From: a virus
Virus record (IMG/VR): IMGVR_UViG_3300046171_000284
Span: 1-64,000 of that record
Strand: one strand, 5' to 3'
DNA: 64,000 bases
Position numbers and translations under genes: made by a program. Positions 1 through 64,000 of this stretch are shown here, in pieces. Each line of letters begins with the position of its first letter. Positions within the stretch are counted from its first letter, which is position 1. The notes under the pieces are model-generated. The model worked only from the letters and a program-made list of their open reading frames with translations, did not search any database and was not told the DNA's origin.

Positions 1-2
1 GA

Positions 3-1028
3 TATGATGATGCATCATGGGCTAATCACCCGCATAACTGTAAAAACAGTGGTAATGACCCTTGGGACTACTTGCCCGAAGTAATTAAGAACACTGAGCC
101 CACTCAGGTCAGTTACAATGACAACGGCGATGTTGCCCACCGCATATTCCATAACGCATCAAAAACACCCGCCGGATTTAAGCCCCCAATTGTTGAGGTT
201 GGGAACAACGATTTTCAGCCATTGGATCAGGCTATGCAGTTCGCAAGTGTTAAGAGTAATCTCAGCGTAAGATGGGTAAGAGCGACAGCCACAGTTGACT
301 GCTCAAATCCCGGTGTTGATGTATGGAGCGTTTCTTGGGTCGCACCTGTGACAGATTATTGGAGTGCCAAAGAAGGTAAGCAATCGACAGGGAAATCTTC
401 AGCGTCTCCATCATTCTTTGATTTTGATGAGAACGGTGTAAAAGTTCTTAGGCTTGGAAAGGCGGGTACAGGAGGGACTAATCAAGTAGTTTATAAGTCC
501 TATGTTTCATTTGTCGTGGGTGAGGATCCGGGCATGGAATTAGATTCATGGTTCGGATCGGGTTCCTCAAGCCTCGGACCCGCCGTGTCAATGGACTTTC
601 ACTTCGTTGGTATTGACGGGAATCATAGGATTGCGAGTTTTCGACAGGCACTTCCAAATACATGGAAAAAAATAGATACCAAGGATGGGCTCTTTTTCCC
701 GTCTTCAGGAACAGGTGTAAAAGAAGGTAGATCAAAACCGGGCGGAGAAGGGACTTACTCAATAGAGGACGAGATCGCTGACGGTGAGGATATCAAAGTA
801 GCTGAAGGAACCGCAAAGTCTTACATTTTTAATTATGTCCACAAGAAGGACGAGCCATATCCTATGTATCAAGGTCAACCGATTATGAAAACAGGTGGGC
901 GAATGGATTGGACTCACTACTACGACAGTTCAAGCAGTAACTCAGTAATCGGAAGCTCTTCAATTGCTCCAATATTTTCTCATGGCAACACTAGGATTTG
1001 GAAGATCACTATCGTTTTCATATCATGA
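3..1028 (+). CDS. Virion-associated protein, 5' end cut by window edge
   Basis: The reading frame is open from base 3, so the start lies outside the window; the TTG at 72 and later codons are probably internal. About 341 residues are visible. No family is recognised. The sequence is rich in Ser, Gly, Asp and aromatic residues, with no signal peptide or membrane segment visible, which suits an extended beta-structured virion or fibre protein. Its stop overlaps the next start as ATGA, so it is translationally coupled to the structural genes that follow. Function is inferred only from position. Confidence 0.6.
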   Translation, partial: YDDASWANHPHNCKNSGNDPWDYLPEVIKNTEPTQVSYNDNGDVAHRIFHNASKTPAGFKPPIVEVGNNDFQPLDQAMQFASVKSNLSVRWVRATATVDCSNPGVDVWSVSWVAPVTDYWSAKEGKQSTGKSSASPSFFDFDENGVKVLRLGKAGTGGTNQVVYKSYVSFVVGEDPGMELDSWFGSGSSSLGPAVSMDFHFVGIDGNHRIASFRQALPNTWKKIDTKDGLFFPSSGTGVKEGRSKPGGEGTYSIEDEIADGEDIKVAEGTAKSYIFNYVHKKDEPYPMYQGQPIMKTGGRMDWTHYYDSSSSNSVIGSSSIAPIFSHGNTRIWKITIVFIS

Positions 1029-2584
1029 GCGAATTCTCATCAGATTTAAATGCTGAGAAAATAGATGAAATTAGAAGTTCTGTTGACTCATTAAAAGATC
1101 AAATCTCTCAGATGGAGGGTGATTTTGGAGACATACAGTTTGCCGTCGACCGACTAGAAACCCTTGAATTTTTTGATCGTGGGGATGACAAGAGGCAGAC
1201 TATTGTACATTGGTTAGACGAAGTCGAGCCCGATGAGATTGAGACAATTGAGGATGCAAAGAAAGCATTTGTAGAGTTTTCCGAAGAACGAAGAGGACAG
1301 AATAAAGAACATCAGGTCGGACATGGTGACATTCTTGTAATTGGAGGCGAGTGTCCATACTACGCAGTCTGTGCAAAAGTTGACCGTGGTGTCGGCGGTG
1401 GGGACGCGGGTTTTCAGGAAGAGGATAAGCTCGATGTTGCGGGTACGGAAGAGGAAAACGAAAAAGCGTATAAAGAATTTATTGTATGGGGCGGTTGTGG
1501 AAACGAGGGAGTAGTCGGTGACCCATGTGCGGGACAGGGCGGAGCAACTGCTAGTGCAGTTGGAAGCGTATCCACATATACACATTATTCGTCAAAAGGA
1601 CCACAAAAAATTGGTATTCTTGGAACGCAAGAAAGTGAGGCATCTGAAATAAGTACTATCATAAGTAGTCTCGAAGAACTGTCCTTAAAGGCAAAAAAGG
1701 AAGAGTCTACTCCAAAAGAATTTATAGGATTGCAATACGACAGTTCTTGTTACTCAAGCGACTCTACATGCAAGGGAATATTTATGAATGTTGTTTCCAT
1801 AAACAGCACTCCTGTAAAACTTTCATTATGCGCCACCGTAAATAATGAAGCATTAGATTTTAAACCTGTCGATGTGGTAGATAAAGAAATAACTGTCACT
1901 TCGTCCTCCACCTCAATCACAGCCACGAGTACGAAAATTGCATCAACTGCATGTGGCGATGTTTCCAATCAGGATGACGAGGGAGGAGACTCGGATAGAA
2001 CTCTACCCACAGCATCGTGGGTAGAGGACACAAGTGTTGCTGACGAGACCCCCACCACCTTACATCAGGTCAGTAAAGAAGAGATGGAAAATAGCCTTGT
2101 TGAAGGCTCGGTCAGTCTTGGCGGATCATTAAATGTATCAACATTTTCAAACGATGACTTTGACGCGGATGAGAAAGTATTTCTTCCTGTTGTAAGTGCG
2201 TGTCCGCAGACGGGGTCAGTTCCCGTGTTCAGCGAATTTTGGTCAGCGGGGACTTCTGCTGAAGTTACCCGTGCTTGCGGGGCGGACAGCAGTTTAGACA
2301 CACAGCAGATAACTGTCACTTTAACACCAAAAATTAACACATTAAATTTTGAATGCGGACTACTTGTCGGCACAACGGAAGCAGAAACTATGGGCAACGC
2401 ACAATCAATACAATTTACTATGGAAATACCATGCGGTACGGAACAAACATTTGGATGCGAGGAAATTGAGATTTGTGATGACGATTCGTCACAACCAAGA
2501 ACAATTGTTATTCCAAAATATGTGGATGCTAGTGGTGCTGATCTAAGTAACTGTCCAACAAGTGAATCAGGAGGAAGTGAATAA
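1025..2584 (+). CDS. Putative virion protein with N-terminal coiled coil
   Basis: The ATG at 1025 overlaps the upstream stop as ATGA and is preferred over an in-frame ATG at 998. The protein has about 519 residues. Residues 1-60 have a heptad-like pattern of Ile, Leu and Val that suggests a trimeric coiled coil. The rest is Ser/Thr/Asp-rich, acidic, and contains many scattered Cys residues in its second half. No known family is recognised. Coupling on both sides to other virion genes suggests a fibre or tail component. Confidence 0.6.
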   Translation: MSEFSSDLNAEKIDEIRSSVDSLKDQISQMEGDFGDIQFAVDRLETLEFFDRGDDKRQTIVHWLDEVEPDEIETIEDAKKAFVEFSEERRGQNKEHQVGHGDILVIGGECPYYAVCAKVDRGVGGGDAGFQEEDKLDVAGTEEENEKAYKEFIVWGGCGNEGVVGDPCAGQGGATASAVGSVSTYTHYSSKGPQKIGILGTQESEASEISTIISSLEELSLKAKKEESTPKEFIGLQYDSSCYSSDSTCKGIFMNVVSINSTPVKLSLCATVNNEALDFKPVDVVDKEITVTSSSTSITATSTKIASTACGDVSNQDDEGGDSDRTLPTASWVEDTSVADETPTTLHQVSKEEMENSLVEGSVSLGGSLNVSTFSNDDFDADEKVFLPVVSACPQTGSVPVFSEFWSAGTSAEVTRACGADSSLDTQQITVTLTPKINTLNFECGLLVGTTEAETMGNAQSIQFTMEIPCGTEQTFGCEEIEICDDDSSQPRTIVIPKYVDASGADLSNCPTSESGGSE

Positions 2585-3294
2585 TGGCTTATGTAAAACA
2601 ATGCGGTGGATGTACAGGACTAGACTGCTGTCCCGATGATTCAAAATATTGGTCAGTTAATTCGCAGGATTATATTGAAACTATCTATTATAACACCCTT
2701 AGCGGATCATGTTTGTGTGATGAGTATGTAGGAGGGGATGGAGTTACATATTGCGACTATTCTAACGAAGCAAATGCATCTATAGAATTAAATTTTGATC
2801 CCGATAATTGTTGGTACTCAGATGCTAATGGAACAATTATGTTTAGAATGTGGGAAAGAGGCAGTGGTTCAGCAGAAGATGTGGCATACCAAGCAGATGA
2901 AGCGGAAATACAGGCAGTTTTTGGCAATAGAGAAGTCCATGACGGGTCGGTTCCTTGGTTGGATAATCATGCATTATGGGGTGCTCTATATGTTAACGCA
3001 GATTTAGCTAACGCCAACATAGGTACTAGATTAAAAAGATCGAGTAAAGATGTATTAGTACTCGGAACTAGCTTCATTACTATAGGCACGACATACCAAA
3101 ATATAAAGCAACTTAATTACCCTGAACCCGTGAATGGGGTCGGACAGTTTGGTAATTTTAATGTCGATGTTAACGCTCCGTGGTATGTTTCTGTCAGTGA
3201 AACGCAGTACGCGCAAGGAGACAGTGCGGGAGACATTTTTGTATGTCCTCTTCGTGCGGATGGTACTTCTAATGCTCCGACATATAGAACATGA
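2584..3294 (+). CDS. Cys-rich putative virion protein
   Basis: The protein has 236 residues. The ATG at 2584 overlaps the preceding TAA and follows a GGAGG Shine-Dalgarno at about 2570, one of the clearer ribosome sites here. The N-terminus has closely spaced Cys residues (CGGCTGLDCC) and further Cys up to residue 60, then a beta-rich region. Nothing is recognised by family. The next start overlaps the stop (ATGA). Probably a tail or fibre accessory protein. Confidence 0.6.
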   Translation: MAYVKQCGGCTGLDCCPDDSKYWSVNSQDYIETIYYNTLSGSCLCDEYVGGDGVTYCDYSNEANASIELNFDPDNCWYSDANGTIMFRMWERGSGSAEDVAYQADEAEIQAVFGNREVHDGSVPWLDNHALWGALYVNADLANANIGTRLKRSSKDVLVLGTSFITIGTTYQNIKQLNYPEPVNGVGQFGNFNVDVNAPWYVSVSETQYAQGDSAGDIFVCPLRADGTSNAPTYRT

Positions 3295-3443
3295 GCGATA
3301 GCAATAAATCAAAAGGACTAGGGGATACCGTTAAAAAGATGACGAGTGCATTAGGTATTAAGCAATGCTCGCCCTGTAAGCGTAGACAGGAAAAACTCAA
3401 TCGGTTGTTTCCATACAAAAATAAAGGTAAAAATAAAGAGTGA
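3291..3443 (+). CDS. Small basic CxxC phage protein (50 aa)
   Basis: This short gene starts at the ATGA overlap with the upstream stop and ends in a GTGA overlap with the downstream start, so it fits exactly in the coupled series. The product is Lys-rich and has the core CSPCKRRQEKLNRLFPY. Short proteins with a CxxC and an RLNxxFP-like ending are common in phage structural regions, but their role is not known to me. The exact fit and the family-like motif support it as real. Confidence 0.65.
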   Translation: MSDSNKSKGLGDTVKKMTSALGIKQCSPCKRRQEKLNRLFPYKNKGKNKE

Positions 3444-6400
3444 GATACTTCAGGATACCGAGTTTTACAGGGATTGAGGCACATCGAGATGATGCGGACA
3501 GGGGTAGCCTGTGCGTTGTCGAGGGATGTGTTCCGAAATCTTCGGGCGGTATCCGATCAGCACCTGTTTGGGATGAGATTGGAAGAATAGATGTATCAAC
3601 TTCAACAAATATAAATCAATTATACGGAATTGATGAGTTGAACGGTAACTCTTTTCTTTTCGTTTCTAGGGGCAATAAAATCCATGATATGGTAATAATG
3701 TCCCAAGAAAATACTGAGGTCGGTACTCTAGGAGATAGCTACACAGTCGCTAGCTCAACTCCATACACAGCAGATGAAGCACCTCTCACTCCTATTGGAA
3801 ATAGGTTATATTCAATAGGGGACGGGTCTGCTGACTCAACATTCTTAGGGCTCGGTCCCGTTGACAACCCAAATTTTCAGGTAAAGCCTGACCTTGATAT
3901 TTATAAACAGGAATTTGAAAATTTTCCAAAATGTAAGTTTTTTGTTCAGGGTCCAAAAAAAACAATTTTTGGTGCGGGGAATCCTGATAAACCATTAACT
4001 ATTTATATTAGTGAACCTGCGGGAATAACCACTCCTCACAGGGACAGTATATATTCTGAACAGTTAAGTTCCGTTGATATTATAGGATCGAATGCGAATT
4101 ACATTACCGCACTCACATCTCGCGGAGATCAAATTGTTGTGCATACCGATAAAGGATGCCATTTACTATTCGCTCCAAAACCCGACCAAGCGGAAACAGG
4201 GTATCGTGTTGAGCAAGCCCCCGCCACCAACTTCTCAGCTTCCGTTGGTATACAGGTTGTTGGCGGTGAGAGTGGGACTCAACCGTATTGGCTAGCCTTT
4301 GACGGTCAATTATATAAGGATGAAAGCGTAGCTAGAGGGGCTGAGGACTTCAAAACATACAGCGATCCGAGTCAGGTGTCGTGGAAGGCGAAGGGTGTAT
4401 GGGACAGGCAACACCCAACAGATCTATCAAATTCTTTCGCCACATACAGCGCTTCAGCGGGTATGTATTGGGCATACACTCAAGACAAATTTTTCTTAGA
4501 CCGCTTTAAAAACAGCCCTCCAATTGAGCCGTTTGGACTAGTTTTTCATTTAGATGAATTCGTAGCACCTTCTACACCTGAAGGACTGGCTTACCAATTT
4601 GTGCAAAGTGCTCCTAAAGAGCCAACCGAACTAACAGGTGCAGTTACGACTAAGGATAACCCTGCCGAGCCGACAGGTCTGACAATTACAGATGTTCTTT
4701 ATGACGCACCCTCGGAAGTTACTATAACCCAACTAGATTTCATTCCTGACGCTCCAAGCGTAGTTACTGAAATTATCGTTTATGTTATTCCTGACGCTCC
4801 AAGTGTTGTCACTAATGTTACCACAGACCTGCTTCCTGACGCTCCAAGTGTTATCACTCATGTTGAAGCGATTTTAATGCCTGACGCTCCGAGCGTACCG
4901 ACAAATGCTAATACAGTTCTACTGCCTGACGCTCCAAGCGTTCCGACTATTACTGTAGCTACTCTATCTCCTGACGCACCGAGTGTGCCAACCAACGCTG
5001 TATTTTCTCTACTGCCTGACGCTCCGAGTGAGCCAACAAATCTGCAATATAGCCTTGATGCAGGTACTACACCTACCCCAAAACCTGCTCATCCTGTTGA
5101 AGTTGGGAACCTTTCATTTACTCTTGTACCCGATGCTCCGAGCGTACCAACAGGATTACAGGGCAACATAACTGCGGTTGAACCGGGAGACGAGACAAAT
5201 GAACCGGGCGTACCAACAGGACTACAGGGTAACATTACTTACATCGAACCGGGAGACGAGACAAATGCACCGAGCGTACCGACAGGACTACAGGGCAACA
5301 TAACTGCGGTTGATGCTCCGGGCGTACCAACAGGATTACAGGGTAGCATAACTGCGGTTGATGCTCCGTCAGTACCCACCCAATTACAACTTACGAATGT
5401 AGTGCCTGATGCTCCATCTATACCTTACGAATTAACGGGTGTGAATGATTCCATTTTCAGACCTAGTGAACCGACCGATCTTAATAAAAAACTATATGAA
5501 GACAAACCCTTTTTCCCTTGGGGGCTGAGCTATGATGTAGAGTATACTAAAACTAAACTATCTACTCCTCAGTATGTAGTTAGAGTGACTAACAGCGAAA
5601 TATCTGTTCAATTAGACCCCGTACCATACGCAAGTTTTTACGAAATAAACTTTAGCCCCGATAGTGAGGGTTTTCAATTTATAATTATCAGAGCTAACGG
5701 TAGTTTATCCCACACTTTTAATGAACACTTAGGATCGTCCTTAATGCATGGTCAGGACTACTTTGTTCGAGTACTTGCAATGGGGGAGGGTGAATATACC
5801 GACAGCGAATACTCCGATTGGAGTACACACAGATTGAGCGGTGAAGTTGACCCATTCGTAGTTAAGATGTGGATAAGCTCTCTTGATGATCTGCCTTCAG
5901 AACCTAGTTTAGGGGAGACGGTTATGTACAGCAATGGAGATGTGAAAACACTTTATGTGTTTGATAAAACTGAAGGTACAGAGTCGGGCTACAAATGGTT
6001 CAGCTTCCCATTCTCTGAATCGCAGTACGGAACGGAATTCCCAAGTGTACCAACTTCACTTCAGCATGTAAGTACGCAGTACTCAATTTCTGACAAACCT
6101 TCAAACCCAAGAGGGCTAAGTGGCGAGATTGTAATAGAAAAACCAAGCTATCCTAATTCACTCGCATACGAAGTATTTCCTGACGCACCAAGCGAACCTT
6201 ACAATGCAACTTCCGAAACCACCTACTCCCCCGTAATGTTAAGTACTCCTAGTGTCAATGATAATTACTTTACTGAAGCTCAATTAAGTTTTGACATATC
6301 TCCTGTCACAAACGGATATCAGTACAGAAGTAGGTTGACTAAAAGAAGTGACTTTTGGCGTAAAGATTTCAGTAATTCCATACTGCGAGTTCACCCTATA

Positions 6401-6748
6401 GGTAATTACATGGTAACTAAAAACGGAGTTTGGTGGGACATGGATGACATCGTTGTTGATTACGAAGGTTTAGAACCGAACACTAGATATGTGTTTGAAG
6501 CATGGGCGTTGGGTGACGGAAAAGACTTTTTGGATAGTTACATAAGTTCAGACGGGGGAAAAACAGATTTAGCCCCGCCCTCAAACCCAACGAATTTGCA
6601 ATACACTTACACAATAGAATGGGGTGATGCGCCGTCCCATCCCACGGATCTACAGTATTCTTTTGAATTCGTATCGGGAGATCCGCCATCACACCCCACG
6701 GGATTAAATGTACCGTACCAAGCTACTATTCCCGGATACGGAAGGTAG
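3440..6748 (+). CDS. Large repeat-containing virion protein (1,102 aa)
   Basis: Translation starts at GTG 3440, overlapping the preceding TGA. Residues 1-370 begin with an RYFRIPSFTG-type opening and resemble beta-propeller-like head-tail stabilisation proteins such as P22 gp10; this is a similarity of style, not a proven homology. Residues about 375-680 hold repeats built on PDAPSVPT. Residues 700-800 and 930-1010 look like fibronectin-III-like modules, and PSxPTxLQY repeats return at the C-terminus. The order suggests a virion-anchored N-terminal domain carrying an extended fibre. The stop is followed by a fibre gene with related repeats. Confidence 0.6.
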   Translation: MRYFRIPSFTGIEAHRDDADRGSLCVVEGCVPKSSGGIRSAPVWDEIGRIDVSTSTNINQLYGIDELNGNSFLFVSRGNKIHDMVIMSQENTEVGTLGDSYTVASSTPYTADEAPLTPIGNRLYSIGDGSADSTFLGLGPVDNPNFQVKPDLDIYKQEFENFPKCKFFVQGPKKTIFGAGNPDKPLTIYISEPAGITTPHRDSIYSEQLSSVDIIGSNANYITALTSRGDQIVVHTDKGCHLLFAPKPDQAETGYRVEQAPATNFSASVGIQVVGGESGTQPYWLAFDGQLYKDESVARGAEDFKTYSDPSQVSWKAKGVWDRQHPTDLSNSFATYSASAGMYWAYTQDKFFLDRFKNSPPIEPFGLVFHLDEFVAPSTPEGLAYQFVQSAPKEPTELTGAVTTKDNPAEPTGLTITDVLYDAPSEVTITQLDFIPDAPSVVTEIIVYVIPDAPSVVTNVTTDLLPDAPSVITHVEAILMPDAPSVPTNANTVLLPDAPSVPTITVATLSPDAPSVPTNAVFSLLPDAPSEPTNLQYSLDAGTTPTPKPAHPVEVGNLSFTLVPDAPSVPTGLQGNITAVEPGDETNEPGVPTGLQGNITYIEPGDETNAPSVPTGLQGNITAVDAPGVPTGLQGSITAVDAPSVPTQLQLTNVVPDAPSIPYELTGVNDSIFRPSEPTDLNKKLYEDKPFFPWGLSYDVEYTKTKLSTPQYVVRVTNSEISVQLDPVPYASFYEINFSPDSEGFQFIIIRANGSLSHTFNEHLGSSLMHGQDYFVRVLAMGEGEYTDSEYSDWSTHRLSGEVDPFVVKMWISSLDDLPSEPSLGETVMYSNGDVKTLYVFDKTEGTESGYKWFSFPFSESQYGTEFPSVPTSLQHVSTQYSISDKPSNPRGLSGEIVIEKPSYPNSLAYEVFPDAPSEPYNATSETTYSPVMLSTPSVNDNYFTEAQLSFDISPVTNGYQYRSRLTKRSDFWRKDFSNSILRVHPIGNYMVTKNGVWWDMDDIVVDYEGLEPNTRYVFEAWALGDGKDFLDSYISSDGGKTDLAPPSNPTNLQYTYTIEWGDAPSHPTDLQYSFEFVSGDPPSHPTGLNVPYQATIPGYGR
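4702..5420 (+). repeat. Tandem PDAPSVPT-type protein repeat
   Basis: Within the 1,102-residue gene, at least seven near-regular units of 15 codons (45 bases) each start with the DNA for P-D-A-P-S. Longer units with PTGLQGNIT and EPGDETN elements follow. The nucleotide copies are close enough to recombine, so unit number could vary between isolates. Confidence 0.75.
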
Positions 6749-6764
6749 AAACACACATCTTAAA

Positions 6765-9146
6765 ATGAAAAGCATAGTACAAACATTCACAACTCAAACA
6801 CTTCCATCAAACCCCGTTCATGGACAGCTTGTATTCCTGTCCGACACGGACAACATCTTAATAGCGGACAAAACAGGAAGTACACTCGTGTGGAGGCAGT
6901 ACAATAGTGAGGCACAGTACATCTCAAATGCCCCAACAGCACCAAGTTATCCGCTCTATTTAAGAGGGGTTAATCAGGACGCATTTTCTAATATCAATAA
7001 TTACGATCAGTATAAAAACGATGACTCAGTACATATAATTTTTGATAAGTGGAATATTGAACAAGAAAAAACTCCAAGAGTTAATAATGACTCGGATTTT
7101 CCTAGAAATTATTACAGAAGCTACTACACAATCTCCGCATTAAGAAGTCAGTGGGAGATACAAAACTATTGGGATGGGTATTCACAAAATAGTACTGATT
7201 ATAAATACCTCCCGGAATCTGAGGCAGAGGCTGAAGCAAAAGGAATGACCGCTTATTCTCCCCGTTACAGACATTATGAATATCCTCGCGGGGTAGACAT
7301 AAGACATAAGGGTATAATATTTCCCTCAATAATAAACGAAGCAGGGGGGTATAATGAATACGCTATTTGGGAAACAATGACTTACTTAGGGGAAAGAGAT
7401 ACTGATGACCTGCAATCCACAATAGGCGCTGGAACTGTTTGGCAAATGTGGAAATGGAAAAACTACAATAATCTTGGAGGTATTGATAATTGGGCGATGG
7501 GAAAATATCCATGTTGGTATCTTAGTAGGTACGAAAAATCTCTATACAGCACCGACCCTAATTTTCCACGAGTTTACCAACTAAAACACTATTTCTTAAT
7601 AGCTGATCCTGATGGTAGTTACCGCCTACAGGGATACACTTCAGGCATTGAGACAAATAGCTCAAGTAATATGTCAGGAAGAAGTGAAAGAATATTAGAT
7701 ATTGAACTAGGAACTAATTTTTGGGGCGTTACAGCCGGAAAAACGGTAGACTCGGACGGCAATAAGGATTTCGTGTTTTTAACACCTGAACCAAAATTCA
7801 GCACTAATTTTACAAGAGCCAATCAGGAAAGTGCATTGTTTTTTGATGATGTACTTCCTTACAGCGGGGATGGATATCAGCTAATAGAAGGTAAGTACTA
7901 CAGGGAAACGACATTTCATATTAGTCCATTAATGTTGGATACAGATTCAAGTGAGCAAAACACCTCACTAACGCCCGGCTCGCCAACAGGTCTTAGCTTC
8001 GAATTAGAGTACGACTCTGATTTTAAACCTAGCAATCCAACGGGGTTAGAGGGTGCTCTCAGACTTGATGATAACACAGTTCCGGGAAGTGGTGGGGATA
8101 CGATAAACAACCTATATATCCGTCCCATGTACAATTTAGACCCTAGTGATCTCAGAGTAGTAACTAGTGCTCATAGACGAGACATAGATGATGCAATTGA
8201 ATATGTTTCGAAATTATTGAATACAAAATCAGAACCTTGGGAGATTAGAGTACAAATATATTTGTATGGCAGTGACGCGCTAAGAGAGTATGGGAATAAT
8301 GCATATGAGGATTCTGATGGACCCCAAGGAACATTAGCGGGTGCGTCTCTTACGGGGGTTGGAAATTCCCGGAACAATGATCTATTTCATGTAGGATTTG
8401 ACGATAAAAAATACTTAAGAGTACGGCAAGGAATAGTAATTCTTGACCCCGCAGATTTACAAAATAGTAAAGATGACAACGGTAATACTGTACTTGCAAC
8501 TTTTAGTAATACTCAAGGTAAGCAATTTATAGACTCAACTAAGTACGGAACATACCTGTACTTCACTATGATCCATGAATTACTTCATATGCTTGGATTT
8601 AGTGATAGAATGTTCTTCGCTGAAAAACATTTAGGTTTGAGAGAAAACAGAGATGATATCTATCCGAACAGAGATTTAGTAGTGCCAACAGATCCCTTCA
8701 AAGGGTATATGTATGCAGGTACAAATGGGTTACATGAGTGGAACCAACTCACAGGTGTAAATACAACTGTCGGTACTCCTATGGGTAGTGTGGCAATACT
8801 AGATGAAACTCTTGGATGGAGAGAATATGACCATCCCGGACACTATGTAATGGACTTTAACGAAAACGATTACGGAATAACGGGGTTACGCGTACACTAT
8901 GTAAACGGGATTCAGTGCCTTGCGAGGAAAGACCCCTCTTCAAACAATCGTTATTTCTTAATGAATAGGTACGAAATAATGAACCGAATAAAGTACACAA
9001 CTGAAGATGTCCCGTTTAACCTCAGACAGCCCCCCTTTGTAAGCCCGGTAACCGCAGGGATCATGAATGATGTCGGGTGGATAGTGGATCGCGATCTCAT
9101 ACATAACCAATATAACGATCCGCAATATTGGGTTTATAACTTCTAA
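6765..9146 (+). CDS. Virion protein with metzincin-like metallopeptidase domain
   Basis: The preferred start is ATG 6765, after the upstream stop; an in-frame ATG at 6708 lies inside the previous gene. About 793 residues. The N-terminal part is Trp/Tyr-rich and resembles fibre sequence, followed by two PTGL repeats near residues 405-435. The C-terminal third carries HELLHMLGF at residues 604-612, a zinc-binding HExxHxxG signature with the third ligand expected downstream, and a candidate Met-turn in GIMNDVGW near the C-terminus. This pattern belongs to metzincins, including leishmanolysin-like peptidases. A role in degrading host surface protein or in virion maturation is inference. Confidence 0.7.
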   Translation: MKSIVQTFTTQTLPSNPVHGQLVFLSDTDNILIADKTGSTLVWRQYNSEAQYISNAPTAPSYPLYLRGVNQDAFSNINNYDQYKNDDSVHIIFDKWNIEQEKTPRVNNDSDFPRNYYRSYYTISALRSQWEIQNYWDGYSQNSTDYKYLPESEAEAEAKGMTAYSPRYRHYEYPRGVDIRHKGIIFPSIINEAGGYNEYAIWETMTYLGERDTDDLQSTIGAGTVWQMWKWKNYNNLGGIDNWAMGKYPCWYLSRYEKSLYSTDPNFPRVYQLKHYFLIADPDGSYRLQGYTSGIETNSSSNMSGRSERILDIELGTNFWGVTAGKTVDSDGNKDFVFLTPEPKFSTNFTRANQESALFFDDVLPYSGDGYQLIEGKYYRETTFHISPLMLDTDSSEQNTSLTPGSPTGLSFELEYDSDFKPSNPTGLEGALRLDDNTVPGSGGDTINNLYIRPMYNLDPSDLRVVTSAHRRDIDDAIEYVSKLLNTKSEPWEIRVQIYLYGSDALREYGNNAYEDSDGPQGTLAGASLTGVGNSRNNDLFHVGFDDKKYLRVRQGIVILDPADLQNSKDDNGNTVLATFSNTQGKQFIDSTKYGTYLYFTMIHELLHMLGFSDRMFFAEKHLGLRENRDDIYPNRDLVVPTDPFKGYMYAGTNGLHEWNQLTGVNTTVGTPMGSVAILDETLGWREYDHPGHYVMDFNENDYGITGLRVHYVNGIQCLARKDPSSNNRYFLMNRYEIMNRIKYTTEDVPFNLRQPPFVSPVTAGIMNDVGWIVDRDLIHNQYNDPQYWVYNF

Positions 9147-9190
9147 TACAATCGTTTGAAAACTAAACCTAAAAAATAGAGAATAGAAAT

Positions 9191-9508
9191 ATGGCAACAG
9201 TAACTTTAAATTGGAATCAACCGAGCGAAACGCTTGGTGGAGTAGCAACGGGGTATGATGTGTGGAGAAGAGAGATAACAGGTAGTTTCTCTTTACCTAC
9301 AGGTGTAGTCAACTCTGACTCAAACGGAGACATATCAGGTTGGAGTAAGGTGAGCGGTAGTACCCCAATCAGTCCTACTTCTTATGCGGACGGTAGTCTC
9401 GATAGCGGAACTTCGTCCTATGCATACACCGTGACCGCAAGTAATACGGGCGGATATTCTGACGGATGTGTTCCTGTAAGTGTTTCAGGACTAAAAGCGG
9501 GATCTTAA
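9191..9508 (+). CDS. Single fibronectin-III-like domain protein
   Basis: The 105-residue product is almost entirely one FN3-like beta sandwich: it opens with VTLNWNQPSE, has GYDVWRRE in the second strand and SYAYTVTASNTGGYS near the end, the usual YxYxVxAxNxxG pattern. No signal peptide is visible. It lies between fibre genes and resembles another single-domain gene at 60793..61119. Such domains decorate phage fibres and bind carbohydrates or other fibre parts; the exact role is unknown. Confidence 0.7.
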   Translation: MATVTLNWNQPSETLGGVATGYDVWRREITGSFSLPTGVVNSDSNGDISGWSKVSGSTPISPTSYADGSLDSGTSSYAYTVTASNTGGYSDGCVPVSVSGLKAGS

Positions 9509-9531
9509 AACAGTGGTAGACCCATTTCCTT

Positions 9532-11883
9532 ATGGGACCTACTATTCATAGTCGATCTTTCCCCGGACACTGCGTAGCATCTACTAACGATTGGCTTGAA
9601 AGCCGAAATCGTCAGTACGAGTACGATATAGACTGCGGTTTTTGGACGAGGATTCAGGGATCGAATCAGTATGCTTGCTATAATCAGGAAGAGGGGATAC
9701 CTGCGTACAACTCGATATCCCTTATTTTTGATTTTGTTGACGATAGACCAAGTCAGACACATGTTTTAGAGCGACAAATTTGCGGTCCTTGCGTGTACTT
9801 TAATGACTACTTTGCCCTATTTTTTCAAGGGTATCAGATATTATTAGTTGGTACAGGAAACGATCAACTGCAAGGTTTTGTTCAGCATGGATCTGATGGA
9901 CCCGGAACAGGAGGGTACGGAGACGAAATTGAACCACCGCCATTCATGGGTCACCCATATCCCGTACTGCCTCACCGATACTACGCAAATACTTTAGACG
10001 AACTAATTCAGCTAGTTAACAAATATATTAATCATGAAAATCTATCTTACCCAAACGGGATTAGATGGTTTCCGAATGGAGGGAAAACGCCGACTTGGGG
10101 GTTAGGGGAGGAGGCGTACAGGGTAAGATACGAACTGCCCGACCCGTCAACCTACTTACCACTACACGCTAGAGGAAACGATGGTAGTAAAGTAAGAGGA
10201 GATATTTTTCGAAAAAGCATTGCGGGATGGGACTTTGTAAAAGGTAGTGGTAATCCGCACAGCTTGGATGGAGGCGGTACAGCACTTTACAGGCATTACC
10301 CTCAGTACGAAGTGCAGACGGGAATATACGAAAAGAGCGAACTAGATTCCGAACTACCGGCTAATGGAGCAAAGACGCTAGCTCAAAACGGTCAGATGTT
10401 TACCGATGAAGACCCCACAGGGTCGTCAGGTCAGGTATGGGGAGACTTAGGATATACTTATTTTATTGGACTACCGAGATGGTCAAACTTTAGTGGTGCT
10501 AGATACAGACTAATATCCTCTAGTCACGGTCCCTTAAATTCGGGGGATGAAGTGGCTAAAGATATTTGGGTAATTCCTGATGACGGGAATCAAAAGGAGT
10601 GGAATATTATAAACAGACCCGGAAATTTTAATTTTTACGGAGAATTGACAGAGTATTTCAGACCTAACCCTTTAGGGGATACAAATATGATTAAACCGTG
10701 CGTAAAAGCGTATAGTCAGGTAACTGTTAATAATGTCGAACCTGAATGGTACATTACACCGCCTGAAGAATTTTCGGTTATTCAGAGAATAGATGAGAAT
10801 AGAGTTTCTGCTACAATATATAACGCTAAATCTTCTCCATTTATTCGTGAAAAAAATAATCTTACTGGCGCACAGACTAGGGAATTAAAGGAACACGAAG
10901 AGCTAAACGGTGCATATAAAAATACCAATAAAATCGGTGTTACATATTACCCCAATGGAATTGAGGCATCGCCTTTTAAGTACCCGTTAGCATCGGGACT
11001 AGAAGATGTTGTCCCTCATACAGGTCACGAAGCATTTGAAAAAGCTAATGAAGTATGGATACAGGACTGCATAGACACGGGGATAAAAGCACGATGCGGA
11101 AATAATCCTAATGATGAGGATGGATTTGGAGGTATAGACTATGTAATACCCGATATAGATGCCCCGCTACCTCCTTGGGAACTAACCGCGACAGTTGAAC
11201 GAGACCCCGGTGAATTTATTGGAAGAGAAAATTATTCAGGTTGGTTATGGGATGAAAGAACGCAGAGTCTGTCGGGACCCTTCCTGAATGAAGATGTTAC
11301 TGCACTTGCAACTAGGGATAACTCTAGTGAAATGTACTGCGTAACCTCAGAAAACAAAATTAAGCGTACAGATCTGCTAGATTTTAATGAGCCAAACTTT
11401 AAACCATTTACTGATCCATTTACAAAAGAGGAATTAGCTAGTGAAATTGAGTTGGATGAGGGTATAATATTGTCATCAAAAGGACAGGGGTTTGCATATA
11501 AAAATAGATTCTTACCGACCCCATTTGGAGAATTAACGCACGAACAGGGGGATGTAATTGAACCGCTCTATTTTAAGGATTCATACCTGTCAGTTATCGA
11601 AACAAATTGGATACACCTCGGAGATGAGCATAATGAAAAACAGGTATATCGAGTAGACCTGTCATTTCATAAAAATTCATGCGGTCATTTATGGTGCTAC
11701 ATACAAAATGACGAGGGTTTGGTAAAAGGGCAGTACAAGGGTGCGATTAAAGACCACTTAAAAGTATTTACTAACCTGAGAGGTAGAAGATTTAAAGTTA
11801 AATTACTAGTCGCAACACATAATGAACTGCCTTGGGCAATGCGTGAGATGTCAATCGGACATCTGTACGGAAAATCCTTCTAA
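9532..11883 (+). CDS. Large virion protein of unknown function (783 aa)
   Basis: ATG 9532 is the first start available in this frame and has no good Shine-Dalgarno. A GTG at 9513 in another frame opens with MVDPFPYGTYY and joins this frame if one T near 9546 is extra, so the true N-terminus may be different. The C-terminal 80 residues (HSCGHLW-like segment, KGRxFKVKL-like strand, then LPWAMREMSIGHL) look like a domain shared by phage tail and closure proteins. The gene ends in a four-base tail-to-tail overlap with the integrase. Confidence 0.55.
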   Translation: MGPTIHSRSFPGHCVASTNDWLESRNRQYEYDIDCGFWTRIQGSNQYACYNQEEGIPAYNSISLIFDFVDDRPSQTHVLERQICGPCVYFNDYFALFFQGYQILLVGTGNDQLQGFVQHGSDGPGTGGYGDEIEPPPFMGHPYPVLPHRYYANTLDELIQLVNKYINHENLSYPNGIRWFPNGGKTPTWGLGEEAYRVRYELPDPSTYLPLHARGNDGSKVRGDIFRKSIAGWDFVKGSGNPHSLDGGGTALYRHYPQYEVQTGIYEKSELDSELPANGAKTLAQNGQMFTDEDPTGSSGQVWGDLGYTYFIGLPRWSNFSGARYRLISSSHGPLNSGDEVAKDIWVIPDDGNQKEWNIINRPGNFNFYGELTEYFRPNPLGDTNMIKPCVKAYSQVTVNNVEPEWYITPPEEFSVIQRIDENRVSATIYNAKSSPFIREKNNLTGAQTRELKEHEELNGAYKNTNKIGVTYYPNGIEASPFKYPLASGLEDVVPHTGHEAFEKANEVWIQDCIDTGIKARCGNNPNDEDGFGGIDYVIPDIDAPLPPWELTATVERDPGEFIGRENYSGWLWDERTQSLSGPFLNEDVTALATRDNSSEMYCVTSENKIKRTDLLDFNEPNFKPFTDPFTKEELASEIELDEGIILSSKGQGFAYKNRFLPTPFGELTHEQGDVIEPLYFKDSYLSVIETNWIHLGDEHNEKQVYRVDLSFHKNSCGHLWCYIQNDEGLVKGQYKGAIKDHLKVFTNLRGRRFKVKLLVATHNELPWAMREMSIGHLYGKSF

Positions 11884-13033
11884 GCGACCCATAAATTTAG
11901 GATGCTACTATCATCCATTAGGTCTGTATAAAAATCATTTGTGGTCATAGCTGAGGCATGGCGCAAATTCTTTTGTGCATGGTACAAACTTTTTGTGCTA
12001 GCTAAATATGAACCGTACAATTTTCTACATTCGTGCATCGGTTTTCTCTGTCCCATCCAATAGATCGTAAATCTTTAAGCAATGGATCAAATGCAGTGCG
12101 TGGAGATCGTGTGCTTAACAGATAATCAAAAGACTGAGACTGATCTAATATCTTGTCTGCAATGACGGAGGAGCCGGAGGCGTATCCGTCCTCATCTGCC
12201 TTAACTAGAAACTCACGCTCAGTAAAGACTCCGATCCGTGTTACACCATCTTTGCTTTCCTCAAACCAATCACGCCTAGAATTGAGAACCTCGTTTCTTC
12301 TAAGACCAAAACAAAGTGCTAAAGCTAGAGCGATATAATGGTCAGGTTTTTGGTCTTCATAGCTCTCCAAAAGCTCAAAAGTTTTAAGAACTAGTTCAGG
12401 AGGTGGAAGGCGGTATGTCTTCTTAACACGCTTAAACTTTGTAGCACTAAGCAACACTTCAGCGTTGGATACATCCCAATCAGGGTACATCTTCATAGCG
12501 TCTTTTGAGAAAACACTTCTAGCACATTGGATCTGACTATTAATAGACCGCTTCGCACTTTTAATCTTATCCTCATCAACTACGCCTTCTAGCCTTAGTT
12601 TTTTGTAATCTGATATAACGAAGTCATTCAGATCAGAAAGACATATACTGTCCAACTTCTTGCCCGTACCCTTAACAGCAATCGACCTAAGAGCGACAAG
12701 GTATGACTTAACCGTCTCCCGACTTATGCCAATATCGGTAGGGGCTAAGGACTCGAACCTTTCCATGATTTCCGTAATCATTGGTACTGACTTATGTCCC
12801 AACACCTTCCGTCCGTTTGGTCTGAAATGCTGAACAACATCTTCAATCGGATGAACCATGCAATGAGCATCAATTTCGTCTGCCATTGTTTTTGACTCTG
12901 AAATGACAGGACTGAGTGGAAAATAATATCGTTTCCCCCTGACTTGCTTCATGCACATCCATCGTCTAGATGTGGGCGTTTTTTTATATATTCTATTACC
13001 TCGTTTTGTGTAAGTGGTATATTTTTGGCTCAT
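11880..13033 (-). CDS. int: Tyrosine recombinase/integrase, interrupted by a frameshift
   Basis: Residues 1-335 contain an N-terminal arm-binding-like basic region, a SAM-like core-binding domain and catalytic Arg245 in CFGLRRNEVL. The open frame ends early at 12002. From 12052-12054 the -1 frame continues with HECRKLYGS (HxxR), then LRHASAMTTNDFY with the Tyr nucleophile, and stops at 11880. Adding one G to the GGG at 12052-12054 (minus sense) restores a normal 384-residue integrase. The gap is either a real inactivating deletion or a sequence error. The gene reads away from the adjacent tRNA-Leu fragment, as expected for int/attP. Confidence 0.85.
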
Positions 13034-13117
13034 TTTGATTTTTCTTGTGTAGGTATGTTATACGGGATAAAATCACAAGAGTCCGATGAAAGCTGAAAAT
13101 AGTACTACATATAGTAA

Positions 13118-13168
13118 CTCAGATAGGAATCCTTAGTCTAGCGCGTCTACCAATTCCGCCACCTGAGC
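13118..13168 (-). other. Partial tRNA-Leu (5' half), probable attP core
   Basis: On the minus strand from 13168 the sequence has a tRNA-Leu acceptor strand (GCTCAGG), D-arm (TGGCGGAATTGGTAGACG) and the start of the anticodon arm. Pairing fails just after the anticodon loop, and no T-arm or 3' acceptor follows, so it is not a working tRNA gene. It lies 85 bases upstream of int on the same strand. Phage attP sites often carry part of the tRNA they integrate into; carrying the 5' half is less usual than the 3' half. Confidence 0.75.
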
Positions 13169-13232
13169 ATTTGTCTTACATTCAACGACTTGCGTATACG
13201 GACATAGTGTGAAATGATGTTAAAAGTGCATT

Positions 13233-13257
13233 GGGTCAGTTTTGGGTCACTTGGTCA
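13233..13257 (+). repeat. GGGTCA direct repeats near attP
   Basis: GGGTCA occurs at 13233 and 13244, with a GGTCA at 13253, i.e. at helical-turn spacing between the tRNA-like core and the gene at 13278. They could be integrase arm sites or a repressor operator. No binding data; inference from position and spacing only. Confidence 0.35.
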
Positions 13258-13277
13258 ACATTAAAAAATATTAGATT

Positions 13278-13535
13278 ATGGCGAAATATTTGGACTCTTC
13301 GGAGAAGGTCGAAAAACCATTGTTAAACGCAGTCGGAAGACAATCACAGCAAATTGTGGATGAACTATTACCGCAAATTAGGCTAGCATCTTTAGAGAAT
13401 AATGGTGCTTGTATGCTCGATCTGAAAATCGGATTTGAGTTCGCGGAAGACGGTGAGTCCGTCACAATTGCGAGTGAAGGATTGGTAAATTTTCCGGCAA
13501 AACGGGCATACGCTGAAGAAACATCAGGTGAATAA
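13278..13535 (+). CDS. Small protein of unknown function next to attP
   Basis: 85 residues, starting at ATG 13278. It is mostly helical in the first half (MAKYLDSSEKVEKPLLNAVG) and ends with a short beta-like segment. No family recognised. It lies on the plus strand, opposite to int and the replication genes, and overlaps the start of the HTH gene that follows by eight bases. The location next to int and attP would suit a lysogeny or excision accessory gene, but there is no direct evidence. Confidence 0.6.
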   Translation: MAKYLDSSEKVEKPLLNAVGRQSQQIVDELLPQIRLASLENNGACMLDLKIGFEFAEDGESVTIASEGLVNFPAKRAYAEETSGE

Positions 13536-13926
13536 CCATATACTAGATTCGCTCGGTCTTACTAAGGAGCAAGTTCAGCAAGCTCTAGGTCTTGAGGATA
13601 GCCCAAAAACAGTTGTTGAAAAAAAGAATTATCTATTTGCACAGGATCAGCGGAGAATCAGAAGGAGACTTAAAGACTATAAAAACTTTATAATCGTAAG
13701 ATTCATGGAAGGGTACAAGCCTAAACAGATTGCCAAGATGCTGAATGTGTCCGAAGAGTCGATACGCAGTAGACTGCGACAACAGAAACTTTTTGGTAAG
13801 AATAAAAAGGCGGGAAGACCTAAGAGCAAATCTTCCAAACAGTCCTGTTCCCACCCTTCATCGACCGTTCAAGACCACTCATTCCTTGTAGAAACAATTT
13901 ATTTAAACCAATCCCTAGCGATGTAG
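13528..13926 (+). CDS. Helix-turn-helix DNA-binding protein
   Basis: Starts at GTG 13528, overlapping the previous gene. 132 residues. Residues about 57-90 (VRFMEGYKPKQIAKMLNVSEESIRSRLRQ) form a sigma-region-4/LuxR-type HTH, followed by a basic RPKSK tail. The last third overlaps the 3' end of the primase gene on the other strand by 107 bases, which is long for convergent genes; the true end may be earlier. A regulator of the lysogeny region is the simplest role. Confidence 0.65.
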   Translation: MNNHILDSLGLTKEQVQQALGLEDSPKTVVEKKNYLFAQDQRRIRRRLKDYKNFIIVRFMEGYKPKQIAKMLNVSEESIRSRLRQQKLFGKNKKAGRPKSKSSKQSCSHPSSTVQDHSFLVETIYLNQSLAM

Positions 13927-15934
13927 GGTTAAGCTGACGAGTCAAGGCGCGAGCACCCTCACCTTCGGCAAGTCGAATTATATCACCCGCAGTACCTTCC
14001 CACTCTCCATTTCTACCGGGGATGTCAGGGTCGGAAAACTTAGTCTTAATCCAATCAATAATAGCGATGAATGTTTCCAACTCTCCACTTTGTCGGTGGA
14101 GCATACGGATTTTTTCATTGATATAAGGCTTTATTCCAAACCGAACAGAAGCCAATTCTTCAGGCGTTTCGTGGTTGTATAACCAACCTGCAAAATAAGG
14201 TAGTTCTAACATAACTTGGTCTTTAAATTCGCGAGTAAAATGTGGCTTATAGTGGTCAAACACTTCAAAAACCATCAGCTTATCGTTGATGCTCATGCTC
14301 AGATCAGGAAGCATACGGATGTCTTCGGGGTCGGTGTTTAAACTGACTGACAATCTGCCTCGCCAAAATACGCGACCACCTTTTTTAAACTTAGCGTTTA
14401 TGTAAAATTCGTCATTGGCGACAAACTCCTTAATCATGGAAGTGTATTCATCCAATTTTTTCTTGTCGGATGCAGGACTACCATCATCAATCGTCCATAA
14501 ACCGCATTCAAAAAGGTAGTCATTAAAAGTCGTCTTACCTAAAAAGTAATCAGAGCATTTCATGTTACCGCCAAACAAGCCACCGAGCACACTAATATTA
14601 TACACCGTTTTACCGCAATCTTTGGGACCACAAAGGAACTGAGCTTGTCCTTTTTGAGGGTCGCCTATCAACGCATTTTGGTAAGCATAAGCCAACCACG
14701 CCATAGCGTAGGGTAACTGCTCCTTGCCAAACATCATACTCAACCATTTTGCGGTGACAGGAAAATCCTGACCCCACTCAGTTATGTCGGGAGCAGGTTG
14801 CATAGGTCTGACGGTTGCCGTGTTGAAGTACTGCTTTCCGTGGAAATCCACGATATTTCGCTTATCGTAAACAAACGGAAGTAGTCCCTCAACCGACTTC
14901 TGATCCTCAATAGTAAAAACTGCTTTGTTAACTTCGGAGGGACCCCCTCGGCGAGGGCGGTTTCCATTTAATCCGTGACGGCAAACTAGTGCTAAGGTCA
15001 GACTTTCCTTTGACATCACCCTGTAATCTTCCTCAACGGCATAAACATAGTCCCGTCCATCAAACCAATATGGAGCAATCGCGCCACCAATCTTGTCGTC
15101 CTCAAATTGACGAACAAATTCATGACCTAAAATCTCAGACCATGAGTAAAAGTTTTTATCAGCGACATCGGTGAAGGTAGTGATGCCTTCAGGTCGAACA
15201 ATACACCCATTGGTATTGACGCTTTGAACATCTCCCCAAAAATAACGGCATCGCGACCCGTTCTGCATACCTGTCAATTCACCCGGATATTGCTTCTCCA
15301 TTTCCTCAGCAATACGCTCCATTGGAATGGCGACATCAGAACTAGCGTAGTCCTCAGACTTAGATGTTTCATACATCCAATGATAAATCGAAGTCAGTTT
15401 AATTCTATTGTCATGCACCTTTTTCCAATTCGATCCGACACTATAATAATCATACAGATTCTTGAATGCCGACTCATCGAAACCTCGACCAATATCGTTC
15501 AATCTCAACTCCTTTTTTACCTTAGTAAGAAATCTGTTAAGGTGGGTTTTTTCAGGAACGACTATAGCTTCCTCAAATAAATAAACTGCATGAACTCCGC
15601 CTGAGAATGAACGGCAAACATAGTTCGGAACAAATGATTGCTCCAAGGCTACGGACATAAACTGCTTAAACTCATCATCATCTCGCTTGCCGTCATAGTC
15701 AGCTACGATCCCATAAAGTTTGTTCGGCTTGTTCTCTTTTGATAACCCTAAATTAGGAACTGATCCTTCAACTAAACTATACAGGCATGTATCTGAATTA
15801 GCTTTGCACTCCCACTCACGATACTCTCGTTTGTCGGTAAATTCGGGGAAATGGTCTGTGTTAAATTCCCAAGGGTTTTGGCGTGAAACTACGGTTGATT
15901 GTCTATTGGGTATGGTGAATAATCCTTCGGTCAT
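13820..15934 (-). CDS. Primase-helicase (AEP-like primase + SF3 helicase)
   Basis: 704 residues. The N-terminal third resembles an archaeo-eukaryotic-type primase, with acidic residues in IVADYDG (Asp79, Asp81) and an SGGVHAVY segment. The C-terminal half is a D5/SF3-like ATPase: Walker A GPKDCGKT at about 436-443, Walker B-like LWTIDDGSP, and an arginine-bearing SLNTDPEDIR segment. Such enzymes unwind the phage DNA and prime lagging-strand synthesis. It stops next to the HTH gene and lies just downstream of PolA, with which it would act at the fork. Confidence 0.85.
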   Translation of the reverse strand: MTEGLFTIPNRQSTVVSRQNPWEFNTDHFPEFTDKREYREWECKANSDTCLYSLVEGSVPNLGLSKENKPNKLYGIVADYDGKRDDDEFKQFMSVALEQSFVPNYVCRSFSGGVHAVYLFEEAIVVPEKTHLNRFLTKVKKELRLNDIGRGFDESAFKNLYDYYSVGSNWKKVHDNRIKLTSIYHWMYETSKSEDYASSDVAIPMERIAEEMEKQYPGELTGMQNGSRCRYFWGDVQSVNTNGCIVRPEGITTFTDVADKNFYSWSEILGHEFVRQFEDDKIGGAIAPYWFDGRDYVYAVEEDYRVMSKESLTLALVCRHGLNGNRPRRGGPSEVNKAVFTIEDQKSVEGLLPFVYDKRNIVDFHGKQYFNTATVRPMQPAPDITEWGQDFPVTAKWLSMMFGKEQLPYAMAWLAYAYQNALIGDPQKGQAQFLCGPKDCGKTVYNISVLGGLFGGNMKCSDYFLGKTTFNDYLFECGLWTIDDGSPASDKKKLDEYTSMIKEFVANDEFYINAKFKKGGRVFWRGRLSVSLNTDPEDIRMLPDLSMSINDKLMVFEVFDHYKPHFTREFKDQVMLELPYFAGWLYNHETPEELASVRFGIKPYINEKIRMLHRQSGELETFIAIIDWIKTKFSDPDIPGRNGEWEGTAGDIIRLAEGEGARALTRQLNPTSLGIGLNKLFLQGMSGLERSMKGGNRTVWKICS

Positions 15935-15937
15935 CTT

Positions 15938-17879
15938 CTATTTTGTGTACATTTTTGAAATTTGATATTCCGCTCCTAACGGAAGTTTGTCGCCAATCCA
16001 TTCAGGTGGCGTTGACATTATCTTTTTTATATCTTCCGCGCTATCCTTTGCATTTTCCTCATCAACGAGGACGATTGCTTCATCATGAACATGCATGACT
16101 ACATCGTAACCTGCCTCATCTAATTTCAGCAAGCAGTTGCCAAAAACGGATCGCGCTTCTCTTTGAATTTGATTCTCAACAATCTTGGGACCATAGTACC
16201 AACTACGCTTGCGGTCACCCCTTCGAGTCTTGCAAGATCTGCCGTTAAGCTCAGGTCGGATGTTGAAATATTTTAGTTTTTCTCCGTTAAGTAATGGTAA
16301 TTCAAGGACATCCTCAGCAGTCTTGTACCTACGCTCATAGTCTTTCCACAGTCGGCAAAGTTTGCCATTTGAAGCTCTAAAATTCGACACCTGAGTATAC
16401 GCATTTACCCAATGCCTTTTTGTGCAATCGTCCAAGTCTTTCCACATAGCCAACTTGTCTTTCGCGTAGTCAGATATGAATGTTCCGAACTTAAACTCCT
16501 GTGCCTTGCTCGGTTCCTTATCCAAAATATCAAGCCTACCAAAATCGCGAACGGTTTCATAAAACCTAAACCATCCCGCACCATAGCCCAACGCAAGGAC
16601 ACGAACTTTCGCGAGTAAATACATGTCGGGATCTTCTTCCTTCAGGGGCGTACCCTCGTCCTCCCAACCCATTGTCGCAATCGCATGTGCCTCATACGGA
16701 TTGTAACCTTCCTTAAGCAGTTCAATCGTTTTAAAATCGCCAATGACTAAAAGCAAAAGCCGTGGTTCAATAGCACTAAGATCGCATATCACAAACACCT
16801 TACCTTTCGGAGCCTCAAGCATGTGCCGTAAATAAACTCCGTACTTCTCACCCCGTGGCATATTTTGTACATTAAAACCCGTGTCACCACTAAATCTAAG
16901 TGTCGAGTCAGCACCGCAATTACTTCATTGCCATAGCTGAGTCGAGTAATGCCGTCCTCCTCGTAACAACGAGCGATCATAGATTCTAATCGACTGATCT
17001 GAACATTGATTTTGCTGTAGTCAGCACATGCTTGGACGAAATCATGATCTTTGCCATACTTGGCAACCCATTCAGTAAAAGCCTCACTGCCTTGGGCTAG
17101 CGAGCCGGGCATCGGAACACCCGCTTTTTTACACTCGTCCGCCAAGCCTCGACGAGAAGTTGGCTTAAAATTCTGACGATACTTCGGATCGAACCGGTTT
17201 GTCCATTCAAGTTTCTGTAAAAAACCCCACCTAGTTTTATCTAAATCGTTCTTGCTTTCCTCCATGAGCTCGCGGTTTGCGGGAACTCCTTTCCAACCCA
17301 TCATACGGGTCAAATGAGAAAGTTTAGCCTCATGCTCAGGAAAGTAATCTTTCAATCGCTGAAACAATTTCCAACACCACTTAGCATCGTCCTTGCCGTA
17401 AGCTAAAAGGTCACCCGCTTTACCCTCGCGGATAGCGTCATCCCATGTCCGACCTTTCATCCAATCTCGCATACCCTTGTCCATGTCGTGATCAAAGATT
17501 GCTTTTAATGCACCCGCCAAACTTCTTGAAAAGTAATTGTAGGTAGCCATGTCCGCCGTACAATAAGTATCCATACCTAAAGCCCACTTGGGAGCAGTGC
17601 CTAACTCAACTGATCGGTGCAGTAGAGACCAATCAAATGACATATTGTGAGCGACTAAGCCGGAGGCGAAGTCCTTAGACGGTTAATTATATCCCAATCA
17701 AAGTCTTTTGGAGAGCCACCAAACCACAGTTCTTTGCCGTTTGGAAGCAGACCATAAACGGTAAGCATATACATACTGTCCTCGTTAAGTGCCTGAGCAT
17801 ACTGCCTAGCACCCATAGTCTGTATTGTAAGCTGATTGTTATATTCTGATTCATAATCAATAGCGAAAATATATTGCAT
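15938..17879 (-). CDS. polA: Family A DNA polymerase with 3'-5' exonuclease, two frameshifts
   Basis: Three consecutive reading frames make one T7-like polymerase. Residues 1-75 contain exonuclease motif I (FAIDYES). A -1 break near 17683 is followed by GLVAHNMSFDW, the rest of the exonuclease, and the thumb. A second -1 break near 16930 is followed by RFSGDTGFNVQNMPRGEK and the palm: motif A CDLSAIEPR (about 366), motif B KVRVLALGYG and motif C HVHDEA (about 600). Adding one base at each break gives 647 residues, normal for T7-like enzymes. Both missing bases are next to A runs. The gene precedes the primase-helicase in the replication operon. Confidence 0.88.
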
Positions 17880-17896
17880 AAATTTTTAAAAATTAT

Positions 17897-17939
17897 GCCC
17901 CACCACTAGGAACAATAACGAAAAACCTAGTGATGGGGC
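17897..17939 (-). terminator. Hairpin between small gene and polA
   Basis: A 14-bp inverted repeat (GCCCCACCACTAGG against CCTAGTGATGGGGC, one mismatch) is followed on the minus strand by ATAATTTTTAAA. It lies 17 bases before the polA start, so it could be an intrinsic terminator or an attenuator that lowers polA expression. Confidence 0.55.
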
Positions 17940-17963
17940 GACCATCACACCAACACAGAGAAA

Positions 17964-18226
17964 TTAACCGACAAATTCCTTAAGCCATGCACGTAAACTC
18001 AGCGGAATGCTTTTTGCCCCTTTGGATTCTTGGGCAAGCAACGGTGTTACCATTGATCAACCTTTTCTCCGTAGAAAGTAAGAACGACCCTGTCTCCAAT
18101 CCGGCACGATAATACATACGCTTAGCGGTATTAATTGGTACTGCCGAAGCTGAGTAAGCCATACCCTTAATCTTCCATGTACAAAATGTGTAATTCGTAC
18201 CTTCGAATCATAAGGGAACCACTCAT
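17964..18226 (-). CDS. Small protein of unknown function, frame-broken
   Basis: Coding pieces in three frames join into one product of about 87 residues: WFPYDS, then EGTNYTFCTWKIKGMAYSAS through LINGNTVAC, then ESKGAKSIPLSLRAWLKEFVG ending at 17964. The joins are at TCGAAGG near 18207 (one base missing) and at CCC near 18035 (one base extra), with probably another missing base just after the ATG at 18226. No family recognised. It lies in the minus-strand replication operon. Confidence 0.5.
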
Positions 18227-18230
18227 CGTC

Positions 18231-18718
18231 CTACACCTTCAGGCTGTTTATGCAGATTAACGCATCAGCACAAGGTTTGAAAGCTGGCGGTATTTTAAGA
18301 CCATCTTCTGTACTCCAATCAGTCGTCCCGCCAAGCTGAAGAACTTCTTCTTTTTCTTAGCAATCCGAGGCAATTCGTCACCGCCAAACGGGACATTTTC
18401 CTCAAATGTTTTTACTATGCTAAGAACTGTAATTTCACATGCCCTCCTCCATCTTTCACATCTCCATTTCTTTATCAAGACGAACGACCCTTTTGGATAA
18501 AGGTCGACTAGGGACCCACACCTGAGCGATTTGAAGTTTTGGAAAGCAATATCACTTGCGTCAAACCCGTCATCACCATCGCGCAATGTAATTTCAGTTA
18601 GGAGTCCGATTAAACTCGACTTTTTCGTTCTTGAACTTCTCATCAAGCTATCCCACTCTTTTTCCAAGTCCATTTCTTCGTTATCTTTCTTCTTAGTTTT
18701 TTTAGCTTTTATTTTCAT
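18231..18718 (-). CDS. Unknown replication-operon protein, frameshifted
   Basis: The first 125 residues begin with a Lys-rich stretch (KIKAKKTKKK) and an acidic helix, then a mixed domain. The frame fails after a run of Lys codons near 18350. The -1 frame continues with VLQLGGTTDWSTEDGLKI and KPCADALICINSLKV, stopping at 18231, which gives about 162 residues after adding one base in the AAGAAAAAGAAG run. No family is recognised. It could be an ssDNA-binding protein by position, but I see no diagnostic motif. Confidence 0.55.
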
Positions 18719-18745
18719 AATATTCTAGTTTTTGTTTATCTTTTT

Positions 18746-18761
18746 GCCCTTAAGATAGGGC
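18746..18761. other. Small GC hairpin between two minus-strand genes
   Basis: GCCCT and AGGGC flank a 6-base loop, with T runs on both sides in plus sense. A U run follows it only on the plus strand, where there is no gene to terminate; on the minus strand it lacks one. It may still stabilise the 3' end of the DUF2800-like transcript. Confidence 0.3.
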
Positions 18762-18772
18762 GTTTTTCGTCG

Positions 18773-19892
18773 TCATCTCGCAGGTAAAACACCTGCCTGA
18801 ACGAATTTCAGTTCTATTCTTGCTCGTGCTTCTTTTTTCGTAATACCTTCGCGATTTTGGAATACTGCTTCAGCAAGGCAGGTAGGAACTTACCGTGCAC
18901 GCTTTTTGAAAATCATCAGCACTTACAAAGTTTTCAATCGATTTAAATGCTTTAATTGCATCGTCAATCTTCATTGTTGGGTTGCGGTAATAGAGATTAA
19001 ATCCGGGTATTTCCAACCCTTCCTCAACCGCTAATTCCAATGCCCGTTTATCCACCGCTTTTTTCCAATTATCCACCACCGAAGCTACACGCTTCATCTT
19101 CGACAGAGTGGTCGGATCGGTGACCAAGGCGGGGTCAGCATTTTGCCACAATGCCAACTTAAAATCCTCAGAGCTACTATCATACTTTCTAGCCAATGGC
19201 AGTAGCTCATCAGCGAGGGCAGGGCAGTCAACCCTGCGACCGCAAAATTTGCATGACTCAGTATTTGGATTTAATTTCGGCTCCTCAGCTAATGCACGAT
19301 CAACAATCAAGCGTACTCGATCACGCGCCTTTTCAATGTCCTTCCGAGTATAAGTGTGAGATGTAATCTCGTCCCTACGGGGGAGAACAAAATGGATGGT
19401 TATAGTCTTTGCCCAAGGAAAGCGATCCATAGCACCAATCGCATAAGCCTGACCCTGAATATTCTCATCTGCCCCCTCAACAGGGTTGACTCCGAACTTC
19501 CAATCAAACTGATCAATATGCTCAAATGATTTAGCTAAAGTAATCAGGTCACTCGTCCCAAACACAGATGTCATCCCGTGAGCAGGTACAGGAGGTAAAC
19601 CGCTAGGCTTATCCATCTTTTCAGAACCATCAGAATAAATATTGATGGTCAACCTCTCTTCCTTAAGCACCTCATCAGCTTCCTCGCAATAGGAGTTGGA
19701 ATATTCCAAGCACTTATCGACTAACGAAATCTGCACTTCGTCTAGCCCTTTGTAGCTCTCATTCTCCACAGCCTCATGCAACATTGTGCCTTCCTCAGCC
19801 ATTGGATTTGTTTCATTAGATGAACGATATCCGGGGCAGATCTCCACCCATTTAAGAGTAGAGGGTCCTAATTTATGATGGGCATCTGACAT
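18773..19892 (-). CDS. DUF2800-like PD-(D/E)XK nuclease, frameshifted near C-terminus
   Basis: Residues 1-40 hold the LGPSTLKWVEICPGY opening typical of phage DUF2800 proteins, a RecB/Cas4-like nuclease family. GTSDLITL and QFDWKFG supply the acidic active-site residues, and a Cys cluster (CKFCGRRVDCPA) may bind a metal or Fe-S centre. The frame ends early at 18870; from about 18880 another frame continues with LAEAVFQNREGITKKEA and ends at 18773, as expected for the family. Two missing A residues near GTAAGTT would rejoin them. Likely acts in phage DNA recombination or processing with the SNF2-like protein. Confidence 0.75.
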
Positions 19893-20022
19893 TGTGCAGT
19901 TCTTTCAATCGTTGTTTTAATATATTTTTTAAATCTAAGTGCTTGCAGATTTTTAAAGCCATGCCATATAGCTCAATCTGCTCCTCGATTTCTTCCTTAG
20001 TTAAGGTCTCCGCCTTCGACAC
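19873..20022 (-). CDS. Small helical protein (49 aa)
   Basis: A short frame from GTG 20022 overlaps the stop of the upstream gene and the start of the DUF2800-like gene, filling the gap between them. The product begins MSKAETLTKEEIEEQIELYG and is helical, with amphipathic spacing. No family is known to me. The overlap pattern, typical of this operon, is the main support. Confidence 0.5.
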   Translation of the reverse strand: MSKAETLTKEEIEEQIELYGMALKICKHLDLKNILKQRLKELHNVRCPS

Positions 20023-20317
20023 CGCCGAGCCTTTCTTCTAATCTTTTAGTCACGCCAATCAGAGAATTTATCATAGTCTCATAAAAGGCTAGTCGCTCAA
20101 TTAATGCACAGGTTGAGAAGTCTACTGAGTCAGCAGAACCTGTTGTCGACTCAGCATTTTTCTTAAAAAACTCAGCCCGTTGACCTAAATAAATAGTAAG
20201 GTCGTGAGTGGAATTCATTATGTACTCTGATATATTCTCAGGGACATTTGTTAATGGGTCTTGCTCGCCCGATACGGTTTTAGGACTTTCATCCTCAGAT
20301 CTTTTATTATATCTCAT
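19997..20317 (-). CDS. Hypothetical operon protein (106 aa)
   Basis: Starts at ATG 20317, 12 bases after the SNF2-like gene stops. The N-terminus is polar (MRYNKRSEDESPKTVSG); residues 30-100 look helical and could form a coiled coil. No motif identifies a function. It is in the same operon as the SNF2-like and DUF2800-like genes, so a recombination or replication accessory is the contextual guess. Confidence 0.6.
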   Translation of the reverse strand: MRYNKRSEDESPKTVSGEQDPLTNVPENISEYIMNSTHDLTIYLGQRAEFFKKNAESTTGSADSVDFSTCALIERLAFYETMINSLIGVTKRLEERLGGVEGGDLN

Positions 20318-20328
20318 ATGGTGGTTCC

Positions 20329-21753
20329 TTAATACCTGCTACCACAGGCTGTTTCTTGAATAGACGGTTTTTGGTTCTTATGAAGAACGCTCGTATTAGT
20401 TTCAGTATTTTCATTGAAATGATTGATTATGGGGTCGTTAAGATCCCCGTCGTTTAGTAAATCTAAGTTGTTTAATTTTCTGTTAACTGCTTTGCACACT
20501 TCGTCTTCGACGGAGTCGGAGGCGAAGACTATGTACTGCCTGACCACGCTCTTACCGCCTGATCTGTGAATACGACCCAAGGCTTGCTTAAGATCGATTG
20601 CCGAAAAACCCGGTGAGATAATGGAAATTCGCGGGTGATTGCCGTCAGTATCGTGAAGCGATAGCCCAACACCACCCGCCTGAATTGTGCAAATACAGGC
20701 ATCGCTAAAGTTATCCTGAAATGCCTTAATGTGAGACTCCCTTTCCTCATCGGTCTGACCGCCATGTATCTGAGAAAGTTTGGGGAATTTCTTACTCTCC
20801 AATTGCTCAACCACAGCGTCCAAAGTCTCACGGAAATTGACAAATATCACGGGCTTGATGCCCTCATAAATTGCAGTCATCGCTAACTCGACAAGGACAG
20901 GAACTTTTAAATTCTCCACGCTCTGACGAGTCCGCAACTGAACGGTCAATCCGTTGACATCTTCCTCATCGAGTTCGCCACTCAAAACCTGATCGACCAT
21001 GTCCTCATACATCTCATCAACCGTGCGAATACCGCTACCAACATGATATGATCGAGCCTCAATTTTGTTTTCAGGAAATGAACCCTCAGGAAGATCAGCA
21101 ATCTTTATTCGCGAACCCTTCAAGCCACCGCCAAATATGTCATCATGCAATCGGGTCAGGACTTTCGATGAGCCCGTGAAGTCGAGCCCACCGAAATATC
21201 CTTTACGACACCCATTTCTGAGACACCATACCCAATGATCTCGATAACCATGCAGTCCCAAAACATACCCCAACCCACGCATCTCACGAGGATCGAAACA
21301 TGCCGTGGCACTTAACATTAAAGTCTTAATCTTACACTCCTTTGCGGATGCAAGCAGTTTACTGTTCAAACTTTTCTCGCCCTTACAACGATGAACCTCA
21401 TCGAAAATCAACATCGCTTTTCGCGGATCGAGCAACCATTTAAAACGCTTACCCCTTTTCTCAAGATACTTCGCTTTCAGCCCACCCTTGCCACGAGTCA
21501 ATACCTCATAGTTAAACACCACGGGCTTGAACATAGGATAAAACTTCAGACACCAATCCTTCCAAACGGGGATCATTATCTTAGGACATACTATCACGGG
21601 TTTCAGGTTGCAGATCTCAGACGCTTTCAGTGCCATGATTGTCTTACCCGTACCCATGTCACTCGCATCAATCGCACCATTGAATTTCTTCAATGCAAAG
21701 GCTAAGCGATTAACATGATCGACTTGCCAATCATATAATTGAGGAACACTCAT
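20329..21753 (-). CDS. SNF2/DEAD-type helicase-like ATPase
   Basis: 474 residues with the SF2 motif set: motif I DMGTGKT (32-38), Ia IVCPKIMIPVWKDW, motif II FDEVH (about 116), motif III LSATACF, motif V-like GGVGLSLHDTD and motif VI QALGRIHRSGG. The order and the QALGRIHR form fit SNF2-like DNA translocases, which are common in phage replication and recombination modules. The ATG overlaps the stop of the dNMP kinase gene. It probably moves on dsDNA and remodels replication or recombination intermediates. Confidence 0.85.
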   Translation of the reverse strand: MSVPQLYDWQVDHVNRLAFALKKFNGAIDASDMGTGKTIMALKASEICNLKPVIVCPKIMIPVWKDWCLKFYPMFKPVVFNYEVLTRGKGGLKAKYLEKRGKRFKWLLDPRKAMLIFDEVHRCKGEKSLNSKLLASAKECKIKTLMLSATACFDPREMRGLGYVLGLHGYRDHWVWCLRNGCRKGYFGGLDFTGSSKVLTRLHDDIFGGGLKGSRIKIADLPEGSFPENKIEARSYHVGSGIRTVDEMYEDMVDQVLSGELDEEDVNGLTVQLRTRQSVENLKVPVLVELAMTAIYEGIKPVIFVNFRETLDAVVEQLESKKFPKLSQIHGGQTDEERESHIKAFQDNFSDACICTIQAGGVGLSLHDTDGNHPRISIISPGFSAIDLKQALGRIHRSGGKSVVRQYIVFASDSVEDEVCKAVNRKLNNLDLLNDGDLNDPIINHFNENTETNTSVLHKNQKPSIQETACGSRY

Positions 21754-22325
21754 TACAGTATGAAGTCTCCGTGAATTAGATGAGGACTCACACCTTTCTC
21801 ACTAACATGAGAATCTTTACCGAAATTATAAGCCCCATCACGCTTAACCTCGACAACAAATCCGCCCATCGAACGAACCATCTCCGCCTCATTATCAAAT
21901 CGCAGATCGTCAATAAATACATGTGTATGCGGTTTGCACGGTTTGACTGTAGTATCTACATAATTATCCAACTTATTTTCAGTAATCTTGACCCAAATAT
22001 TAGGATCAATCATCTCACGCCCAAACTCCGTACCGCAAAGCTGAAGCAACTTCCGACCTGTCATCCCACCGCTAAGCCAAGGAATCTCAACATCCTTACC
22101 GCGGACACCATCAAACATGTCGGAAGATAAATACCCTTCGCCAACAATCTGACTGACCATAGCCCTAAGCGGATCGGCAAAGGACATCACCTTACCGCCC
22201 GTGCTGTCAGCTAATTCATGAGCCAATGTGGATTTGCCCACGCCAATGGGTCCACAGAACGCAACAATTACGGGTTTGTTTATAAAATCACTGTGATCGT
22301 AAGTAATACTAATTGTTGGTTGCAT
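21753..22325 (-). CDS. Deoxynucleoside monophosphate kinase-like protein
   Basis: 190 residues. The P-loop CGPIGVGKST (25-33) is followed by a lid/substrate region: FADPLRAMV, GRKLLQLCGTEFGRE and a DDLRFDNEAEMV segment typical of phage T4 gp1-like dNMP kinases. These phosphorylate dNMPs for phage DNA synthesis. The FADPLR and LQxxGTExxR elements are strong family markers. It is coupled to the SNF2-like gene downstream and to a short gene upstream. Confidence 0.8.
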   Translation of the reverse strand: MQPTISITYDHSDFINKPVIVAFCGPIGVGKSTLAHELADSTGGKVMSFADPLRAMVSQIVGEGYLSSDMFDGVRGKDVEIPWLSGGMTGRKLLQLCGTEFGREMIDPNIWVKITENKLDNYVDTTVKPCKPHTHVFIDDLRFDNEAEMVRSMGGFVVEVKRDGAYNFGKDSHVSEKGVSPHLIHGDFIL

Positions 22326-22530
22326 CTCTTTTTCCTTTCGTTGCGTAACCTGTTTGTACGATATGCGTCATCGTGCTATTGGTAAGATTGCAGAATCTCT
22401 GACCCTGCTTCTCAGCTTCCTTCAATGTCGAAGCCTCAACCCCGCATATCCTAACCGCTTGATTGCGGTCTATCGTTTTTGCCACTCCGCCCACGGCGAA
22501 TACATCATAAGATTTTTTGTGCTGTGCCAT
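22309..22530 (-). CDS. Small hypothetical protein (73 aa)
   Basis: Starts at ATG 22530 directly at the stop of the sigma-like gene and overlaps the kinase start by 17 bases. The sequence is a compact alpha/beta pattern (YDVFAVGGVAKTIDRNQAVR) with a KEAEKQGQRF helix. No known family. Its place in the tightly packed operon is the reason for calling it. Confidence 0.6.
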   Translation of the reverse strand: MAQHKKSYDVFAVGGVAKTIDRNQAVRICGVEASTLKEAEKQGQRFCNLTNSTMTHIVQTGYATKGKRDATNN

Positions 22531-22760
22531 TATCTTTTTAATTCTTCCTGATCGTAACCGTCAGATTTTAATATCTTCCATAGACGGTTCCGTAATTTGC
22601 GTAAGCCCTGTGCCTCAATTTGTCGGACTCGCTCACGAGTGACTCCCATGACCTCGCCAATCTCCTCCAATGTGTGAGGTCGAGCGGGAGCAGTCTCCAT
22701 GTAGCGTCGCAGTTTTGTGTCAGGGTCTTCCCCATAATCATCAACTATTTTCTTCGGCAT
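22530..22760 (-). CDS. Stand-alone sigma-70 region 4-like protein
   Basis: 76 residues. Residues about 30-62 ([20 protein letters not shown]) match the -35-binding HTH of sigma-70 region 4 almost completely, followed by [10 protein letters not shown] as in primary sigma factors. There is no region 2, so alone it cannot open promoters; it may act as an anti-sigma, as a partner of host RNA polymerase, or as a simple DNA-binding regulator of phage genes. It overlaps the upstream zinc-ribbon gene. Confidence 0.8.
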
Positions 22761-22986
22761 TTGCTTCTAAGACTTTGATTTTATGGGTGAGGTAAGACTG
22801 ATCTCGGATGATCTTTTCAAATTCCTCCGTGTATCCAACTTCCAATTGTCGATAGTCCTCCGCGTACACCTCTTGGGTAGAATAAAATCTACCGCAGTCA
22901 TCACAGGACTTCCTTCGCCAAATACGGTTTTCATACTTCCGTGTCGTATGCACCTTGCTTTTTCTACTGCCACAGGTCGGACACAT
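22741..22986 (-). CDS. NrdR-like zinc-ribbon protein
   Basis: 81 residues. The start [15 protein letters not shown], then [16 protein letters not shown], copies the four-Cys zinc ribbon of NrdR, including the TR and RRR elements. The ATP-cone of NrdR is absent, so it is not a full nucleotide-sensing repressor. The rest is a helix. A role as a DNA-binding regulator is inferred. It is part of the minus-strand operon, with a TAATG overlap upstream. Confidence 0.75.
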
Positions 22987-23324
22987 TACTCGTTGCTGTA
23001 AGTAACTTCGCCATCAGCTTCGATGGTTGCCATGCCATCAGACAAAGCTTTGTTTCTAGTTATTATACTAGCTTGAACAATAGGGTCGCTAGAATGAGTA
23101 GGCTCGTAAATCTCAGGATTTAAAAATGCGTCAAGGTCGGTGTATGCTTCATGCAATTTTTCGTCATCTCCTGTTCGGTTCACACATGCAATGCCGTGCA
23201 TGAGACTAGTTTTTATTAACTCAAGTTCTTTTTTCGCGTCACGGATTTCTTTTACAATATTCTCAACAGTATCTCCATATAGACCTGAGTCTTCAACGCT
23301 GTGCTTTATTAATTCAAGATTCAT
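22986..23324 (-). CDS. Hypothetical protein, first gene of the minus-strand operon
   Basis: 112 residues, with a strongly helical first half (IVKEIRDAKKELELIKTSLM) and an acidic second half. No family recognised. No gene lies directly upstream within 175 bases, so it is probably the first cistron of the operon that runs to the primase and int, preceded by the possible promoter region at 23325..23499. Confidence 0.6.
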   Translation of the reverse strand: MNLELIKHSVEDSGLYGDTVENIVKEIRDAKKELELIKTSLMHGIACVNRTGDDEKLHEAYTDLDAFLNPEIYEPTHSSDPIVQASIITRNKALSDGMATIEADGEVTYSNE

Positions 23325-23499
23325 ATATTATGTCAGTTTTCAGTATTCAGTTTTGTTTAATTATTTAGCTCGATGAGCTGTTTATGAATACAAGCGTATA
23401 CGCAGAGAATACATTGGTCAAGAAAAACTTTTAATCAATTGAAAAAAAACCTGCAATCCCACTATCTATGCAGAATAAAATGTATACTTTATATACTCG
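23325..23499 (-). promoter_or_regulatory. Upstream region of the replication operon
   Basis: This gene-free stretch has, in minus sense, a TTGACC (23416-23421) 15 bases before TATACG (23395-23400), a possible sigma-70 promoter with a short spacer, inside the palindrome GCGTATACGC (23394-23403). Nearer the RuvC gene, CTGCA/TGCAG with a following run of eight T (23440-23472) could be a weak terminator for that gene. Confidence 0.4.
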
Positions 23500-23946
23500 C
23501 TAGGTATTCTTTCGAAGCCAATAATCCAATATCAGCAACGCATCAGCGGTAGCATGAGTCACTTTTTGTTCGGGATAGAGCCGTGAGGCGATATCCCGTA
23601 GCATACGCTTCCGTGCGGTGTAACCCATTTTAGGTTTCAAACCACGCAAACCCATCTGCCATGTCTTAGGTTTTATCAAATGAACGGGCATTCGAAACGC
23701 TCGAAATACTCCGACATGATATCCAAAATTATAGCCCAATTTAAATGAGCTTGCGTTACTCGTTTGTCCCGATACAAAAACAGGAACATCCTCAACTATC
23801 ACTATTGTCTTCCTGTCAATGTTCTCCGCCATGTCCAACATTTCAGATTCAGTAGTGTACTTCCTTAAATTTATTAAGCCTTCACACGACATATATGCCA
23901 TGCCTCCACTCACTCCCGGATCAATCGCTAGATACGCTTGCGACAT
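23500..23946 (-). CDS. RuvC-like Holliday junction resolvase
   Basis: 148 residues. The fold is the RNase H-like resolvase type: catalytic Asp in YLAIDPGVSGG (residue 8), acidic Glu in VIVEDVPVF, and late acidic residues in HATADALLILDYWL. Short phage RuvC-like resolvases clean up branched DNA before packaging. It has a separate position from the main operon and is preceded by small coupled genes. Confidence 0.8.
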   Translation of the reverse strand: MSQAYLAIDPGVSGGMAYMSCEGLINLRKYTTESEMLDMAENIDRKTIVIVEDVPVFVSGQTSNASSFKLGYNFGYHVGVFRAFRMPVHLIKPKTWQMGLRGLKPKMGYTARKRMLRDIASRLYPEQKVTHATADALLILDYWLRKNT

Positions 23947-24049
23947 ACTTACTAAACTTCCTTAACAAAGAATTTAAGGGCTTACCATGTAGATCCCGTA
24001 TTCGTGCGTTACCTATCTGTGCTAAAAGAATTTCAACGCGGACTTTCAT
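23921..24049 (-). CDS. Possible small gene (42 aa) before the resolvase
   Basis: ATG 24049 follows a GAGG and starts 10 bases after the RHH gene ends. The frame overlaps the start of the RuvC-like gene by 26 bases. The product, which opens MKVRVEILLAQIGNARIRDL, is basic and helical. Nothing identifies it; it fills an otherwise empty gap with the overlap style used here. Confidence 0.4.
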   Translation of the reverse strand: MKVRVEILLAQIGNARIRDLHGKPLNSLLRKFSKYVASVSSD

Positions 24050-24059
24050 GTCCTCAATG

Positions 24060-24248
24060 TCAAGCTCGATCTGCTTCGTGCTTTTCATCAGAGACAATGG
24101 GAATGTTTTTTTTCTTAAGGTAAGATATCAGAGCATCTCTTATATACTGACTCTGTGTAGTTCGGCGGAGCCGGACTACTCTAGACAAGGTCTCAAAGAG
24201 CTCGTCATCCAATCTAACATTAAGCTGTTTATTTAGTTTAGTGAACAT
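24060..24248 (-). CDS. Ribbon-helix-helix (Arc/CopG-like) regulator
   Basis: 62 residues. LNVRLDDELFETLSRVVRLRR gives the beta-strand and first helix of an RHH fold, and TTQSQYIRDALISYL the second. Such dimers bind operators. The gene diverges from another RHH-like gene at 24380, with a palindrome between them that is a natural operator. Confidence 0.7.
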   Translation of the reverse strand: MFTKLNKQLNVRLDDELFETLSRVVRLRRTTQSQYIRDALISYLKKKNIPIVSDEKHEADRA

Positions 24249-24379
24249 ATTAATATATTTCTACCATTTTCTATTTGACAGTATACGAATGTATTACTTA
24301 ATGTCTAATTTGTCTGACATCAGTCATATCAGTAGTACTCGATTACTTAATGTAGTAATCGGTGTAATCCCAAAATAAT
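24249..24379. promoter_or_regulatory. Divergent control region between two RHH-type genes
   Basis: The region holds the perfect inverted repeat GATTACT-TAATGT-AGTAATC (24341-24360) just before the plus-strand gene, and a TTGACA at 24275. The palindrome is a good candidate operator for one or both flanking ribbon-helix-helix proteins. The -10 hexamers are not clear. Confidence 0.5.
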
Positions 24380-24760
24380 ATGACAATAAAAAATGAAATC
24401 GTGACTTGCAGGTTTTTGCCCAATGAAAAAACCCGCCTGTTCAATGTCGCAAAAAACACAAATGTATCCGTATCTGCACTAGCAAGAATTGCTATTAATG
24501 AATACCTTACCATCCATTCCGTAGATGAATCGGGTGAAAATTCAGAAACTTACAGTCAATCAATCAAAAGGACATACCAAGAATATATGATCAATGATTG
24601 GGCGGAGTCATCTGAGCAAGATGACCACAATGAAAAGTTTCTAAACAAGCTCATGCGAATGAGACAAAACTTAGATCTTCAGATCGACTACATCAAAAAA
24701 GAGGAGGACTATAAGAGCTACAAATTGCTTCAAGATCTCGAAGATGAGGACGGTTTTTGA
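24380..24760 (+). CDS. RHH-like DNA-binding protein with acidic tail
   Basis: 126 residues. The N-terminal 45 residues (CRFLPNEKTRLFNVAKNTNV, SVSALARIAINEYL) follow the strand-helix-helix order of an MetJ/Arc-type protein. The C-terminal 60 residues are acidic and helical. It faces 24060..24248 across a palindromic operator and ends at an iteron-rich stretch that it might also bind. Confidence 0.6.
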   Translation: MTIKNEIVTCRFLPNEKTRLFNVAKNTNVSVSALARIAINEYLTIHSVDESGENSETYSQSIKRTYQEYMINDWAESSEQDDHNEKFLNKLMRMRQNLDLQIDYIKKEEDYKSYKLLQDLEDEDGF

Positions 24761-25048
24761 GGGTGTTACCCCTGTTACCCTTGCTGTTACCCTAGCGTTT
24801 TCAAGGATAACAGGGTAACACCTATAAAATTGACCAATACGATTGGAGGTCTCAAAATAGTTACCCTTGGGTATAAAGGGTAACACCAAGGGTAACAGGT
24901 TTAACCAACTGAATACCAAGGACATAACCCCAAACTGTTACCCTTGCACCCAATTTACATATATACCCAAATACGCGCAAAATTTTTATTTTTTTTTATA
25001 ATAAGTGTAAATATATAATAATATACGCGCGCGCGAGAAGGGTAACTA
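24761..25048. other. Iteron-like cluster with AT-rich stretch, candidate origin
   Basis: Nine copies of GTTACCC or its complement occur here: forward at 24765, 24774, 24786, 24860 and 24937; inverted at 24813, 24878, 24890 and 25040. An AT-only-like run (24980-25024) and an ACGCGCGCGCG tract follow. The two flanking genes converge here, so this is unlikely to be a promoter. Repeated protein sites plus an easily melted stretch are the hallmarks of replication origins. A multi-site transcription terminator or partition site is the alternative. Confidence 0.55.
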
Positions 25049-25498
25049 TTACTTGGAATTAAAGATTTTCCAATTGTCTTTGTACTTTTCGTACTGACCT
25101 GTAGATTTTTGGTTTTGCGGGTAGAAATAGATTTTCACTTTTTCCTCAAGACTGAGGCATGGTATCAGATACCATTGGTCGTAGGGATTAACATAACAGG
25201 CTATGACATCTACTTTGGTACAGTCGATTGGTGTCTTGGATGTTCCCGATCCGGCACATATTTGGTATCTCTCAGCACCGTTTGACATGATTTTGGTGTT
25301 GGTAGCCTTGATTTGGGTCTTTATCGTACCTCCCGCTCTGTTCATTACAACGCAGTCGATGGGTAGATACTCACCGATTGGGATGAGCACATCGTAGTTT
25401 CTCCTCATCGCTTCAGTAAAAAATACCTGTTCTGCAAAATAGCCGAACCTTTTGGCACTCATTTTAAACTGATTATTCTTCAAAGTATCCCTTGCCAT
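25049..25498 (-). CDS. PD-(D/E)XK nuclease-like protein
   Basis: 149 residues. The core FGYFAEQVFFTEAMRRNYDV, IDCVVMN, then KTQIKATN gives the E...D...(Q/E)xK order of the PD-(D/E)XK nuclease superfamily, with Gln in place of the usual acid. Similar small proteins include Holliday-junction and group I intron-type endonuclease relatives. It may resolve branched DNA or cut at the adjacent iteron region; both are inferences. Confidence 0.6.
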   Translation of the reverse strand: MARDTLKNNQFKMSAKRFGYFAEQVFFTEAMRRNYDVLIPIGEYLPIDCVVMNRAGGTIKTQIKATNTKIMSNGAERYQICAGSGTSKTPIDCTKVDVIACYVNPYDQWYLIPCLSLEEKVKIYFYPQNQKSTGQYEKYKDNWKIFNSK

Positions 25499-25589
25499 CA
25501 GTGTACTTGCTCCAATCGATTACAGACCCACTGCTGAGCACGACAATGACCACACCCGTATCCATGTTGTGGTAGATGTGAACATGCAC
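25473..25589 (-). CDS. Small hypothetical gene (38 aa)
   Basis: GTG 25589 overlaps the stop of the HNH-like gene, and the end overlaps the start of the PD-(D/E)XK-like gene by 26 bases. The product has a hydrophobic beta-like core, VVIVVLSSGSVIDW, and a GKGYFEE ending. Unknown role; the exact fit between two genes is the support. Confidence 0.45.
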   Translation of the reverse strand: MHVHIYHNMDTGVVIVVLSSGSVIDWSKYTDGKGYFEE

Positions 25590-25829
25590 TTACTTTTTCT
25601 TCCTAGAGTAACTGCGGTTAGCTCTTTTGGAAATAACTGACAAGTTTTTAGAACGGTTGTCTTTGGTATTGCGATTCTTGTGGTGGACATCCTTACCGTC
25701 ACCTTTACTCGCTTTCCCCGCTTTCACCATCTTAGACCTAGCGGTATTCCGGTTTGCTCTTCGCTTTTTCTGTTTTGGCTTGGAATGGTAGTTTTTGTAC
25801 TCGGACTTGTAGTTACGCTTTGTCGCCAT
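25590..25829 (-). CDS. Small basic HNH-like protein
   Basis: 79 residues, very rich in Lys and Arg. DGKDVHHKNRNTKDNRSKNL has the HH and the Asn-rich spacing of an HNH nuclease core, but the protein is short and lacks upstream Cys pairs. Basic proteins of this type with a VHH...N...NL core are frequent in marine phages. It starts the minus-strand transcript that diverges from the accessory cassette. Confidence 0.6.
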   Translation of the reverse strand: MATKRNYKSEYKNYHSKPKQKKRRANRNTARSKMVKAGKASKGDGKDVHHKNRNTKDNRSKNLSVISKRANRSYSRKKK

Positions 25830-26059
25830 AGCACAACATACTAAACTCTATACATTTAAGGTCGCCACCGATTGCAAAACCCGACTATGTCGGCTCGCAC
25901 AGGCTACTACTATCATTCAGTATTTTAAAATCGGTAAGTCGGTAAGTCGATCTGTCGGCATATAGGTGTATCAATATGTCAGTAAATAAATAATGACCCC
26001 CCTTCTCCTTAACTTGATTTTTGTGAAAGCTTCAACTTAGAATAACTTAGCTAAATTTT
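25830..26059. promoter_or_regulatory. Divergent region with shared regulatory unit
   Basis: No gene is seen. CTACTATCAT (25907-25916) is followed about 95 bases later by a leader, CCCCCTTCTC at 25998, continuing to 26025. The same two elements at about the same spacing recur before the gene at 33126, where the 28-base leader matches at 23 positions. A CCGAC-TAT-GTCGG hairpin lies at 25881. This probably controls the plus-strand cassette start. Confidence 0.5.
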
Positions 26060-26302
26060 ATGGCTAGGTTGAAGCTAAAACCTCCATCAAGTAGTCAAAC
26101 GGAGTGCCAAAAGGCATTTGTCAGTAACCTGACACAAAGACTACAAAACGCATACCTAAACGGATTAGATATGCAAAGCAATATAGCTGACGACCGAATA
26201 GATCGACTATCAAATAAAAACCAAAATGTTAAACCAAATATAGATTGGTATGTATTCATCTGTTTTTGGATAACTTATTTGTTAATCCTTTGGTTGTTAT
26301 AG
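26060..26302 (+). CDS. Small tail-anchored membrane protein
   Basis: 80 residues; polar N-terminus and one C-terminal hydrophobic helix (WYVFICFWITYLLILWLL) that would anchor it in the inner membrane. It is the first gene of the plus-strand cassette and is followed by a terminator-like hairpin. A superinfection-exclusion or lysis role would suit, but there is no direct evidence. Confidence 0.6.
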   Translation: MARLKLKPPSSSQTECQKAFVSNLTQRLQNAYLNGLDMQSNIADDRIDRLSNKNQNVKPNIDWYVFICFWITYLLILWLL

Positions 26303-26317
26303 TTAGTATATTGCTAG

Positions 26318-26366
26318 GAGCGAGCCGAGTAAGACCACAGCAAGACTAGGCATCGGCTCGCTCTTC
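26318..26366 (+). terminator. Terminator-like hairpin after first cassette gene
   Basis: An 11-bp perfect stem, GAGCGAGCCGA (26318-26328) and TCGGCTCGCTC (26353-26363), with a 24-base loop and then TTCACTTTC. The U run is poor, so it may be partly read through. Confidence 0.5.
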
Positions 26367-26394
26367 ACTTTCATTAACCAATAAAAATAAAAAT

Positions 26395-26673
26395 ATGAAT
26401 AGTGATATAACTAAACAAGCAGTAAGAATCGCCAACGGAATTGAAGTTCTCAGTAAAAAAGAACTCAACGCAATCTTAGGTAAATTCATACTATTAACAC
26501 TTGATCCATACGAAGTTAAGTCAGCGATCAAAGAAGTTGCACAAGAAGAGTTCAAAAAAGAACACGGAAAAGTTGCAAAATCTTGGGTCGACCTAGCCGA
26601 CAACATGGCAGAAAATACTGATGCTTCATTCGCAAGCGAAGTACTCAATTCACTGTGGCTCCAAAGAGCATAA
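26395..26673 (+). CDS. Small helical cytosolic protein
   Basis: 92 residues, predicted helical throughout (IEVLSKKELNAILGKFILLT, AQEEFKKEHGKVAKSWVDLA). No known family. It uses the A-rich codons typical of the cassette and precedes the long gene-free stretch, to which it may be unrelated. Confidence 0.55.
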   Translation: MNSDITKQAVRIANGIEVLSKKELNAILGKFILLTLDPYEVKSAIKEVAQEEFKKEHGKVAKSWVDLADNMAENTDASFASEVLNSLWLQRA

Positions 26674-27241
26674 CCAAACCATAAAGGAGTTAGTCACGGC
26701 AATGCCGTGCAACACTTTCACTTTCCAAAGGGATTGATCATCCTAGAGGAGGAACAGACGCTCGTAAACAAGTCGTACAGAGGGCTTGCGAGCACAAGAA
26801 CTATCATTCCTAGCGGAAGGGCTTAAACCTCAAATGAGGAGGAGTCAGTGAGACATTCACTTATAGTTGGTAATCAGAAAATATACAGTATTGCACCATA
26901 ATGCCTTGAGCAAGACGATGGTCTGCACTGAGATGTAATCACAATGTCCATATGGATTCAGGATTATAATCTAAGTTCTTAGCGGAACACAGTGGGTACA
27001 ACTGTAGGCATAAACAATTGAACTTTTAAAAGTTCTGTCGGTTGTTACAGGTAAGCTCAGAGATGAGTTGTCCTGTCAGAATCCCTAGAGGATCTGTCGC
27101 ATAATATCGGTTGTTTTCTGATTTGTGGTATACATTCCACCTGTTCCAAACTTTCGGTTCATCTAAACCAAAAAACAGACTGATTCATACAAATACTCGT
27201 ATGGGTAGGGTAGGCGATTCTGCCCATACGAGACACTTTCT
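26674..27241 (+). ncRNA. Candidate structured RNA, gene-free 568 nt
   Basis: No convincing coding frame is present. Base composition is visibly richer in G and C than the genes around it. Several hairpins are seen: CACGGC-AAT-GCCGTG (26695-26709), GCTCG/CGAGC (26760-26792), the palindrome GAACTTTTAAAAGTTC (27020-27035), a nested stem from ACAGG to CCTGT (27047-27076), and CTCGTATGGG/CCCATACGAG (27196-27232) ending 10 bases before the next ATG. Large structured RNAs such as ROOL and GOLLD are known from phages; I cannot assign this to either. A long leader is the alternative. Confidence 0.45.
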
Positions 27242-27963
27242 ATGCAAAATACAAATAACAAAAAACTATTTGTTCTAATTGTAAAAGAAATGGGTCGTTG
27301 GAAAACACTAGGGATTTTCGACAACTTAAAATCTATAAAGTTAGAACAAAGCAACATCCAAAATATATGCGAAATAATACAAACTCGTACAGTCCAACAG
27401 CGACACCTCTCCAAATTCTTGGAGAACTCGATGGTTCCAACTTGGGATCACAACCTAAAAATAAGAAACCGGTTGTTCGGAGGTGCAGATTGGAAAAATC
27501 AAATGTATTCTTCAAAGACCAAAGGTTCGGACTCCTAACAGGATTAACAGTAGCAAGTAAAATACTACAGCATCATCTAGTATTTACATCGTCAAAATTC
27601 GGCGGAACTTGGAAAGAACCCGGTGAATCTACTATCACAATCAAAATCGGAAAATGGATTGATGAAGGTAAGCTTCCAACAATTGTAGCAAATACAGGCG
27701 TTGCAGATGCCGGAGTACAAGTACAAAAAGGATCTAGATTAGTAAATCTAGACACCGTACGAACAATGTTATTAAATCTCGAAAATTGGGATTTAAAACT
27801 AAATGTACCTAATTGGGAAAAACATAAAGTACAACGAGGCAAAAGAAAGCATAAAGCTAAAGAGCATAACGAAATATTAGTCTACAGTAACGATGTCGAT
27901 GTTCTTACAAAAGAACATTGGATTATTAGATTAATAAAATTCTTCTTGCCTTGGACAAAATAA
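27242..27963 (+). CDS. Unknown protein, probable single-base frameshift
   Basis: The first frame from ATG 27242 (LFVLIVKEMGRWKTLGIFDN, NICEIIQ) reads well to about 27380; the -1 frame then reads well (TPLQILGELDG, RFGLLTGLTVASK) to 27963. One added A near CAAACTCG (27380-27388) would give one protein of 240 residues. The C-terminal end is hydrophobic (WIIRLIKFFLPW) and preceded by a basic stretch, so it may touch the membrane. No family recognised. Two overlapping separate genes are the alternative. Confidence 0.5.
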
Positions 27964-27965
27964 TC

Positions 27966-28046
27966 ATGGCTTGGGATATAATAATTATTCTTTTTCCAAT
28001 GTTACTAATGTTTTGGTTCGTATGGAAAATCGGACAAATCGAATAA
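27966..28046 (+). CDS. Single-span membrane micropeptide (26 aa)
   Basis: ATG 27966 follows the previous stop by two bases. The product MAWDIIIILFPMLLMFWFVW plus a short KIGQIE tail is almost all one membrane helix. Such micropeptides occur in phages as holin-like or regulator proteins; the function here is unknown. Confidence 0.5.
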   Translation: MAWDIIIILFPMLLMFWFVWKIGQIE

Positions 28047-28076
28047 ATTTCTCGATAACCGTAACAATAACGCCTT

Positions 28077-28096
28077 ATGTACAATATCTTGTACAT
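28077..28096 (+). promoter_or_regulatory. Perfect hairpin before the Ubl gene
   Basis: ATGTACAA-TATC-TTGTACAT is a perfect 8-bp inverted repeat with a 4-base loop, ending 23 bases before the Ubl ATG. It could be an operator or an mRNA hairpin near the 5' end of the Ubl transcript. Confidence 0.5.
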
Positions 28097-28119
28097 GCTA
28101 GCTCTTGGAGAAATCTAAC

Positions 28120-28332
28120 ATGACTGTTACTTTTCAATCAGGTGTCGCACAAATCACTCGTGATTTCGACGCAGGTACTACCTTGGGTCAAGCTTTGGAA
28201 GTCGTCCGTCCCGCACTCAATGTTGGTACTGTTTCCGCAGTATCCAACGGAGTTGAGATCGGACAAGGCGACGCAATTGATGGTTTCAACCATATTCAAT
28301 TGCACGCCCAAAGCCACTCTAAGGCTGTATAA
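28120..28332 (+). CDS. Ubiquitin-like (ThiS/PRTRC-C-like) beta-grasp protein candidate
   Basis: 70 residues from ATG 28120, with GGAG ten bases upstream. The order beta (VTFQSGVAQITRDF), TTLGQALEVVRPAL helix, VSAVSNGVEIGQGDAIDG and a final IQLHAQ strand is that of ThiS/MoaD-like and PRTRC-C-like beta-grasp proteins. It ends SHSKAV, without a terminal GlyGly, so it may need trimming or be used unprocessed. Its codons (GGT, CGT, ATC, GTC-rich) and composition are unlike the A-rich neighbours and suggest high expression. It precedes E2-, E1- and JAMM-like genes, which is the strongest reason for the call. Confidence 0.65.
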   Translation: MTVTFQSGVAQITRDFDAGTTLGQALEVVRPALNVGTVSAVSNGVEIGQGDAIDGFNHIQLHAQSHSKAV

Positions 28333-28505
28333 GCGTTAAATAAGAACTATCATTAGTAGTTCAACTGACCTCAATAAGAGGAACCACACTGCTTACTAAA
28401 TCATAATATACAAGCAATCGGGTCTAAGTACTTGAACCCGCGAAATCAATACCTGAACCATCCTACATTATAGACAATGTAGATCATGATCAGACAACCA
28501 AATTT

Positions 28506-28552
28506 GAGCTAGCTATGGAGACTAAACCCTCCGTAGCTAGCTCTTTTTTTTT
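28506..28552 (+). terminator. Strong intrinsic terminator after the Ubl gene
   Basis: A 15-bp stem (GAGCTAGCTATGGAG and CTCCGTAGCTAGCTC, one wobble), 8-base loop and nine T residues. The 173 bases between the Ubl stop and this stem also hold hairpins at 28419-28440 and 28463-28482, a structured 3' UTR or a small RNA. Confidence 0.9.
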
Positions 28553-28582
28553 CAACCTAAATCATAATAAAACAAATCAAAT

Positions 28583-29407
28583 ATGACATATCATAATAAA
28601 GAAAAATATATAATCCAAGGTGACAACATCATCTTGGAAACAACAACCAAACAAATCGTATTAAATACAAGACTACAAGATGTAGTATTCGATCCAACAA
28701 ATCGATTCTCAATAGATTCATCACTAAAAATGAATCCAATTACATCGCTGTCACAAGACAATTCAATCAGATACTTCGACTCAAACGAAATTCTATACAA
28801 AGTATCCAACATTGGTCAAAAAATATCGTTCAATTCACACGGAACACTGGCAAGTAACAACAGATGGACCCCAAGCTTCAGTTCACAATCCACAGATCCT
28901 CTATGGAAATGGGTAATAAAATCACGCTTCTCAACAACACCGGGATCAAACACAGGAATACTCAGAACATCATTCATATTAATTGAAATGTACAAAAAAG
29001 ATAGCGGACAGATACATTTAATGAATGGTAAACTCCTGTATGCAGAAGTAGACGACAAAGATTCAACTATCATCCATACTTTCGCACCACCGTTTCCAAA
29101 TGTATACGAAAACGGTCTGATATGCCTTGGTAGTCTAATCGAAACCGATGATTCAAAATTAGATCTACAAAATCCTAAAGTAATGACAGCAAAAATAATG
29201 TCAGACGGATGGAATCAAGATCTATACAGACCACAATATAATTGGGTAGAAAAAGGTGAATTAACACAAGAATTCACCTTACCGACTAATTTAAAAGACT
29301 CCAAAATAACTCATGGATTCTTAAGAACAACAGATAAAAACGATCTGACACTAGTCACCCCAATGTTACACACAAACATTCTAAATGTATTCGGAGATCA
29401 ATACTAA
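28583..29407 (+). CDS. E2-like (PRTRC-B-like) conjugating protein
   Basis: 274 residues. PFPNVYENGLICLGS carries the E2 active-site box with exact spacing: FPN in place of HPN, then seven residues, then the candidate catalytic Cys181 followed by Leu. About 40 residues before it, LYAEVDDKD and the Pro-rich APPFPN match the E2 strand and hairpin. The N-terminal 90 residues are specific to this protein. PRTRC-B proteins have a similar E2-like core at mid-length. It would accept the Ubl from the E1-like enzyme encoded at 29721. The stop overlaps the next start. Confidence 0.75.
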   Translation: MTYHNKEKYIIQGDNIILETTTKQIVLNTRLQDVVFDPTNRFSIDSSLKMNPITSLSQDNSIRYFDSNEILYKVSNIGQKISFNSHGTLASNNRWTPSFSSQSTDPLWKWVIKSRFSTTPGSNTGILRTSFILIEMYKKDSGQIHLMNGKLLYAEVDDKDSTIIHTFAPPFPNVYENGLICLGSLIETDDSKLDLQNPKVMTAKIMSDGWNQDLYRPQYNWVEKGELTQEFTLPTNLKDSKITHGFLRTTDKNDLTLVTPMLHTNILNVFGDQY

Positions 29408-29721
29408 TGGACTTAGAAAGTAAAATAATAACTGAAATAGAAAAAGCAGAAGACGACAATAAACTACTGTTTTTCAGATCAGGAATAGGTCAACACTTCA
29501 AAAACATCAACGCTTGTTATGCAGTGTTGCTAATCAGACTATCACAACATCATAACTCAGTAGCAAGAATGTTAGTAGAAACTAAATCTGTCGATCAACC
29601 AATACACAAAGATGACCCACTTATTGTACTCATGAAAAGTATAGAAATAAAACTTGATGAAATAGAAACAGACTTAAAAAACGCACTAATATTCGCAAAA
29701 AAATTAAATAAAGAAAACTAA
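29407..29721 (+). CDS. Helical protein between E2- and E1-like genes
   Basis: 104 residues, all helical in appearance (IITEIEKAEDDNKLLF, IEIKLDEIETDLKNALIF). It is joined to the genes on both sides by ATG overlaps, so it is probably made with them. No family recognised. It may be an adaptor or substrate of the Ubl system. Confidence 0.6.
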   Translation: MDLESKIITEIEKAEDDNKLLFFRSGIGQHFKNINACYAVLLIRLSQHHNSVARMLVETKSVDQPIHKDDPLIVLMKSIEIKLDEIETDLKNALIFAKKLNKEN

Positions 29722-30401
29722 TGAAAATTAATATCATCGGACTCGGAGGAGTCGGCTTAAAAATACTCAGAGAATTAGTAGAATCTAACTTCGCCATTAC
29801 AAGCATGAAGCTTTGGGATGGAGATGTAATAGAAGCACGCAACTTAGAGCGTCAAATCTACAGAACTGACCATATTGGCATGTCAAAATCAGAAGCATCA
29901 AAAGACATGTACTGCAAAGAAAATGTTGTTGGATTTCCATGCGAAACATTCGGCGACATAAATCTAATTACTCTTAGAGAAAATCAAAAAAATATCTGCA
30001 ATGATGATGTTACATTCATCGCTACAGATAACAATGAATCAAGAGTATTACTACTCAACAATTGGAAAATAATGTCAAAAAACCATGTGCTAATCAGTTC
30101 AGCGAATGCTACAGCAGACGAAGGAATTGGCATTGGTTCAACCGCATGGATCTACATGAAAGAATGGTACAACGATCCAATCAAAGACCCGATCATTAGA
30201 AACAATTTAGAATCTAATAATCATGTCAATATCGGCAGACCATGCTCAGAAACAAGCGAACCGCAAACAGCATTAGCTAACAGCGGTGCGTCTATCCGTG
30301 CAGTCGAACTACTATCACTATGGAAACATGCAAGCAGTACTTCAATTGCTGACCATCTACCAATTGAACACTCACTATTCTACAAACAAACAACTATCTA
30401 A
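29721..30401 (+). CDS. ThiF/E1-like Ubl-activating enzyme
   Basis: 226 residues, near the length of minimal ThiF/PRTRC ThiF enzymes. IIGLGGVGLKIL is the nucleotide-binding loop; LWDGDVIEARNLERQIY gives the conserved Asp and the NL-RQ adenylation motif; IATDNNESRVLLL is the second Asp region. The segment GRPCSETSEPQTALANSG has a Cys (about 178) in the place expected for a thioester Cys or a zinc ligand. No rhodanese or separate Ubl-fold domain is present. It would adenylate the Ubl C-terminus and pass it to the E2-like protein. Confidence 0.85.
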   Translation: MKINIIGLGGVGLKILRELVESNFAITSMKLWDGDVIEARNLERQIYRTDHIGMSKSEASKDMYCKENVVGFPCETFGDINLITLRENQKNICNDDVTFIATDNNESRVLLLNNWKIMSKNHVLISSANATADEGIGIGSTAWIYMKEWYNDPIKDPIIRNNLESNNHVNIGRPCSETSEPQTALANSGASIRAVELLSLWKHASSTSIADHLPIEHSLFYKQTTI

Positions 30402-30402
30402 T

Positions 30403-31215
30403 ATGACCAAAACTAATTATATAATACCTAATTGGTACTACATTATAAAATCAAATAAAACACTTAACAGAGTATTCGAAAACTCAATAGAAAATCCAAA
30501 CTCAAGTGCAGTAAAAGCAATACTGTTCAATAACTTTTCAGTACCAATGTCTGAAAAATTTGAATGTATTACTGATATTTTCAAATCAGTAATGTTGCAC
30601 TGCAAACAAAGTGATAAAAATAAATCAAGTGCGTATCATCCTACACACTTCCACCAAACTAATAATCATCCTTACTTTTGGAGAAATACCAACACAAAAA
30701 CTATCAAAAATGGAACAATTAATACAAATGGAGACGGATTAACAGTAACACAAAGAATGTGGAGCCTGCCTGACATACAACTCGATGACTTCACTGCAAG
30801 AAGAACAGAATTATGGAGTGCATATAAAACAATAGAAGAATATGCAGGTAACGATGAAGGATGCGTATCAACAGAAGCAATGATTCGTTGTTTAGTAGAT
30901 TTAGAAAGAAATGACGGAGAAATGACAGACAGCAATGTAGATAATCTTTTAGATCAGCTAACAGCAGAATGTGCTGATCATTGTGACTATGAAGAAACAG
31001 ACTACGATTACGAAGATAGAGATCATGAAGATACAACAGATTCATCTTGGTCATCATACAACAACGGAACTCTATCAAATATATTACATCGACTGAACAC
31101 ACTGTCACCTGAACAAAAAGCTACAGTAGAAGAATACATCCGATATCTAAACAATGAAGAAACTCACATAACACTAGATTACATCATTCAAAAATTAACT
31201 CCAATATCTCTATGA
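30403..31215 (+). CDS. Unknown acidic protein in the Ubl cassette
   Basis: ATG 30403 follows the E1-like stop by one base; an upstream in-frame extension inside the E1-like gene is rejected. 270 residues: a mixed N-terminal domain, His/Asn-rich middle (HPTHFHQTNNHP), then a strongly acidic C-terminal region (ETDYDYEDRDHEDTTD) and a final helical pair. It overlaps the JAMM gene start as ATGA. Not recognised; it could be the substrate or a scaffold. Confidence 0.6.
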   Translation: MTKTNYIIPNWYYIIKSNKTLNRVFENSIENPNSSAVKAILFNNFSVPMSEKFECITDIFKSVMLHCKQSDKNKSSAYHPTHFHQTNNHPYFWRNTNTKTIKNGTINTNGDGLTVTQRMWSLPDIQLDDFTARRTELWSAYKTIEEYAGNDEGCVSTEAMIRCLVDLERNDGEMTDSNVDNLLDQLTAECADHCDYEETDYDYEDRDHEDTTDSSWSSYNNGTLSNILHRLNTLSPEQKATVEEYIRYLNNEETHITLDYIIQKLTPISL

Positions 31216-32330
31216 AAACAATCATACATAAAAATAAAGTATTCCAAGAAGTAGAAACTGATTTCTACTCATCATGGAAAGAAACAATAGTGCCTGAAAA
31301 AGCACCACGACTCAGTTGGAAAAAAGCAAAAATAACTCTAGATCAATGGAACGACATCAAGAACATTTGCGAATACACCAATAACAAACACAGCTCAGAA
31401 TGCTTAATCAGATTATACTTCAACTGCCAAAAAGACGAATGGGCAATGCTCATGCATCCTCAAGAAATGAATGGCATGACTGTTGATGATGACCTAGACA
31501 CCGACTTAATACTATCATTAGGTGAAGGTTGGGCAGAAGCAGGTAGTGTACACCATCACTGTAGCTCAGGTGCATTTCAATCATCAACAGATGAATCAGA
31601 TGAAATGCAAGCATCAGGACTACACATTACTATTGGTAAAATTGGATCTGATGAATACGAAATAGATGCACGATTCAGAGAAGGTGAATCATTCACAACT
31701 CCCAATCTATCTACATTCTTCGAAGTACCTAATTGGTTAGTCAATGATGTGCCGGATAAATTCCAATATGAAATATTCGAATACTTACTGTGCTCAAAAG
31801 GTAATAGTGATTTAGCAAAAGGTGATTGGATTGCACAATGCAAAGAAAAACCAAAATTAAATACAGTACACTCATACTCTCAAAGAGCAAGATACAGTGC
31901 ATACGGTAAAAGCTCTTATCAAGTTACGCCCTACACTAACCACACAATACATAAAATACCTGACGCTGATCAAAAAGAACTATCATTAAATGATGCGACA
32001 GAATTAGATGATTATGAACACGCACAAATGATTAAAGATGCTTGGAATGAACAAGAAAAAAAGATGTTCAATGTTATTGAAGATGTAGCATTACAGTATG
32101 ATCTCGGTACTTGCGATGTACTCAGCATAATCGACGATCCTCTAAAAGAAATGGACGGTATATTAGTCAAAGCGTGGCAAGACATAAGAATGTTGGTAAA
32201 AGATACACCAATGAATCTAACTGAAATAAGAAAGTTCATATCTAATGATCAAGACGATGTAGAACTAGTGCTTACAGTTGCACATGAATACAGTCCATAT
32301 AACTACGGAACAACATATCCAATTGTCTAA
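31212..32330 (+). CDS. JAMM/MPN+ (JAB) deconjugating metallopeptidase
   Basis: 372 residues. The JAMM signature HxHx7SxxD is exact in HHHCSSGAFQSSTD: His114, His116, Ser124 and Asp127. An upstream Glu in the segment before GSVHHH is expected as the fourth catalytic residue. Downstream HITIGKIGSDEYEIDARF is the central strand pair of PRTRC-A-type JAB domains. The C-terminal 150 residues are an additional unknown domain. With E1-, E2- and Ubl-like genes it completes a conjugation-deconjugation cycle, or it could trim the Ubl precursor. Confidence 0.85.
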   Translation: MKTIIHKNKVFQEVETDFYSSWKETIVPEKAPRLSWKKAKITLDQWNDIKNICEYTNNKHSSECLIRLYFNCQKDEWAMLMHPQEMNGMTVDDDLDTDLILSLGEGWAEAGSVHHHCSSGAFQSSTDESDEMQASGLHITIGKIGSDEYEIDARFREGESFTTPNLSTFFEVPNWLVNDVPDKFQYEIFEYLLCSKGNSDLAKGDWIAQCKEKPKLNTVHSYSQRARYSAYGKSSYQVTPYTNHTIHKIPDADQKELSLNDATELDDYEHAQMIKDAWNEQEKKMFNVIEDVALQYDLGTCDVLSIIDDPLKEMDGILVKAWQDIRMLVKDTPMNLTEIRKFISNDQDDVELVLTVAHEYSPYNYGTTYPIV

Positions 32331-32397
32331 TCAACTAAACAAAAACGAGAAACAAACACTCCGTACTGCGTTACGCAGACACGAAACGGAAACAATG

Positions 32398-32429
32398 CGA
32401 AAGACCAAGCCAAAAAGCTTGGTCTTTCG
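32398..32429 (+). terminator. 13-bp perfect hairpin after JAMM gene
   Basis: CGAAAGACCAAGC and GCTTGGTCTTTCG with a six-base loop, followed by TATTCTTAAC. A CTGCG-TTA-CGCAG hairpin lies just before it (32367-32379). Shape fits a terminator, although the U run is weak. Confidence 0.6.
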
Positions 32430-32471
32430 TATTCTTAACAACATTAAAGAAATAAAATTCAAACTTAAATT

Positions 32472-32774
32472 ATGAAATATAAAATATATTATACAGCACA
32501 TATGTGTGATCATGTATATGTCGAAGCAGAATCTAGAGATGACGCACGAGACTTAGGACATGACATGGCAAACTCAGAACATCCTGAATCAGCTCATATA
32601 GACATTGATGATGTAATATCAGAAGATGATGAAGCAACCAACTCAACCCACAACTATCATGACTCAGCTACTGTAGACTACGATGGTGATGTTCTCGATG
32701 AAGATCTAGATGCTGATGATGTATTTGAAGCACAGCATTCAAAATCACCAACTATAGAATATGAAAAAATATAA
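32472..32774 (+). CDS. DpnD/PcfM-like acidic protein (100 aa)
   Basis: The N-terminus MKYKIYYTAHMCDHVYVEAE followed by SRDDARDLGHDM has the strand-VEAESxxEA-helix pattern of the small DpnD/PcfM-like fold. The C-terminal half is very acidic, with many Asp. It overlaps a second, related gene that starts at 32761. Confidence 0.55.
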   Translation: MKYKIYYTAHMCDHVYVEAESRDDARDLGHDMANSEHPESAHIDIDDVISEDDEATNSTHNYHDSATVDYDGDVLDEDLDADDVFEAQHSKSPTIEYEKI

Positions 32775-32937
32775 AGTAACATTCTTAGCAATAACTGAGC
32801 GTAACTACGAAGTTGATGCAGAAAACTTTGAAGAAGCAAAAGAATTTGCATCTACTGATTTAGAAAATGATATCGAAGTAAGTAATGCGTGGAAATCAGA
32901 CGCAAGAATAGTAGATGTCGAAGAGCAAAATAACTAA
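32761..32937 (+). CDS. DpnD/PcfM-like small protein (58 aa)
   Basis: MKKYKVTFLAITERNYEVDA and ENFEEAKEFA mirror the N-terminus of the previous gene, so the two are probably a tandem duplication. The start overlaps the previous stop by 14 bases. It ends directly before a strong terminator and is the last gene of the cassette. Confidence 0.6.
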   Translation: MKKYKVTFLAITERNYEVDAENFEEAKEFASTDLENDIEVSNAWKSDARIVDVEEQNN

Positions 32938-32940
32938 ACA

Positions 32941-32979
32941 AAATAGGTACAGATGTTAACAGCATTTGTACCTATTTTT
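32941..32979 (+). terminator. Intrinsic terminator closing the accessory cassette
   Basis: AAATAGGTACA and TGTACCTATTT form an 11-bp stem with a 15-base loop; the 3' arm runs into TTTTT and GTG. It follows the last cassette gene by three bases. Confidence 0.85.
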
Positions 32980-33008
32980 GTGCTACGACATCACTCATTC
33001 GCGTTGGG

Positions 33009-33126
33009 CTACTATCATCCCTATTGCCCACAAACTTGTCGCCATCTCTCACTCAACACACCTCGGTCGGTCGGGTGTGAGCCAATAGTTTTATTTAACC
33101 CCCTTCTCTTTTACTTGGTATTTGTA
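33009..33126 (+). promoter_or_regulatory. Regulatory unit before 33126 gene, repeat of 25907 unit
   Basis: CTACTATCAT (33009-33018) and the CCCCCTTCTC leader (33099-33126) have the same spacing as at 25907-26025. The leader runs right up to the ATG. Between them lies the left arm of a long inverted repeat (33023-33088). Confidence 0.5.
33023..33088 (+). repeat. Inverted repeat, left arm
   Basis: Two blocks, GCCCACAAACTTGTCGCCAT to CTCTCAC, and CACCTCGGTCGGTCGGGTGT to CCAATAG, recur as reverse complement at 33953-34071, on the other side of the gene 33126..33749. The right copy has about 50 more bases between the two blocks. Confidence 0.8.
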
Positions 33127-33749
33127 TGAATACATTAGTACAATATATCGATCTGATTAAGGCTGTTTTACATGCCTTAGTTCAGTCACCACTAGTTAGC
33201 GAAGATGACAGCAAATACGGATCAGACCGATTCCATACAGCTGAATACTCTGCATACGGCAAGGACGAAGAGGGTAACACCGTGATCAAACATGTCGTTC
33301 GCGCTCAGATCAACGGGGTTAAAGCAAGATTCTATTGCAATACTTCGGATCGTTGGGAAGCTTGCGTCAAGGCTCTTGCCCGAAGAACGGTTACGATCAG
33401 TAATCCAACACTATCATTAACAACACCTGCGTATGGTGATCAGGCTCAAATGTCCGAATTTATCGGTGCTTTCAATGCCGTAATAAATACGCATGGTAAG
33501 GGTTTTCGTGCGTCTCTCAGGGATGAGGATGATACGGATTGGCTTGATTTTCCTGAAGCTCAGGACATGATGCTTGATGAGAATGTTCAAACAAGTACCA
33601 CTGATTACTTGGGAATGATCGCAAATCCGAATGCTCAGGCACAGCCCCAAACGCAAACTGCTCCGACTCCGAATGTTGCACCTCAAGCAATACCTCAGCC
33701 GGTTCCTGTTCAGCCTGCCCATGACGCAGTGCCGAATGTCTTCGCTTAA
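33126..33749 (+). CDS. Unknown protein flanked by inverted repeats
   Basis: 207 residues. Residues 1-150 are mixed alpha/beta; the last 45 are Pro/Gln-rich with repeated AQPQTQ and PQPVPVQP. No signal peptide is visible and no family is recognised. Composition is more balanced than in the accessory cassette before it. The gene has its own regulatory unit and terminator, and long inverted repeats on either side, so it behaves as an independent unit. Confidence 0.65.
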   Translation: MNTLVQYIDLIKAVLHALVQSPLVSEDDSKYGSDRFHTAEYSAYGKDEEGNTVIKHVVRAQINGVKARFYCNTSDRWEACVKALARRTVTISNPTLSLTTPAYGDQAQMSEFIGAFNAVINTHGKGFRASLRDEDDTDWLDFPEAQDMMLDENVQTSTTDYLGMIANPNAQAQPQTQTAPTPNVAPQAIPQPVPVQPAHDAVPNVFA

Positions 33750-33761
33750 TTATTAACAATA

Positions 33762-33800
33762 AATAGTCCGTGATCCGTATGGTGATCGGACTATTTTTTT
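33762..33800 (+). terminator. Intrinsic terminator after 33126 gene
   Basis: AATAGTCCG and CGGACTATT form the outer stem, with nested TGATC elements and a run of seven T residues. Confidence 0.85.
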
Positions 33801-33952
33801 GCCCCGACATCACGAATCGAACCCGTTCGCCAACCTGTTTGGGGAAAGGGGAACGCACGCGTGCGCGAGACAATAGATTTTATGTCTAGTGCAGTTGCGT
33901 ACCAATACGCTGTACACCAACGACTTATGGATTACCTTATGAAATTGGGTCA

Positions 33953-34071
33953 CTATTGGCTCACACCCGACCGACCGAGGTGAGTTGTATCGAGGAAATA
34001 TGGGAATATCTAGCGATACCCCCATATCCCCCCGATACCGTGAGAGATGGCGACGAGTTTGTGGGCGATAA
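33953..34071 (-). repeat. Inverted repeat, right arm
   Basis: Reverse complement of 33023-33088: CTATTGGCTCACACCCGACC from 33953 and GTGAGAGATGGCGACGAGTT from 34040. Between them is an added hairpin, ATATGGG with CCCATAT. The rest of the gene-free 33801-34191 stretch holds only a CACGCGTGCG tract and no clear coding frame. Confidence 0.8.
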
Positions 34072-34191
34072 TGAGAAAATAAACAGTCCCCTGCCCCCAC
34101 CACCGGGGGTAACCAAAAACAATAAACCGTCGTACTAGGTATCCTTTTACAAACGATATACACTACAAAATTTTTAAGCTATTCTTGCCGT

Positions 34192-34599
34192 ATGGTACAA
34201 GCTGTAGCAGACACTACTGTCGCATCCAAAAAACTGAAAAGAGACATTTCGGACTTTTTGGTGGATGATGACATTGAAAAAGCACTTTTAACACTAAGGG
34301 AAGGTCTAAAAGCGACTAAAACTAATCGCTATAGAGATCCTAAAAACCCAAAAGGTATACAATATGGCGAAAAAGCAGACCACACAGTCAGATATCACTC
34401 AGCAAAACTGTTATTGGAGTACGGATTTGGCAAACCTGCCACTAGAGCGGAGATTAGTATTACCGATGAAACAAAAAGAACCGCTTCTCCTGACGAAATT
34501 ATCAAGAAAATTCAAAATTCTGCCCACTCTTTTAAGGAAATTGCTGATACTTATGTACATTCCCTTCCAAATGCCGATCTGAGCGAAAACGATGAGTAA
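34192..34599 (+). CDS. Putative small terminase subunit
   Basis: 135 residues, first gene of the packaging block. The N-terminal half is helical and basic; residues 60-90 (TVRYHSAKLLLEYGFGKPA) resemble small terminase or related DNA-binding proteins of marine phages. It is followed by short coupled genes and then the large terminase. The call depends mainly on position. Confidence 0.5.
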   Translation: MVQAVADTTVASKKLKRDISDFLVDDDIEKALLTLREGLKATKTNRYRDPKNPKGIQYGEKADHTVRYHSAKLLLEYGFGKPATRAEISITDETKRTASPDEIIKKIQNSAHSFKEIADTYVHSLPNADLSENDE

Positions 34600-34789
34600 A
34601 TCTAAAGAAGTAGCACCCGCCGAGCAGTTTTTTAACGAATTATATGGTTGTTTTCTCCGTTGGTGGGAAGAATCTGATCTTGAAGAGGACGACATGGTGT
34701 CGATTGCCAATAATGTAATAGAACGCTTCACCGAAGCAGGGGTAGAATTTGATTCAGACATAGATCTGAGCGATGTGGAGGATGAGTAA
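34592..34789 (+). CDS. Small acidic protein (65 aa)
   Basis: ATG 34592 overlaps the previous stop. Strongly acidic (SDLEEDDMVS, DIDLSDVEDE), with one amphipathic helix in the first third. No family. It is coupled to packaging genes on both sides. Confidence 0.6.
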   Translation: MSKSKEVAPAEQFFNELYGCFLRWWEESDLEEDDMVSIANNVIERFTEAGVEFDSDIDLSDVEDE

Positions 34790-34926
34790 TGCCGGCAAAA
34801 AAGAAAAAATCTAGCAAAAAAGACCCCTGTTGGAAGGGGTATAAAGCAATCGGTATGAAAAGTAAGGGCGGTAGAAAAGTCCCTAATTGCGTACCTAACA
34901 AATCAAAAGGAAGGAGTAAACGATGA
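34789..34926 (+). CDS. Small basic protein with DPCWKGY motif (45 aa)
   Basis: TAATG overlap at the start and ATGA overlap at the end. The core DPCWKGYKAIGMKSKGGRKV, then PNCVPN, is a recurrent small phage protein motif found near packaging and portal genes. Role unknown; the basic charge suggests DNA contact. Confidence 0.65.
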   Translation: MPAKKKKSSKKDPCWKGYKAIGMKSKGGRKVPNCVPNKSKGRSKR

Positions 34927-34985
34927 CTCATTGCGGAACTAGAAGAAAAAAGAAAACCAAGAAGAAAAAAGGTTATGGCAAGTAA
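34923..34985 (+). CDS. Lys-rich micropeptide (20 aa)
   Basis: The coupled short frame MTHCGTRRKKKTKKKKGYGK sits between two family-like genes and overlaps both. It is basic enough to bind DNA. It may be only a coupling leader for the next gene. Confidence 0.4.
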   Translation: MTHCGTRRKKKTKKKKGYGK

Positions 34986-35247
34986 GAGAAAACCTAGTAA
35001 CCCGATTCGGAAGACCACCAAGGGTAAAGGTGCAAACTACCGCCCCACTAAGAGCGGTGCAGGTATGACTGCAAAAGGGGTAAAAGCTTACCGAAAAAAG
35101 AACCCCGGATCTAAGCTAAAAACTGCGGTTACAGGCAAGGTAAAGCCGGGAAGTAAGTCCGCTAAACGAAGAAAAGCATTCTGCGCTAGGTCTAAGAGTT
35201 GGAATGGTGAGCGTGGAAAAGCCGCGCGTAGAAGGTGGAAATGCTGA
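34975..35247 (+). CDS. DUF6321-like basic phage protein
   Basis: 90 residues. GAGMTAKGVKAYRKKNPGSK, KTAVTGK, SAKRRKAFCARS and the Trp-Lys-Cys ending match a small basic phage protein family that I know as DUF6321. Found near terminase and portal genes in many marine phages; function is unknown, probably DNA-associated in the virion. Confidence 0.75.
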   Translation: MASKRKPSNPIRKTTKGKGANYRPTKSGAGMTAKGVKAYRKKNPGSKLKTAVTGKVKPGSKSAKRRKAFCARSKSWNGERGKAARRRWKC

Positions 35248-35342
35248 TGTACGGACTATCTACAATTAAATTTATGAACACTCCTGAGCAGATCGCCAAA
35301 AGACGGGCTCTTGCTAGGAGGATGAATCGTGTCAGACGCTGA
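35247..35342 (+). CDS. Small basic peptide before terminase (31 aa)
   Basis: Starts at ATG overlapping the previous stop and overlaps the terminase start by 14 bases. Product MYGLSTIKFMNTPEQIAKRR plus a basic tail. The AGGAGG serving the terminase lies inside this frame, so it may mainly couple translation. Confidence 0.4.
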   Translation: MYGLSTIKFMNTPEQIAKRRALARRMNRVRR

Positions 35343-37083
35343 ACAGCTTCAAGACCTAATCAGGGTAGACCCTGAGCTTTGGTTTACGACCTTTGCCGTA
35401 ATCAAGGATAAACGGGGCAAGACAATTAGCCCAAAAGCCAACACCTTACAAAAAAGGATGTTTGCACATTACCGAAAATGCCAAATCGAACAAAAACCGT
35501 GCAAGATGATAATATTAAAGCCTCGTCAAAAGGGAGCAAGCACTTGCGCCCAAGCACTGACATACCACCACATGAGGAAGCACCCCGACCTAGCGGGGTC
35601 GCTGATGGGGGACATATCGGGGACGAGCGACAAAGTATTCGAGATTTATCGGAGATACGCAGAGAACGACAGCTTTCCTTGGGACGATACAGGAACAAAC
35701 CACGAAAATGGGGGAAACCTCGTAGATCAGATTACCCTAACAAGCAAAAGTGTGTATGGAAAAGAGACCGCCGGATCAAAAAACGCGGGTCGAAGTGGGA
35801 CAGTTCAAGTTGGTAATATGACTGAGGTTGCGTTTTGGACAATGCAAGGTGAAAGAGACCCTGCACTTGGCTATTTGCAATCTTTATACGATGGGGACAA
35901 TGTATCATTAGTTGTAGCCGACTCCACTCCAAATGGTCCCGTTGGATGGTTTTACCGCACATGGGTACAGGATAACGAATGGGCTAAGATATTTGCCTCA
36001 TGGTGGGAGTTTGAGGATTCCGAGATACCTTTTGTTTCTGATGAACAGCTTCAGGATTTTAAGGATACTTTAACTGCCGATGAGATATCCGAGATGGAAA
36101 GATTTGATGTCACATGGGAGCAGATGCATTGGAGAAGACGCACTCTTCAGGACAAATGCAATGGTGATGTAGCTAAGTTTAGACAGGAATACCCGTCAGA
36201 TCCCGAAGAATGTTTCCTTATGTCATCCCGCCCACGCTTTCATGTGGAAAATATTAAAGCCATGCTCGATTCCTCGAAGAAGCAGACTCCTCAAATCGGT
36301 GTCATGACATTTCAAGACGAGTCAAGAAAGGTCGCTAGTTTCCTACCCGACCGTGGCGGTCTGTGGAAAGTTTACGAAGAACCTGAATATGACTCAAAAT
36401 ACTTGATTTCTGTGGATACATGCACAGGTGAAGATCAACAGACTCAGGGATTAGCCTCTGATCCTGATTGGCACAGTGCACAGGTATGGAAAGCACCCTA
36501 TGAAGATTGGCATGGCAATTGGCATGTTGCCAAATTAGTTGCCGTACACCATAGCCGATTGGATATTGGTGTGTTAGCTGAGGAAGTTGCATCCGCATCT
36601 GCGTGGTATGGCAAAGCATTTACCGTCCCCGAAGTCAATAATTCGGGATTAGCCTTAGTTAAGTACCTATTGGACTTGGGCGTACCTGTATATCGTAGGA
36701 GAAAAACGATTGATTCTATGGGAATTGTGGAAAAGAGCTTCGGTTGGACGACTGACAAATTGACCCGAAAAACGATAATAGACCATTTAGCTTCGGAAAT
36801 TATCGAATTTAATGTGGATATCCCTGATGAAGGCATCATGCAAGAGTTGAAAACCTTTGTCATAAATGAGAAGGGTAAGCCTGAAGGTGCTCCCGGTCAT
36901 CATGACGATCATGTATTGGCATGTGCCATTGCAGTTTACAATATTGACAGTGCATCTTCGTACAAGATGCCAAAAAAGAAACGGATTACTAATCGTATGC
37001 TTCGAAAGAACCCAAGTTTGATGTGTCCTGATGGATTTATGCGTGTCCCATTAAAGGAGTACATGCGTAATAAGCGTAGGTAG
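35329..37083 (+). CDS. terL: Terminase large subunit
   Basis: Starts at GTG 35329, seven bases after AGGAGG, the strongest Shine-Dalgarno of the window. 584 residues. ATPase: Walker A LKPRQKGAST (64-72) and Walker B-like VGNMTEVAFW, with a C-motif region after it. RNase H-like nuclease: ISVDTCTGED (first Asp) and GHHDDHVLA (third Asp cluster). It packages and cuts the genome at the portal encoded at 55871. The nuclease motifs are intact. Confidence 0.92.
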   Translation: MSDAEQLQDLIRVDPELWFTTFAVIKDKRGKTISPKANTLQKRMFAHYRKCQIEQKPCKMIILKPRQKGASTCAQALTYHHMRKHPDLAGSLMGDISGTSDKVFEIYRRYAENDSFPWDDTGTNHENGGNLVDQITLTSKSVYGKETAGSKNAGRSGTVQVGNMTEVAFWTMQGERDPALGYLQSLYDGDNVSLVVADSTPNGPVGWFYRTWVQDNEWAKIFASWWEFEDSEIPFVSDEQLQDFKDTLTADEISEMERFDVTWEQMHWRRRTLQDKCNGDVAKFRQEYPSDPEECFLMSSRPRFHVENIKAMLDSSKKQTPQIGVMTFQDESRKVASFLPDRGGLWKVYEEPEYDSKYLISVDTCTGEDQQTQGLASDPDWHSAQVWKAPYEDWHGNWHVAKLVAVHHSRLDIGVLAEEVASASAWYGKAFTVPEVNNSGLALVKYLLDLGVPVYRRRKTIDSMGIVEKSFGWTTDKLTRKTIIDHLASEIIEFNVDIPDEGIMQELKTFVINEKGKPEGAPGHHDDHVLACAIAVYNIDSASSYKMPKKKRITNRMLRKNPSLMCPDGFMRVPLKEYMRNKRR

Positions 37084-37139
37084 TTAGTCCAAATGCAATC
37101 GGTTGAGGGCGTTATACCCGATTGTATATTCTTTCCCTT

Positions 37140-39212
37140 ATGGGACTACTGATGACAGGGACATTGTGGGGTTTAGGCTTATGGGGTGCTAAAACTCTTT
37201 ACGATCAAATATTTGGAGAAGGTTCTTCTGAAGGGCTGAGTGAGGAAGAACTTCAGGAGGGTCTCGATAATAGCCCCTTGGATAAGGACGCTTTTTTACA
37301 AAGTGATGAGGGTCAAGCTCTGATGCAACAATCTATGGCAATGGGTCAGGCTCAGGCTCAGGCTCAGCAACAGGGCAATCAATTTCAGAGAGATCCCAAC
37401 ACCCCAATGGGTCGGTCTAATCAGCTTTATGCCGAAGCATCTCAAATGGCAGACACCGTAAAAAGCGGTACTCGAACATTGCCAAATCGCGAGAAACAGC
37501 TTCGCAAAGCTATGGCACATACTGAGACTCTTCAGGCTTTAAAAGATAGCCAAATGAGGACTCGTGATTTCGATAAAGCTAAAAGCCGATGGGATCACCT
37601 CGGAATGGATCGTAGCTTTAATCAGCTATCCGAACAGGAGAAGCAAAAATTTTCTGATGGTGTAAAGCATGGTAGTATGAAATGGAATCGTGCTGATTGG
37701 GAAAACCCACAGCCGACCACCACATCTAACAGTACCACGCCTACGGCTACTAATCCGGGCAAGACTAATCCCGCACCCGCCACCCCTGAGGGCGGACCCT
37801 CTACTTTTGATAAGATTGCGGAGGGCATTAAGGATGGTTTTGACAAAGGCATTAAAAAAATACTTCCCGAAGAAAAAGAGGGTGAAGGCACTGTATTAAA
37901 GCCCGAAGAAACGCCCACTAGCCCTAGAGTTCCTGACGGAAACGGCGGTTACTCTCAAGCAGATCCCTTGCTACCCCAACCTAAAGCACCTGCACCCACT
38001 AGCCCTAGAGTTCCTGACGGAAAAGGGGGCTACTCTCAAGCAGACCCATTACTTCCCAAGCCTAAAGCACCCCCTCCTTCTTCAGGAGGTATTCCTACCG
38101 TACCTATTTACACTCAACCCCCTAAGACCGACAGACCGTCCAATGCCGAAACAATTGGTAATGTCGTTGGACCTATTTACGACAGAGTAATTAGAGATGG
38201 TATCAACGGTATAACTAATAGCGATATAGCCCCCTCAGCTAGAGAAATTAGCGAAATACCGGGAAACATTAAAAGTGCATACAGCGGAGTCAGCCCTGAA
38301 CAGCATAAGGCGATCATGGAGAAATACTCTAAGCCCAAAACCGCCACAGGCACAATGGGAGGAGCATTTGATGCGGGAGGAGGTTTTGGACCCGAAACTG
38401 TTACCCTCCCTCCAACAGATCCTTTTGGACAGCCTTTAGATTCCAACGCAACTCCCGTTAGTCCTAGCGAACTCCCATCCCTTGACCCTAGTGCTCCTCC
38501 CAACGCTCAACCGCCAAATCAGGTTGAAACACCGATGGATTCGCAATACAACATACCCGGTCCCACTTTGCCACTAGCACCGGGTCAGAGAGAGTTTTTA
38601 GAAGGCGAGATTGCTAAGGGTCCTCAAGTATCTCCCCCTCCGAGGGAGATACCCCGCTTCGACTCTCAGGATGTCACAAAAGTAACTGAGGAAATTTTAC
38701 CGTCCCATACGGAAAAACCTGCACAAGGCATAGTATCTAAACCGATTGAGCCGGGCAAGCGTCCTCATCGTGGCAGATTCAAAAACCGCCCACTTGACGG
38801 ACCCCCACAGGGTGCATTTCATAAAGCACCCGGTCGCCCTGAAGGCGTAGTATTTAACGATCCCAAAGCAAGAAAAGCCGAGCAAGAAAGAGTTTACAGA
38901 GATACAATGGCAAAAGTACCTATTGTTTCCACTGTTAACGGCAGACCTCAGATTACAGGTTACAAAACAAAAGAGCTTATGCGTCAAGGTATGGGCGGTA
39001 AGAGTGTAAAATGGGATGTCGACTCTGAAAAATATGCAGGTGCTGAAGACCCGTTCGGTGGTCCTTCAGGCTATGCAAAATTTGATGGAACAATACCAAA
39101 AATGGATAATGGTCAAGTTGAAGTCCCTAAAAACACTAATGTAGCTACAGTTTCTGATTTTGACGACCCTCTTAAGAAAAAGCGTAAGAAGAGAATTGGT
39201 CAAATAGCCTAA
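37140..39212 (+). CDS. Pro-rich virion protein with N-terminal membrane helix
   Basis: About 690 residues from ATG 37140; an in-frame TTG lies at 37122. MGLLMTGTLWGLGLWGAKTL is a hydrophobic helix. The middle is Pro/Thr/Gly-rich, with two copies of TSPRVPDG-GGYSQADPLLP. The C-terminal part is basic (KPHRGRFKNR, KKRKKRIGQ). Position between terminase and the giant gene suggests an internal virion or membrane-spanning ejection protein. No family is recognised. Confidence 0.6.
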   Translation: MGLLMTGTLWGLGLWGAKTLYDQIFGEGSSEGLSEEELQEGLDNSPLDKDAFLQSDEGQALMQQSMAMGQAQAQAQQQGNQFQRDPNTPMGRSNQLYAEASQMADTVKSGTRTLPNREKQLRKAMAHTETLQALKDSQMRTRDFDKAKSRWDHLGMDRSFNQLSEQEKQKFSDGVKHGSMKWNRADWENPQPTTTSNSTTPTATNPGKTNPAPATPEGGPSTFDKIAEGIKDGFDKGIKKILPEEKEGEGTVLKPEETPTSPRVPDGNGGYSQADPLLPQPKAPAPTSPRVPDGKGGYSQADPLLPKPKAPPPSSGGIPTVPIYTQPPKTDRPSNAETIGNVVGPIYDRVIRDGINGITNSDIAPSAREISEIPGNIKSAYSGVSPEQHKAIMEKYSKPKTATGTMGGAFDAGGGFGPETVTLPPTDPFGQPLDSNATPVSPSELPSLDPSAPPNAQPPNQVETPMDSQYNIPGPTLPLAPGQREFLEGEIAKGPQVSPPPREIPRFDSQDVTKVTEEILPSHTEKPAQGIVSKPIEPGKRPHRGRFKNRPLDGPPQGAFHKAPGRPEGVVFNDPKARKAEQERVYRDTMAKVPIVSTVNGRPQITGYKTKELMRQGMGGKSVKWDVDSEKYAGAEDPFGGPSGYAKFDGTIPKMDNGQVEVPKNTNVATVSDFDDPLKKKRKKRIGQIA

Positions 39213-39218
39213 ATCTCC

Positions 39219-42200
39219 ATGTCACTTTTCGAAGAAGAGGTGTTCCGTGATCCCTTAGCCAAGGGCGATGATAAAGTTTTCGATCTTGGTTTTGATCTTG
39301 GCGACCCTCCTAAAAACACTTACGGCATAGGACAGCCTCAACAGCCCCAAATAGGTGAATATGAACCTACATACGATCCTGTAGAAGGACCACAGCCTGA
39401 CCCTGCCAACGAGCCCGTTTATCGGGACTATTTAGCTTTTAAGGATAATTTAGGCAGAGTTGGTTCCGAGCTTACTGATTTTAATTACCGTAGTTCGTCC
39501 TCCAACAAAAGGTATGATTCTTTCTTTGATGAGAAACTACCCTCGATTTACTCTGACCTTACGGGCTATGAAATGCCTGATAATGTCAGTAAAGCAAATC
39601 GTAAGACCTTATTAGAAGACCTAGAAAATCAGTATTCTGATGCCGAAAGAAAAGTCTTAAAAGGTAATGAGAATTTCCTTGGATTAGGTGAAGATGAAGC
39701 ATTCGAACAGGCTAAAGCATTTGCCACACCTGAGCGTAAAAAGCTCATTGGCAGTTTAAGAAAAGAGCATGACAGACTAGAGCTTGAACGCGACGAATAT
39801 GCTCGGAGAGCATATGAGAAAAGAATGGAAAGAGACCGTATGCTTGAGCAAAGGTCGCAGGTTCCACATATTATCCGTGCTGAAGCAGAGGAATGGGCTA
39901 AGCGTGAGCGTAGTTTACTAGCATCAGGTACTAAAAAGAACAAACTTTCATATGAGCAGATCCAACAAAAGCTAGATGCCCGATACCGTTCGGTTGATCC
40001 GTTTGGCGGTATGCTTGACAAGTCTGAACTTAGTTCCTCTGAGCGTGTTGAAGCTAGAAAAGCGTTAGAACTACTATCATGGTCTAAGAAAGAGACTGAT
40101 TCCTTTAGAGGTCAGGGCGGGATTGTTTCCAATAATGGATTCGTGAACGGTTATCCTGTTGGTTTAACGGGTGCTGAGAGGGAGGCTTTGGAGGTTGCCG
40201 ACCTTAGAAAAGCAGGGATTACCACTTACAAAGGCAAACCGATTGAGGAAGCCTTGGAAGCCCTTGGCGGTCAGGAAAAAGTTGAGGCTTTAACAGCTAT
40301 TTCTAGTACCCTGAAGCTACACACTGCATACACAAACGCAGGTGTTGAGTTATGGAGTAAATGGAATCAGGAAGGACACGAAGAAAGACAGGCTGAGTAT
40401 GATATGGCACAATCCGCAGTCCAACGGGCGTTGGGTAACGCGGGTGCGATGGGTCTTACAAATGACATAGTTAGACGAAACCCTTCTGCTTGGTGGTTTG
40501 ACCACATGTTAAATGCATCTAAGCGTGGATGGGATCGCACTGACGGCACTCCCCGAAACATTGCTCGTATCATAGCAGGTGACGGAGGTATTGACCGATC
40601 CGCATTATCTAAAGTTGTAGAAGCATCTCAGCTTGAAAGACAGAGTCCACGATCTAAGGACTACGATAATTACATGAACGCCCTTCACAACAAGGGTGGT
40701 TCCAAAGGTTTTTACGATGCTTTCTTAACATTGACTGACGATAAGCAATGGAAGGGCAGTGCGATGACCGTGCTGACCGAAATGATGGTCGAATCTCTTG
40801 CCTCATTAATTCCATTAGTTGCGAACAACATTAAGGATGCAGGTATCCCTGTTCTTGGTGCGTCTCTTCTTGAATCATTTTTAACCAAAAAACCAAATAA
40901 AACGCTTTTAAAAATACTCGGCAGAAATGCCGGACTCGCGATAAAGGGTTCGTATGGTGTCGCATCTTTTCAATTAGGATACATTGGTAAGCTCTTGGAG
41001 GACATGAGCGAATTGGGAGTTGATATAAACAACCCCGATCACATGTTATCTGCATGGAATAACCCCGAAATTAATGAGAGACTGCGTAGACGGGCTCGAA
41101 ATTATGCGGGTGGCTTAGCGTTCTTTGAAATGTTGGGTGTGGGCTTAATGGGTCGTGCTAGTAAACTGCTCAATGGTCCCACGAAGTTCTTAGGCAAGAC
41201 AAGTCTTGGTAAGTATGCACTTGCCCCTGCTATCAAATCCACTGCCGAACTAGGCTTGGACATGGGTACAGGTATGGCATCTGAATATGCAGGTTTTGTC
41301 CTATCAAAAGACCCCGGTGAAAAGACTCCATACGATGACATTCTCATAGAAGGCGCGGCTGAATTAGGACCCGGTATTGTATCCACAGGCATAAACTTCG
41401 CCACTCCTCAGCTTGGGGATATGTGGAAGTCTAGCACCCCTAGAAAACCACAGGATATTGTTGATGATGGCACAGGCAATGAGACTCAGGTTCTAACCGA
41501 CCCCGTTTCTGACCCTAATCGTTCAGGTATCGTCACATCTACACAGACCTACAAAGGCATGGAGTTTGAAGCTACAAGCTATTCCAATCTTGAAGCTTTC
41601 GATGATAATTTCGTAACTGACATAAAAAACGCCACAGGTGTCGAGCTTGATGCCAACGACTCTCTTGCGGTTAAAGCTTTTGTAGCCAATGGAATATTTC
41701 GCCCTGACTCAGCTATTTCTCCTGACAAAGTCGATTTTTTCTTTGGCAGTCTGCCCGATCAAGCCCCCGGTCGCTACATTAATGAGGGTAACGGTCGTGT
41801 TCTAATCGCAATCGACCCTGTACGAGCAAAAGAGCTTGGATTTACAGTAGCAGAAACATTTATACATGAGGGCGGTCACTTCGCTGAGGATTTCATTCTT
41901 GGAGAGGGCGAGGTTCAGGGTTTTTGGGATGAACTTACTGACGAGCAAAAGAAAAGAAATGCATTAGAATATGCCACGCTTGCTCGCCCTGATGGACCTG
42001 CTACCGATGTCACTCAGTTAAATGAAAACGAAAAAGCAGTTTATGAGTATTTACTAGATAACGAAAAGAAAAACCGATCCGAATGGTTGACTCTTCAAAT
42101 TGCCCGTGTTCTTCGTGGCGATGTTGACAAAGAAGGTTTTCCTCCCGGTCTTTGGTCAGGTATTCAAAAAATAATCATGTTCTTCCGCTCATCTATCGAA

Positions 42201-45200
42201 AAGATGTTCGGATCTGAAGACCTTGCCCCTAATAGCAAAGAAGCAAAGGCTGAAATGGATCAGTACCTTTATGAGGTATTGATGGAAGGTAAAAAAGCTA
42301 GAAGTGGTACAGAAGCAGTAGCATCCCCTCAGCCAACAGCAACAGCCCCTGAGCCAACCATTATTTCGGACGGATTTGATGTCGATTCGGAGACAGGCGA
42401 TTTAACACCTGTTGACCCTACTAAACCCAATGAATCCGCTCGACAGCAAGGCATTAATATTACTAGGGAAGGTGACGAAGCAAAATTCTTACTCTCCCCT
42501 AGACAACAAGATGCGATCAAAGTTCGTATTAAAAGAGGGGAAGACCCTGAGAAAATAATAAAATGGGCGGTTAAAAATACTAAAAAGCCCGAAGGCGTGG
42601 TCAGATCCTATGTCGAATCGGTACTAAAAGAAGGCGGTATCCAAAAACCAAAAGGACCTGCCGTTGCCGAAAAACCGAAAAAAGCGTCTGACCCTAAGCC
42701 TGAGAGCGAGCCCGTACAATCTGAGCCCAAACCCAAAGCGGAACCCCAAGCTGAGACTGAGCCCCAAGCTGAGCCCCAAGCGGAGACACCCAAATTCAAA
42801 CCGCTCGGAGATGCTGAGAAAAGAGCAATAGCTAAGAATGTAAGGGAGGGCATGAAAAAAGGTCTTTCCCCCAAGAGTATTACTGACGATCTATTAAAAA
42901 AGGACACTAAAAATCAATACGACCCGAAAGAAGTCCGTGCCTATGTAATCAGAGTTGTAGATTACGATAAGAAAAAAGCATCAGAAACTCCCATCGCCCC
43001 TGACCCTCCGAAAGAAACTTTTAAACCGTTTACAGAAGAAACTAAAAAGAAACTAGCCCCTAGAATTAGGGATGGTATTAAAAAAGGTTTTTCCGCTAGT
43101 CAGATTGCCGATGTTTTTATTAAGCAGAATAAGGGCAAATATGACCCGAAGGAAATTAAGGCTTATATTCAAAGGGTCATAGATTACGACAAGAACAAAT
43201 CCGAGCCTAAGACCGAGCCCAAGCCCAAGCCCAAGCCCAAGCCCAAGCCCAAGGACGAAATTCCTGAAATCGCACCTGATGACCCTGAGTTTATAAGACT
43301 ATTTAAGCTTGAAGAGAAGGCTATCGAAGAGGCACGAGCAAATTATGATTTGTGGCAAGACGGAAAAATAACCGATGAGGAGATGGATGCGTCTCAGGCT
43401 AGAGCGAAAGAAGCAGAGAAAGCTACTTACGACTATATAATGTCGAAGAAAAATAAGCCTAAAGACGAAGGCGTAGATTTAGGTAAAGCCACAGTTAAGT
43501 TTACAAAAGCCGAGCTTCAGGAATTGGTTGATGGCGGTATGACTGTAGCCGAAGCCAAGAAAACACTTATAGCAAAGTATGCAAAAGACGCAAAGGTAAC
43601 AAAGACCGAGCCTAAGCCTAAGATTGACATACAGAAATTTTACGATCTTTACGATCAGGCATTCGTCAATGCCAATGCTCCTAGTTTCAGTAACGAGGGT
43701 AAGCTTTCAAAATCACAGGTCATTCAAAAAGTTCTCATGGATAATATTGAGAACATACCTGCGGAAGACTTTGCTTATGTCGAGCAAGCTTTAATCAAGC
43801 GTTCCCAACAAGGTCAGCAAGAATTTGATCTATCTGCACCCGGTACTATCATACCTACTTTAGGAGATAAAAAAGCTCAGCAAGTAAGAGGTTCAGTTCG
43901 TGGCGTACTAAACTTTTTAGAAGAGTTTAATGTATCCGTAGAAGAGGCAGACAATTTCTTAGTGGATCTATCCGCCAAGAAACTAGTAGTTAATTTCGAT
44001 CCTAAAAATGTAGATAAGTTATCTGACGCATTAGCACAGTCCGTAGCTACATTAATCTCAGGCACTGATCTGTACAGACAGTTTTCCTACGATGTTGTCG
44101 GCAGGGATGCCAAAAAGTCGAAAGCATTTTACGAAGAACAAACAAAAAGGTTTCAAAATTTTTACAAAGAAAACTTTTCTGACACTCCCTACAACGAGTG
44201 GATAACCACTAAAGACGCTAGAACCACATGGTATAATTTCGGTAGGCAAGTCTACAAAGACATGATTGTCGGCGTTTTAGGCGGTAACATATTGGAGAAA
44301 ATATCCAAGGATATTCAGTTACCAAAATCTTATATTCAAAAAATTAAGGATTTTGTAAAAGGTTTATTTTCCAAACTTTCAGGCGTAAATACTGAGGAAC
44401 TTTCCAAGTACTTAAGGGGTGTCACAAAAGATGCTTTTTTGGGAAATACTAGTCCTTACACAATCAAAGGTTCTCAGATCCGTAAGGACATATCTTACGA
44501 TAATATTTACAATACTGACTACGCCTTAAATGCGTTCAAACACGCGGGTGATGTAGTTAAGAAACTCACAAAGGATAGCAGATTTGCACTGACAGGTAGT
44601 TTAGCACTTGCCTCAAAAGGGCTCGTTTACCGACCTAAAGGCGAACCTGTCCACGACTTAGACTACGCATTTGATGGGTCGCAAGAAGAGTTAGTTAAGG
44701 CAATGGAGAAACTCTTACCCAATGCACTTCCCCGCCGTGCTTTTAAATCTAGTTCAGGAGTACTGAACGCACCTTACATCATCCCCGAAGAAGGATTCAG
44801 AGTTGAGGAAGTTTCGAATGGAAAGCTCAAATGGTACGACCTTAAGACAGGTAAAGAGGTTAAAAGCGGGGCTTATGTGACCTCCGATTTTTTCATTGGA
44901 GCGGTTACAGACGAGGAGACTTTTAACTATAATTGGAAAACTAGAAACGGTAGTTTAGTGCCAATTAAGTTTACTAGACCGGGAGTAATTTTCGATGCCA
45001 AACTTGGTTACTCCCGAAAGAAAGACATTTTTGATTATCAGCAGTACACCGAGGATAGGGATAAATTATTAAGTGCTAAAGACAGAGAAAACAAAGTCGG
45101 CAATCTTTTAAAAAGGTCTACCTTTTCCGACCTATCTGCCCCCGGCGGAACGCCCATACGAGAAGAATTCGGGGTAGGCGGTTTAGCTAACATAAGAGGG

Positions 45201-48200
45201 TCTGACTACACCAAGAAGTTTGCCGACACTGCGGAAGTAATGGGTCATCTTACTGAAACATTTCAAGAAAAACTAGGGGACGAAAATTTTAAATTTACTC
45301 AGGGTCAGGCACACGCAATTAACGACATTGCTGATGTATTTGGCTTAGGTATAGATGAATATAGCGGTAAGCCTTCTAATAAGTATGTATTAAAAGGGTA
45401 TGCCGGAACAGGTAAGACCACGATGGTTCAAGCCCTCATGCAGATGATGGAGATTCAGAACAGTGCAAACGGGGGCGGTGCTAGGTTTGTTTGGACAGGG
45501 TTTACCAACAATGTCGCTAACATGGGTAAGAGCGTTTTTGACAGTGCCACTCTCGATCAGCGTTCAGGCAGATTCATATCAGGCACTTCCTCTAGTTTAT
45601 TCCATTCGGGTCAAAAAGATTTAGATGTTAGCGACAGGTTAGGTGACTTTATCAAATATAGTAATGAACCAATTTATGTATTTGTTGACGAAGCATCGCT
45701 TTACCCTGAGCCCGACATCAAAAAAATGGTTAAGTATGCTGACCATGCCTTTAGAACATTCGAAAAAGATATACGCTTCGTTTTCTTAGGCGACCCCGGA
45801 CAGATAAGGAATCAACGCTTTTCAGGTAAACACAATCCTTTACTTAAACCTGACATACCTAACACAACCCTTACTGAGATTACCCGTCAGTCTTCGGGCG
45901 AAATTCTAGATTTCGTTACCGCATTACGCACATTACCTGAAGGCAATAAAGCACCTGCCTACCCAATATCTTCAAAGGGACAGGTTCAAGTATATGGTAG
46001 AAAAAAACAAAGAGACTTTGATTTAAGTCTCCACGACGCTTTCAAATCAAACCCGAAAAGTACAATAGCTCTGTCCTATCGTAATGTTGATGTGGTTAAT
46101 AACAACGCATTAGCAAGGCGAGCCGTTTTAGGCATCGATGAAAAAGAAATACCCTCTGACAAGATTTTAAAAGTTCTAGCCAAGGACTTAGTTAATGGGG
46201 AGCGTCTTAATATTTTGGAGACCCCAAAAAACGATGATTTAAGGAAAGTGGAAGGGCTTGCAAACGGAGCTACATTTGATGTTAAAAATGTTAGAAAACA
46301 GCACGGTTTTGACCAAAACAACGGTAACTCCGATTTTATGCTTTCTTTAAAGAAAGGCGGTAAAGTTAATTTACCTGCTAGCATATATGTTGCGGACATT
46401 TACGAACCTTCAAATAATAAGTTAGTTGAAAGGGATGTACCCCTTTTACTTATACCTGCTAGTGGTAAAATAAAGAACGGTGAAAAAACCACTAACTACG
46501 CAAGTTCCGCAAGAAAGATAACCGTCAATTCTAACGCCCCTAAAGCGGTTGTTGACCGAATAAATCAGGGCGACTATGTCGTAGCTACTTTCGGATACGG
46601 TGTTACCCTCCACCGCTCCCAAGGATTACAGTATGACAATGTCTTCGTTAATGGATTAAATGAAGACATAAGACCAAATCAAAAAGGGAGTTACCGAGCA
46701 GGTGCTGATGACAATTCCCGATTACTGTATGTTGGTGCATCTCGTGCGACTAAAAAACTACATATTCAAATCCCCGCCGTCCCTAATAACAGAAATATCA
46801 ATAGACAAGACAATGACCTGTATGCAAAAACGGTTGGCGATAAAAAAATACCCACTAGTTATGGTTGGAGTTGGAAGCAGATTTCCAATCGTGTCAAGTA
46901 TACCGATGATGAGGAGTATAGGAATGAGCCACGGGATAGTGATCGCTTCGGTCCTTATGATCGTGAAAATAGAGACCTTTCTGCACCGGGCGGTATATTC
47001 TTACCACCGGGCATAACTCCGGGCTCAAAACCCCTTTCCTTAGATCGAAATGCTTCAAAGGTGACATACACTGACAAGTTTTCCTACATGGCAGACTTAT
47101 TTCAATTTGCAGACCCTAACGATCCAAAATTTAATAATTTCTTAAACTCTTTTGTTACAGATTATGTAGTCCCAATGGCTGAACAGGGCAGGTATTTTAA
47201 ATACACCCCTAACATGAATCAGTTCTACGAAAACCCAATGGGTTCGATTGAAACAACTCCTGATTTGATGAAGGTTTCCTTTGAGACATATGACGATGCT
47301 CCCCTAAGGCGTAGAATTTATAATAGACTGAGTGTCGGAACGACTGAAGAGGCTAGACAAGCAATGTTGGACGATATGCAAAGACTGCGTAAAGGCAGAA
47401 TTTTGAACCTATCTTTAAGAAACCTCGCCGTCTCCTTAATGGACCCCGACTTTGCACAGCGTGATCTACCGATTAACAGTTTAAAAAATGAAGGGCTAGT
47501 GCCGTCCCTATTAGATGAGAATATTGATGTCATGAATCTTCAGCGTGAAGATCTCAGAAATCATGTAAAAGGGTATCTTAATAGATTAAAGCAACAGAAG
47601 TTGTCTCAGGATTATAAAAACTCAATGCTTTTCCACTTAAAGACCCTTATCAACGCTCAGATATCGGGTAAGAAAAGTATTCTTCAGGGTCGCAGTATAA
47701 AGACTTTAAAACTTGCAAGCTACATGTTAAAGCGTTCAAGCACTTTAGATAAGGAGATTTTTGGTGCTATTGGTAATGCCGACCCTAAAAAATCAGCTAC
47801 AGAAAATGTCGCATACTTTTTCGATAGTTTACTAGACAGGAACCCAAACCTACCTGAACTCGACCTCAAAAATCTAAAAGTACCTAACGCAAATAAGTTT
47901 AATTTAACTTCAGGTCTAGCCCTCGGATCGGATTCATATTTCGCTGAGTTAGCTGAGCTATTTGGCTTAGACATCACACATTTTGTGGAGAGTGCTAAAA
48001 AAGGACATGCATTTAAGAAAAAGCCTTGGGCTCATGGAAGTGCTACTTTCCCCGACCTTTCCAATGGTAGTTTATTAAGAGCTTTTGAAAACGCCAACAC
48101 CTTTTATGCTCGTGCCTTTCAAAGAGATAAATCTTGGGATGACAAAAAAAATGTTCTTTTAAAAAGGAATTTTTATCAGATTTTCCCCGAAGTTAATAAA

Positions 48201-51200
48201 ACAGGGAAGATTAATACTAAAACTAAAAGACAAATCATCGGAGCAGTTCCCGGATTCCAAAAAGTTGACCCTAAAGCCTCCGAAATGATGGTTAATTGGA
48301 AGAGGGGTGCTACCCTGAAAAGAGTGCCGAAGGGCGGTACAGGGTGGGCAGTGTTCTATGCCATCGATGCGTACTACCAAAAAACTAAAAACTTTAGAAT
48401 TCAAAAACCTGATATAAATATTTGGGATGAAACTACCGAACAATGGTACACATTCGACTTTTCATTAGGTGATTTTGTAGTTTCTAGTGGAGGAACACCT
48501 GTAATACTTGAGGGCAGACCTGTCGCATTGATAGGTACTCGTGGTATGTACACGGGCGAAGACGATTATGAAAAATCTAGGGCTTTAAAATTGAGGACTA
48601 GATCTGCACTTGAGGAAGTTTTTATAAAAACATTCCCTGATCAGGGTAACCACTTATTAAACACCCAAGCATTGCGTATTAGTTTAGTTGAAAACGAGGA
48701 CGGCAGTTCGTATGAGTTTGATGTAAGTACCACTGATGGAAGAGACCCCCTGTCCATAAAAATAATACAGCTTCAAAAAGCTTTAGATCTTTTAGACTCC
48801 GTCCCTTATACATTTCTTAACGATCAAAAAGACCCTGTAGAAGACAGCTTTGTTTCTTCCCGATCTAGTCAGCTCACTGTAACCAATAAATTAAGTACTG
48901 ACTCATCCATAGACCCAAAGAACGAGACTAATAAGACTTTTTCAGGTGCTACCGCTCAGGGCGGTTTACCGTCAAAAGTTTTAGGTAAAGATTGGTCAGA
49001 CATAATTAGGGCGGTTAAAAGGTCTAACGGCACTCTCAATAACAACTCAGTACCTACAGTTATTGAGATATTTAGAGAATTTCCCGAAATGCCTTGGGCT
49101 TTTAAATCTGCATTAGAGAAAGACATTACTAAGATTCAGAACGGATCTATTGCCTACGAAGAAAAACAGATAGCTGAGGAGTTGGACAGAAGGGAAAAAG
49201 AAGGCATTAAACCTGCCCCAAAAAAGAAAAGCGAATATCCAAATGTTAAGGATTATTACAAAGCTAACCGTCCTTGGGAAAACTCACAGGAACGCATTAG
49301 CACCCACAGAAACAGAATCAGACATTACCAATTTACAATTGAACAGATACTAGAAAACATACGCCTTGCCGATGTTGCCATTGAGCATTTTTCAGACAAG
49401 GAGACATTGAAGAAAAGGTTAGATACAAAATTAATATCGAATCACTTAGGCAGATCTGATTATCAGACCTCCGTTTACTCTGCAATAATGACTAAGCTGA
49501 ACAAGGTGTTCGGCATTGCATCTTCTCAAATAGGCGCGACTTTATCTAATCGCTACCCTAGAGCAAGCGGAGACTCTAATCTATCAACAATCGACCCCGA
49601 AGAATCTGCAATCGACCAATCTTTCCAAAGACTCCAAAGGTTGACGGGCATGACTAGTATGATGCACTCCACGGAAATTGAGGATGCGTGGGCAGAACAG
49701 CATGGAAAACAGGAGGAATGGGGTTTCACACCAAGTACAGACGGGGATAAAGATATTGAAAGTTTTGGCGGTCTAGCAGGTGAAGGTCCGGGTACGCCCT
49801 TAAAAGATGCTCAGGACAGTGCTAGGGCGATGAACTTAGAAAGATCGTCTAGGGACTTTAAGAAAAAGCCGGAGGGTTGGAAAAATGAAGGCAATTTCGG
49901 ACAGGAGGTAATAACTAAAATCATGGAAAATGCTACTAGTCCTGAAGAAATTCAGACTTATGTAGAATTTCTCCTAGAAAGAGGTATTTGGTATGAGGTT
50001 GTCCCATCGATGCCGACAAAAAGCGGTAAGCAACTGTATCAGGTACAACAGATTCATACACTTTGGGATCACGGGAAAAATGCTGACTGGATTGATTCTC
50101 AGTATGAGACTTGGCTCGGCATGTCCGACAGTGGTCAGAAAAACTATTTTACCAAGTTAGCTAAGGATAAAACACTAGAAAAACCTTTCGTCATTTGGCT
50201 ACAGAACCATTTCAATCTTCGCAAGAAGATCCGTGACACTGCACAGTTTGATAAACACGGACCTTTCGACCCTAAGACCGGGCAGAACACGCTACGCCCG
50301 ATCAGTTTGTCCGAAATAAACAAACGACTTAAGGAGAACACTCAAAGACTCACAAAATATCTCGTTTCTAATATTAAATCAAAAGAGCTAAGAGAGATAA
50401 TGGATGAGTTGATTTCTTTAAGAGAAAAACTGCCCGAATACTCGCTTGCATCTGATGGCACTCCTGATCAATTAATACGCCAAGCTAAAAAGAAAGGTCA
50501 GTTAGGCGGAATAAACGCTCGGATTAAAGCTTTAGAAAAAAGGTATGACAGCTTGTTGTCTCAAGAAACTAAATGGGAGACAAACCCTGATTTTAAAGCA
50601 CCTCCTCAAAAAGAATTTGTTCCGGGCTATGTCGCTCCAACTGAGGATGCTATTGCTAGGTTCATACAAAAGGTAAATGCTCGTGCTGAGAAGGAAAAAC
50701 TTGGGTCTTGGTTGCAGATTCAAGCTCTCATGGAAAAAGGGATTCCGGGTGGAGTCGAAGCTGACCGCGCATTCGACTTAGCTTTAGTAAGGAATGTTTA
50801 CTTCCTTTTCGGGGAGGGGAAGGTAAAAGAGCTTTTATATAATGGACTACACGATTTTAGAGCTTCCCGCGGTCATGATCAGATCCTAATCGATCTTGAT
50901 GCTAATAAAAACAAGAGAAATACACCTTCCCCTAGCCGTGAGCGTCAAGCTACTTCAAACAGAGCTCCGGGTGTGGATGAGCGCGGTCGCTACGATGAGC
51001 AGGTAGCCCGTGTTAAATTTTACAATTGGGCGTTCCGAGAAGAGTTGGATGCCGTTGGTATTGAGCCGAGAGAGTATGATGAAGTATTAGATAAAAGGTA
51101 TTATTTTAAAAATCTAGACAGCGATAAACTTGAGTGGGATGTAAGTACAGAAAACCCCGTGGAAGAGTACTTTCAGGCGACTATGGCACTGTCTAATTTC

Positions 51201-54200
51201 GTACACTCTACTAATTATGTTACCCCTGAATTTCTAGATAAACTAGGCATACCGCAAGAAGTTCTAGGAACGGGTTACAAAAAAGTCGGCTCAATCGTGG
51301 AGGCTTTTGAAACAGTGACTCAGAGTAGTGACCTTACGGGTTATGAAATGTCTCCTGAAGCTAGAACAATGATGAGCACGGTAGAGTCTCTTAGGGATCG
51401 ACTTTATAAGTCAAAGGAAGCTCTTAATGTTAGCGGTGCTGATGGTCGCTCAGGGTTTTATATCTCCCCTAGGTTGCTCGCGAACGCTTTGTGGAACTCA
51501 GGCGAGAGTGTTGCTCGTCAGGTATATCCTGACTACAAAAGAGATCAAAGGGGTGAGTTAATGAAAAGCTTTGAAGATGTCGGGCTCGCCTCATTTCAGA
51601 CAGATACGGAACTAGCAAACTTCATATCCCGTGATATGGCAGGGCTACCTCAAGGATTTATTACCGATGAGATAATTGGTCGACCTGATTTATTAGAAGA
51701 GATGACAGGAGGGTCTAATCCAAAAATGTCGTTTGATCAGTTCGTTCATAAGTACGGCAAGCCTAAACTTCTTAAAAAAGCTAGGGAAGAAATTGCAAAG
51801 ATTAGGTTCATGACAAAAGGTTCTAGTTCTGCAAATACTTCTAATGCCGTACTTGTAAACGGCGGTGCTTTTACTGAGCGTGTCAGAATGAATAATATAC
51901 CCGCTGAGGTGTACATCGACATGATGCTTACATTGATTAATTCTAACCCTAATATGTTCTTACAAGATGTAAACTCTTCTGATAATGCGGGTGCTAGAGT
52001 TGGTGTAAATAAAGATTTTAGTTTAGGGATGTTAAATGAATTGATCTTAGCATCTTTTATTCAACCGAGCACAAGGGATTCAAAAGCTATGTCCTACAGA
52101 ATGGCATCGGATGAAAACATCACAGCACACGCCACTACGACTGCTCAGCTTATTATAGACGGTAGACGCACTGCTACCACACGCACGGAAGCTCTTGGTA
52201 AGCCCGGTGAGCTCATACGGATAAGCGGAGTACCGGGCGTGTTTAGAGTCACAGGTGTTGAACAGGTTACTAAAGCAAAATCCAAAGACAAAAATTTTGT
52301 AGCCGAGTGGTCACGAAAAGAGGGTTGGACGACTGAGTATTTTCAAAAAAATATTAAAGATATTGAAGGCAAGACTCAAACTACTTTTGAGCCAATATCC
52401 AACTATTGGGACATTTTTAAGAATAAAGATGGGATGTGGAACAACTCACTCCTTCAGCTTGGTTTTGTACTTATGTACGATAGGCAGGGTGGTTTAAACC
52501 TGAAAGAGTTAAATGAAGGCGAGTTCAGAGGTTCTGAAAGTGCAGACTTTCAATTCTTGGGAGCGGGTGGAAAAACAACCGTTGACCCTGCCTTGTTGGA
52601 TCAGATTGTCATGAAGGGTGTTGAGGCAATGCAGAACGACTTAGTAAACCCTGATGTAGTTAACACAAGAAATACTCAGGAAGATGTCATCGACACCGAT
52701 CTTGACAGTATGGATACTATGGATCTGTCTGCTCCCGGCGCACTTCGACAATCTTTTGATAAGTGGGTAACACAAGATATCATAAAAGGAGACCCTCAAA
52801 ACAGAGAACGGGCTCGCGAGAAATTTAGAGAAAACGAGATAGACAGAAGAGATGTAGTAGGTCGGATTAGACACGGGTTCCATAAAAGAATGGTTAACTC
52901 TTACTACGAGTTGGAAGAAATGGTTGAGCTGATGATGATCGACCTAAAGAAAGCTAACCCAACTATGTCTCAGTCTGATATTGATAGGCTAAAAGTAGAT
53001 CAAAGAATCAGAACATATAATGGTAAAACAGGTGTTGCTTTAGACAATGCTAAATCGACATATGAGATGCCGTTCATGGATAAGGTTTCGGACATAAATG
53101 ACCCCGACCCATTGAAACTAGTTGGTGACTATTGGTATGCGAGGTACGCAAAAACCCGTAATAATAACATATACAGGAAAAGAGCAAAATCAGGACTGTC
53201 TTTAGGCAACCACTATGGAGCAGACTACGGCTCAGGTATGAACAACTCTACCGCCGATCAAATTTTATTTAAAGTACAGAACCACCCTGACTTTAAGAAG
53301 ATTCAGGACATAACAAAAGATTTTGACAAGATGAACCAAGACACACTGAAAGTGTTGGTTCAAGGCGGTGTACTTCCCCAAAGACAGTACGACAGCATTG
53401 TGCATGACGCTGTCGATGAGAATGGAAATTGGGTGTGGGCTCCGCTAAGAGGTTTTGAAAAAGACTACGCTGAAGATTACCCAACAGGCTTAGACGGAAT
53501 AATTGACTCAGTTGACAGCAGTGTACTTGAGAAGGGGGCGGGTACAGGATCAGGTTTTGCACAAACTAAAGGTCAGTATGCGCTAGCACATGCGTTCGGA
53601 AGAACTAACATGGCAAACTCTTACGAGATTTGGGGCAACGCTTTTAAAGCACACTCCGAAGCAATTGTACGAGCCAATAAGAATACCGAAACAGCACAGT
53701 CACTACTATCATTGTTAACTGAAATATCTAACAACAAAGAAACCTACTCCGATTGGAATAATGTTTTTGAGATAATTGACTCACGCGACCCTAATTTTAA
53801 GGATCGATTCCCCTCAAAGATCGTACCTTTCCTTTCTTCTGACAGCAGGTTTAGCAGTATGGGACTCCCTGAGTACGAAACAACTCAGCTAAAAGAAGTC
53901 AGAGCTAATGAACTAGACTTAGACTTAAATAATGAGATATTTACAGTACGGGTAGAAGGCGAACCTGTTTACATACGCTTCAAAGGTGAGGTCGGTCGGA
54001 ACATCGTTACCTCATTAAAAGGTTCTGAAAACGCCAAGCTCGGTCCTTTCCTGAAAGCAATGCGCGGTATCAGCGGATTCTTCTCGGCGGTCTACACAGT
54101 TTGGAATGTTAGTTTTATATTTAGTAATGCGATCAGGGATATTATGTCCGCATCCTTAAACTTAGGTTCATCTGAAAGCACACGGACTGTGGCTAATAAA

Positions 54201-55874
54201 GTTTTAGATATGCGTTCACTTTTCAGAAACGCACAGGTCATGTACAAACTCTCCCGCGAGAGAAGGGTTGGCGGTTTAACTACGGGCATACTTAACGACA
54301 CGGATAAAGCGTTTTATAAAAGAGTGTCCAAACAGTTGATGGTTGATCGCAATAGTGTAAGCGAGTCAGATTTAAATAAATTATTGAATAGTGTTGAAAT
54401 GACATCGCTACTCTTTCAAGACGCAGGGGGGCAGATTGAGTTTTACGGCATGGAAGATGTTGAAACTAAAACTCAAGATATATTTAATTCTATTCAAAAA
54501 CTTCAGACAAAAGGTTCCAACAAGAAGGCAGATGTAAATTTATTTAAATCTTTTGTAAGCCTTATCAACGATATGAACACGGGGGTTGAGAATGCCACAC
54601 GGGTTCAAGCGTTTAAGGTTTTATTGCAAGGCGGTGCGTCAGTTCAGGAGTCGGCTTTTAAAGGCGGTAGGGAGGGTACGGTAGACTTCACTAGAAAAGG
54701 GACATGGACGAACTACTTTAATGCGTTCTTCCCTTTCTTTGGGGCAGGTATCGCGGGTAACGCAAGAATGGTAAGAGCGTTATTTTACGGATCTGAGGGT
54801 GAGAGTAGGTCAGCAAAAGCGAAGATTGCTAAAAGCATCATCGGATTTGGATTTTTGTATTCTCTTCTAGCTAGGACATACGCAGGTGAGGATGAGGAAA
54901 CAGAAGAACAGCATTGGGACCGCTTATCTGATTTTCAGAAGTCTCATAATATAAATATATTTACAAAACCGGGCGGTGTTGGAGAGCATTTCAGCATACC
55001 GCTTCCGTATGGTTGGAATATACTGTACGGGCTAGGTGCAAGAGGTGCTGATGTAGCAATGAGTACTGCGGGAAAAACTGACCGAGAGTACGGCATTACG
55101 GAAGCAAGTGCAGGTGTTGCATCCATGTTAATTGACACATTCCACCCAATGAGTGGCGGTCATGGAATAACTAAGTTTATACCGCACCTACCAAGAGGAT
55201 TTGTTGAAATTTCTGAAGAAAAGAACTTTTTAGGAAACCCGATTATGCCCGGTCAAAGTCCGTTCGGCGCTGAAAAACCTGACCACCAAAGGTATTGGAG
55301 CACTGTTAACCCTATAAGTAAGGATTCTACTAGATTAATAAACAGAATAACAGGAGGAGATGATTTTGTATCGGGAATAATAGATGTATCCCCTGAGTCT
55401 GTAGATCATGCAATTAACTATTATACAGGTACGATGGGTCGTAATTTGTGGGGCATAGCAGGTATGATGTATGACGGCAGTAATACAAACAATGTGGGTA
55501 AATATAAAACCCTCCCCGTCCTACCTCGCTTATTCAAACTAGAAACTGACGACTACTCAACAGAGGGCAGATTTCTAGACCTACAAAAAGAAGTAAAAGT
55601 TAGGACAAATCGCATAAAGAAACTTGAAGCACGGGGGGATAGGGCGGAAGCATCTCAGTTCAAAAGACTAGACAGTGACTACATTAGAATTCAAAAACTG
55701 TTATCGAGATACCAATCTAGAGTTTCATTTACTGCGAGAAAAATAGCGGAGTTGAGGCGTAAGAAGGCTAGTCCTGAGAAATTACAACAGCTTGAGTCTA
55801 AACTTAAAAGTGCGAGAATTAAAGACATGGCTCTAATCCTTAAAAAAGCTAGGCAACTCGGTATATCAACATGA
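39219..55874 (+). CDS. Giant polyvalent virion protein (5,551 aa)
   Basis: Seen in order: long helical N-terminus with hydrophobic stretches (about 510-600); zincin-like HEGGH at 883-887; three related 60-residue helical modules (about 1088-1328); a Lys-Pro repeat (about 1335); a nucleotidyltransferase-like GS...HDLDY segment (1793-1816); an SF1 helicase with GYAGTGKT (2060-2067), VDEAS (about 2156) and YVGASRATK (about 2506); a very long unassigned part (2590-4290); an ASCH-like domain (about 4298-4395); and an LPD38-like region with hydrophobic helices and a coiled-coil end. DLSAPG occurs at 1537, 1971, 2586 and 4502. Polyvalent proteins of this kind are injected with phage DNA and protect or process it. 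The frame is intact over 16.7 kb. Confidence 0.85.
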   Translation: MSLFEEEVFRDPLAKGDDKVFDLGFDLGDPPKNTYGIGQPQQPQIGEYEPTYDPVEGPQPDPANEPVYRDYLAFKDNLGRVGSELTDFNYRSSSSNKRYDSFFDEKLPSIYSDLTGYEMPDNVSKANRKTLLEDLENQYSDAERKVLKGNENFLGLGEDEAFEQAKAFATPERKKLIGSLRKEHDRLELERDEYARRAYEKRMERDRMLEQRSQVPHIIRAEAEEWAKRERSLLASGTKKNKLSYEQIQQKLDARYRSVDPFGGMLDKSELSSSERVEARKALELLSWSKKETDSFRGQGGIVSNNGFVNGYPVGLTGAEREALEVADLRKAGITTYKGKPIEEALEALGGQEKVEALTAISSTLKLHTAYTNAGVELWSKWNQEGHEERQAEYDMAQSAVQRALGNAGAMGLTNDIVRRNPSAWWFDHMLNASKRGWDRTDGTPRNIARIIAGDGGIDRSALSKVVEASQLERQSPRSKDYDNYMNALHNKGGSKGFYDAFLTLTDDKQWKGSAMTVLTEMMVESLASLIPLVANNIKDAGIPVLGASLLESFLTKKPNKTLLKILGRNAGLAIKGSYGVASFQLGYIGKLLEDMSELGVDINNPDHMLSAWNNPEINERLRRRARNYAGGLAFFEMLGVGLMGRASKLLNGPTKFLGKTSLGKYALAPAIKSTAELGLDMGTGMASEYAGFVLSKDPGEKTPYDDILIEGAAELGPGIVSTGINFATPQLGDMWKSSTPRKPQDIVDDGTGNETQVLTDPVSDPNRSGIVTSTQTYKGMEFEATSYSNLEAFDDNFVTDIKNATGVELDANDSLAVKAFVANGIFRPDSAISPDKVDFFFGSLPDQAPGRYINEGNGRVLIAIDPVRAKELGFTVAETFIHEGGHFAEDFILGEGEVQGFWDELTDEQKKRNALEYATLARPDGPATDVTQLNENEKAVYEYLLDNEKKNRSEWLTLQIARVLRGDVDKEGFPPGLWSGIQKIIMFFRSSIEKMFGSEDLAPNSKEAKAEMDQYLYEVLMEGKKARSGTEAVASPQPTATAPEPTIISDGFDVDSETGDLTPVDPTKPNESARQQGINITREGDEAKFLLSPRQQDAIKVRIKRGEDPEKIIKWAVKNTKKPEGVVRSYVESVLKEGGIQKPKGPAVAEKPKKASDPKPESEPVQSEPKPKAEPQAETEPQAEPQAETPKFKPLGDAEKRAIAKNVREGMKKGLSPKSITDDLLKKDTKNQYDPKEVRAYVIRVVDYDKKKASETPIAPDPPKETFKPFTEETKKKLAPRIRDGIKKGFSASQIADVFIKQNKGKYDPKEIKAYIQRVIDYDKNKSEPKTEPKPKPKPKPKPKDEIPEIAPDDPEFIRLFKLEEKAIEEARANYDLWQDGKITDEEMDASQARAKEAEKATYDYIMSKKNKPKDEGVDLGKATVKFTKAELQELVDGGMTVAEAKKTLIAKYAKDAKVTKTEPKPKIDIQKFYDLYDQAFVNANAPSFSNEGKLSKSQVIQKVLMDNIENIPAEDFAYVEQALIKRSQQGQQEFDLSAPGTIIPTLGDKKAQQVRGSVRGVLNFLEEFNVSVEEADNFLVDLSAKKLVVNFDPKNVDKLSDALAQSVATLISGTDLYRQFSYDVVGRDAKKSKAFYEEQTKRFQNFYKENFSDTPYNEWITTKDARTTWYNFGRQVYKDMIVGVLGGNILEKISKDIQLPKSYIQKIKDFVKGLFSKLSGVNTEELSKYLRGVTKDAFLGNTSPYTIKGSQIRKDISYDNIYNTDYALNAFKHAGDVVKKLTKDSRFALTGSLALASKGLVYRPKGEPVHDLDYAFDGSQEELVKAMEKLLPNALPRRAFKSSSGVLNAPYIIPEEGFRVEEVSNGKLKWYDLKTGKEVKSGAYVTSDFFIGAVTDEETFNYNWKTRNGSLVPIKFTRPGVIFDAKLGYSRKKDIFDYQQYTEDRDKLLSAKDRENKVGNLLKRSTFSDLSAPGGTPIREEFGVGGLANIRGSDYTKKFADTAEVMGHLTETFQEKLGDENFKFTQGQAHAINDIADVFGLGIDEYSGKPSNKYVLKGYAGTGKTTMVQALMQMMEIQNSANGGGARFVWTGFTNNVANMGKSVFDSATLDQRSGRFISGTSSSLFHSGQKDLDVSDRLGDFIKYSNEPIYVFVDEASLYPEPDIKKMVKYADHAFRTFEKDIRFVFLGDPGQIRNQRFSGKHNPLLKPDIPNTTLTEITRQSSGEILDFVTALRTLPEGNKAPAYPISSKGQVQVYGRKKQRDFDLSLHDAFKSNPKSTIALSYRNVDVVNNNALARRAVLGIDEKEIPSDKILKVLAKDLVNGERLNILETPKNDDLRKVEGLANGATFDVKNVRKQHGFDQNNGNSDFMLSLKKGGKVNLPASIYVADIYEPSNNKLVERDVPLLLIPASGKIKNGEKTTNYASSARKITVNSNAPKAVVDRINQGDYVVATFGYGVTLHRSQGLQYDNVFVNGLNEDIRPNQKGSYRAGADDNSRLLYVGASRATKKLHIQIPAVPNNRNINRQDNDLYAKTVGDKKIPTSYGWSWKQISNRVKYTDDEEYRNEPRDSDRFGPYDRENRDLSAPGGIFLPPGITPGSKPLSLDRNASKVTYTDKFSYMADLFQFADPNDPKFNNFLNSFVTDYVVPMAEQGRYFKYTPNMNQFYENPMGSIETTPDLMKVSFETYDDAPLRRRIYNRLSVGTTEEARQAMLDDMQRLRKGRILNLSLRNLAVSLMDPDFAQRDLPINSLKNEGLVPSLLDENIDVMNLQREDLRNHVKGYLNRLKQQKLSQDYKNSMLFHLKTLINAQISGKKSILQGRSIKTLKLASYMLKRSSTLDKEIFGAIGNADPKKSATENVAYFFDSLLDRNPNLPELDLKNLKVPNANKFNLTSGLALGSDSYFAELAELFGLDITHFVESAKKGHAFKKKPWAHGSATFPDLSNGSLLRAFENANTFYARAFQRDKSWDDKKNVLLKRNFYQIFPEVNKTGKINTKTKRQIIGAVPGFQKVDPKASEMMVNWKRGATLKRVPKGGTGWAVFYAIDAYYQKTKNFRIQKPDINIWDETTEQWYTFDFSLGDFVVSSGGTPVILEGRPVALIGTRGMYTGEDDYEKSRALKLRTRSALEEVFIKTFPDQGNHLLNTQALRISLVENEDGSSYEFDVSTTDGRDPLSIKIIQLQKALDLLDSVPYTFLNDQKDPVEDSFVSSRSSQLTVTNKLSTDSSIDPKNETNKTFSGATAQGGLPSKVLGKDWSDIIRAVKRSNGTLNNNSVPTVIEIFREFPEMPWAFKSALEKDITKIQNGSIAYEEKQIAEELDRREKEGIKPAPKKKSEYPNVKDYYKANRPWENSQERISTHRNRIRHYQFTIEQILENIRLADVAIEHFSDKETLKKRLDTKLISNHLGRSDYQTSVYSAIMTKLNKVFGIASSQIGATLSNRYPRASGDSNLSTIDPEESAIDQSFQRLQRLTGMTSMMHSTEIEDAWAEQHGKQEEWGFTPSTDGDKDIESFGGLAGEGPGTPLKDAQDSARAMNLERSSRDFKKKPEGWKNEGNFGQEVITKIMENATSPEEIQTYVEFLLERGIWYEVVPSMPTKSGKQLYQVQQIHTLWDHGKNADWIDSQYETWLGMSDSGQKNYFTKLAKDKTLEKPFVIWLQNHFNLRKKIRDTAQFDKHGPFDPKTGQNTLRPISLSEINKRLKENTQRLTKYLVSNIKSKELREIMDELISLREKLPEYSLASDGTPDQLIRQAKKKGQLGGINARIKALEKRYDSLLSQETKWETNPDFKAPPQKEFVPGYVAPTEDAIARFIQKVNARAEKEKLGSWLQIQALMEKGIPGGVEADRAFDLALVRNVYFLFGEGKVKELLYNGLHDFRASRGHDQILIDLDANKNKRNTPSPSRERQATSNRAPGVDERGRYDEQVARVKFYNWAFREELDAVGIEPREYDEVLDKRYYFKNLDSDKLEWDVSTENPVEEYFQATMALSNFVHSTNYVTPEFLDKLGIPQEVLGTGYKKVGSIVEAFETVTQSSDLTGYEMSPEARTMMSTVESLRDRLYKSKEALNVSGADGRSGFYISPRLLANALWNSGESVARQVYPDYKRDQRGELMKSFEDVGLASFQTDTELANFISRDMAGLPQGFITDEIIGRPDLLEEMTGGSNPKMSFDQFVHKYGKPKLLKKAREEIAKIRFMTKGSSSANTSNAVLVNGGAFTERVRMNNIPAEVYIDMMLTLINSNPNMFLQDVNSSDNAGARVGVNKDFSLGMLNELILASFIQPSTRDSKAMSYRMASDENITAHATTTAQLIIDGRRTATTRTEALGKPGELIRISGVPGVFRVTGVEQVTKAKSKDKNFVAEWSRKEGWTTEYFQKNIKDIEGKTQTTFEPISNYWDIFKNKDGMWNNSLLQLGFVLMYDRQGGLNLKELNEGEFRGSESADFQFLGAGGKTTVDPALLDQIVMKGVEAMQNDLVNPDVVNTRNTQEDVIDTDLDSMDTMDLSAPGALRQSFDKWVTQDIIKGDPQNRERAREKFRENEIDRRDVVGRIRHGFHKRMVNSYYELEEMVELMMIDLKKANPTMSQSDIDRLKVDQRIRTYNGKTGVALDNAKSTYEMPFMDKVSDINDPDPLKLVGDYWYARYAKTRNNNIYRKRAKSGLSLGNHYGADYGSGMNNSTADQILFKVQNHPDFKKIQDITKDFDKMNQDTLKVLVQGGVLPQRQYDSIVHDAVDENGNWVWAPLRGFEKDYAEDYPTGLDGIIDSVDSSVLEKGAGTGSGFAQTKGQYALAHAFGRTNMANSYEIWGNAFKAHSEAIVRANKNTETAQSLLSLLTEISNNKETYSDWNNVFEIIDSRDPNFKDRFPSKIVPFLSSDSRFSSMGLPEYETTQLKEVRANELDLDLNNEIFTVRVEGEPVYIRFKGEVGRNIVTSLKGSENAKLGPFLKAMRGISGFFSAVYTVWNVSFIFSNAIRDIMSASLNLGSSESTRTVANKVLDMRSLFRNAQVMYKLSRERRVGGLTTGILNDTDKAFYKRVSKQLMVDRNSVSESDLNKLLNSVEMTSLLFQDAGGQIEFYGMEDVETKTQDIFNSIQKLQTKGSNKKADVNLFKSFVSLINDMNTGVENATRVQAFKVLLQGGASVQESAFKGGREGTVDFTRKGTWTNYFNAFFPFFGAGIAGNARMVRALFYGSEGESRSAKAKIAKSIIGFGFLYSLLARTYAGEDEETEEQHWDRLSDFQKSHNINIFTKPGGVGEHFSIPLPYGWNILYGLGARGADVAMSTAGKTDREYGITEASAGVASMLIDTFHPMSGGHGITKFIPHLPRGFVEISEEKNFLGNPIMPGQSPFGAEKPDHQRYWSTVNPISKDSTRLINRITGGDDFVSGIIDVSPESVDHAINYYTGTMGRNLWGIAGMMYDGSNTNNVGKYKTLPVLPRLFKLETDDYSTEGRFLDLQKEVKVRTNRIKKLEARGDRAEASQFKRLDSDYIRIQKLLSRYQSRVSFTARKIAELRRKKASPEKLQQLESKLKSARIKDMALILKKARQLGIST

Positions 55875-57889
55875 TTGAATCAAACTTAAAACTTTCGGAA
55901 AAACAGGAAGAGGATCTAATTGAGTACGCTTTTCAAAGAGTTGAATCCTTAGAACAAGATAATCGTGATCGCATTGAAAGCGACAGACTTAGTTGGAAAA
56001 CTTATGAAAATGACAGAGGCGACCGAGTGGGGCATGATAATATTTATTCTCATTCTAATGTACCTGTACCTATGACCACACTTGTGGTCGACCACTTCTT
56101 AGCTAGGGCTGAGGACGAGATCACAGGAACATCCCCATTTTTTAAATTTGCACCACAGGGTCCGTCTGACGATGTATCCGCAGAGGAGTACGATAAATAC
56201 TTCAATTGGAAGTTGGAGACTGTCGGTCATACTAGGGAAAGACTAGAAGAATCATACCTACACATTTTCTTACAACGAGCCTGTATTATGAAAGCAGTGT
56301 ACGACAGGCGTACCTCAACATGGCAAGACCACGAGAGAAATGCACTGTTTAATAACATCGAACAGGATTTCGAAGAGTTGCCCGGTTATGGTCCCGTTAT
56401 TGAAGGAGTGGCTAATTTCTTTGAGGATGTTGACATTGAAACAGGGCAACCCTCTGTCAGGCTACAGGACGACCCATCCTTTAAAATGGAGCCCGGAGTA
56501 CACGAGTTTAAAGCCTACCCCAAAGGCGTTCCCACTCAACAAGTAGTATATGACGGAGCGAAGAGCGTAGTCATAGATTCTGACAGGTTCTTATGCCCGT
56601 CAGATGTGGAAAGTATTCACCATGCTAACTTTGTTGCTGAGCTATACGATAAACCATTGACATGGGCTAGGGATATGTACCTTGAGCGTGAATGGTCAGA
56701 CTTTGCCACATTTTCTAATAAAGTAAGTAAGGACGCTAATAAAAGAACTAATCGCGAAGAGGACGGGTACAGGAGAGAAGACCTTTCTTTTGATAACTCA
56801 AAAAACCCTCAGATTAAGGTTATTGAGTGTTGGATCACGCGGGATGTGCTTGGCACAGGAGAACCACAACAATTTTGTTTGTTCCTAGAACCTGAGACGA
56901 AAACCGCCATTTATTATGAATATGTGGCTAAAGTTACACCTGACAACAGACTTCCATACAGTGTTGTTTCTATTGGCAGACAGCGTAATAAATGGTGGGG
57001 ACCGTCCCTTCCTGAGAGAATAAAGGTTTATCAGGAGTTTATTGATAAGCAGTTTAACTCGGAAGCATACAGAAACGAACTTACTGCCAACCCAATCGTA
57101 GGTGCTAACCTACAAGCCGTTGAGGACGAGCCTGACGATATCGAACTGTTACCCGGTAAGATATTTGAATTGAAGGACGGTAACACGGCAGATGATTTTA
57201 TATCCTATGTTCAGCTTCCAAATGCTGATGCCAAGACCCAACAGATGATTGATTTCGTATTTGGAATGGTTCAGCTTTGGCTTGGTGTGTCAAATATGGC
57301 ACAGGGTGATTATCAGGCATTAGCACCCGCAAATACAGCCACAGGAGTGGAAGCAACGCTCCGCGAGGCTTCCAAAATTGGAAGACGGTGGATGCGTAGA
57401 ATTGTTAAGGGTTTTGAGGATCACATATCCAAACTCGTTAAGATCACCGCTACTGTACTAGATCAGGAAGAAGTGTACGAATATATGGAGGGCGAGGTTA
57501 AAGCATTTGGAAAGATGAGTCCTGAATACATCAAGAAAATGGATATTGATGTAGCCGTTATTCTTAGCCAAGACCAAGGACAGCGAGCAATCGAGAAAGC
57601 AAATCTCGCACTTCAAACACAGCAAAGATTCTTCGAATCACCTCCTGAGATGCGTCCTTACATCAGACCTATGCTCAAGCGTATTCTTGATGCACTTGGG
57701 TATGAGAAAACTGATGAACTTCTCCCTGAAGATGCACCGCCCGATCCTAGACAGGAAGCTGAGATGATGAAATTAATGAGCGATGGGGCGGGAGCACCAT
57801 CGCAATCAGGAGCGAACACTGAAGGCATGGCATCCGTCATGGGTAATAGTAATCCCCAAGGTGCTAATCAATTCCAACAACAAGCATAA
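55871..57889 (+). CDS. Portal protein
   Basis: 672 residues, starting in an ATGA overlap with the giant gene. NVPVPMTTLVVDHFLARAED and a long helical mid-section with the GPSLPERIKVYQEFIDKQFN segment fit podovirus-type portal proteins. LGVSNMAQGDYQALAPANTA is the tunnel-loop type region, and the Gln-rich C-terminus could form the barrel or tail. The portal ring is the docking site for terminase. No metal or enzyme motif is expected. Confidence 0.8.
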   Translation: MIESNLKLSEKQEEDLIEYAFQRVESLEQDNRDRIESDRLSWKTYENDRGDRVGHDNIYSHSNVPVPMTTLVVDHFLARAEDEITGTSPFFKFAPQGPSDDVSAEEYDKYFNWKLETVGHTRERLEESYLHIFLQRACIMKAVYDRRTSTWQDHERNALFNNIEQDFEELPGYGPVIEGVANFFEDVDIETGQPSVRLQDDPSFKMEPGVHEFKAYPKGVPTQQVVYDGAKSVVIDSDRFLCPSDVESIHHANFVAELYDKPLTWARDMYLEREWSDFATFSNKVSKDANKRTNREEDGYRREDLSFDNSKNPQIKVIECWITRDVLGTGEPQQFCLFLEPETKTAIYYEYVAKVTPDNRLPYSVVSIGRQRNKWWGPSLPERIKVYQEFIDKQFNSEAYRNELTANPIVGANLQAVEDEPDDIELLPGKIFELKDGNTADDFISYVQLPNADAKTQQMIDFVFGMVQLWLGVSNMAQGDYQALAPANTATGVEATLREASKIGRRWMRRIVKGFEDHISKLVKITATVLDQEEVYEYMEGEVKAFGKMSPEYIKKMDIDVAVILSQDQGQRAIEKANLALQTQQRFFESPPEMRPYIRPMLKRILDALGYEKTDELLPEDAPPDPRQEAEMMKLMSDGAGAPSQSGANTEGMASVMGNSNPQGANQFQQQA

Positions 57890-58533
57890 TGAGGACTTAC
57901 AGAAACGGAAAACCCGCAAGCAATCCAAAAAGTTTATCTAGGGGAGTGATCAAAAAAGACTCTGCTAGGTTTAAAACAGTTGAGCGTGTTAATGACCCCG
58001 AAGGTAAGTTCGCCCGTTCGATAAAAGCTGTTTATGTAGACAGCGATGGCGATGGATTTCTCGACTCTTATCAAAAGAACTACAGAAACCCCGTCGTAGA
58101 TAAGGCATACAAAGATACTTTAACGACTACAGCCCCTCTTCCGCCACAGTTCGCACCCACAGATATTACAGTAACAGTTATCCCCCAACTTCAAACAATT
58201 GATTTTGCCAATAATTCGTTTTACCCGGACTTTGAATGGGACGGCACAACTACCGCAGATTATGCAGTTCAAAGCGGAGAAGTTTCCACAGGTGATCCTA
58301 AACCACTTTATGTGAGTAAAGGGAACGGTCACGCTAACACACATAATTATCAAATTATTTGGTACAGTAATCCTAGTAGTTCTGATATGGGCGGATCGCT
58401 AGATACTAATAGTCCAACTTGGATAATGATTGAACCGGGATCCGGAGTAGACGGAGATTTTTCAGGTGGTAGTGCTGATATATCTAATGGAAGTAGTGCA
58501 TTTCTCTCAAGCAGTTTTACGGTAATCTTATAA
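57889..58533 (+). CDS. Fibre-associated virion protein A
   Basis: 214 residues. The N-terminal 90 residues (basic, then AVYVDSDGDGFLDSY) resemble the start of the next gene, and DSDGDG looks like a calcium-binding loop. A short Pro-rich linker (FAPTDITVTV) leads to a C-terminal beta domain with IIWYSNPSSSDMGGSLDT, related to a segment in 62343..63320. ATGs overlap both neighbouring genes. Probably a decoration or fibre adaptor. Confidence 0.6.
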   Translation: MRTYRNGKPASNPKSLSRGVIKKDSARFKTVERVNDPEGKFARSIKAVYVDSDGDGFLDSYQKNYRNPVVDKAYKDTLTTTAPLPPQFAPTDITVTVIPQLQTIDFANNSFYPDFEWDGTTTADYAVQSGEVSTGDPKPLYVSKGNGHANTHNYQIIWYSNPSSSDMGGSLDTNSPTWIMIEPGSGVDGDFSGGSADISNGSSAFLSSSFTVIL

Positions 58534-60743
58534 TGAGGAAGTACCGAAACGGTAAGAAGTCGCAAAGACTACAGGGCGACAATAAGTATTCGGAATCGTA
58601 CTTGGAATACTCACATGCCCGTGGCTCAAGGTCTGTTAAGAGTATAGTTTTTGACACTGACGGGAATGGAGATGTCGACACTATACTCAAAGCATGGAGA
58701 CACCCCGCCGTAAGAAAGGGGAACTACTTTGATTCTTCTACCGACCAACCAACCCTACCGCTAGGTGCTCAACATGCACCTACGAATATTTCCCTAATTG
58801 TTACCCCCGAATCTGCACCCACAGGAGTATCTTTAACTGCATCCCCTCAGGTTGCGCCCACGGGGATTTCAGCAACTACAATACTAACCGAGGGACCTAC
58901 GGGCATAAGTGCTATCGCTAGTCCGCAAGTTGCACCTACGGGAATCACACTAAATTTAGACCGAGATGAAGACGGAGTGTATGCCGATGCCGATTTTGAC
59001 GACAATGACGATCAGGTCGGATCCGTAGTACCGCCCACCTCGCCACCCACGGGGATTTCAGCACTACCTTCCCCTCAGGTCGCACCCACAGGAATTTCAG
59101 CCACAGAAGAACCAAATTATAGTTCTATATCTTTTGAAGGACAAACCTACGATTTAATTGAAGAGGCAAGTAACGGCATAACCGTAACCCCACGCACCAC
59201 TTCAAGCGGAAATATTACTGCTTCAAGAGTAAACGATGACGGTGAAATCTTAATACCAATTTCTGCAAATTCTCTTTGGGGTTCCGAAAACAACCAAACA
59301 CTTTATGGACCTGTTTTTAATTTTAAACAATCAGACCCGGAGGCACACTATGTTGCTGTTAGTTGTACTAGTAGCGGAAACACAAACATAATTACCCAAA
59401 ACCTTGGGAGTGCGGTTTTTCAAAATGGAATTGCTTCAAGAGCAATTGATAAATGGATAGCACACGACCGAAACATAATATCAGGAAGCACTACACGAAG
59501 TAAAACAGTTGTAGAACTAGTTTGGAAAAGCATTATAAACGAAACTATAAAAACGGAATATTACAAAATAGGTTTTCAACAACTTATAAACCCGCCACAG
59601 GTTGCACCTACTAATATTTCCATATTTTCTCCAAACTCAAGTGCTATGGTTGCGGGAGTTAAGCATGAGTTTGAAGCTGTACTTTCCACAGGGTTTATGC
59701 GAACGAATCCGAACAATCAAAATACTCAATATCAGGAGTATGGGCTTTGGAGAAACACTACACTAGGACTTGAGATTGTCACAGATTATGTAGCGCCTAC
59801 TTTTGAAGCAGGTAGTCAGTATTCAATTGATCCGGGGTCTCTAACCCAATCTATCCGACCAATAGTAGGTGGCGGAAAAGTACTTATTCAAACAATAGTA
59901 GGAAGCGCTTACACCATGTCTCCGAATTGGTTAATTGAATATGGAGCGTATGTAAATGGGTCTTTTGTATCTTCCTCCTCGGTCAAGAGGATAACACTTT
60001 CCCGCACGGGTCAAGATTGGGAGTACAATATCGTAGCCCCACAGGTAGCACCCACAAATATTTCCGTATCGCTAGACCTTGATGAGGACGGAGTTTATTC
60101 AGGTCAGGACTACGATGATACGGACGCTCAATTAGGGCAAAGTGTGTATGTAGGTTCAGTACCCGATACGAATGCTATATCTAATGTTGCAGAAAATACT
60201 GCGATAGGTGCATCAATTAATATATCTGCCTCAGCTAAGAGCGGGTATGTATTTTCTCATTGGGAGATACTTAACGGTTCAGGCACTTTTGGAGATGTAA
60301 ATTCAGCTAATACTACCTTTATACCGACCGCCCATGACAATGGCACTGTTGCACTATACGCAAGATCCAAACTCCCTCCCACTCCAAAGACAATTCAATT
60401 ACTTCACAACTATATAAATTTTGGTCTCTCTAATAGTTTTTTACCAACAGCAACTAGCACTTCAGGCGTTATAACATCAGATGAAATTGTTGTTAGCACC
60501 GTCAACACAGGTAAAAATGTAAGGGAGATAGAATTGTCAGATAGTGGAGGTGATGTTACTTATACAGCCCTAACTTCATTTCCGATAAGTAGTATGACGG
60601 CAACTTTCGTAGAATGGGAGATTAGAGATTCAGGTTATCAAACCATTCAAACTCTCACTAACCCAATAATCGATCTCAATATAATTGATAACCCTACCTA
60701 CTCTGATGTAGTAGAGCTAGTGGCACAATACACCTTATCTTAG
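58533..60743 (+). CDS. Repeat-rich fibre protein with Ca-binding loops
   Basis: 736 residues. The N-terminus (SIVFDTDGNGDVDT) parallels that of the previous gene. It then has five or more repeats of SPQVAPTGIS and two thrombospondin-3-like acidic stretches (DRDEDGVYADADFDDND and LDEDGVYSGQDYDDTD), likely calcium sites. The C-terminal half resembles beta-structured adhesion domains (FSHWEILNGSGTFGD). Probably a side fibre; receptor binding is inference. Confidence 0.65.
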   Translation: MRKYRNGKKSQRLQGDNKYSESYLEYSHARGSRSVKSIVFDTDGNGDVDTILKAWRHPAVRKGNYFDSSTDQPTLPLGAQHAPTNISLIVTPESAPTGVSLTASPQVAPTGISATTILTEGPTGISAIASPQVAPTGITLNLDRDEDGVYADADFDDNDDQVGSVVPPTSPPTGISALPSPQVAPTGISATEEPNYSSISFEGQTYDLIEEASNGITVTPRTTSSGNITASRVNDDGEILIPISANSLWGSENNQTLYGPVFNFKQSDPEAHYVAVSCTSSGNTNIITQNLGSAVFQNGIASRAIDKWIAHDRNIISGSTTRSKTVVELVWKSIINETIKTEYYKIGFQQLINPPQVAPTNISIFSPNSSAMVAGVKHEFEAVLSTGFMRTNPNNQNTQYQEYGLWRNTTLGLEIVTDYVAPTFEAGSQYSIDPGSLTQSIRPIVGGGKVLIQTIVGSAYTMSPNWLIEYGAYVNGSFVSSSSVKRITLSRTGQDWEYNIVAPQVAPTNISVSLDLDEDGVYSGQDYDDTDAQLGQSVYVGSVPDTNAISNVAENTAIGASINISASAKSGYVFSHWEILNGSGTFGDVNSANTTFIPTAHDNGTVALYARSKLPPTPKTIQLLHNYINFGLSNSFLPTATSTSGVITSDEIVVSTVNTGKNVREIELSDSGGDVTYTALTSFPISSMTATFVEWEIRDSGYQTIQTLTNPIIDLNIIDNPTYSDVVELVAQYTLS

Positions 60744-60792
60744 ATAATTACAAACGCTTAAAATAGATAAGAATAAACCCTATTATAAAATC

Positions 60793-61119
60793 ATGGCTAA
60801 TATAAAAATTGATTGGACGAACCCATCTGATGTAACAGGCGTAGCGGGTGTTAGGCTTTTAAAGAAAACTGTAGCTGACGAGAATGACCCCGCACCTTCT
60901 TGCTCTGACTTTATTGCAGTTAATGCAGTACCTACAACAGATCGACCTGCCGGAGTAGATCAATGTTATGACTATCCTTACGCACCAACCGCAAATTCTG
61001 CCGGAACATACTTGGACGAAGGTGTAACCGCAGGTAACTACTACTACGCAGTATTCACTTATAACGAAGCAGGTTTCAGCCCCTGTGCATCGACTACTAC
61101 GGTAACTACGATTACCTAA
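60793..61119 (+). CDS. FN3-like single-domain virion protein
   Basis: 108 residues with the FN3 pattern IKIDWTNPSD, VAGVRLLKK and GNYYYAVFTYNEAGFSPCA. It has an inserted Cys pair between the strands. Related in style to 9191..9508. Likely a fibre accessory or decoration protein. Confidence 0.65.
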   Translation: MANIKIDWTNPSDVTGVAGVRLLKKTVADENDPAPSCSDFIAVNAVPTTDRPAGVDQCYDYPYAPTANSAGTYLDEGVTAGNYYYAVFTYNEAGFSPCASTTTVTTIT

Positions 61120-61120
61120 G

Positions 61121-61327
61121 ATGAAATATTCCCACAAAAAGAGTCAGGATAAACTAGCGGTTGATCGGAAAGATAAATCCGCGACTCCTAGAAAGGTGTC
61201 CTCCCACAAAACAGTGGAGCGTGTTTACGGACACTTTTCGGGGCTGTTCGGAGGTAGTCTTGGTAGTGAATACAATAAGACTACGGGTAAAATATCAAAA
61301 ACTCACAGAGCGGATTCAATTGAGTGA
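61121..61327 (+). CDS. Small basic virion-region protein (68 aa)
   Basis: Lys/Ser-rich. The KTVERV segment is shared with the N-terminus of 57889..58533, so it may be a free-standing version of that part. Its end overlaps the next start. Unknown role. Confidence 0.55.
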   Translation: MKYSHKKSQDKLAVDRKDKSATPRKVSSHKTVERVYGHFSGLFGGSLGSEYNKTTGKISKTHRADSIE

Positions 61328-61608
61328 GCGATCTTATAGTATTCGATAAATTATCGGACATCAAAAGATTAACTGTTGATGACGCTTTTTTACATCTTGA
61401 AAAGCGTTTTCAGAAAGAAAGAGGTCGCTATCTTTCGAAAATGCTTGATAAGGGGACTTCGCCGGAAGAAACGATTGCCATTAAGGCTATCCTTAACGCG
61501 ATTGAGAGCTTATCGCCTATGGCTCTTGCGGAGACAGTACTTAAAATCGAAGCGAAAAATTTGAAGACCCACAGTCCTGAAATGTTCAAAGTTAAGAAAC
61601 AGGCATGA
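61324..61608 (+). CDS. Small helical virion-region protein (94 aa)
   Basis: Starts at GTG 61324 overlapping the previous stop. Helical throughout (FLHLEKRFQKERGRYLSKML, ETIAIKAILNAIESL). The shape would suit a chaperone or a small connector; no family is recognised. Confidence 0.55.
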   Translation: MSDLIVFDKLSDIKRLTVDDAFLHLEKRFQKERGRYLSKMLDKGTSPEETIAIKAILNAIESLSPMALAETVLKIEAKNLKTHSPEMFKVKKQA

Positions 61609-61895
61609 AAATAAAACACTTTGGCAATGTACGCTTACGAACAGGCAATGTAGATAAGAGCATTGGGTTCACAGACTCGCCTATTTTAGAAATCAAAAAA
61701 GTACATAACGGGTATGTGGGGGAGGAAAGAAGAGTGACGGGCGTTTGGACAAACGGTCCCAACACCACAGTCATTGGCGAAATTCTTATTATAGATTTTA
61801 TATCCCCATCAAACGGAAGAAGGTATTTAAGATCTAACGGTAGTAAAATGTGGGGCAGTTTTCAACAATATCTAAATCTAACGGAGCCTAAATAG
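61605..61895 (+). CDS. Small beta-rich virion-region protein (96 aa)
   Basis: ATG 61605 overlaps the previous stop. The product has alternating hydrophobic strands (VIGEILIIDFI) and a C-terminal SFQQYLNLTEP. Possibly a tail or head-completion protein by position, without family evidence. Confidence 0.55.
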   Translation: MKIKHFGNVRLRTGNVDKSIGFTDSPILEIKKVHNGYVGEERRVTGVWTNGPNTTVIGEILIIDFISPSNGRRYLRSNGSKMWGSFQQYLNLTEPK

Positions 61896-61897
61896 TC

Positions 61898-62107
61898 ATG
61901 GGTCGAGTAAGATTATTTAATAGCAGTGAGGAGGATGTTGATGCCCCGAACAGCAGTCGTATCTTTTCTACTAGTAATCAAACGGGTACTTTAGAGGATC
62001 TATTTATTCCCAAATCTGACTTTTCAAAAACCCCGCCCGAAAATTTTCTTACATGCTATGTTTTGGACGGCGGAGATTCAACAAACCAACCGTGCGATGA
62101 GTCATGA
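61898..62107 (+). CDS. Small hypothetical protein (69 aa)
   Basis: Starts two bases after the previous gene and ends in an ATGA overlap with the next. Polar and acidic; no motif. Called because it fits the coupled series. Confidence 0.5.
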   Translation: MGRVRLFNSSEEDVDAPNSSRIFSTSNQTGTLEDLFIPKSDFSKTPPENFLTCYVLDGGDSTNQPCDES

Positions 62108-62346
62108 GTGTTTCCATCAGATTACGGCGCGATTCTGCGGAACGGTGGCTAGAAAATGACCCCGTACTTTTTCAAGGTGAGCTAGGTGCTGACCTAACCA
62201 ATAAAAAACTTAAATTAGGTGACGGATTCAACGAATGGAGCAAGTTACCTTATTTAAATTCCGAAGGATTAGAAGAAATTAGATCGGAATACGGAAATGA
62301 AACCGATTTCGAATTATACTACGAAATGTTTAAATTAGACTCATGA
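62104..62346 (+). CDS. Phage fibre N-terminal-like protein (Mtd_N type)
   Basis: 80 residues. SIRLRRDSAERWLENDPVLF, then GELGADLTNKKLKLGDGFNE and a following WSKLPYL match the N-terminal domain shared by the major tropism determinant of BPP-1 and hyaluronidase-type phage fibres. Here it stands alone, coupled by ATGA to the fibre gene that follows, so the two may act as one structure. Confidence 0.75.
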   Translation: MSVSIRLRRDSAERWLENDPVLFQGELGADLTNKKLKLGDGFNEWSKLPYLNSEGLEEIRSEYGNETDFELYYEMFKLDS

Positions 62347-63320
62347 GCACAACTCCAGCAACAATTTTAGGAAAGATCGGTAAAAAAGTCGGTGAAGAAG
62401 TAAAAACGGTTAGCACCGCTATTTCTACACACTCAGGTAAGACGGATAATCCGCACAATGTAACTAAAACGCAAGTCGGTCTAGGCAATGTGGACGATGT
62501 TGCTCTTAGTACATGGGCGGGTACCGCAAACATTACCACAGTAGGTACGCTTTCTAGCGGTACAGTTCCATACAGTTTACTTTCCGGCGTACCTGATGTA
62601 AATAACATCTCAGGTAATCTTACCATTGGCGGTAACCTTACGGTAGGCGGTCAAACAACTACTCTAAATACTGAGACTGTATTAGTGGAGGATAATATCA
62701 TCGAGCTCAATATGAAGTCCGATGGTGCTGAGACTGCTCAGACTTCAGGCATTCAGGTTAATCGTGGAGTTGGACTGACAGAAATTGAAGTCAGTGGTTT
62801 TGGAAAATTTATCGAAGACATTGGGTCAAACTATGACTTAAGCAACACAATAAATGGTGGAAATGTAGACGGAAAGGAGACCTATACACTCGAAGGTCCT
62901 AACCCCCAAGGGTATAAAATAGTTTGGTTTTCTAATCCAAGTGCCAATAATTCGAATGGAGATTTGGACACCACTTCAGCAGGGTGGGTCATTCAAGAAG
63001 ATAATGGTACTGCATTGGGGCTTTACCAAGACTTTAGTGGTGGAAGTGAAAACTTGGGAAATGGTTCGACAGCAAATCCGGCAAGCGGAATAACAATTAC
63101 TCAGTCGGTTGACGATAAAGCCACTATTATTTGGGACGACAATTCAGGACAGGCTACATGGAAATTCGGTCTTGGAACTGCGGACGCTGACATTAAGGCT
63201 AAGGATGTAGTTGCGACAGGTGTAGTAAAAGTACCTAGCGGAAACGGGCTAAAAATTAACGATGTTTCAATTGGCGACTACGCTTTGTTCGAATCAGCAT
63301 TGAATACTGCTAAGTCTTAA
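62343..63320 (+). CDS. Tail fibre protein
   Basis: 325 residues. DNPHNVTKTQVGLGNVDDV is the classic tail-fibre motif, followed by NLTIGGNLTVGGQTTTLNTE and VEDNIIELN, another common phage fibre pattern. Residues about 185-250 resemble the C-terminal domain of 57889..58533 (YKIVWFSNPSANNSNGDLDT, YQDFSGGS). The C-terminus is a beta-stranded shaft. Presumably binds a host surface receptor. Confidence 0.8.
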   Translation: MSTTPATILGKIGKKVGEEVKTVSTAISTHSGKTDNPHNVTKTQVGLGNVDDVALSTWAGTANITTVGTLSSGTVPYSLLSGVPDVNNISGNLTIGGNLTVGGQTTTLNTETVLVEDNIIELNMKSDGAETAQTSGIQVNRGVGLTEIEVSGFGKFIEDIGSNYDLSNTINGGNVDGKETYTLEGPNPQGYKIVWFSNPSANNSNGDLDTTSAGWVIQEDNGTALGLYQDFSGGSENLGNGSTANPASGITITQSVDDKATIIWDDNSGQATWKFGLGTADADIKAKDVVATGVVKVPSGNGLKINDVSIGDYALFESALNTAKS

Positions 63321-63323
63321 GAT

Positions 63324-63617
63324 GTGGCTTCTATTCTCGAACAGATTGGGACTAAGGTCGGTCAAGAGCTAAAAGCTCTTACCCCTGCCGACAGCCATGC
63401 CGAAACTACTTTTAACACAGACGGCATCCTAGTAAGTTCTACAATTTGGAGTAGTCCCTCAAAGACTTCAAAAATCGGCTCTAAGGTTCTAACTTACACG
63501 AATGGCAATTTGACTAGTATAGTTGAGAAAGACGGCTCTGATGTTACTACGCTTACGAAGACAATAGCTTATGATGGGGACGGTAATGTCTCATCAATCA
63601 CAAAGGAGTATGCATGA
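63324..63617 (+). CDS. Fibre-associated protein (97 aa)
   Basis: Starts at GTG 63324. The first 15 residues (MASILEQIGTKVGQELKAL) match the start of the fibre gene before it (ILGKIGKKVGEEVKTV), so they probably share an anchor helix. The remaining part is beta-structured with a DGDGNVSSI end. ATGA overlap with the next gene. Confidence 0.6.
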   Translation: MASILEQIGTKVGQELKALTPADSHAETTFNTDGILVSSTIWSSPSKTSKIGSKVLTYTNGNLTSIVEKDGSDVTTLTKTIAYDGDGNVSSITKEYA

Positions 63618-64000
63618 GTTTTTCTGAAGCAAGTAACAAGATTACGCAAACAGGGACTGACACTGATCTTAGTGGGTTGAATGGAGTGACGGGAGTAACT
63701 ACTACAGTTCGTGGAAACCACACTACTTATACAATTGCTTCCACTCATTTCCTAGAGGTTCAAGGAACACTTAGCATTGATCCTGCCTATGAGACTTTGC
63801 AAATGATGAAGCAAGCTATCAATGCAGGTAGTGGGCATCCACTCACAGTAACAGGCACATTGAATCTAGGTGTCAAAACTACAGCAAATGGGAAAGACAA
63901 ATACTCGGTCGGTGTAGGAATTGATTTACCAAATGAGAATCTGACAGGGCAAATGTATAATACCTTTGGCATTTCGTTTGGAGGTAGTTCTACATTTTTG
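63614..64000 (+). CDS. Fibre-like virion protein, 3' end cut by window edge
   Basis: The frame is open from ATG 63614 to the last base (129 codons). Repeated short beta-like elements (GLNGVTGVTTTVRGNHTTYT, FLEVQGTLSID) resemble phage fibre or collar proteins. The remaining part and the capsid genes are expected beyond the window. Confidence 0.6.
   Translation, partial: MSFSEASNKITQTGTDTDLSGLNGVTGVTTTVRGNHTTYTIASTHFLEVQGTLSIDPAYETLQMMKQAINAGSGHPLTVTGTLNLGVKTTANGKDKYSVGVGIDLPNENLTGQMYNTFGISFGGSSTFL

What the first reader, a model, noticed from the sequence alone, without database searches (positions are those of the whole stretch)
28120..32330. Phage-borne Ubl-E2-E1-JAMM gene set
Seen: adjacent plus-strand genes carry an E2 active-site box (FPN, seven residues, Cys181), a ThiF/E1 nucleotide loop with the NLERQ motif, and an exact JAMM HxHx7SxxD motif, preceded by a 70-residue beta-grasp-like protein. 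Known: PRTRC cassettes on plasmids carry Ubl-, E2-, JAB- and ThiF-type genes. Inference: this is a PRTRC-like protein-modification system carried by a phage, with two unrecognised partners (29407..29721, 30403..31215) and no visible ParB. It may tag virion or host proteins, or block host defence.
Basis: partly seen in the sequence, partly recalled or inferred. Interest (0 to 1): 0.92.

Follow-up and report, generated by a model that had tools for sequence, protein, structure and literature searches.

The report
Phage ubiquitin-like protein-tagging gene set
This virus of bacteria carries its own miniature version of the ubiquitin tagging machinery (a tag, two enzymes to attach it, one to trim or remove it), and the same gene set, unlike any named system in the literature searched, turns up in about a hundred other uncultured phage sequences but almost never in bacterial genomes.

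Summary
Window 28120-32330 encodes a beta-grasp Ubl, an E2-like protein, a ThiF/E1-like protein and a JAMM protease, plus two partner proteins. The Ubl is modelled with high confidence (pLDDT 89; Z 10.6 to ubiquitin). The same gene order, Ubl-E2-X-E1-(X270)-JAMM, recurs in at least 20 other viral contigs; 104 viral stretches encode a relative of its JAMM, against 4 in 84,980 prokaryote genomes, all on MAG contigs. Catalytic residues are invariant across the family. A sister phage with 80% identical virion proteins carries the cassette at 38-39% identity. Two features set it apart from PRTRC and Iyer 2006 type 6d operons: the Ubl ends in Lys-Ala (window ..HSKAV), not Lys-Gly, and the E2 has an invariant Asn-x-Asp where PRTRC E2s usually have a histidine. 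Extra residues of variable sequence, or a second Ubl, follow Lys-Ala in many members, which points to trimming there by the JAMM. It is a distinct, largely viral relative of PRTRC-type operons, not a PRTRC system: PRTRC models for Ubl and E2 do not hit, and those for JAMM and E1 fall far below cut-off. The biochemical class is well supported; target and role (most likely host manipulation or counter-defence) are inference.

The parts
28120..28332 (+). Ubl modifier (70 aa), beta-grasp; tail ..AQSHSKAV, predicted mature end Lys68-Ala69
   Evidence: Conserved at the head of the cassette in 15 loci and in sister phage L213 (38% identity, tail QTHSKAS); profile hits ubiquitin in PDB; AF2 pLDDT 89.3; VIA Z 10.6, rmsd 1.3, 66 aligned to 2zcb ubiquitin. 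Lys68 invariant in 25 sequences.
28506..28543 (+). intrinsic terminator (15-pair stem, 9 T) between Ubl and enzyme genes
   Evidence: sequence
28583..29407 (+). E2-like conjugating protein (274 aa), Cys181; Asn211-x-Asp213 in place of the downstream His of PRTRC-type E2s
   Evidence: Prok-E2_D E=1.1e-4; N173, C181, N211, D213 invariant in 24 relatives; hhalign to PRTRC-type E2 94.7%, 6e-8; weak AF2 model whose best structural neighbours are mostly E2/UEV folds, Z up to 4.7
29407..29721 (+). small partner (104 aa), function unknown; a gene at this place is present in nearly all related cassettes
   Evidence: position; sequence not alignable to the others
29721..30401 (+). E1-like ThiF adenylyltransferase (226 aa), invariant Cys175
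   Evidence: Pfam ThiF 9e-13; 16 invariant residues in 25 relatives including D33, D35, N41, R44, Q45, K56, D103, C175; profile hits NEDD8 E1 at 1.7e-15
30403..31215 (+). partner X270 (270 aa): N-terminal module shared with the gene between ThiF and JAMM in L213, L106, L179, L099, L202; acidic C-terminal part
   Evidence: 14-21% identity; possible E3/adaptor role is inference
31212..32330 (+). JAMM/JAB metalloprotease (372 aa), Glu63, His114, His116, Ser124, Asp127
   Evidence: all five invariant in 21 relatives; 39% identity over 251 aa to sister-phage L213; hhalign to PRTRC-type JAB 98.2%, 3e-14; profile's weak PDB hits are Rpn11 and AMSH
32398..32429 (.). 14-pair stem downstream of the cassette; scored as a terminator on the minus strand

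Best explanation
A phage-encoded ubiquitin-like conjugation and deconjugation cassette. The Ubl is made as a precursor; the JAMM protease trims it after Lys68-Ala69 (one residue, Val, in this phage). The ThiF-like E1 adenylates the new C-terminus and takes it onto Cys175, passes it to Cys181 of the E2-like protein, and the E2, perhaps aided by X270 and the 104-aa partner, joins it to proteins in the infected cell. The same JAMM can remove it. Because the cassette diverges faster than the replication and packaging proteins between sister phages and sits in unrelated phages, the target is most likely a host protein involved in defence or takeover rather than a conserved virion part. Shown by computation: homology, Ubl fold, invariant catalytic residues, gene order, viral distribution. 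Inferred: activity, processing site, targets, role.
For: Each enzyme keeps its full set of catalytic residues across a divergent family. The Ubl has a ubiquitin fold with a flexible tail. The tail Lys-Ala is fixed while what follows is not: of 75 distinct family Ubls, 51 end in KA or KA plus 1-2 residues (A, V, S, LA, SA, HG) and five more have 4-8 unrelated residues after KA (such as TEVLA, EPALVV, TAELAHA, NELELVAA); tandem Ubls are split by the same KA in L184, L106 and L231. That is what a protease-processed precursor predicts. A C-terminal Ala is chemically usable: CBASS cGAS from E. cloacae ends in Ala and is conjugated, and a Gly to Ala change lowers but does not abolish conjugation (PMC10097602). 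Six-gene order conserved in sister phage L213 at the same place before TerS/TerL. Viral distribution: 104 viral stretches versus 4 in 257 Gb of prokaryote genomes.
Against: No experiment. The E2 fold is only weakly modelled (pLDDT 54, no significant Foldseek hit). The E1 is a single 226-aa adenylation domain. The Ala tail departs from nearly all free-standing Ubls. No target can be named. Fast divergence is shared with other genes of the phage pair, so it does not single out the cassette.
Confidence: 0.74

Rival explanations
1. Counter-defence or host takeover (the role favoured above, stated separately): the Ubl is attached to host proteins (immune sensors, proteases, polymerase) to block or redirect them.
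For: Full reversible cascade in phages; cassette at 38-39% identity between sister phages while TerL and portal are 80-81% and replication proteins mostly 54-63%; presence in phages with unrelated packaging genes.
Against: No target known; no early promoter shown; other genes of the pair diverge as much or more.
Confidence: 0.45
2. Virion or assembly function: the Ubl is put on phage structural proteins during morphogenesis, as lambda gpI/gpK (Ubl/JAB) are tail-assembly factors.
For: In the window and sister phage the cassette lies directly before TerS/TerL; lambdoid TAPI/TAPK precedent (PMC1779556).
Against: In many relatives the cassette is next to DNA polymerase A instead; no fixed structural neighbour; the lambdoid pair has no E1 or E2.
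Confidence: 0.2
3. Competition: the cassette protects the infected or lysogenic cell from other phages, as BIL does by tagging tails of incoming phages.
For: BIL and CBASS use Ubl or cGAS with E1, E2 and JAB against phages (PMC11354881, PMC10097602); an integrase-like gene at 12002-13033 hints at possible lysogeny.
Against: No BIL-type E2 CEHH motif or two-domain E1; no repressor identified; cassette is found on contigs with virion genes, hardly on host chromosomes.
Confidence: 0.2
4. Sulfur carrier: Ubl plus ThiF make a thiocarboxylate for nucleotide or cofactor thiolation, no protein tagging.
For: ThiF family and ThiS-like size; JAB also occurs in sulfur operons (PMC1779556).
Against: Dedicated E2 with invariant Cys in all relatives; tail is Lys-Ala, not Gly-Gly; no sulfurtransferase, rhodanese or base-modification gene found in the cassette.
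Confidence: 0.08

Closest known systems
PRTRC system (TIGR03735-03738; Ubl C, E2 B, JAB A, ThiF, ParB) on plasmids
   Same: Ubl, Prok-E2_D-type E2, PRTRC_A-type JAMM and stand-alone ThiF encoded together; profile-profile links for E2 and JAMM; Lys as penultimate tail residue.
   Different: No PRTRC_C or PRTRC_B hit; A and ThiF far under cut-off; Lys-Ala instead of GTKG tail; Asn-x-Asp instead of His in the E2; order Ubl-E2-X-ThiF-X270-JAMM instead of Ubl-F-E2-JAB-ThiF; no ParB beside it.
Iyer 2006 operon type 6d (Ub-like, JAB, E1-like, E2-like, alpha-helical protein), PMC1779556
   Same: Same four classes as separate genes; E2 without the upstream catalytic His.
   Different: 6d Ubl has a conserved C-terminal Gly and the E2 an absolutely conserved downstream His; both replaced here.
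BIL (BilABCD)
   Same: Ubl precursor, E2, JAMM and E1; tandem Ubl in a few relatives; JAMM predicted to open the tail.
   Different: BilA opens to Gly; BilB has a C-E-H-H motif; BilD has inactive plus active adenylation domains (PMC11354881). None is present here.
Type II CBASS Cap2/Cap3 with cGAS
   Same: E1/E2/JAB logic; modifier may end in Ala (PMC10097602).
   Different: Modifier there is the cGAS enzyme, E1 and E2 are fused; here a free beta-grasp Ubl and separate enzymes.

Membership tests
PRTRC | Ubl matches PRTRC_C (TIGR03738) and ends in GTKG | tested here: not met
   No hit at E<=5; tail HSKAV; phage PRTRC Ubls in L036 and L044 hit above cut-off
PRTRC | E2 matches PRTRC_B (TIGR03737) | tested here: not met
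   No hit; L036 and L031 E2 hit at 2e-33 and 6e-21
PRTRC | JAB matches PRTRC_A (TIGR03735) | tested here: not met
   14.5 bits versus cut-off 101.8; 20 of 21 relatives hit at E<=0.1, best 1.5e-8: distant kin
PRTRC | ThiF matches PRTRC_ThiF (TIGR03736) | tested here: not met
   18.7 bits versus 144.75
PRTRC | ParB-family and proteins D, E, F beside the set | tested here: inconclusive
   None among the 9 genes scanned at 28120-33749; rest of the record not scanned for them
Iyer 6d operon | Ubl with conserved C-terminal glycine | tested here: not met
   Ala in the window and most relatives; Gly in a minority
Iyer 6d operon | E2 with Cys and absolutely conserved downstream His | tested here: not met
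   N211-x-D213 invariant instead
Iyer 6d operon | E1-like and JAB genes together in one operon | tested here: met
   29721-30401 and 31212-32330, same strand, one gene between
E1/ThiF superfamily | ATP-binding loop, DxD, NLxRQ, Lys, Asp, catalytic Cys | tested here: met
JAMM/MPN+ metalloproteases | Glu + HxHx7SxxD | tested here: met
   E63, H114, H116, S124, D127 invariant in 21
beta-grasp Ubl | ubiquitin-type fold with flexible tail | tested here: met
E2/UBC fold | four-strand meander, active Cys before a helix | tested here: inconclusive
   pLDDT 54; most of the 50 listed rows are E2 or UEV but Z 3.6-4.7 only
BIL | BilB CEHH motif (C, +6 E, +8 H, +13 H) and two-domain E1 | tested here: not met
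   C181 is followed by LGSLIETDDSKLD, no such spacing of E/H/H; E1 is 226 aa; motif from PMC11354881
Type II CBASS | fused E2-E1 Cap2 | tested here: not met
   separate genes

The most novel reading that the evidence does not exclude
A widespread viral ubiquitin-like system, distinct from all named bacterial ones, in which phages mature an alanine-ended modifier with their own JAMM protease and conjugate it to host immune or regulatory proteins: a ubiquitination machine used by the virus against the bacterium.
Probability: 0.35. Interest if true: 0.93.

Novelty: new variant of a known kind. Interest (0 to 1): 0.74.

Why it matters
Known bacterial ubiquitin-like pathways with tested function (CBASS Cap2, BIL) are defences against phages. 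A complete, reversible conjugation cascade carried mainly by phages would show the weapon also in the virus's hands, and would give small, separable proteins to test it. The natural Ala/Gly split in the modifier tail, even between phage relatives (window and L213 Ala; L261 Gly), makes the chemistry of the modifier end directly testable.

Tried and rejected
tblastn of the window's E1, E2 and JAMM against 50,697 phage records: no match; plasmids: one weak E1 hit, no E2. The search for related loci with single window proteins: nothing; degenerate DNA patterns of the E2 and JAMM boxes worked. Considered whether the Ubl was a chance ORF: rejected by synteny, conservation and fold. Considered plain PRTRC membership: rejected by the family models with positive controls. 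Sequence profile comparison of this Ubl with PRTRC_C Ubls gave no link beyond the tail (0.3%). First tree had three tail labels misread by my regular expression (L186, L169, L091 are Gly); corrected. Foldseek with the E2 model: no significant match. Literature searches for phage-encoded Ubl conjugation found no description; the library lacks most subscription papers and nearly all preprints, so an existing description cannot be excluded. Rfam: nothing in 26500-35400.

Full report
Setting. The window lies in an IMG/VR viral record of 70,907 bases. Its other genes are a phage's: DNA polymerase pieces, helicase, exonuclease, nucleotide kinase and an integrase-like protein, a terminase large subunit (35329-37083), an SU10-type portal (55871-57889) and a single ORF of 5551 aa with AAA/UvrD helicase motifs and an LPD38 large polyvalent-protein domain (39219-55874).

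The observation. ThiF is over the Pfam cut-off (9e-13); the E2 matches Prok-E2_D just under the cut-off (22.5 of 25 bits), aligned across Cys181; the JAMM box is the only stretch matched by PRTRC_A. Shuffling residues within ORFs gives each motif at 0.0-0.11 per window. The Ubl has no family hit by itself.

Relatives. Direct protein searches failed. A degenerate DNA pattern for the E2 box found 85 viral contigs; the ORFs printed under the pattern all read as Prok-E2_D-like frames, many with JAB or ThiF beside them. Some are true PRTRC-type sets by NCBIfam (L036, L044). A pattern for the JAMM box found at least 119 contigs. Among these, 15 carry clear homologues of the window's Ubl (best E=9e-11), in the order Ubl-E2-small protein-ThiF-(second protein)-JAMM. 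A profile scan with the JAMM alignment confirmed 104 of 120 viral stretches, and only 4 of 42 in 84,980 prokaryote genomes; of those four, one (L209) is on a 19 kb contig full of phage genes and carries the same Ubl (SSKA) cassette. The two scans used slightly different peptide patterns, so the contrast is strong but not exact.

Conservation. ThiF: 16 invariant residues in 25 sequences, among them D33, D35, N41, R44, Q45, K56, D103 and C175. JAMM: E63, H114, H116, S124, D127 invariant in 21. E2: N173, C181, N211, D213 invariant in 24; in most PRTRC-type E2s a His stands where N-x-D is here, though some PFPNV-type phage E2s also have NxDL. These include the expected catalytic positions, in proteins otherwise 10-30% identical, so the enzymes appear to be under selection for activity.

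The modifier. AlphaFold2 gives pLDDT 89.3 with a low-confidence tail; VIA-align Z is 10.6 to ubiquitin with 66 residues at 1.3 A. Lys68 is invariant in 25 sequences and is followed by Ala or Gly. Of 75 distinct Ubls picked up by a family profile, 51 have Lys-Ala at or within two residues of the end, 18 Lys-Gly, and five of the rest have Lys-Ala followed by 4-8 unrelated residues. Tandem Ubls in L184, L106 and L231 carry the same Lys-Ala at the inner junction. A fixed Lys-Ala with variable or no residues after it is the pattern of a precursor cut after Ala. In a ThiF tree the order Ubl..ThiF-JAMM and the Ala tail mark one side of a branch supported 99/93 (23 rows, 21 of them Ala; the other side is Gly but for one Ala row and one incomplete row), with three tail changes in all; the window's row has a long branch, so its exact place is unsure. 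Ala as the reactive end has precedent in CBASS (PMC10097602).

Nearest phage. L213 lies in a 67,119-base contig. Its terminase is 81% and portal 80% identical to the window's, and it has a 6365-aa LPD38 ORF. It carries the complete cassette, with Ubl tail THSKAS, at 38% (Ubl), 39% (ThiF), 39% (JAMM) and 26% over 88 residues (E2); on a circular map of that contig it would lie next to TerS/TerL, as in the window. Replication proteins are mostly 54-63%. The two partners are not found by tblastn, but the X270 counterpart aligns at its N-terminal part. L261 (terminase 54%) has the same gene order with a Lys-Gly tail.

Expression. A 15-pair terminator with nine T lies between Ubl and E2 (28506-28543), and a second stem follows the JAMM. 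The Ubl may thus be transcribed apart from, and more strongly than, its enzymes; this is inference.

Mechanism. Step 1, trimming by JAMM (inferred from tails). Step 2, adenylation and thioester on E1 Cys175 (inferred from invariant residues). Step 3, transfer to E2 Cys181 (same). Step 4, conjugation to lysines (inferred by homology to CBASS and BIL). Step 5, reversal by JAMM (inferred). Role: counter-defence or takeover is my first choice at about 0.45.

Membership. It works like PRTRC, Iyer 6d, BIL and Cap2 systems. It is not a member of any by the tests made: see the table. I file it as a new variant: a largely viral, mostly alanine-tailed Ubl-E2-E1-JAMM cassette.

Limits. No experiment; weak E2 model; no host; only openly licensed papers searched.

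Noticed in passing
window 39219-55874 (+): Single ORF of 5551 aa with AAA_30/UvrD helicase motifs and LPD38 large-polyvalent-protein domain between terminase and portal; sister contig has a 6365-aa version.
   Followed up: partly
L113, L137, L165, L187, L200 (Ubl ORFs, e.g. L113:3332-3838): Gly-tailed viral Ubls carry an N-terminal stretch (TVAELRQMCRDQDIPGMSKKRKDVIIDAIL) that looks like a SAP-type DNA-binding module; not checked with a family model.
   Followed up: no
L031:958-5507: A viral contig with a ParB-like gene followed by Ubl, helical protein, E2, JAB, ThiF: a near-complete PRTRC-like set in a phage contig.
   Followed up: partly
L115:7040-7435, L141:3218-3613, L193:3442-3822: A small protein that looks like a VRR-NUC-type nuclease directly follows the JAMM in many marine cassettes, with DNA polymerase A nearby in several; not checked with a family model.
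   Followed up: no
window 12002-13033 (-): Tyrosine-integrase-like protein (phrog_1, 4e-8) close to the DNA polymerase genes; lysogeny or genome resolution unclear.
   Followed up: no
window 32472-32937 (+): Two small adjacent proteins with similar N-termini, weakly like DpnD/PcfM and phrog_9642.
   Followed up: no
L211:3785-4240: Tandem Ubl with HDKG at both domain ends on a contig labelled Cloacimonadota MAG, gene order Ubl-X-JAMM-ThiF-E2.
   Followed up: partly
window 15938-17643 (-): DNA polymerase appears split into at least two overlapping ORFs (15938-16861 and 16789-17643 both match phrog_17); the split is not resolved.
   Followed up: no
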